Virus record (IMG/VR): IMGVR_UViG_3300042483_000349
Coordinates: 1 to 21,071 of that record
From: a virus
DNA length: 21,071 nucleotides
Strand: one strand, 5' to 3'
Both the position numbers and the translations under genes were made by a program. The notes under the pieces are model-generated. The model saw only the letters and a list, made by a program, of their open reading frames with translations, did not search any database and had not been told where the DNA came from. How positions within the stretch are numbered: position 1 is the first letter of the stretch; every line of letters begins with the position of its first letter. Positions 1-21,071 of the stretch are shown here, piece after piece.

Positions 1-3000
1 TGGCTTGGTCATTTGTAAGTGGAAGAACTGCCTGTGCCAGCGCTCTTCCAAGCTCTGTTACATCAAACTTAGTGGCAAGAACGTCTGGATCATCAGTAAA
101 ATCTTCACTGTCTTCTGTTGTTCTTCCGACTGGGCGATACGCTTCGAAAACATTAAGTTTGTACGCGCCATCTGGCGTATCAAATAGCGAATCAAACATT
201 GGTTCATCAAAGAACGACCCGGCATCAGCATCTTCAGCAACTGCTGGATCATCCATGTAGTCTTGAGCTGTTGGCAAGTTACGAGTATCGGCATCGTCAA
301 GTGCGTCGGCATCACCGGCATAGTCATAAGGCTCAAGGTCGCCGCTGTACCACTTACCGAGTTTGTCTTCGTCTCCTGGACGAACGTCGTATTGCACTTC
401 GGGCCAACCGTTAGTTCCGCGTTGACGAATAACTTTCATCGCGCCACCAGGGAACTTTTTCTTGAAGTCTCTTTCAATCTCTTCTAGCGACATGTCTTCT
501 GTGACAACATCGACAATCACGCGGCTGACTTGGTTGCCGTTTTCGTCGGTAACTTTTTTAGGATAGTCAAAGCCGTACTCTGTTTCGTACTTGTCAGGAT
601 TGACTGGGCCGCCTGCTGGTGGCTCGCTTGGGGCACCTGGGCCTCCCGTGCCGTCATCGTCTAGTTCGCTAAATCGTATGATGTCAGCCTCAACATCGAG
701 AAGGTAGTCATCGAAGTTAGGAGCAAGATCAACATCTTTTCTGTTCCTAAGGTCCTTAAGTTCTTCTAAAAGATTCTTAATTTGACCTTCAGCATCACCT
801 TGGTTGACAGCATCCTTTGACATCAAGAACGAGTCAAAATCTTTCGATGCTTCTTCGACAAGTTTTATTGCAGCATTTGCTTTTTTAGCATCGTACTTGC
901 CTGAGTCTTCCAAGTCGGCGATGAGCGCCTGTGCTTGGCGCAGTTTATCAACAGCATCGTCACCTGGGGTGCCTGCTGATGGTCCTCCTGTTGGTGGCTC
1001 GCCTGGGCCGTCATCGTCTGACTCGCCGAATCTTATGACGTCGAGTTCAACGTCAAGAATATAGTCATCAAAATTAGGAGCAAGATCAACATCTTCTCTA
1101 GACTTAAGATCGTCGAGTTCTTCTAAAAGATTCTTAATTTGACCTTCAGCGTTGCCTTGGTTGACAGCATCCTTTGACTTTACGAAAGAATCAAAATCAC
1201 TTGATGCGCTATTGACAAGCTTTATTGCGTCATCTACTTTTGCAGCATCAAACGCGCCCGAGTCTTCCATTTCGGCGATGAGCGCCTGTGCTTGGCGCAG
1301 TTTATCAACAGCATCGTCACCGGTGTTCCCCGGTACGACTGGGCCGCCTGCTGGTGGCTCGCCTGGGCCTCCGCTTCCGCCTGCTGGGAATTCATCTAGT
1401 TTCTCAGAAGAGTTATTCTTCTTGAGTTCTGGAATCATTTTTCCAATTGATCCGCTTTCAAGTCTGTCTACAAACTCGGGAGCAACGTCGCTGTACTTGT
1501 AAACGCCACCACCCTTTCCATCTTTTGATGACTTGAATTGAATGAACAATTCTTTTGTAGCTGGGTCGTATTCAACGCGCTCAACTGCAGTGCTGCTTGA
1601 TGCATCAACAATACGACGGCCTGTTGCTTCTGGCGCTACCTGCTGTGAAGGAGCCGCTGCTGGCCACAGCGCATCGACAACGTCATCGAGCTGCTCTTGT
1701 GGCATGTTGATAATGTCATCGGCATCAATTTGTTTGATTTTCTCATCAACTGGTTTGCCAATTTTTTCAAGTGTAAAGTTCTTATCAGTATCGGCATCGG
1801 CCTCAACAGCACGCAAGTTGACTTTTCCAGTTTTTGGATTTGTCCATACTTCGAGTGGGCGAACCAGGCGCTCTTTTTCGTGGTATGTAAACTTAAGTGG
1901 CTTTTTGTCTGCTATTGCTTTATCAATGGCTGCTGTAAGCTCATCGCCTTTTAGTCCGTCAAGATTTGTCACGCGCTCGCTAGGTCGGGCCTTAGCTGCT
2001 GCACGCTCTTCTGGACTCATCGGGAAGTCTGTGCTTGTGTCAGTTTCGTCTACGTTAGGGCCGCCGTCTTTAGGGCCAAACAAGTCTTTAGCATACTTGT
2101 CAAGAACAGACTGTGGTGGCGAAATGTAAGGACCAACGCTGTCCTCGGACCGTGGCCGTGGGCCAATGTAGTTCCACTCACTTCGCGTGGCGGGGTACCC
2201 CACTGGCTTTAGTTCCCAGTTGTCTGGGTTGTTGATGTTTTCGTCTACGCGGTCCGCGTTGCGCTGGTCACGTGCGATGTCGCGCTCTGAAGGCTTAGGT
2301 GCTTCAATCTTGTCAAAGCTAAAGTTCTTCTTTACGTCTTTGTCAATGGCGCGTAGGTTGATTCGGCCTGTCTGGCCATTGACCCATACTTCAATCGGCT
2401 CAACGACCCGCTCTGAGCCGCTGTAGTTGAATCGTACTTTTTGTTTTTTAGCTGCGAGACCTGCAACGTATTCTTTAGTTTCGCCAAGTTTCATTCCTTC
2501 AATTGCAGCTTTGAGATCAACAACATCTGGTGTTGTGTCTACAGGTGGAGCTTCTGGTGCATCTGGAATTGTTGCTTTTACTTCTGTTTTTGCAGCCGAC
2601 TTTGGTGGAGCAATTTTGTCAGCAGCATACGTGCGTTGTACGCCTTTAGTGTCTAAACCAACAAAGTTTGTTTTGCCAGTTTTTTTGTTTACATACGAGC
2701 TTTTCGGAGTGAACTGAACATCGTATTTTCCATCATAGTTAAACCGCACTGCCGCAGTATCGGTGATAGCGCTACGGAGTTGCTCGCCTACTGAGCTGTC
2801 GCCATTGATGTCGCGCACAGTAGCGATGTCTGACTTTGGATCAAACAGTCCAGCCTTTTGCGCTTCTTGCAGACGCTTAAGTTTTGAGTATTCACCGTTC
2901 AGACGCTTTTGATAATCCTGCTTGTACTGCCAAGACTCATCACTGCCTTCGTCCCATTCTTTCCACTTACCTGTTGAGGTTTTGTATTTTTTACCGAAGT

Positions 3001-4372
3001 CGTTGTCTTTCGGTGGGAGGTATGGTCCAGTAGCTTCTTTAGCTATTTTCTGAAGTTCTTCGTCTGCAACGTCATAGTTTCTACCAAGCTCGCGCTCATA
3101 CCATTGTCCGTTTTCATGCTTGACCCAAGCTCGGCCGGGAAGCGCCTTACTAGGAGGGCCTTCACCAGACTTTGCTGCTTCATCAAACGCTTTGTTTTTA
3201 TCTTGATTGATTTGCTCTTTTTCAAGATAGTCTTTGTAAAGATCTTGGTCTGAAATTGCTTGCTTTTGAACGTCTGCCCATGACTTAACTTTTGGAAAAG
3301 GTTGTCTTGCGCCATTGCCTTTTTCTCTGCGCAATTGAAAGCGACCGAAAGGATCGCCTGGTGAGTCATAGACCTCGTAACCGTCTTCACTCTTGTGAAC
3401 CCAGCTGACTGCTTTGCCACCTTGAGTTGACGATTCTTCTGTGGTCCAGCCAGTCGGAGCCATCATTCGCGTAAGACTTGCTTCGTCGACAAATACATCA
3501 TCTGCTGCTATATCAATGTCAGCCTGTGGCAGATCTTTAATGATTTCATCATCAAGAATGGCTCTAACTGCGGTACCTCTAGATGACGGCATAGCATAAA
3601 TACCGTCAGCGAGTCTTGGATGATTCTTTACTTCAATGTCGATGCTATCTTGATCGCCAGATGCGCCAACTACACGGCCAGATACTTTGCTAAACCTGCC
3701 ATCTTTGCTGCGGAAGCTAAACGAGAATCCACCGCCCATAAATGCAAAACGTCCAAGGCGGTCACGGCGTTGCATTTTCGCCCTAAGCCTTCTAGCCATA
3801 TCTGAGTTGCCGCCAAGGCCAAGGCCAAATACGAACTCGGTGTACGCGGATGTAGCAGTATTGAGATCAATCGATGCAGTGATTGGCACGAATCCTGGTC
3901 CCATTGCAGCGAGTCGTGCAAAAGCATGTGCTCGCTCCATTGAATTTTCTTCATATCCATGAGCTTTAATAACCAAAGAGCGTATTGAGCTGTCGATGTA
4001 TTCGTCAGCTGCAATCCACTTAGCGCGCTCGTTGCGCAGCGAAGCTGCGGTCATGCTGTGTGCTTTTGTTGAGAAAGGATGTCCGATAGCCAATAGATCA
4101 CTATTTTGCAGCGATGCTTCAGTTACCTTGTTAATCGTTGCAAGAGAGATAAACGAGCCAACTGCTCGAAGCGCGGAAAACTCGCGCTTTGCTACACTTG
4201 CGTTTTTTGTCTTTTCAAGATCCCTGTTAGCAACAGTGATAGCCGCTTTGTCAGACACCCTACGCTCAGGAAGAGTGCGAAGGTTCGCTTCTTGTACCAT
4301 CGAGAGAATTGCCTCACGAATGCTGTGTACATCTTTTTTGCGTAATTTAGATCCATTATGCAAGTTGCTCAT
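1..4372 (-). CDS. Giant multidomain phage protein with three WYL-like domains, KTSC domain and internal duplication (3' end off the left edge)
   Basis: An uninterrupted frame starts at the ATG at 4370-4372 and stays open to base 1, giving at least 1457 residues. The start overlaps the upstream stop codon (ATGA). Residues 1-190 look helical. Residues 200-275 begin with RRDRLGRFAFMGGG and look beta-rich. Three WYL-like segments follow at about 528-587, 620-690 and 800-872; the second and third show the pattern hydrophobic-F-x-Y, R-x-V-x-P, then F-x-(F/L)-(D/E)-K-I. A KTSC-type domain lies at about 922-985 (VERVEYDP, YKYSDV, SGSIGKMI). Two helical repeats of 119 residues start at 1018 and 1137, joined by Pro/Gly linkers of the form GEPPxGGP. 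The tail from about 1255 is acidic. WYL domains bind ligands or nucleic acid in other proteins. Position after the portal suggests a virion or head-assembly protein, but the function is unknown and the C-terminus is missing. Confidence 0.93.
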   Translation of the reverse strand, partial: MSNLHNGSKLRKKDVHSIREAILSMVQEANLRTLPERRVSDKAAITVANRDLEKTKNASVAKREFSALRAVGSFISLATINKVTEASLQNSDLLAIGHPFSTKAHSMTAASLRNERAKWIAADEYIDSSIRSLVIKAHGYEENSMERAHAFARLAAMGPGFVPITASIDLNTATSAYTEFVFGLGLGGNSDMARRLRAKMQRRDRLGRFAFMGGGFSFSFRSKDGRFSKVSGRVVGASGDQDSIDIEVKNHPRLADGIYAMPSSRGTAVRAILDDEIIKDLPQADIDIAADDVFVDEASLTRMMAPTGWTTEESSTQGGKAVSWVHKSEDGYEVYDSPGDPFGRFQLRREKGNGARQPFPKVKSWADVQKQAISDQDLYKDYLEKEQINQDKNKAFDEAAKSGEGPPSKALPGRAWVKHENGQWYERELGRNYDVADEELQKIAKEATGPYLPPKDNDFGKKYKTSTGKWKEWDEGSDESWQYKQDYQKRLNGEYSKLKRLQEAQKAGLFDPKSDIATVRDINGDSSVGEQLRSAITDTAAVRFNYDGKYDVQFTPKSSYVNKKTGKTNFVGLDTKGVQRTYAADKIAPPKSAAKTEVKATIPDAPEAPPVDTTPDVVDLKAAIEGMKLGETKEYVAGLAAKKQKVRFNYSGSERVVEPIEVWVNGQTGRINLRAIDKDVKKNFSFDKIEAPKPSERDIARDQRNADRVDENINNPDNWELKPVGYPATRSEWNYIGPRPRSEDSVGPYISPPQSVLDKYAKDLFGPKDGGPNVDETDTSTDFPMSPEERAAAKARPSERVTNLDGLKGDELTAAIDKAIADKKPLKFTYHEKERLVRPLEVWTNPKTGKVNLRAVEADADTDKNFTLEKIGKPVDEKIKQIDADDIINMPQEQLDDVVDALWPAAAPSQQVAPEATGRRIVDASSSTAVERVEYDPATKELFIQFKSSKDGKGGGVYKYSDVAPEFVDRLESGSIGKMIPELKKNNSSEKLDEFPAGGSGGPGEPPAGGPVVPGNTGDDAVDKLRQAQALIAEMEDSGAFDAAKVDDAIKLVNSASSDFDSFVKSKDAVNQGNAEGQIKNLLEELDDLKSREDVDLAPNFDDYILDVELDVIRFGESDDDGPGEPPTGGPSAGTPGDDAVDKLRQAQALIADLEDSGKYDAKKANAAIKLVEEASKDFDSFLMSKDAVNQGDAEGQIKNLLEELKDLRNRKDVDLAPNFDDYLLDVEADIIRFSELDDDGTGGPGAPSEPPAGGPVNPDKYETEYGFDYPKKVTDENGNQVSRVIVDVVTEDMSLEEIERDFKKKFPGGAMKVIRQRGTNGWPEVQYDVRPGDEDKLGKWYSGDLEPYDYAGDADALDDADTRNLPTAQDYMDDPAVAEDADAGSFFDEPMFDSLFDTPDGAYKLNVFEAYRPVGRTTEDSEDFTDDPDVLATKFDVTELGRALAQAVLPLTNDQA
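608..1321 (-). repeat. Direct tandem duplication, period 357 bp (119 codons), inside the giant gene
   Basis: The copies begin at 1321 and 964 on the minus strand. Identical stretches include the DNA coding for DDAVDKLRQAQALIA and for EGQIKNLLEEL. The copies have diverged by substitutions and stay in register over most of their length. Each encodes a charged, probably helical segment ending in DDDG and a Pro/Gly linker. The period is a multiple of three, so the frame is kept. Confidence 0.9.
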
Positions 4373-5436
4373 TTTTTATCGCCTGTCTTTTTGCGTGGTA
4401 GCAGATCTGCGTCTTTACTATTGTACATTGTTATTGCCAACTGTGATGTTCTTTCGTACGGATCTTCATTAGCAGCTACAGCGCGCATCCAAGCTGCGCG
4501 AAAAATAGGAACTGAGTCGTAGTTTAGTCCTGAGAATTCTGTAAAGCGCAATATCGCATGCTCAGGTGACATGTACGCATCTTTACTTTCTATGTGAACA
4601 ATCAATTCAGCACTTGCAGCTGCCGATGCTGTAATCGCTAAATCTTTTCTCGACGACTTAGGATGCTTAGCAGGAAGAAGGTCATTATCTTGTTTGTAGT
4701 TTGGATTGGCTGGTCGGCCAGTCCTTAGCAGACGAAGATACGCATTAACGCGAGCCATTGCCCATTGGTCACGGCCAACTCCTGGCCTGTGCGAACTTGA
4801 AAATGCACCGGCGCCTCGGCGATAAACTGCCTTGAGCATTGAAAGAGTAGCTTTTCTTCCTTCAGACGCTTTTTTATTATGCTCTTCTACTTTGTTTGAT
4901 AAAGCCTTTTCTACTTTGTCAGAAAAAACTATTTTTTTACCGCCAGATGCAGATCCTTTTTTATTTGTATCTGATCCACGTATGCGATCTTTTTTCGGTG
5001 CGGGCTTAGACGCTGCAGCGGTTACCGTCCCATCTGGGATAAGCGCAAAACGGCAATACCCGTCTGGCTCGACTTGCGCTTCAATTATTTTACAAGAAGT
5101 GCCGCCTTCATATAGAATGCAGTTGCCGCACTTAACGCCGATGCTGGCTAATTCGTTTTGCGCGCCTGGCGTGTATCCAGCCCAGACACCAGTGTCATCG
5201 CTATTGAACTTGCCGTACCTTTGCGTTATCTCAATGAGAGCATCTGCAAGTTCGCTCTCTTCTGGTATGACGTATTTGCCACTACGCATTCCACCATTTG
5301 TGTATCCGTCAGCGGCGTCAGTTATTACAATCACGCCAGTCACGTCGCGGCAACCGCACGTGCATTCTGGCATACAAACACATGCACCTGCTGTGCAAAC
5401 GCATGCTATGTCACATGACTGACAGTTCGTGTTCAC
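4369..5436 (-). CDS. Head-region protein with Cys-rich N-terminus and four-Cys motif
   Basis: This 355-residue protein starts at a GTG with a clear AGGAG eight bases upstream. Residues 5-29 hold nine cysteines, mostly as CxC pairs, like a small metal-binding or disulfide-rich head. A second four-Cys motif (C103, C106, C115, C128; VKCGNC...DGYCRF) suggests a bound metal or Fe-S centre. Residues 170-250 form a basic helical segment (VYRRGAGAFSSSHRPG, then QWAMARVNAYLRLLRTGRP), a type I recall next to phage portal genes. The gene sits 19 bp after the portal and overlaps the giant gene by ATGA, so the three are probably co-translated. A capsid-associated role is inferred from position; no enzyme is recognised. 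Confidence 0.9.
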   Translation of the reverse strand: MNTNCQSCDIACVCTAGACVCMPECTCGCRDVTGVIVITDAADGYTNGGMRSGKYVIPEESELADALIEITQRYGKFNSDDTGVWAGYTPGAQNELASIGVKCGNCILYEGGTSCKIIEAQVEPDGYCRFALIPDGTVTAAASKPAPKKDRIRGSDTNKKGSASGGKKIVFSDKVEKALSNKVEEHNKKASEGRKATLSMLKAVYRRGAGAFSSSHRPGVGRDQWAMARVNAYLRLLRTGRPANPNYKQDNDLLPAKHPKSSRKDLAITASAAASAELIVHIESKDAYMSPEHAILRFTEFSGLNYDSVPIFRAAWMRAVAANEDPYERTSQLAITMYNSKDADLLPRKKTGDKK

Positions 5437-5455
5437 TTAGTTCTCCTACGCGATG

Positions 5456-7213
5456 TTACTGCGGTGGCGCTTGAGGACCTAAGTCCACGGCCACTTGCGG
5501 TTCTGCTAACGTCTCTGGTGGAGGTCCTTGTGTAGGTTGCTCTGGCGGTGGTGCGGCGCTTGGCTGTCCACCTTGCAACATGTCCATTATGTTGGCGGGC
5601 ATTGGAGCTACGCTTGAAGCTTGTTGAGCTGCTCTAGTAGCTTTTATGATCTCTGGAGCGAACGCGCCAATCATTGACTCAGTAAGTTCTGGAGAAATGC
5701 TTCCTTTTTCAAACAACATACGAAGTGCGACTTCATCCGGTGTCGGCGCATCTGCTTCGCTGAAACCGTGTGCACGCCTCCATGTATCAAACGAAATAGC
5801 TTTTCTATCAAAGCCGGAGTCAGCGTCAGCTGCTCTGTCATTACGAGTTGCGACGGCGCTTGGGTCGTACCATACGGTGATACGCCTTACGTCGCCTTCA
5901 TCAAAACCGTTAGCAATAAGGTACGGACGAAGGTAAACAACTGTAAGTGCGTCAGCGATAAGTAGCATTAACGGTTCAATATGTGCTTTGTACAGTGACT
6001 CGTCAATTTGCAATGCATTTGAATAGCGAACATTCGCAAGACCAGTGACGATATCTTTTGGAACGTCAAGTCCTTGAAGAATTCTGTCTAAGACGCGATC
6101 AGCTCGTTGCGCAAGCGCCGGGTCAAACGAGCGCTCAAACTTGAATTGCTTAATCTTGTCGCCAAGCTCAGCAGGACCACGGATAATCAAAGGAACAACT
6201 GCTGATGCAGAATCTTCATCACGAATTGGCGTTGTCATCGCATCAATGAGTTGATCTTCAAACTCGTCGCCAGCTTCTTCAGCCGTGATACCTGGATTCA
6301 TATTGTTCTCGTCATCATACGGATAATCAGGATCAGCAGATGCCGCAACACTGAGTCCGTCAGGAAGGTACAACGCACCAGCGTTTAAGCGTGAGCGAGC
6401 TGTGGCACGGAACGTTCTATTTAATAGCAACAATTCTGCGCAAAGATCAAGCAGTCCTCGAAGTGACGAGTCGGCTTCTTCAGAAAATCGTGGATGCGCG
6501 CGCCAGATGCGACCAACAAACGAAGTCGATGGCAGCGCAACTATTCCCTTGTTGCGATTTCCGCCACCGCTGTTGTTACTCCCAGTGAGCAAGTCCCTAC
6601 GACCGACAATTCCATAAGTATTTTTTGCATCAACTTGTACTTCATCAACTGAGCGAATATCCCACGACTCAGGAATTTGAGATCCGATTTGCGCAGGCAT
6701 TTGCACTAAGTAGCATTCGCCGGTGACGCTTATATTGAGCGCGGCATCTCGAAGCAATCCTGCTTGGCCACCGTACGCTGAGTCAAGACGAAGAAGCGCG
6801 CGCTCGGCTGCTGCAGCTAAGCGCTGGTCAATCTGAGAAGAGCTACGTACCGACACTGGAGTTTCAGCTTGGTTTTCAATTACTGCTGGATAAATACGAA
6901 TACGTGAAACAACTGACGCAACTAAGTTAAAGGCGTACTTGACTTCGCCAATGGCATCGTAGTATTCCCAAGCCTCTGACTGCCAAGCAGACGAGCTTGC
7001 GGCACGACGGTTCTTAAACTGTTCGGCTTCGCCTTTGTCATTGACTCGTACCTGTGCGGCCGCTGCTGTCAAAGCTCGTGGCGCTGAGTATGGTGCTGAC
7101 TGTGCTACAGAATATCCTGGGGAAGAAGGAAAGGTCGGCTGCGCGGATGATCGTGCTACAGGCTTGCCAGTCCTGCGTGTTGGCTCAATAAAATCTCGGC
7201 GGAAAACGCCCAC
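5456..7213 (-). CDS. Portal protein
   Basis: This 585-residue protein most resembles tailed-phage portals, the dodecameric ring at one capsid vertex through which DNA is pumped. The N-terminal 60 residues are Pro/Ser/Ala-rich. The body starts near SEAWEYYDAIGEVKYAFNLVASVVSRIRIYP, typical of actinophage portals. It continues through FERSFDPALAQRADRVLDRILQGLDVPKDIVTGL, a helical stretch characteristic of portals, and ends in a Pro/Gln-rich tail. The GTG start has AGGAG seven bases upstream. The length is normal for the family. It is the fourth gene of the leftward block that starts at 8512. The call rests on recognition of the helical core and on context; a structural comparison was not possible. 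Confidence 0.85.
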   Translation of the reverse strand: MGVFRRDFIEPTRRTGKPVARSSAQPTFPSSPGYSVAQSAPYSAPRALTAAAAQVRVNDKGEAEQFKNRRAASSSAWQSEAWEYYDAIGEVKYAFNLVASVVSRIRIYPAVIENQAETPVSVRSSSQIDQRLAAAAERALLRLDSAYGGQAGLLRDAALNISVTGECYLVQMPAQIGSQIPESWDIRSVDEVQVDAKNTYGIVGRRDLLTGSNNSGGGNRNKGIVALPSTSFVGRIWRAHPRFSEEADSSLRGLLDLCAELLLLNRTFRATARSRLNAGALYLPDGLSVAASADPDYPYDDENNMNPGITAEEAGDEFEDQLIDAMTTPIRDEDSASAVVPLIIRGPAELGDKIKQFKFERSFDPALAQRADRVLDRILQGLDVPKDIVTGLANVRYSNALQIDESLYKAHIEPLMLLIADALTVVYLRPYLIANGFDEGDVRRITVWYDPSAVATRNDRAADADSGFDRKAISFDTWRRAHGFSEADAPTPDEVALRMLFEKGSISPELTESMIGAFAPEIIKATRAAQQASSVAPMPANIMDMLQGGQPSAAPPPEQPTQGPPPETLAEPQVAVDLGPQAPPQ

Positions 7214-7280
7214 GTTATCTCCTATAGTCGTTACAACGGAGTTGACTAAGGCATACTAACACGCTTAGTGTGTTTGTATG

Positions 7281-7565
7281 TCAATCAACGCGGTTAAGAA
7301 ACCCGACGATAGTTGAAAAAGCAAAGATGCTTAATACAACAACTGTCCAGTCAGTGTTTATTCTATACATAACTACAGCAGGCAATGATACCCAGATGCT
7401 GACGCACCACGGGCAGGTAATTAAGTATCCCAAACCGCCTTCGGAAGCTGGATACTTTTTCCAAATACGATTGCGATACTTATTAAAGACAACGTCAGTT
7501 GTGGCAAGTCTTGTGATTCGGTAAATGGCCAAAGCCATGATTGTGTAGTCTATTATACGAGTCAT
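7281..7565 (-). CDS. DUF1360-family small membrane protein
   Basis: This 94-residue protein begins MTRIIDYTIMALAIYRITRL at an ATG that overlaps the preceding stop (ATGA at 7562-7565); an in-frame upstream start would extend into the neighbour and is not preferred. The motif YRITRLATTD...W..YP...GLGYLITCPWCVSIWV is the signature of DUF1360, found in Bacillus YjcA-like proteins and many phages. Three hydrophobic segments are visible: near the N-terminus, around CPWCVSIWVSLPAVVMY, and at VVVLSIFAFSTIVGFL. The CPWC pair could bind metal or be redox active. The function in phages is not established. Confidence 0.88.
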   Translation of the reverse strand: MTRIIDYTIMALAIYRITRLATTDVVFNKYRNRIWKKYPASEGGLGYLITCPWCVSIWVSLPAVVMYRINTDWTVVVLSIFAFSTIVGFLNRVD

Positions 7566-7960
7566 TCTGTTCCTGTTGGGTCCTTCACTGAGTACAGGGT
7601 TCCGTACGGATTCCATGCGCGCAGCATACTGCCGCAGCCGCAGTTGTTGTCTTTGCTGAAGATTACTACTTTTCCAGATGTGGTTACTAGGCGAGACGTT
7701 CCTTTGTTCCGTTCTGTTGTCAAGTCTAGGGTTTCTTCGTTATAGCCTTCTTTAAAGATAAGCATCGGTCCGTTTTGACCATCGCCTGCTATCAAAACAT
7801 TGCCGCCGTACAGCACTACTCGTACGGCTTCAACTTTCCGCGAGTGTGCAATCTGCTTGCCGTCAAGAACGGTAAGAGCGCTATAGGCTTCATATTGGTT
7901 ATCTTCAGGCGCCGGGCAAACTAGAACCTGTGCAGGAAAGACATCGTATTTTATTTGCAT
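7562..7960 (-). CDS. Conserved phage protein of unknown function with CGCGS motif
   Basis: This 132-residue protein has a beta-rich N-terminal half and ends in SRLVTTSGKVVIFSKDNN followed by CGCGSMLRAWNPYG. I have seen this closing motif in actinophage head-module proteins but know no function for it. The adjacent cysteines could bind a metal. It starts 3 bp after the stop of the HTH gene and overlaps the DUF1360 gene by ATGA, so it is firmly within the operon. Not otherwise recognised. Confidence 0.85.
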   Translation of the reverse strand: MQIKYDVFPAQVLVCPAPEDNQYEAYSALTVLDGKQIAHSRKVEAVRVVLYGGNVLIAGDGQNGPMLIFKEGYNEETLDLTTERNKGTSRLVTTSGKVVIFSKDNNCGCGSMLRAWNPYGTLYSVKDPTGTE

Positions 7961-7963
7961 TAG

Positions 7964-8512
7964 CTACTTTCCTACGCCAATTCTTCGAGCCATCGCCCTG
8001 TAGGTAACACCTGCGGCGTCGGAAAGCTCTCGGACAGAGACATTTTGCTTGAAGTATAGATCCTTACATAGTTCTGTAAGTTCAACGTTTGCCTTTGCGT
8101 AGACGCCATTTGGATTTGCTCGAGCTCTATACTGTCTCGCAAGTGGTGAGAGCTTTTGTATTTGTTGTTGCTTGGCGTGAGTAAGCAAAGGACTGGTCGG
8201 ATCGTATGCACGGCGGACGCGCTTGTGCTTATGCGCCGAGGCGGATTTTTCCGCTGCGGGTAAGATAGAACGTGATCTCGGAGAAGAAGGGGAAGAGATT
8301 GAGGGAATAGGTGGATGGTCGGGACGTGTTTGCGTATTGCCAGTGGCCCATACACGGATGGATGAACGTTGCTTGGGAGGAGTGAACGCATCGGCAATCG
8401 CACCAAGTGACCAACCCGCACTTGAAAGCGCCTTTACTCGCGCTTTTAATTCATTACCATTAAGGACGGCGAGAAACTCACGCTCAGAATGTGGAAGAAC
8501 TTGCTTGGCCAT
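7964..8512 (-). CDS. HTH-containing protein, first gene of the structural block
   Basis: This 182-residue basic protein has two HTH-like regions: residues about 22-55 (LKARVKALSSAGWSLGAIADAF) and the C-terminal 35 residues (SVRELSDAAGVTYRAMARRIGVGK). They are separated by a Ser/Pro/Arg-rich linker. It opens the leftward block that leads to the portal. Possible roles are a small-terminase-like DNA recognition protein or a regulator of the late block; the sequence does not decide. The start ATG has only a weak GAAGA upstream. No other small terminase candidate is visible in the window, which makes that idea attractive but unproven. Confidence 0.82.
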   Translation of the reverse strand: MAKQVLPHSEREFLAVLNGNELKARVKALSSAGWSLGAIADAFTPPKQRSSIRVWATGNTQTRPDHPPIPSISSPSSPRSRSILPAAEKSASAHKHKRVRRAYDPTSPLLTHAKQQQIQKLSPLARQYRARANPNGVYAKANVELTELCKDLYFKQNVSVRELSDAAGVTYRAMARRIGVGK

Positions 8513-8524
8513 GTCTTCAACGTA

Positions 8525-8602
8525 TCATAGCCGCAGCGGAAAACTTGTGTACAACAGAGGAATTTGTACCTTAAGGATAAAAAGGCTTTGGGGAATTTGT
8601 AC
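8525..8602 (-). promoter_or_regulatory. Candidate control region of the structural operon with GTACAAATTCC direct repeats
   Basis: On the minus strand, GTACAAATTCC occurs at 8602-8592 and 8569-8559, 33 bp apart (about three helical turns). A further GTACA lies in TTGTACACAAG near 8545-8555. A TATGAT hexamer at 8530-8525 lies 12 bases before the ATG at 8512 and could be a -10 box. The spaced repeats look like operator or activator sites. No -35 of standard spacing is clear. Confidence 0.4.
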
Positions 8603-8686
8603 AGCTAGAGAAATAGTACATTATGGTTAATGGTTTTAGCCTGCGAGAGGGCAGCGGTTATAGAGCGTCCACTCGGGATTGGTTTC

Positions 8687-9016
8687 CATGAAACCCTTAT
8701 GTTATAACGGTTTCTGAAAGCCAATGATTGCAATGGTTAGAGGGCAAGGTGCCATGAAACCGTTGGTATCATTGGTCTTCTAATGTCCAATGATTGCAAT
8801 GGTTTGACGAGGTGTCATCATCAAAGCCTTACTCTATAAGGCTTTCTAATGTCCAATGATAGCAAGGGTTTCATGGTGTGCCTTCATCAAACCCTTGTAA
8901 CATAAGGCTTTCTAAGGTCCAATGATTGCAATGGTTTGATGACAGGCAGTCGTCAAACCCTTATGTTATATGGCTGTCTAATGTCCAATGATTGCAAGGG
9001 TTTCGTCAAAAGCAAG
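8687..9016. repeat. Tandem array of five 66-bp units with inverted repeats
   Basis: Units begin at 8687, 8753, 8819, 8885 and 8951, each exactly 66 bp, differing by substitutions only. The common core is CTAATGTCCAATGATTGCAATGG, with CCAATGAT at 8721, 8787, 8853, 8919 and 8985. Most units start with CATCAAACC or CATGAAACC and contain GGTTT or GGGTTT near position 50. In unit 4 the arms TCATCAAACC and GGTTTGATGA match perfectly. A second pairing partner (AAGGCTTT) sits inside some units, so alternative hairpins are possible. All frames are stopped. Iteron-like origin, packaging site or structural RNA array are the candidates. Confidence 0.93.
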
Positions 9017-9205
9017 GGCCAAAAGTGAGGTCAAAATGAGGCCTTCTGAGAGGCCCTGAGAGGCCCCCAGAAGAGGGCCAAAAGTGGGCATCATGAACAC
9101 GTGTTTGGCACTCGCGGAGGGTGCCAGTGAGGCGTGAAGGCGTGTGGCAGTGGTGCGCGTGTTTGGTGCACAGGTGAGGTGCCTACGAGGCGTGCATGAG
9201 GTGTG

Positions 9206-9244
9206 ATGGGGTACACGTGATGGGGTACACGTGAGGTACACGTG
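9206..9244. repeat. Short tandem repeat ATGGGGTACACGTG
   Basis: Two perfect 14-bp copies (9206-9219 and 9220-9233) are followed by a shortened copy AGGTACACGTG (9234-9244). Each ends in the CACGTG palindrome. This resembles a small cluster of protein-binding sites. Confidence 0.9.
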
Positions 9245-9418
9245 AAGGCGTGAGGCGCACGTGATGAGGTGCACCGCATGGCGAGTGAGGTGTGCCCGCA
9301 TGTGAAGGCGTGTTCATAAAGGTCACCCGCATGGCATTGCGAGTGGCCACACGTGTTGGGTGAGGTGCGCAATCGCAAAGTTGAAACGAAAGGCGTGCGC
9401 CTGAGTGAGGTGCTTCAC

Positions 9419-9442
9419 AATGAACCGCGCAATGAACCGCGC
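9419..9442. repeat. Perfect tandem 12-mer AATGAACCGCGC
   Basis: Two adjacent identical copies (9419-9430 and 9431-9442) in the non-coding stretch. Confidence 0.85.
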
Positions 9443-9520
9443 ATACATTTACCGTGCACTCACCGTGGCGAGTAGGTGTGGCGAGTGTGGTGAGGCGAGC
9501 GAGGCCCACCCGCAAGAGTA

Positions 9521-10027
9521 TTAGTTGACGAGTACGACGGTCACGTGTGGATCTCGAGCAAACAACGCTTCAAGTGTGGTGGCATCCATAATGCCATCGC
9601 CATCAATGTTGCTGTCTTTCTGAAATGCATGAACGCAAGCACGAGTATCGTCACCGTACCAGCCGTCAGGATCTCCGAGTGCGTTGTGGTAACCCAACTC
9701 GACGAGGCGACGTTGAAGGTGATGAACTGAGAGTGATTTGCGAGCACCCGTATTCTTGAACACGCACTTGTCAAGATACACGGAGTCTGTTGCACCTCCG
9801 GTAACGACTACACCTGCACGCTTTACGAAAGCATCAGGTGCTGGCGATGGTAGTTCAAACTTGTCAAGTGGCGCAGATGCTTGTGGCTCAGCAGGTACAT
9901 TGAGTACCGCAGGTGCTTCTACTTCGGCGAGTACTTCTACTTCGGCGATTACTTCTGGTACAGCAATTACTTCTGGTACCTCGACTGCCACAGGCGCATC
10001 GTGTTCATGAGTGTTGTCAGTGTTCAT
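9521..10027 (-). CDS. Peptidoglycan-binding (PG_binding_1-like) domain protein
   Basis: The C-terminal half (LQRRLVELGYHNALGDPDGWYGDDTRACVHAFQKDSNIDGDGIMDATTLEALF) fits the PG_binding_1 fold, a three-helix domain that binds cell wall in endolysins and related proteins. The N-terminal third is a Val/Glu/Pro/Ala low-complexity region with repeats such as VPEVIA. No catalytic domain is present, so it is not a complete lysin. It may be a wall-binding accessory or virion protein. I chose the ATG at 10027 (168 residues); a GTG at 10048 in the same frame would add seven residues, and neither has a strong ribosome binding site. It lies downstream of the terminase, 32 bp after its stop. Confidence 0.85.
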   Translation of the reverse strand: MNTDNTHEHDAPVAVEVPEVIAVPEVIAEVEVLAEVEAPAVLNVPAEPQASAPLDKFELPSPAPDAFVKRAGVVVTGGATDSVYLDKCVFKNTGARKSLSVHHLQRRLVELGYHNALGDPDGWYGDDTRACVHAFQKDSNIDGDGIMDATTLEALFARDPHVTVVLVN

Positions 10028-10059
10028 TGCTTCATCATATACTCTCACCGCATACGTGA

Positions 10060-11490
10060 TTACTTGGTACGAGGTATGAACACTCTTGCACCACCTCTGC
10101 CTCCACCGAGCACGCTGTCCCGCAAACTTGCAATGCGCTTCGATGATGGCGACCGTGCTGTGATCGTACCGCCTACGAAACCAGGCGGTGGCTTGATCAC
10201 GAGTGCTGTGAGAGCGTGCACGAGTGCGTCGACTCTGTCAGGTGACTTACCTTCACCGGGAATCCATGAACACATCTGTGACTCAAGGTCAGGCAGGTAG
10301 TTGACGTGGTGGATGCGTCCCTGTTCATAAGCGAGTGTCACAGGCTCAGCCCGCAATGCTTTACCGAACTTTGAATGCACCTCGAGTACTTTGATTGATG
10401 GGTCAATCGCGAGGATCGCATTAGTAACGAGCGCACCACCTTGGTTGACTTCAGCCACGACTGGGCATGAGTACTTGCGAGCCATGTCAACTACCTTGTT
10501 CGCCCACTGCTCAGGTGAGCCATGGATTGATGCGTCCTCAAGTACCCAAGCGTGCCTCTTGTATAGATCGCGCTCACCACTCGATGCGCATACCACAATC
10601 CCGCATTCGTCACGTGGGTTCTCAGCAACTGATGGGTCAACACCCACGCAGCGAAGTTGCGCGCCGACTGGGAATGCAGTCTCACGTGAGCGTTCAAGCA
10701 ATTCAATTGTCCAGAGTGCGCCTTCAACATCACTCAGCATCTCACCAAACAATTCCTGTGCAGCAAGGCGAGTACCTGCGTACACGCCTGTGATTGCATC
10801 GAGGTACGTTGCTGAGAGGTTACCCGCATTGTCAAGTGTTGAACCACGTGACACCACTACGCGGCCTGTCTTCTCTGCTTCAGTGAGCAGGGCGTACAGC
10901 ATCGGTACTCGCTTTGGTGTGGTGGTGCAGATAATCTGAGGTGAGGAACCAAGACGGCAAGCAACACGCAAGTTGTCCCACGATGTCATACCCGCAGCAT
11001 CAGGTGATTGACGCCACGCAGCAATCTCGTCAGCCCAAGCATAGTGGAATTGCGGACCACGAAGTCCGTCAGGCTCATCAGCAGTGAAGCATGTTGCAGT
11101 GTTGCCGTTCGGCCAAGTGAGTCGTCGCTTTGACGGCTCATACAGTGGACGCTCGCTCGGTGGTGAAACAGAGATGATACCTGACTCACCTTCAACGATG
11201 ACGTCACGAACGTCAGCCGCAGTACGAGCAACGAGTGCAAAGCGCAATTGACCTTTGTCAGTTCGCTTCGCCATGTCACGCACCCATTCAGCAGCACTTC
11301 GAGTTTTGCCAGCGCCACGTCCCGCAAGGTACAACCAGATTGCCCAATCGTCTCCCGACGGTGGCAGTTGCTCAGGGCGAGCCCATGCTCTCCAGTCCCA
11401 CATCAATTGTTCCATGTCCATGCCATCGAGTATCACTCGTTGTTCATCGACAGGAAGCAGTGCGAGTTGCTCCATTATGCTTTTGGCCAT
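10060..11490 (-). CDS. terL: Terminase large subunit (Terminase_6-type ATPase-nuclease)
   Basis: This 476-residue packaging motor contains every expected motif. Walker A is AGRGAGKTR (57-64), Walker B is YAWADE (150-155), and the coupling motif is TTTP (189-192). The RNase H-like nuclease has acidic residues at VGVDPS (D285), AEVNQGG (E347) and SPDRVDALVHAL (D418/D421). It cuts concatemeric DNA and drives it through the portal into the prohead. The length is normal. The start is ATG at 11490, because an in-frame TAG lies four codons upstream. No Shine-Dalgarno is present, but TAGAAT sits six bases before the ATG, as expected for a leaderless transcript. It is separated from the portal by about 2.8 kb including the 1-kb non-coding region. 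Confidence 0.96.
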   Translation of the reverse strand: MAKSIMEQLALLPVDEQRVILDGMDMEQLMWDWRAWARPEQLPPSGDDWAIWLYLAGRGAGKTRSAAEWVRDMAKRTDKGQLRFALVARTAADVRDVIVEGESGIISVSPPSERPLYEPSKRRLTWPNGNTATCFTADEPDGLRGPQFHYAWADEIAAWRQSPDAAGMTSWDNLRVACRLGSSPQIICTTTPKRVPMLYALLTEAEKTGRVVVSRGSTLDNAGNLSATYLDAITGVYAGTRLAAQELFGEMLSDVEGALWTIELLERSRETAFPVGAQLRCVGVDPSVAENPRDECGIVVCASSGERDLYKRHAWVLEDASIHGSPEQWANKVVDMARKYSCPVVAEVNQGGALVTNAILAIDPSIKVLEVHSKFGKALRAEPVTLAYEQGRIHHVNYLPDLESQMCSWIPGEGKSPDRVDALVHALTALVIKPPPGFVGGTITARSPSSKRIASLRDSVLGGGRGGARVFIPRTK

Positions 11491-11496
11491 GAACTT

Positions 11497-11502
11497 ATTC
11501 TA
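11497..11502 (-). promoter_or_regulatory. Candidate leaderless promoter of the terminase gene
   Basis: The minus strand reads TGTAGAAT, six bases, then the terminase ATG. An extended -10 at this distance puts the transcription start at the ATG. It lacks the CTNNGGAT element found at promoters further right. Confidence 0.45.
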
Positions 11503-11531
11503 CACGAGTCAGGCCATGTATGTTGACCGCG

Positions 11532-11852
11532 TCAGTCGGTTGATGTCAAATGAATGATCTGACCTGGGTACAGGGTGGAACCGTATATCTTGTACAAGTC
11601 GTCAACCGCTGTCACGGTGCTGCCTGTGCAGTACTGCTTGGCGATGTCCCAAAGTGTGTCGCCTTCATGAATGACAACTGCCAAGCCACCATTGTCACAG
11701 TGGTACTTGCTGTCGTCATTGCCTTGCCATACGATGACCGCGATGAACGTTGCAAGACCTGCAACAACAAGTCCGACTCGGATAGACACCCGCAAGTACC
11801 AAAATTGAAGTATGGCCTTGTCAATTGCGCGCGTGATTGAATATGTGCTCAT
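11532..11852 (-). CDS. Membrane-anchored LysM-domain protein
   Basis: This 106-residue protein starts MSTYSITRAIDKAI, with GGGAGG upstream of the ATG; longer in-frame starts would run into the upstream gene. A single transmembrane segment (VGLVVAGLATFIAVIVW) follows a short basic N-terminus. The exposed part is a LysM domain (VVIHEGDTLWDIAKQYC...LYKIYGSTLYPGQIIHL), which binds N-acetylglucosamine-containing wall polymers. The topology suggests that the domain faces the cell wall. A role in lysis or superinfection exclusion is possible but inferred. It starts 4 bp after the stop of the upstream DUF6011 gene. Confidence 0.9.
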   Translation of the reverse strand: MSTYSITRAIDKAILQFWYLRVSIRVGLVVAGLATFIAVIVWQGNDDSKYHCDNGGLAVVIHEGDTLWDIAKQYCTGSTVTAVDDLYKIYGSTLYPGQIIHLTSTD

Positions 11853-11856
11853 GTTC

Positions 11857-12417
11857 CTACCTCCCAAACTTCTTGCGGCACTCCGGTCCAAGCATGAGTT
11901 CACGTGACTTGGTGTCAGTCAACTCTGCTCCACATGACCCGCAACATGTGTAGTGCTCACCGAAGATGCGAGTGTACTTGTATGGGTCAGTCGCAACAAT
12001 TGCGATGATCGCCTTCACGGATTCTATTGTGAGCTTCGAGCGACTGAAGCCACCTGGGGCACCGTGTAACTGGCGCATGTACATTGTCTGCATGTACTCC
12101 TTGAGTTCAACAAATACTAAGTCGCCTGTGAAGGAGTCTGTCGCATCTGTCAACTCGAGTTCATCAACCGGAATTGCGTACCGCGACTTTGGAATGCTCC
12201 GCAGTAGTTCTTGGAACGGCGACGGCGTGGTTGACTTCGGCAACTTCGGCAACTTGAGTAGCGAGTCAATCGCTTCACTTGCGATGCGCTTCTCAAGGAC
12301 GTCAAGTTCTAACTGCTCGAGCAAATCACTCTTCACCGCTTCGTCAACCTCACGGGTGCCGAGCAGTGACTTGAGGAAAGCCACTTGCTTCTCTGATGGT
12401 GGTGCGTATGTTGTCAT
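11857..12417 (-). CDS. DUF6011-type zinc-finger protein
   Basis: This 186-residue protein has a helical N-terminal region (PPSEKQVAFLKSLLGTREVDEAV), similar to the helical domain that often precedes DUF6011. It ends in a four-Cys motif, CCGSCGAELTDTKSRELMLGPECRKKFGR, matching the DUF6011 zinc ribbon found in many phage and plasmid proteins. The ribosome binding site AAAGGA lies upstream of the ATG. The domain probably binds nucleic acid, but no function is established. It is followed by the LysM gene with a 4-bp gap. Confidence 0.88.
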   Translation of the reverse strand: MTTYAPPSEKQVAFLKSLLGTREVDEAVKSDLLEQLELDVLEKRIASEAIDSLLKLPKLPKSTTPSPFQELLRSIPKSRYAIPVDELELTDATDSFTGDLVFVELKEYMQTMYMRQLHGAPGGFSRSKLTIESVKAIIAIVATDPYKYTRIFGEHYTCCGSCGAELTDTKSRELMLGPECRKKFGR

Positions 12418-12435
12418 GTTGTTTCCTTTCGTCGG

Positions 12436-12597
12436 TTATTTCTTGAGTCCGCGGATGTACAGGACGCTGCCTGTGTACTTCACTTCATTCTGAAGCTTGT
12501 TCGTCGCGACAAGAGTCTCGGCGTGCTCGAGCGTGACGCCCGAGATGTAAACTTCGCTTCCACCGCCATCGGCGATCATTACTGTGTATGTGGTCAT
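12436..12597 (-). CDS. Small protein of unknown function (53 aa)
   Basis: It starts MTTYTVMIADGGGSEVYISGV at the ATG at 12597, just after the shared leader sequence. The pattern suggests a compact beta-alpha-beta fold ending in VLYIRGLKK. A promoter module lies 45-60 bp upstream and the DUF6011 gene follows after 18 bp. Not recognised. Confidence 0.8.
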   Translation of the reverse strand: MTTYTVMIADGGGSEVYISGVTLEHAETLVATNKLQNEVKYTGSVLYIRGLKK

Positions 12598-12641
12598 TTT
12601 GTCTTCTTTCGTCGTTACCAGTCGGTTTGGCTGATAGTAGT

Positions 12642-12657
12642 ACTTTATCATCCCTAG
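12642..12657 (-). promoter_or_regulatory. Promoter module copy (CTAGGGATGATAAAGT)
   Basis: One of 15 copies of the 16-bp element. The -10 TAAAGT is followed by a leader with a small CAG/CTG hairpin and AACGACGAAAG before the ATG at 12597. Confidence 0.75.
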
Positions 12658-12803
12658 AACTGTGCCCTGGGACCTTAGCCCGCAAGGCACCTCGCTTTGG
12701 AGTGTTGCCAGAGGCCCTAGAACTTGGTCTGTGCTCGTGCTACCTAAATACCTGATGTGGATACCGCAAGGGCACTCAGGGCTTCTGAGCGCCTCTGAGC
12801 CCC

Positions 12804-12825
12804 ACCCCAGCTTTGCTGCTGAGGT
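12804..12825 (-). terminator. Terminator-like hairpin after the WGR-like gene
   Basis: The arms ACCCCAGC and GCTGAGGT pair over eight positions with one wobble and a six-base loop, 23 bp after the stop at 12848. There is no T tract, so factor-independent termination is uncertain. Confidence 0.4.
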
Positions 12826-12847
12826 GAGGCCTTGGGTTGAGGTCTGG

Positions 12848-13099
12848 TCAGACCGAGTAGGCTACTGCGTACCCGCGGTCCATCTTGCTGTTGACCTTGG
12901 CGTACCCGGCTGCGAGTGCTTGCTGGCTGGTGCGGAACACCTGCGTGCTTGACTGGCGGTTGGTCTTCTCGGCCATTCCCCACGAGCAGTGGAGTGTGGT
13001 GTCTGTCACCGTGACCTCGTAGATCTTCTTTTTGCCGGATTGTCCTCGGCCCATTGGTCCGATATCTGATCCCTTGAGGAGTGCCCATTTCTTATTCAT
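12848..13099 (-). CDS. WGR-like domain protein (83 aa)
   Basis: Residues 25-83 read KIYEVTVTDTTLHCSWGMAEK, then VFRTSQQALAAGYAKVNSKMDRGY. This fits the WGR-type domain: a Y-E-V strand, W-G, then F...A...K...K...GY. WGR domains occur in PARPs and in stand-alone bacterial proteins, and in PARPs bind DNA ends and contact the catalytic domain. Here it forms almost the whole protein. The ATG at 13099 follows GAAGGGACAAATACA. It has its own promoter module. Confidence 0.78.
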   Translation of the reverse strand: MNKKWALLKGSDIGPMGRGQSGKKKIYEVTVTDTTLHCSWGMAEKTNRQSSTQVFRTSQQALAAGYAKVNSKMDRGYAVAYSV

Positions 13100-13143
13100 T
13101 GTATTTGTCCCTTCGTCGTTACCAGCGCCTTGCTGATGAGATC

Positions 13144-13159
13144 AATTTATCATCCCTAG
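13144..13159 (-). promoter_or_regulatory. Promoter module copy (CTAGGGATGATAAATT)
   Basis: 16-bp element upstream of the WGR-like gene. The leader contains CAGC...GCTG and AACGACGAAGGGAC before the ATG at 13099. Confidence 0.75.
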
Positions 13160-13162
13160 ATT

Positions 13163-13200
13163 CCCCCCGGGAGGGGGAGCCAGGCCCTCTCGAGCCTGGC
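13163..13200 (-). terminator. Two adjacent hairpins between cassettes
   Basis: CCCCC/GGGGG (13163-13177) and GCCAGGC/GCCTGGC (13179-13200, eight-base loop) lie just after the stop of the gene ending at 13215 and just before the next promoter. They are GC-rich and stable but lack a T tract. Confidence 0.5.
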
Positions 13201-13214
13201 CCCTGAGTCCTTAC

Positions 13215-13544
13215 TTAGAACTCGTAGCTGTAGTATTCGTGGCGGCTGCCGATGTGGAGCTTAGTCCCTGACCGCATTGGCTCACCTTGCGCCACGTACT
13301 TGCCATTCTGGCGGAGGGTGAAGACCATTGTCGCTCCGGCTGGGTCTGGTGTGGTCACCCAGATGTTGTTGTAGTTGGCGCCACGGTAGATGTTTGCGTG
13401 ATCTGCTGGCTTGACGGAATCCCGCTGAACGGTAACTGTCTTGCCGTTATCGCTGACCGCGATGATTGTCATTGCGTGCGAGTCAGCGCAGTAGCTGACC
13501 GTAGCTCCTTCGCCAATCACTGGCTTGTTGAGTAGTGTTTCCAT
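13215..13544 (-). CDS. Conserved phage protein of unknown function (109 aa)
   Basis: The pattern VGEGATxxxxxDxHAxTIIxVSxxGKTVxVQRD...FTLRQNGKYVxxG...LHIGSRHEYYSYEF-like is one I recognise from a family widespread in bacterial genomes and phages. Here it reads VIGEGATVSYCADSHAMTII and ends SRHEYYSYEF. It is predicted all-beta. The family has no known function. The ATG has AAGGGA upstream and a promoter module 50 bp further up. Confidence 0.88.
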   Translation of the reverse strand: METLLNKPVIGEGATVSYCADSHAMTIIAVSDNGKTVTVQRDSVKPADHANIYRGANYNNIWVTTPDPAGATMVFTLRQNGKYVAQGEPMRSGTKLHIGSRHEYYSYEF

Positions 13545-13594
13545 TATTTGTCCCTTCGTCGTTCAGTCAGGCGGAGTGCCTAGCTGATATGTAC

Positions 13595-13610
13595 ACTTTA
13601 TCATCCTCAG
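13595..13610 (-). promoter_or_regulatory. Promoter module copy (CTGAGGATGATAAAGT)
   Basis: 16-bp element for the gene starting at 13544. The leader carries ATCAGC and AACGACGAAGGGAC. Confidence 0.75.
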
Positions 13611-13626
13611 TTTTTGATCGCCGTAT

Positions 13627-13655
13627 GGCGGCGGCGAGTTGCAATCGCCGTCGCC
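13627..13655 (-). terminator. Terminator-like 11-bp hairpin
   Basis: GGCGGCGGCGA (13627-13637) pairs with TCGCCGTCGCC (13645-13655) with one wobble and a seven-base loop. It lies 16 bp after the stop at 13671 and just upstream of the next promoter. Confidence 0.55.
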
Positions 13656-13670
13656 CTTGCGGTTTGAGTG

Positions 13671-13823
13671 TTATGCGAGTTTGACGTAATTTTCGATGTC
13701 GAAAGTTTTTGGATTGATCGGGGCTGGATCGTTAGTGTACGCTATTTCGTACGCAGTATACGGATCGCCGCTGATTATGGTTTGTGGATTGTTAGGTGTG
13801 ATGGTAACTATGTAGGTTGTCAT
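13671..13823 (-). CDS. Small protein of unknown function (50 aa), probably leaderless
   Basis: It reads MTTYIVTITPNNPQTIISGD and ends IENYVKLA. The opening strand resembles that of the small protein encoded at 12436-12597 (MTTYTVMIADG), suggesting distant paralogy. TATAAT ends seven bases before the ATG and no ribosome binding site fits between them, so the mRNA is probably leaderless or nearly so. Function not recognised. Confidence 0.72.
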   Translation of the reverse strand: MTTYIVTITPNNPQTIISGDPYTAYEIAYTNDPAPINPKTFDIENYVKLA

Positions 13824-13830
13824 GTAGCCA

Positions 13831-13846
13831 ATTATACAATCCTTAG
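13831..13846 (-). promoter_or_regulatory. Promoter module copy, leaderless type (CTAAGGATTGTATAAT)
   Basis: 16-bp element with the -10 seven bases before the ATG at 13823. It has no shared leader and no ribosome binding site. Confidence 0.8.
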
Positions 13847-13865
13847 ATAATGACCGCGATAAGGC

Positions 13866-14036
13866 CTACGCGATGTAGACCTTACCGAAGCAGTCATTGT
13901 CCCCAGTCATCGATTCAATCGATGGTGTGCGCTTGAAGTTTGCGAGTGCGAACTCTAGGTGTCCGCGGCATGTACCGCAGTCGTCATGAGCTGTCACATA
14001 CTGGATGTCGTTGTAGTTGTCTTCTGTAATCTGCAT
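13866..14036 (-). CDS. Small Cys-containing protein of unknown function (56 aa)
   Basis: It reads MQITEDNYNDIQYVTAHDDC, then GTCRGHLEFALANFK and ends DCFGKVYIA. The DDCGTC pair with the upstream His and later Cys could bind a metal. GAAAGGACG precedes the ATG by eight bases. Another ATG five bases upstream opens a different, very short frame. A promoter module lies 30 bp upstream. Confidence 0.75.
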   Translation of the reverse strand: MQITEDNYNDIQYVTAHDDCGTCRGHLEFALANFKRTPSIESMTGDNDCFGKVYIA

Positions 14037-14066
14037 GTCATTCGTCCTTTCCTTGTTGGTAAGAAC

Positions 14067-14082
14067 ATTGTACCATCCTGAG
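14067..14082 (-). promoter_or_regulatory. Promoter module copy (CTCAGGATGGTACAAT)
   Basis: 16-bp element with -10 TACAAT, followed by the leader AACAAGGAAAGGACG before the ATG at 14036. Confidence 0.7.
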
Positions 14083-14116
14083 TTTTTTGACGTACAAGGT
14101 GAGAAGTCGTGAGGCC

Positions 14117-14137
14117 CGCAAGGTGGAGGTCCTTGCG
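14117..14137 (-). terminator. Terminator-like hairpin CGCAAGG/CCTTGCG
   Basis: A seven-bp perfect stem with a seven-base loop at the left end of the non-coding segment that follows the gene ending at 14274. A T-rich run (TGTACGTCAAAAAACT) lies about 30 bases downstream, too far for a classical terminator. Confidence 0.45.
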
Positions 14138-14139
14138 AG

Positions 14140-14273
14140 CCCCTGACTTTAGCTCAGCAGCCAGCCCAAGTACGACGAAGAACTCGAGCTGGGCGAGCAG
14201 ATATTAGCTGAGTGAGTAACTTTGACACCGCTCAGCGCGATGAGGTATTGCGGCGTTACTCGGCCACTATAAA
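14140..14273. other. Non-coding segment with nested inverted repeats
   Basis: CTCAGC pairs with GCTGAG around an inner CAGCCCA/TGGGC pair (about 14154-14212). Next to it, GAGTAAC (14214-14220) pairs with GTTACTC (14255-14261), with inner CCGC/GCGG. No open frame with a ribosome binding site and no tRNA features (no T-arm GTTCRA) were found. It may be a structured 3' UTR or a small RNA. Confidence 0.4.
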
Positions 14274-14483
14274 TTAGAACTCGAGAGGAGCGTCAGCTGC
14301 TGGAAGATTCCAGGCTTTGCGCCACATATTTGCAATGACGTGTGCGTGTGAGTCAGACGTTGTTGGCATCTCAAAGATGTGTGAGTCTGATGAGTCACCG
14401 GTTGGCGAAGCCACCCAGATTTGCACAGTGCTTCCGAGCGTGAGAACCGCAACTACGGCTCCCTTCATTGTAATAGTTTCCAT
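14274..14483 (-). CDS. Small protein of unknown function (69 aa)
   Basis: The start at 14483 gives METITMKGAVVAVLTLGS and puts AAAAGG at the right distance; an ATG six bases upstream in the same frame is too close to it. A hydrophobic strand (GAVVAVLTL) is followed by VQIWVASP and a polar tail. It is too short and mixed to call a membrane protein with confidence. It has its own promoter module and the CAGCAAATGCTG leader hairpin. Confidence 0.78.
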   Translation of the reverse strand: METITMKGAVVAVLTLGSTVQIWVASPTGDSSDSHIFEMPTTSDSHAHVIANMWRKAWNLPAADAPLEF

Positions 14484-14523
14484 GATCATCCTTTTGTCGT
14501 TACCAGCATTTGCTGATAGATAC

Positions 14524-14539
14524 ACTTTATCATCCCGAG
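14524..14539 (-). promoter_or_regulatory. Promoter module copy (CTCGGGATGATAAAGT)
   Basis: 16-bp element. The leader holds CAGCAAATGCTG and AACGACAAAAGGA before the ATG at 14483. Confidence 0.75.
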
Positions 14540-14564
14540 TTTTAGCCCCGAGCTAACCGCTACC

Positions 14565-14798
14565 TCAAGATCGTGGAAGCTCAAAGCCGCACTCACAACG
14601 CCACCACTCGCCAGCTTCTAAGTTTGGGACTGGCATTTCTTTGACGCAGCTCCGGCACGCAACCTTACGCAAGCGACGCTGCCCACGAGGTATGTAGCCT
14701 TCGTCGTGCTTCTCCATGTAATGGCTCATGTGCTCATAAGTCTTCGCAAACATCTCACCGCATGCGGCGCACTCATACTTGAGTCGATTGGCAGTCAT
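14565..14798 (-). CDS. Double zinc-finger protein (77 aa)
   Basis: Residues 9-31 form a C2H2-like finger (CAACGEMFAKTYEHMSHYMEKH). A second metal site follows: CRSC at about 48-51 and CEC near the C-terminus (WWRCECGFELP). The linker is basic (RGQRRLRK). A nucleic-acid-binding role is likely; the target is unknown. The ribosome binding site is weak. Confidence 0.85.
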   Translation of the reverse strand: MTANRLKYECAACGEMFAKTYEHMSHYMEKHDEGYIPRGQRRLRKVACRSCVKEMPVPNLEAGEWWRCECGFELPRS

Positions 14799-14833
14799 TT
14801 CACATCCATTCCGACTTCAGAATAGATGTGAAA
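14798..14833. promoter_or_regulatory. Inverted repeat TTTCACATC / GATGTGAAA at the zinc-finger gene start
   Basis: Perfect nine-bp arms at 14798-14806 and 14825-14833 with an 18-bp spacer overlap the start codon region of the zinc-finger gene. It could be an operator (arm centres 27 bp apart) or an RNA hairpin that hides the start. Confidence 0.45.
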
Positions 14834-14840
14834 CTCTGAG

Positions 14841-14918
14841 TCACAGGCATAGAAGCACCGCAACGCAGCAGGCCAAAGCAACGCAAAGTATTAGTGTTGC
14901 TTGATCGTGCGAGTCCAT
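14841..14918 (-). CDS. Putative 25-aa transmembrane peptide
   Basis: It reads MDSHDQATLILCVALACCVA and ends VLLCL. Apart from the first seven residues, it is one hydrophobic helix with four cysteines. It starts 5 bp after the stop of the 121-aa gene, without a clear ribosome binding site, so translation would depend on coupling. It may be a holin-like or regulatory peptide, or chance. Confidence 0.4.
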   Translation of the reverse strand: MDSHDQATLILCVALACCVAVLLCL

Positions 14919-14922
14919 TGCG

Positions 14923-15288
14923 TTACGCTTTCGCAGCGTAGCGATCTCTAGTCCACTGCGCGGCTTCGTCATCTTGAACCATGTTCATTGCGTGCCATAC
15001 TTCACCGCATGCATGGTAGTACGTGTCGCCAAGTGTCTTATGCACTTGATCTTTGAAGTTGCCGTAGTTCAGCATTTCTGATTGCAATGCAAGCCATTCT
15101 GAATACTGATCTCGAGTTACGAAAGTACGGTACTGATAGTCCCGCATAGGTGTGAACTCAATTTCGCAGCTTGCAATCTCTGAAAGAGCGATTAGCGATT
15201 GACGATCACGTGATCGTGCTGTAAGGAATCCCTTGCGTTGATGGTTGTCCACCACGCTTACGAATCCGTCTTGGGTAAATACCCACAT
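14923..15288 (-). CDS. Conserved actinophage protein of unknown function (121 aa)
   Basis: It starts MWVFTQDGFVSVVDNHQRKGFLTARSRD and continues DYQYRTFVTRDQYSEWLALQ. This MWVFT..GFVS start and the DYxYR motif mark a family I recognise from many actinobacteriophages, always unassigned. The C-terminus is helical with HACGEVWHAM. AAGGAGATAACAT precedes the ATG, a strong ribosome binding site. It follows the genes at 15338-15669 without a separate promoter module. Confidence 0.92.
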   Translation of the reverse strand: MWVFTQDGFVSVVDNHQRKGFLTARSRDRQSLIALSEIASCEIEFTPMRDYQYRTFVTRDQYSEWLALQSEMLNYGNFKDQVHKTLGDTYYHACGEVWHAMNMVQDDEAAQWTRDRYAAKA

Positions 15289-15337
15289 ATGTTATCTCCT
15301 TATTTGTCGTTTTGTCATTTAGTATTGAATGCGAAGA

Positions 15338-15496
15338 CTAGTTGTCCCAGTCTTCGTACTCGTCGTCACCAAGTAAGTCCCGCATAAAGCGTTCATTACA
15401 GTCGGCATCGATCTTTGCGACTTTGCGCAGTTCGCGCTTGTCGTCTTCAATTGTTGTTGGCCCACCCGCAATACGCAAGTGCTCTAGCCAGACCAT
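15338..15496 (-). CDS. Small acidic protein (52 aa), coupled to the upstream gene
   Basis: It reads MVWLEHLRIAGGPTTIEDDK and ends GDDEYEDWDN. The start overlaps the upstream stop by one base (TGATG), a sign of translational coupling. It is helical and acidic at the C-terminus. Not recognised. Confidence 0.75.
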   Translation of the reverse strand: MVWLEHLRIAGGPTTIEDDKRELRKVAKIDADCNERFMRDLLGDDEYEDWDN

Positions 15497-15669
15497 CAGA
15501 GTTCTATGCCTTCAGGAAGGTCCGCAATCATCATCGGCTCAACTACGGCAGGACCGTACTCTTCTGTCATCGAGCGAACATAGGCTTGCTTCTGTACGGG
15601 GGTGACGTAGGCGACGATGTCGTCTCCATCGCTATTGGTCACTGTTACTTTGAATACTTCTGGTTCCAT
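15496..15669 (-). CDS. Small protein of unknown function (57 aa)
   Basis: It reads MEPEVFKVTVTNSDGDDIVA and ends DLPEGIEL. The ATG follows GAGGAGTAAAC, an excellent ribosome binding site, and a promoter module lies 27 bp upstream. Predicted beta strands come first and a helix follows. Not recognised. Confidence 0.82.
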   Translation of the reverse strand: MEPEVFKVTVTNSDGDDIVAYVTPVQKQAYVRSMTEEYGPAVVEPMMIADLPEGIEL

Positions 15670-15695
15670 GTTTACTCCTCTGTTGTATAACTACT

Positions 15696-15711
15696 ACTAT
15701 ACATTCCCGAG
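15696..15711 (-). promoter_or_regulatory. Promoter module copy (CTCGGGAATGTATAGT)
   Basis: Variant of the 16-bp element (GGGAAT for GGGATN) ahead of the gene starting at 15669. It lies 2 bp beyond the stop codon of the membrane protein gene ending at 15714. Confidence 0.7.
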
Positions 15712-15713
15712 TG

Positions 15714-15884
15714 TTAGCGCACCTTAGAGGACAGGGTGCTTAGTATTGCTCCAAACAAGGCGAGACTAACGACTACCTCAATACTTCCACCCGCAATTGC
15801 GGTGACCACAGATGCTAAACCCATGATCACCGCAAGAACAGATGTCCATACTAAGTTCCGCAATTGCGAGAACCAAGTTGGCAT
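15714..15884 (-). CDS. Small membrane protein with two hydrophobic segments (56 aa)
   Basis: It reads MPTWFSQLRNLVWTSVLAVI and continues MGLASVVTAIAGGSIEVVVSLALFGAIL-like to SKVR. Two transmembrane segments are joined by a short Gly-rich turn. It starts two bases after the stop of the HTH gene. Size and topology fit a holin, but nothing in the sequence proves it and no endolysin is adjacent. Confidence 0.75.
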   Translation of the reverse strand: MPTWFSQLRNLVWTSVLAVIMGLASVVTAIAGGSIEVVVSLALFGAILSTLSSKVR

Positions 15885-15886
15885 AG

Positions 15887-16204
15887 TTACGCTGTTGCCT
15901 TACGGGTACGTCCTTTGAGACGACCAGATGCATCGCGAATTGGTGTACCGCTTGCTCCGATGAGCTTACGAGTCTGGCTGTACGAGAGTCCATGTGCTCG
16001 AGCTACTTCAATAACTGATTGCCCTTGAGCGTAGAGTTCGCCCGCACGCTGTGCTGTAAGTTCTGACATGTTTGTTTGTCTCCTTCGTAGTGTAGTTTTT
16101 GTTTGTATTTCTTCTGGCATCAGTGAAAGCTGCTTTCTTGCTTCTTCAATAAGCGCTTTTGCTTCATCGAGAACCGCATAGGCTGCTGCATCCATGTGTG
16201 TCAT
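15887..16204 (-). CDS. HTH DNA-binding protein (105 aa)
   Basis: Residues 46-85 read MSELTAQRAGELYAQGQSVIEVARAHGLSYSQTRKLIGASG, a clear helix-turn-helix of the resolvase/sigma-4-like type. A basic tail GRLKGRTRKATA follows. The N-terminal 45 residues are helical (AYAVLDEAKALIEEARKQL). Starts at 16204 and 16195 are both possible, and an internal ATG before MSELTAQ would give the HTH alone. A TAGTAT lies seven bases before 16204, so the transcript may be leaderless. It is probably a regulator, perhaps of the many promoter modules. Confidence 0.85.
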   Translation of the reverse strand: MTHMDAAAYAVLDEAKALIEEARKQLSLMPEEIQTKTTLRRRQTNMSELTAQRAGELYAQGQSVIEVARAHGLSYSQTRKLIGASGTPIRDASGRLKGRTRKATA

Positions 16205-16211
16205 TGGTCTT

Positions 16212-16217
16212 ATACTA
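16212..16217 (-). promoter_or_regulatory. Candidate leaderless -10 (TAGTAT) for the HTH gene
   Basis: TAGTAT, seven bases, then the ATG at 16204; no ribosome binding site lies between. No CTNNGGAT element is present. Confidence 0.35.
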
Positions 16218-16246
16218 CTTCGTAGATACTGAAAAGTACATAAGTA

Positions 16247-16381
16247 CTACAATTTTTTGTCAATATCTTTTTGAGGACTGACTACCCCAAGAAGAGCCGT
16301 ACCGTGCACCTTCTCTTTACGAGCGAGGCGAACTGACATTGCCGCAAACGTAAACAAGAAAGCAAGTACGAGAAAGATCAT
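16247..16381 (-). CDS. Small single-pass membrane protein (44 aa)
   Basis: It reads MIFLVLAFLFTFAAMSVRLA, then a basic KEKVHG and polar tail. It overlaps the upstream zinc-ribbon gene by ATGA. The N-terminal hydrophobic helix followed by positive residues suggests an anchored cytoplasmic tail. Function unknown. Confidence 0.72.
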   Translation of the reverse strand: MIFLVLAFLFTFAAMSVRLARKEKVHGTALLGVVSPQKDIDKKL

Positions 16382-16533
16382 TTAGTTTCTTCCATTTCTA
16401 CGGTCGTAGTTGAGTGCGCAGAAGGATTGCGGCAAGTAGGGTTCTCACTAAGGCCGACAAAAGTGATCATAGTGTTGTCGCATTTAGGGCACTTCCACTT
16501 TTGTGGCTTACGCTTCTCTGAGTTTTCTGACAT
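16378..16533 (-). CDS. Small zinc-ribbon protein (51 aa)
   Basis: It reads MSENSEKRKPQKWKCPKCDN, then a third Cys (NPTCRN) and His. CPKC plus Cys/His suggests one zinc site. GGAGGAAGCA precedes the ATG. It follows whiB by 72 bp. Confidence 0.78.
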   Translation of the reverse strand: MSENSEKRKPQKWKCPKCDNTMITFVGLSENPTCRNPSAHSTTTVEMEETK

Positions 16534-16605
16534 TGCTTCCTCCGTACATATTGTCCTAAGTCATACACGATACTACAAGTCAACGGAGCTATTGAGTATT
16601 TCATT

Positions 16606-16851
16606 CTACTTTTGCTGCCTACGGCGTACCCGCAACATACGTCGCCTTTCGTTTGCAGTCATTCCGCCCCAGACTCCAAACTCAGTATGGACGAGTGCGT
16701 ACTCTCTACAGTTGTCAATCACCGCACAGGTAGCGCATACGCTTTTTGCCTTTCGCACCGTAGTACTTTTGTGATCTTCAAAGAATAGTTCTTGGCGACC
16801 AATGCATGCAGCTTTGTCTCTCCAACTCATCAGGTCATTTTCGTCGTTCAT
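16606..16851 (-). CDS. whiB: WhiB-family Fe-S transcriptional regulator
   Basis: This 81-residue protein has the complete WhiB signature: four cysteines that hold a [4Fe-4S] cluster (C16, C39, C42, C48, spaced Cx22Cx2Cx5C), the GVWGG turn (59-63), and a basic C-terminal tail (RRRMLRVRRRQQK). WhiB proteins bind the housekeeping sigma factor and steer transcription; WhiB of mycobacteriophage TM4 inhibits a host WhiB. The start at 16851 is chosen because the upstream sequence belongs to the gene ending at 16875 and GAAAGAAG precedes the ATG. It lies 23 bp after the peptidase-like gene, so the two are probably co-transcribed. It ties the phage to an actinobacterial host. Confidence 0.96.
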   Translation of the reverse strand: MNDENDLMSWRDKAACIGRQELFFEDHKSTTVRKAKSVCATCAVIDNCREYALVHTEFGVWGGMTANERRRMLRVRRRQQK

Positions 16852-16874
16852 GTCTATTCTTCTTTCGTTTGCGT

Positions 16875-17462
16875 CTATTTTGGAGCAAGTTGGCTTACAA
16901 TATGGAAAGGTGGTCCTGACCCGGGATCTAGTTTTGCAGCAATTTGTAAAGATTGCCGCACCGCATCTTGAGCCGCAGACACTTTTGTCATGAGCTTTGG
17001 CAATCCGAACGAATGCAGACTGCCTAATGCGTAGTCGCCGCCAGTTCCCAGCGCGTACACACCCGCAGCATCTCGTACCCACGAGTAGTCGTCACCAATG
17101 ACGTAGACAGTTCCATTGACTACCGCAAGAACATCTGATCCGTACTGTGCTTGCTCGTCTTTACCTGACGCTGCGTAGCCTTGAGCTTCAAAGCACGTCC
17201 GCAATGAAGGAATGAATTTGCTAGTCATGTATTTGTCTAGCCGCACTCCAACTAAGTCACCGACTTGTGGTGGAAAGAATGCGTGCGTAAGGATGTTGAT
17301 TGCTCGCACATCACCCGCAGCACCGAGAAGAAACTCGCCATTCCTTGCGACCTTTGTTGAACCGCGTGCCATCGTGTAGCGACGACCATCTTCTTCTGTC
17401 ACTTGAGAGTCGTAGCCGACTACTGCCCACTTAGGTCCTTGTACGCACACTATGGTTGTCAT
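16875..17462 (-). CDS. HslV/proteasome-like N-terminal threonine (Ntn) hydrolase
   Basis: This 195-residue protein starts Met-Thr-Thr-Ile-Val; removal of Met would expose Thr as the nucleophile without a propeptide, as in HslV. Counting that Thr as residue 1, Asp17 (VVGYDSQ) is in place and a Lys in GSTKVAR aligns with catalytic Lys33 after a three-residue insertion. LLGAAGD matches the conserved Ala-Gly turn, and GTGGDYALGS (139-148 with Met) matches the GSGGxYA motif of HslV and proteasome beta subunits. The length fits a beta subunit. No HslU-like ATPase is visible in the window. It sits between an SH3-like protein gene and whiB. Substrate and assembly state are unknown. Confidence 0.87.
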   Translation of the reverse strand: MTTIVCVQGPKWAVVGYDSQVTEEDGRRYTMARGSTKVARNGEFLLGAAGDVRAINILTHAFFPPQVGDLVGVRLDKYMTSKFIPSLRTCFEAQGYAASGKDEQAQYGSDVLAVVNGTVYVIGDDYSWVRDAAGVYALGTGGDYALGSLHSFGLPKLMTKVSAAQDAVRQSLQIAAKLDPGSGPPFHIVSQLAPK

Positions 17463-17468
17463 TGAGTA

Positions 17469-17807
17469 CTACCTTACTATGTCAACGATGCTTGTCGGTA
17501 CACTGATACTCGACGACTCTACTTTCCCATCTGACGAATAGCGGACAAATCGTCCTACTGGATTGTCCAATTTGACCAGCAACTTTTTCTGCTTCAAGCC
17601 TACAACTACCCCTGTGGCTCCTTGTAAGTACTGTGTACCGCATAGGCTATTGAATACGACCTTGTCGCCTACGCCATAGTCTTTGATAGTTCTTGACTGC
17701 CGCGTGACTCGGAGTCGCTCTGTTAGAGCTTTCTCTATGTCCGCTAACGTACTGTCGTATACCCCGAGCGATATGTGGCGTATGACTGTTTCTTCTGCTG
17801 ATGTCAT
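17469..17807 (-). CDS. SH3/KOW-like domain protein (112 aa)
   Basis: It starts MTSAEETVIRHISLGVYDST at an ATG overlapping the previous stop (ATGA). A helical N-terminus is followed by a small beta barrel: YGVGDKVVFNS, GTQYLQGATGVVVGLKQKKLLVKLD, VGRFVRY. This resembles SH3- or KOW-like proteins common in actinophages. Binding of RNA or protein is likely for such a fold but not shown. It lies six bases before the Ntn hydrolase gene. Confidence 0.82.
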   Translation of the reverse strand: MTSAEETVIRHISLGVYDSTLADIEKALTERLRVTRQSRTIKDYGVGDKVVFNSLCGTQYLQGATGVVVGLKQKKLLVKLDNPVGRFVRYSSDGKVESSSISVPTSIVDIVR

Positions 17808-18013
17808 TCTGGTTTGTCCTCTGTTAGTTCTTTGACGGCGGCTGTGATCTTTCTGATGTCCGCATTGTTGCATGTCATCGGGTCAACCGTGAACTTCTTT
17901 ACCATTCTCGGTTTGATCCCTGCAGCTTCTGCTACTTTCTCGATGCCCAGTTTCTTGGCCGTATGACCAATCTCCTTGAGTCCTTCAAGAACCGTGTCTA
18001 CGTAATGTGCCAC
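17804..18013 (-). CDS. Small Cro/XRE-like HTH protein (69 aa)
   Basis: The GTG at 18013 is preceded by AGGAGG at seven bases, the strongest ribosome binding site in this region; longer starts run through the promoter. The sequence LGIEKVAEAAGIKPRMVKKFTVDP is a helix-turn-helix, and CNNADIRKITAAVKEL fits the closing helix. It is the first gene of the cluster with the Ntn hydrolase and whiB. A 7-bp dyad overlaps its promoter, so autoregulation is plausible. Confidence 0.85.
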   Translation of the reverse strand: MAHYVDTVLEGLKEIGHTAKKLGIEKVAEAAGIKPRMVKKFTVDPMTCNNADIRKITAAVKELTEDKPE

Positions 18014-18044
18014 AGCGTGTCCTCCTGTTGTTGTTGATAGTACT

Positions 18045-18066
18045 ATTATACAATCCTTAGATTGTA
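18045..18066 (-). promoter_or_regulatory. Promoter module copy with overlapping dyad operator
   Basis: The 16-bp element (CTAAGGATTGTATAAT, 18045-18060) overlaps a perfect inverted repeat TACAATC-CTTA-GATTGTA (18049-18066). Among the module copies only this one forms such a dyad. Confidence 0.78.
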
Positions 18067-18073
18067 AGTCCAA

Positions 18074-18107
18074 CCTCGAGTCTTATCACAGTAAGAACTT
18101 ATCGAGG
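18074..18107 (-). terminator. Hairpin CCTCGA/TCGAGG after the 171-aa gene
   Basis: Six-bp perfect arms with a 22-base loop that contains a partial second pairing, 14 bp after the stop at 18121. Weak evidence for termination. Confidence 0.3.
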
Positions 18108-18120
18108 TCGGGACATTAGA

Positions 18121-18636
18121 TCAGCAAATTGAGAAGCCACCGCTTTGCGCAAGAAACTCTGCGAACTCTTCAACGTTCTCTGCTGAGAATGGATACGAAG
18201 CTTCCCACGAAGCAACCTTGCCTTCGCCACCGCAACCATTGCAAGTGCCGTGCGTGCGGCCAAGTAAGACGGCAAGCGCTTCTTCCAGTTGCTTAGCAGG
18301 CATTCCAAATTCTTCGCCTACTTTGTCAGTGCGGATCCCAGTCGTACCGCAATACGCGCAGTCTGTTTGTGGCAACTCCGCGATGTGTTTGTTGTATTTG
18401 TCTTCGTATTCAAAGGTGTGCCCAGTTGCAAGGCACTCTTTTAGAATAGCGCTGAGTTCTTGTGCGCCATCTTCGTCTAATCCATCGCCACCATTAGTGT
18501 CGCCATCGACTTCACCGCATAGTGCCGGAGCTACTTCAAGACAGTAGTTCCACAGTGGTCTCCACCACCAAACATTATTGCGAAAGTACTCGCCTTTTTC
18601 TGACGTAGCATTTCTTCCGTACACATCCATTCCCAT
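18121..18636 (-). CDS. Conserved phage protein with DnaJ-like zinc motif (171 aa)
   Basis: It begins MGMDVYGRNATSEKGEYFRNNVWWWRPLW, a start I recognise from many phage and bacterial proteins of unknown function. Two CxxC pairs follow: DCAYCGTTG and TCNGCGGEGKV. Together they resemble the DnaJ-type zinc ribbon. The centre is acidic. The ATG is preceded by AAAGGACTAAGCT. It is transcribed from its own promoter module. No function is established. Confidence 0.92.
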   Translation of the reverse strand: MGMDVYGRNATSEKGEYFRNNVWWWRPLWNYCLEVAPALCGEVDGDTNGGDGLDEDGAQELSAILKECLATGHTFEYEDKYNKHIAELPQTDCAYCGTTGIRTDKVGEEFGMPAKQLEEALAVLLGRTHGTCNGCGGEGKVASWEASYPFSAENVEEFAEFLAQSGGFSIC

Positions 18637-18691
18637 AGCTTAGTCCTTTGTCGTTTGTCGTTGTTGTTGTCTTACCGTAAAGGTTGACAGG

Positions 18692-18710
18692 ATTATAATA
18701 ACATCCCTAG
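18692..18710 (-). promoter_or_regulatory. Promoter module copy, three bases longer (CTAGGGATGTTATTATAAT)
   Basis: The CTAGGGAT core is separated from TATAAT by three extra bases. It serves the gene starting at 18636 through a leader with repeated AACGACAAA. Confidence 0.65.
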
Positions 18711-18714
18711 AAAA

Positions 18715-18894
18715 TTAGCCAGCCTTGTAATTTGCATTAGTCGGGTGGCGATGCTTACTGCCAGCGAGTTCTGCTTTCTTTTGCAAAGAGCACTCTGCGA
18801 GAGTGCCATAGCCGCGCATAACTAATACGAAGGCCACTGCTGGAAGCGTCGCGAGCGCGAGCTTTGCAGCCGTGCTTATCTCTAATGCTTCCAT
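18715..18894 (-). CDS. Small single-pass membrane protein (59 aa)
   Basis: It starts MEALEISTAAKLALATLPAV, with a transmembrane segment through VAFVLVMRG and a polar, basic tail (KKAELAGSKHRHP). It starts one base after the stop of the 34-aa gene, so the two are probably coupled. Function unknown. Confidence 0.72.
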   Translation of the reverse strand: MEALEISTAAKLALATLPAVAFVLVMRGYGTLAECSLQKKAELAGSKHRHPTNANYKAG

Positions 18895-18895
18895 G

Positions 18896-19000
18896 CTATT
18901 TTGTCCGACGCTTGCTAATTGCCATTCCACCAAGCAAGAAGACTGTCAAAGCCCATGCCACTGATGCCACTGTGTTATCAAATGATACTACAAATTCCAT
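18896..19000 (-). CDS. Tiny membrane peptide (34 aa)
   Basis: It reads MEFVVSFDNTVASVAWALTV, then FLLGGMAISKRRTK. One transmembrane helix ends in four positive residues. GGAAGGAAACCAAA precedes the ATG, a good ribosome binding site, and a promoter module lies 30 bp upstream. It forms a pair with the gene at 18715. Confidence 0.7.
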   Translation of the reverse strand: MEFVVSFDNTVASVAWALTVFLLGGMAISKRRTK

Positions 19001-19029
19001 TTTGGTTTCCTTCCATGTTGTTATTAGCT

Positions 19030-19045
19030 ACTTTATCATCCCAAG
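19030..19045 (-). promoter_or_regulatory. Promoter module copy (CTTGGGATGATAAAGT)
   Basis: 16-bp element ahead of the two small membrane protein genes, just after the stop at 19049. Confidence 0.75.
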
Positions 19046-19048
19046 AAG

Positions 19049-19222
19049 CTAGAACCGAGCTTTTAGCCCATGTTCCTTTTTGATTGAAAGTAGGGTCTGA
19101 ACCTGGCTGCTTGTAAGGTACCCAAGTCGATTGAAGTGAATTGCCATCTTTTTGCAGAAAGGATACGTATTCTGGTATCCCTCCGCGAAGTCAATTGCTT
19201 TGTCTAGGTCCGCGTTGTTCAT
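19049..19222 (-). CDS. Small protein (57 aa), probably leaderless
   Basis: It reads MNNADLDKAIDFAEGYQNTY and continues to a helical C-terminus with YLTSSQVQTLLSIKKEHG. TATAAT ends exactly six bases before the ATG, with no ribosome binding site, so the mRNA should start at the ATG. Not recognised. Confidence 0.78.
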   Translation of the reverse strand: MNNADLDKAIDFAEGYQNTYPFCKKMAIHFNRLGYLTSSQVQTLLSIKKEHGLKARF

Positions 19223-19228
19223 AGTATC

Positions 19229-19244
19229 ATTATACAATCCTGAG
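19229..19244 (-). promoter_or_regulatory. Promoter module copy, leaderless type (CTCAGGATTGTATAAT)
   Basis: 16-bp element two bases after the thyX stop codon; the -10 is six bases from the ATG at 19222. Confidence 0.82.
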
Positions 19245-19245
19245 T

Positions 19246-19941
19246 TTACGGCGCGATACGAGCGTTTTGTTCCCACGCCGCAAACGTAACCGGCATCACA
19301 GGCGACGCAAGTTCGCACACCGCATTAGCGTACTCACGAATATCGCGTTGCGCGGACTCGTGCTGTCTCAGCGACAAAAAGTTCATGAGCGAGCGCGCAT
19401 TTACTGTCCAATAGAATTGTGTATACATTGAGACAGGTAGAACCGCTCGAGCAAGTTCTTTTGCTACGCCACGAACTATCATGTGCTGGTACGCTTCGTA
19501 CGCTTGCTCATTGTTTTTTTGAATGAGTTCTACAGTCTCACGAGACAATTCAGCATCTACAGGCTCAAAGCGATATGCGCCTGGCTTGCCGACTTGCGTC
19601 CTAACATCACTTTCAGCCGGCACGAAGAACTCATTTGGAACTTCTGAGTACCGCGCGCTAAACTCATTGAATGATCCAATACGGTGACGAAACCACTCAC
19701 GAGCAACAAAGACCGGGCACTTGACATGGAAGCGAAAAGCGTTGTGCTCAAACGGAGTTCCATGACGCTCCCGCATGAGAAAGTTGACAAGACCTTTGTC
19801 AACCTCTGACATTGCTATCCATTCGTTCTCTTGCTTTTGCTTTGCAAACGACACTCGGGCCGCATTGACGACAGACATGTCGTCTGCCATCGCTGCGTCC
19901 AAGCGAACGAATCCTCCGCCAACGTTGATTAGCTCTTTCAT
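19246..19941 (-). CDS. thyX: Flavin-dependent thymidylate synthase
   Basis: This 231-residue enzyme makes dTMP from dUMP using methylenetetrahydrofolate, FAD and NADPH. The family signature RHRx7S is present (RHRIGSFNEFS, 85-95), with the FAD/dUMP-binding region RERHGTPFEHNAFRFHVKCP before it and SLMNFLSLRQHESAQRDIREYA near the C-terminus. The length is normal. The ATG directly follows the stop of the 59-aa gene (TAAATG), and no ribosome binding site is evident, so translation is probably coupled. Phages carry thyX to supply thymidine nucleotides for their replication; many actinobacterial hosts use ThyX too. Confidence 0.97.
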   Translation of the reverse strand: MKELINVGGGFVRLDAAMADDMSVVNAARVSFAKQKQENEWIAMSEVDKGLVNFLMRERHGTPFEHNAFRFHVKCPVFVAREWFRHRIGSFNEFSARYSEVPNEFFVPAESDVRTQVGKPGAYRFEPVDAELSRETVELIQKNNEQAYEAYQHMIVRGVAKELARAVLPVSMYTQFYWTVNARSLMNFLSLRQHESAQRDIREYANAVCELASPVMPVTFAAWEQNARIAP

Positions 19942-20121
19942 TTAGTAGCGAATACCCGCTACGTCAAACGCTTTCAATGTTGCTTCAATTGACTCATGGT
20001 TTTCCCGCAGGTACTCACGGACTTCTTCTGACTCTGCTTTTAGCTCATTTGCTTTTGCGACGATTGCGTAAAGTCTACGCTCGGCCGCTCGTGTGTTTCT
20101 GATGTGTCTACTTTTTAGCAT
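19942..20121 (-). CDS. Small coiled-coil protein (59 aa) upstream of thyX
   Basis: It reads MLKSRHIRNTRAAERRLYAI and continues as a charged helix (AKANELKAESEEVREYLREN). The ATG follows AAAAGGAAACAC. It abuts thyX with no gap. Probably helical; function unknown. Confidence 0.78.
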   Translation of the reverse strand: MLKSRHIRNTRAAERRLYAIVAKANELKAESEEVREYLRENHESIEATLKAFDVAGIRY

Positions 20122-20153
20122 GTGTTTCCTTTTGTCGTTGTGTTGATAAGACC

Positions 20154-20169
20154 ATTATACAATCCTTAG
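20154..20169 (-). promoter_or_regulatory. Promoter module copy (CTAAGGATTGTATAAT) for the thyX pair
   Basis: 16-bp element. The leader carries TTATCAACACAACGACAAAAGGA before the ATG at 20121. Confidence 0.8.
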
Positions 20170-20175
20170 TTAGAG

Positions 20176-20415
20176 CTACGACCAGACTTCTTCTCTGATT
20201 GTCCAACCTTGCTTGGCAATCTTTTTGCGAAAGTGGTTCCAACCGCGTGACTCAATCTCTTCATCTTCTTCAATGTCTTCGTCTGTGCACCAATTGATTC
20301 GTCCTTCCGTGAGGGACTCTCCAGTCAGTACGTCAGTGACTTCGAACGCTATACCGCATGAGGTATGGACGATGAGGTCTACTTGTTTGATGTCTTTTGT
20401 CTTTGTTGTTTCCAT
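20176..20415 (-). CDS. Acidic small protein (79 aa), probably leaderless
   Basis: It starts METTKTKDIKQVDLIVHTSC and has an acidic middle (CTDEDIEEDEEIESRGW) and a C-terminus GWTIREEVWS. TATAAT ends six bases before the ATG and there is no ribosome binding site. Not recognised. Confidence 0.8.
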   Translation of the reverse strand: METTKTKDIKQVDLIVHTSCGIAFEVTDVLTGESLTEGRINWCTDEDIEEDEEIESRGWNHFRKKIAKQGWTIREEVWS

Positions 20416-20421
20416 AAGATT

Positions 20422-20437
20422 ATTATACAATCCCTAG
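20422..20437 (-). promoter_or_regulatory. Promoter module copy, leaderless type (CTAGGGATTGTATAAT)
   Basis: The TAG inside CTAGGG is also the stop codon of the upstream gene (20434-20436). The -10 is six bases from the ATG at 20415. Confidence 0.82.
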
Positions 20438-20604
20438 AGACCGTACCGCCGTAGCACTTCGCTGGCTACAGCTGGGTGGCAATCCACAACGATGCTGCGG
20501 ACCACGTCTCCTGTGAGGTCTTCAAGGCTAAGGTGTGGGTAGTCGGACTGGGCGTCCATGATCCCAACTTCGATCTCTTCCATGATGTCATTTACTGTTC
20601 TCAT
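20434..20604 (-). CDS. Small protein of unknown function (56 aa)
   Basis: It reads MRTVNDIMEEIEVGIMDAQS and continues YPHLSLEDLTGDVVRSIVVD. It is helical. AAAAGGACAACA precedes the ATG, and the shared leader and promoter module lie directly upstream. Not recognised. Confidence 0.8.
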   Translation of the reverse strand: MRTVNDIMEEIEVGIMDAQSDYPHLSLEDLTGDVVRSIVVDCHPAVASEVLRRYGL

Positions 20605-20634
20605 TGTTGTCCTTTTGTTTTGGCTGATAAGACA

Positions 20635-20650
20635 ATTATACAATCCGCAG
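20635..20650 (-). promoter_or_regulatory. Promoter module copy (CTGCGGATTGTATAAT)
   Basis: 16-bp element directly abutting the stop codon at 20651; the leader holds TTATCAGCC and AAAAGGAC. Confidence 0.8.
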
Positions 20651-20860
20651 CTATCCAAACATCTCTGCCCAGCACTCGGGGTGAGTGCCAGTCATTAGCT
20701 GCTCCCGGAGTTCTTTGCTGAGGTCTGGGAAAGCCTCTTGGATTAGCGCGCCTGAGCTGCGTTTGAATAAGCCCGCGTTGGGCACTTCAACTTCGCCTTT
20801 ATACCCGCAATGCGAGCACCGCCGAGTTTCTATTTTTGAGTAAAATGTGGTTGTCATCAT
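20651..20860 (-). CDS. Small zinc-ribbon protein (69 aa)
   Basis: CSHCGYKGEVEVPNAGLFKR near the N-terminus and HPECW near the C-terminus give a plausible zinc site. The stretch GALIQEAFPDLSKELREQL is typical of a small conserved actinophage family. Starts at 20860 and 20857 are both possible; GAAGGGACA lies upstream. Function unknown. Confidence 0.85.
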   Translation of the reverse strand: MMTTTFYSKIETRRCSHCGYKGEVEVPNAGLFKRSSGALIQEAFPDLSKELREQLMTGTHPECWAEMFG

Positions 20861-20883
20861 TGTCCCTTCGTTGCTATGTAGTT

Positions 20884-20899
20884 ATTATACAATCCGTAG
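20884..20899 (-). promoter_or_regulatory. Promoter module copy (CTACGGATTGTATAAT)
   Basis: Rightmost copy of the 16-bp element; the leader holds CAACGAAGGGACA. No -35 hexamer is visible about 17 bases upstream of the TATAAT. Confidence 0.8.
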
Positions 20900-20922
20900 A
20901 ACCTTACCGCGCTGTTACCTAA

Positions 20923-21071
20923 TTAGATAACATCGATTAGTAAAGGGACCGCATGACGAAGTGCTGTGTCAATGTGCGCATCGTTGTACGTATCTTTGCT
21001 GAACGAGAATCCACGATAGACTGCTGTCCAGTATAGATCCCAGCGATAGCGCACGTTGGCATCTTTGCACC
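20923..21071 (-). CDS. Conserved phage protein, C-terminal part only (5' end off the right edge)
   Basis: The frame is open from the right edge to the TAA at 20923 (48 residues). It reads DANVRYRWDLYWTAVYRGFS, then NDAHIDTALRHAVPLLID. The RWDLxW and DxHIDTALR motifs belong to a family I recognise in many actinobacteriophages, without known function. The start lies outside the window. Confidence 0.88.
   Translation of the reverse strand, partial: CKDANVRYRWDLYWTAVYRGFSFSKDTYNDAHIDTALRHAVPLLIDVI

Follow-up and report, generated by a model that had tools for sequence, protein, structure and literature searches.

The window analysed here, a stretch of 21,071 nt, derives from what appears to be a freshwater actinobacterial phage, its host probably being an actinobacterium, and this phage appears to have placed the same promoter before dozens of its small genes. 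We hypothesize, with a probability of roughly 0.6, that the host RNA polymerase and a primary-type sigma factor use these promoters, which lack a -35 element, and that a phage protein reads a conserved box in them, activating the cassettes jointly. The -10 (TATAAT, -12 to -7) would be retained for the host polymerase through the primary-type sigma factor, and the role of the -35 would be assumed by the box at about -25 to -13, which abuts the -10. The box would most likely be bound at a fixed spacing by a DNA-binding protein of the phage, which would recruit or position the host polymerase and thereby switch on the module's small-gene cassettes together. An earlier note on this DNA had already suggested that one factor controls all cassettes, and we consider this the best reading of the data.

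Exactly 15 matches to CTNNGGATNNTAWART with at most one mismatch (11 exact, four with one mismatch) lie in the window, all on the minus strand between 12642 and 20899 (Table 1). Only 0.11 would be expected by chance and 15 was reached in none of 100 shuffles, which bears out the 15 minus-strand copies that the earlier note had reported. As it had also claimed a gene start within about 60 bp of each copy, it is consistent that an open reading frame of at least 30 amino acids begins, with ATG or GTG, 7-59 nt past the -10 at all 15 sites. The whole-genome motif search it had suggested gives a larger set: the 116.8-kb contig G002, which is the same phage as the window, has 58 sites by pattern search, all of them in one 27-kb small-gene module and in the orientation of its genes, with none in the remaining 90 kb. 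The consensus unit is AAW-CTARGGATTG-TATAAT-RRTCTYAT. In the -10 of the G002 sites, T, A and the final T are present in 58/58, although the search pattern favours these, and the fourth-place A in 57/58. An Rfam scan of the window and a megablast of the window against the phage collection both returned no match.

Table 1. Box promoters and putative regulatory genes in the window
Feature	Coordinates	Strand	Comment
Box and -10 (CTACGGATTG TATAAT)	20884..20899	-	precedes 69-aa ORF 20651-20860
Box and -10	20635..20650	-	precedes 56-aa ORF starting 20604
Box and -10, leaderless-type	20422..20437	-	ATG of 79-aa ORF at 20415, 7 nt past -10
Box and -10	20154..20169	-	precedes 59-aa ORF 19942-20121
Box and -10, leaderless-type	19229..19244	-	ATG at 19222, 57-aa ORF
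Box and -10, TAAAGT type	19030..19045	-	precedes 34-aa ORF starting 19000
Box and -10 (TATTAT)	18695..18710	-	precedes 171-aa ORF 18121-18636
Box and -10	18045..18060	-	precedes 69-aa HTH gene 17804-18013
69-aa HTH protein, XRE/Cro-like fold, candidate box reader	17804..18013	-	itself behind a box promoter
WhiB gene	16606..16851	-	not specific to box-bearing phages
105-aa HTH gene	15887..16204	-	occurs in G008, which has no box; not found in G032, which has one
Box and -10 (CTCGGGAATG TATAGT)	15696..15711	-	precedes 57-aa ORF 15496-15669
Box and -10 (TAAAGT), leader hairpin	14524..14539	-	precedes 69-aa ORF starting 14483
Box and -10 (TACAAT)	14067..14082	-	precedes 56-aa ORF 13866-14036
Box and -10, leaderless-type	13831..13846	-	ATG at 13823, 8 nt past -10, 50-aa ORF
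Box and -10 (TAAAGT), leader hairpin	13595..13610	-	precedes 109-aa ORF 13215-13544
Box and -10 (TAAATT), leader hairpin	13144..13159	-	precedes 83-aa ORF 12848-13099
Box and -10 (TAAAGT), weak leader stem	12642..12657	-	precedes 53-aa ORF starting 12597

These are not canonical sigma-A promoters: the -35 element is missing. On G002, information content stays at or below 0.22 bits in every column between -45 and -4 of the box. The closest match to TTGACA at 15-19 nt scores a mean of 2.63 out of 6, and control positions score 2.92. This match falls below control in five of the seven box phages tested and exceeds it by 0.03 and 0.07 in the other two. The related phage G018, a positive control, gave 5.1 against 3.05 at control positions. 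An extended -10 (TGn) is likewise not conserved across the logos. The absence of a -35, previously noted for a single copy, holds across the whole set, and the description of these sites as promoter elements in which a conserved block lies against the -10 is supported. Where a box core on G002 is accompanied within 14 nt by a TAWWRT hexamer, the spacing is 3 nt in 47 cases, the remainder being single matches at 5 and 6 nt, and 21 of the 22 copies of AACTAAAG in G026 stand at one spacing. Box-core words also occur with no TAWWRT nearby (36/83 in G002, 20/73 in G010, 39/65 in G011, 72/92 in G007 and 1/22 in G026), these being raw counts of short words.

The predicted transcription start is an A located 7 nt past the -10. 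Of the 605 sites examined across 17 phage sets, 127 have an ATG at this A or at the next base (7-8 nt), and a Shine-Dalgarno-like word accompanies 17 of these, compared with 410 of the 478 other sites. Because the 127 sites mostly have no Shine-Dalgarno word, they look leaderless and locate the transcription start, which at the level of sequence backs the earlier prediction of starts 6-8 nt past the -10. Transcripts would then begin at the predicted A, about one fifth of them looking leaderless and most others having a short leader and an AAAGGA-type ribosome site. The shared leader claimed for many copies was overstated, since AACGAC is found at 7 of the 15 window sites, and the CAGC/GCTG-like hairpin, seen by eye at four of the 15, belongs to only part of the set. 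Folding of eight of the 15 leaders gave a clear CAGC/GCTG-type stem in three (z -1.4 to -2.4) and a weak stem in the leader at 12595-12635.

Within each phage the box is uniform, but it differs between phages (CTAAAGA, CTCRGGA, TTCCAGAG) at a nearly fixed spacing to the -10. These per-phage versions point to a shared, evolving takeover of host transcription. In the relative G018, cassettes of a similar kind are preceded by ordinary -35/-10 promoters, and the box is absent. Homologues of G002:17254 and 20695 are kept in G018, G020 and G021, where the box and a 194-aa winged-helix protein are absent; among these three, a homologue of G002:18727 was found by profile in G018 only. G030 has 76 box sites and nearly the whole module, and contig L244, which was fetched by its 69-aa HTH protein, then showed its own box at 19 sites.

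What protein might read the box? Among the three that had been put forward for binding tests, the 69-aa HTH protein is a good candidate. A search of 53 records found it in 15, every one of them box-bearing (the protein being the same in G037 and G038), and it is also encoded by the named phage DSL-LC01, so that a box accompanies it in 16 of 16 carriers examined. The proposal is weakened by G030, a box-bearing contig spanning the module in which the protein is not detectable, and the rule that a box means a 69-aa HTH protein failed there. Seven further box records without it (G016, G031, G035, G036, G039, G040 and G041) were left uncounted, being short or having the module at the contig end. 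Its model resembles XRE/Cro-type proteins (P22 c2, SinR, HipB, C-proteins) with weak E-values, a PDB sequence search with the family gave weak matches (best E 0.005), and no relatives were found in the bacterial genome collection at the sensitivity of that search. The other two proteins fared worse. The 105-aa HTH protein is disfavoured by its distribution (Table 1), and WhiB matches occur in 10 of the 11 box-less genomes and in 23 of 26 records, with or without a box.

The 194-aa winged-helix protein, encoded outside the window, may also be the reader. It is present in 10 of 10 other box phages with contigs taken to span the module (G002 excluded) and, at a cut-off of E 1e-3, was not found in any of the 11 genomes without a box. 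However, the box-less G058 and G059 encode distant homologues within longer frames (E 1e-23 to 1e-24), so that the rule of a homologue implying a box held in 14 of 16 carriers and failed in these two; the box-less G008 has a weak match (E 0.011). A PDB sequence search with this family returned weak matches, the best being coiled-coil chains (0.0006). Box distance has a Mantel r of 0.32 with 69-aa HTH distance (p 0.005, 15 groups) and of 0.18 with winged-helix distance (p 0.13), and ten other gene families gave r 0.15-0.45. In these distance matrices, box differences track neither candidate better than other genes, and the presence/absence signal is confounded because both candidate genes sit in the module. 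A 53-aa protein (G002:34511-34672) is likewise present in 10 of 10 box phages and 0 of 11 box-less genomes at that comparison; it was not chosen as the reader because relatives were found in phages without a box. A T7-type RNA polymerase gene was found in none of 14 records, with no match in the control genomes either. Neither MotA nor AsiA was among the 21 Pfam families of the module (68 of 73 called proteins); beyond it, 50 of 88 called genes were scanned for Pfam, and 25 of the 49 families were listed.

An alternative explanation, which we think unlikely, is that no phage factor is involved and that the spacer box, standing in for a -35, is a sequence preferred by the host sigma factor or polymerase itself. 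The -10 does have sigma-type preferences, in part favoured by the search pattern, and sigma genes are scarce in the phages themselves: the sigma r2 domain is found in 0 of 26 records, sigma r4 in one of eight (the box-less G008), and the r4_2 model exceeds its cut-off, among 14 records, in G037 alone, G007 lying below it. A phage sigma factor was accordingly rejected as the general reader, being not found in most box phages. The idea that the sigma gene of G008 replaces the 69-aa HTH was dropped because the box-bearing G037 carries both the HTH and a sigma-like gene. Strong changes of the box between relatives, whose hosts may differ, are not easily explained by a conserved host sigma factor, and the normal -35 of G018 and the lack of a conserved TGn also argue against this explanation. 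Slightly less probable, in our estimation, is that the box is an operator, where a Cro/CI-like repressor of the phage, possibly the 69-aa HTH protein, covers the -10 and silences all cassettes until it is removed. The XRE/Cro likeness, with its weak E-values, would suit such a role, and a published listing gives DSL-LC01 as predicted temperate (PMC10611076). DSL-LC01 also has a dyad flanking the -10 (TTCTA-N12-TAGAA, 3/100 column shuffles as good) and G033 a near-dyad (TTCTA-N12-TAGAC, 5/100), but in all but one of the other 15 sets at least 18 of 100 shuffles equal the dyad. As a general feature the dyad was rejected, since just two of the 17 sets have it. G002 has a short dyad of another kind, which covers the edge of the -10 and stands out (1/100 shuffles). 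A repressor would not need a single orientation (58/58) or a near-constant spacing to the -10, and one would expect a -35 to be retained in a strong promoter under repression. A tyrosine integrase is absent from the 11 records searched, and a small resolvase is present in four of these, G002 not among them.

It is very improbable that the repeats are not promoters at all, acting instead after transcription as a translation-start or leader element or having spread by gene duplication. Cluster K mycobacteriophages are known to carry a 13-bp repeat linked to gene starts, its function unknown (PMC3203893), some leaders fold, and some cassettes are duplicated, with three WGR members. The box also contains the preceding stop codon at 135 of 605 sites, including the box at 20422..20437, which holds the TAG of an ORF ending at 20434. 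However, the flanks are not shared (at most 0.22 bits per column), and a box upstream of TATAAT and the predicted start would be absent from the RNA of its own cassette. A stop triplet is found in the box at 42 of 59 G002 sites and ends an ORF of 40 or more codons in 14, so box conservation exceeds stop-codon use.

If activation through a phage-encoded reader is correct, these phages, which probably infect freshwater actinobacteria, provide a natural series of promoter dialects in which the -10 is constant and the recognition box changes. A phage factor could then substitute for the -35 contact from within the spacer, and swapping box and reader between phages would be a direct test system for specificity. 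Leaderless starts also let transcription starts be inferred from sequence in uncultured phages. We suggest more tentatively, at somewhat below even odds, that this is an undescribed form of host-transcription takeover, in which an actinobacterial phage lineage abandoned the -35 throughout a regulon of dozens of promoters in favour of a box adjoining the -10, the small phage protein that reads it drifting in specificity and giving each phage its own dialect. In the literature searched by titles and abstract openings, with partial coverage of subscription journals, this promoter type was not recognisable.

The nearest named genome by terminase is that of Actinomycetia phage DSL-LC01 (OQ999401.1, 84%), for which the family 'Nanparkviridae' has been proposed (PMC10611076). 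Its local gene order is as in G002, and the first 50 kb of its 129 kb contain 33 box promoters (GATTCTAAAGATGT TATAAT), 31 of which are followed by the next annotated CDS after 27-56 intervening bases; the box version differs from that of G002 and has the dyad. The main text of the DSL-LC01 paper (PMC10611076) does not use the word 'promoter'. The promoters of G018 share with the box promoters the leader style AACGAAAGGA, small-gene cassettes and TATAAT, in 21 copies, but have a TTGAC-type -35, and the box, the 69-aa HTH and the 194-aa winged-helix gene were not found there.

The middle promoters of T4, where MotA binds its box and AsiA and MotA appropriate sigma (PMC6755090), likewise combine a strict -10 and host polymerase with replacement of the -35 by a box for a phage protein, the reader here being a putative one. 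The T4 box is centred near -30, whereas the box here extends from about -25 to -13 and abuts the -10; unlike in T4, an actinobacterium is the probable host and one transcript in five looks leaderless. The earlier note had also compared the copies with the start-associated sequences (SAS) of cluster K mycobacteriophages, remarking that they overlap the -10 region instead. They are not SAS: the 13-mer GGGATAGGAGCCC has no match in the window at up to two mismatches. SAS lie directly 5' of the start codon and have been proposed to act in translation initiation (PMC3203893). Common to SAS/ESAS and the present system are many mostly co-oriented short repeats before actinophage genes, and the ESAS half-site consensus, like the box, varies between phages (PMC3203893). 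Unlike SAS, the box described here is tied to a -10 and a predicted transcription start.

With at most one mismatch, CTNNGGATNNTAWART occurs at 15 sites in the window, all on the minus strand, where 0.11 are expected, and the 15 minus-strand copies claimed by an earlier note are thus borne out. The window, a 21,071-b virus record, lies reversed and 100% identical inside the 116,822-b contig G002 (G002:35742-56812), and G001 and G003, shorter contigs from this phage, also contain it at 100% identity. Extended to the full contig, the motif search that the note had proposed gives 58 sites, in gene direction in every case, spanning G002:17523-44171, a 27-kb stretch that simple gene calls fill densely with small genes; there is no site in the remainder of the contig, which includes the terminase and genes such as DNA polymerase. 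The conserved unit over these sites is AAW-CTAR-GGAT-NG-TATAAT-RRTCTYAT, in which a short block, hereafter the box, abuts the -10; every column between -45 and -4, counted from the box, holds at most 0.22 bits. The box promoters are a real, large, promoter-like regulon of unusual architecture.

A -35 was said not to be evident in the copy examined for the note, and this holds in G002, where the best TTGACA match 15-19 nt from the -10 averages 2.63/6 versus 2.92 at control positions. The match lies under control in five of the seven box phages tested and over it by 0.03 (G011) and 0.07 (G007). The positive control for this comparison, and a natural control for the box promoters, is the related phage G018 with its 21 canonical promoters, which have a TTGAC-type -35 (score 5.1 versus 3.05), with leader style and small genes as at the box promoters. 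These similar promoters, TTTGAC...GTGG-TATAAT-AGAA, lie ahead of small genes in G018:13964-31216 (L210-L213). Spacing of the box is nearly fixed: counting both strands, G002 has 83 copies of its core CT[AC][AG]GGA (raw count), with TAWWRT within 14 nt in 47, always 3 nt away, and two extra matches at 5 and 6. The hexamer is near the respective core in 53/73 cases in G010 (52 at 4 nt; 16 at 6 nt), 26/65 in G011 (25 at 6 nt; 17 at 8 nt), 20/92 in G007 (17 at 6 nt; 5 at 8 nt) and 21/22 in G026 (21 at 4 nt). We read the second peaks, two nt further, as expected from overlapping hexamers, e.g. TATAAT/TAATGA.

Across 605 sites from 17 phage sets, counting ATGs that open ORFs of at least 30 codons, ATGs pile up after the -10 at 7 nt (107) and 8 nt (20); 53 of the remaining sites have no such ATG inside the range used. 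Only 17 of these 127 sites are followed by a Shine-Dalgarno-like word, versus 410 of the 478 others (Fisher p 4e-54). This spike, with Shine-Dalgarno words rare there, makes about one-fifth of the cassettes look leaderless and predicts a transcription start at the A 7 nt past the -10; the starts 6-8 bases after the -10 that had been proposed are supported as far as sequence allows. Both promoter architecture and predicted start are well supported at this level. In many phages the T-R-R of the box is the stop of a preceding ORF of at least 40 codons (135/605 sites), but supplying stop codons does not explain the box, because most triplet-bearing sites end no such ORF.

Relatives were screened de novo for words at a fixed distance from the -10, and the resulting versions are listed below. 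Seed strength (log10P) ranges from -21 to -122, with G034 and G006 weaker at about -10, against a background of 0 to -4.9 from ten Markov shuffles for each of four genomes. Most versions share C-T-n-R-R-G-A, or a near form, as a common core against the -10. An exact search of viral contigs for the G002 form CTARGGATTGTATAATNNTC matched five contigs, namely the three of the window phage, G030 and a 6.6-kb contig. The de novo search found no box in G008, G012-G015, G017-G021 and G024. Contig G016 shows four box-like sites where it is cut off.

Promoter-associated features and box versions
Feature	Location	Strand	Sites or basis
Leaderless-type site	window 20422	minus	
Leaderless-type site	window 19229	minus	
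Leaderless-type site	window 13831	minus	
69-aa HTH protein, candidate box reader	window 17804-18013	minus	predicted structure, co-occurrence with box
194-aa winged-helix protein, candidate box reader	G002:18046-18630 (outside window)		
Box aatCTarGGAttg	G002		59 (de novo method)
Box aaaCTcrGGAa.G	G004/G009		70
Box aaaCtagaGAAaG	G005; overlapping contig G006		65; 15
Box wTCTAAAGAagt	G010; G028		63; 57
Box ttCTGAG.aagt	G011		47
Box TTCCAGAGtTt	G007		29
Box aaaatCTAAAGtTGt	G025		33
Box AAACTAAAGTTgt	G026		22
Box aAaCTAAAGaaag	G027		9
Box tttCTAaAGymGA	G029		27 (whole-contig run)
Box AAAACTAAAaTTGT	G031		22 (whole-contig run)
Box GAAACTAAAGTTgt	G032		26 (whole-contig run)
Box gtTTCTAAAAGtGT	G033		35 (whole-contig run)
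Box tTCTAAAGAAgt	G037		42 (whole-contig run)
Box aaCt.rGGA.tG	G030		76 (whole-contig run)
Box TTCCaGAGatg	G034		14 (locus run)
Box GatTCTAAAGaTGT	DSL-LC01		33 (first 50 kb)

Other repeated words were seen as well. Six copies of CTATAG precede -10-like hexamers by about 19-20 nt in the G004/G009 phage and a contig close to it (L008, L009, L010), and in G012 and G013 short words are paired across a 13-nt gap (GGTCC, 46 in G013; CCTGT, 34 in G013 and 23 in G012). In L279, L280, L300 and L302-L307 (weaker in L290), repeated copies of ACt.TGTnACACCCct precede a TAnnnT hexamer by about 12 nt; phages with this element have a 53-aa protein family in common, and it could be a further promoter or operator dialect.

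WhiB is known as an actinobacterial protein. The window encodes ThyX, WhiB and the terminase large subunit, and the host is therefore likely actinobacterial; the paper on DSL-LC01, the nearest named genome, likewise describes WhiB as actinobacterial (PMC10611076). The box regulon is common to a group of uncultured phages that are probably actinobacterial. Megablast of the window against the phage collection gave zero matches. A tandem direct repeat of about 360 bp (window 650-1369; copies 82% identical) falls in a contig part spanned by one 5159-aa ORF (G002:52513-67992), and the minus strand of the window has 69 copies of TGCGG versus 22 on the plus strand (minus-strand expectation from sub-words, 43).

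Among 68 proteins scanned from the small-gene module there are three Pfam WGR matches, and we take window 12848-13099 (G002:43714-43965), G002:19150-19404 and G002:33114-33365 to be WGR copies because all three have the same matches in relatives. An AAA (MoxR-like) ATPase adjoins a VWA/CoxE-type protein (G002:21229-22221 and 22332-24128; which is which is judged from sizes and the DSL-LC01 annotation), a pair retained by box phages as well as by the box-less G018, G020 and G021.

Two proteins are candidate readers of the box. AlphaFold gives the 69-aa protein an HTH (mean pLDDT 85), which Foldseek places as XRE/Cro-like with weak E-values (0.3 and above). Its family occurs in 15 of 53 records (G037 and G038 hold the same protein) plus DSL-LC01. 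The earlier note's choice of this candidate stands in part: all 16 carriers have the box, but the protein was not found in G030, where the box and almost all of the module are present, and this counts against it. Contig L244 was retrieved via the family before it was seen to have 19 promoters with a box version of its own. Across 15 aligned HTH records, only G007 and G034 have CC replacing CT in the box, and likewise only these have N in place of K/R at one recognition-helix position; since they look like sister lineages, this co-change counts as one event at most. An ECF-like sigma region is encoded by phage genes in G008 (L173:13497-14084) and at G037:26439-26597, the former directly upstream of the G002:39006-39344 homologue, the position of the 69-aa HTH in G002.

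The 194-aa protein is modeled as a winged helix (pLDDT about 85-97, residues 21-110), a linker below 50 and a C-terminal helix, with PadR/MarR as closest folds (E 0.0075 and above). Iterated profiles recover it in all ten box phages besides G002 with contigs judged module-spanning, in two of six partial contigs and in none of 11 box-less genomes; box-less G008 has a weak winged-helix match (E 0.011), and G018, G020 and G021 lack the protein though they keep other module genes. A wider search of 54 records finds the family in 16, of which 14 have the box; in the box-less carriers G058 and G059 the version is distant and sits in longer frames, and the promoters are of the -35 type. Comparing box and protein distances favors neither candidate.

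Hypothetically, the box could be an operator. Repressors are common among XRE-like folds, and a dyad surrounds the -10 in DSL-LC01 and, less exactly, in G033, so that a repressor acting through the box is the main rival explanation; no such dyad stands out around the -10 in the other phage sets. A search of 11 records turned up no tyrosine integrase, and a small resolvase occurs in four of these, G002 not among them. The fixed orientation and spacing, the strict -10, the missing -35 and a box that is uniform within each phage and different between phages instead fit a positive factor. Most likely a phage protein would read the box and act together with the host polymerase, much as MotA does at the middle promoters of T4 (PMC6755090).
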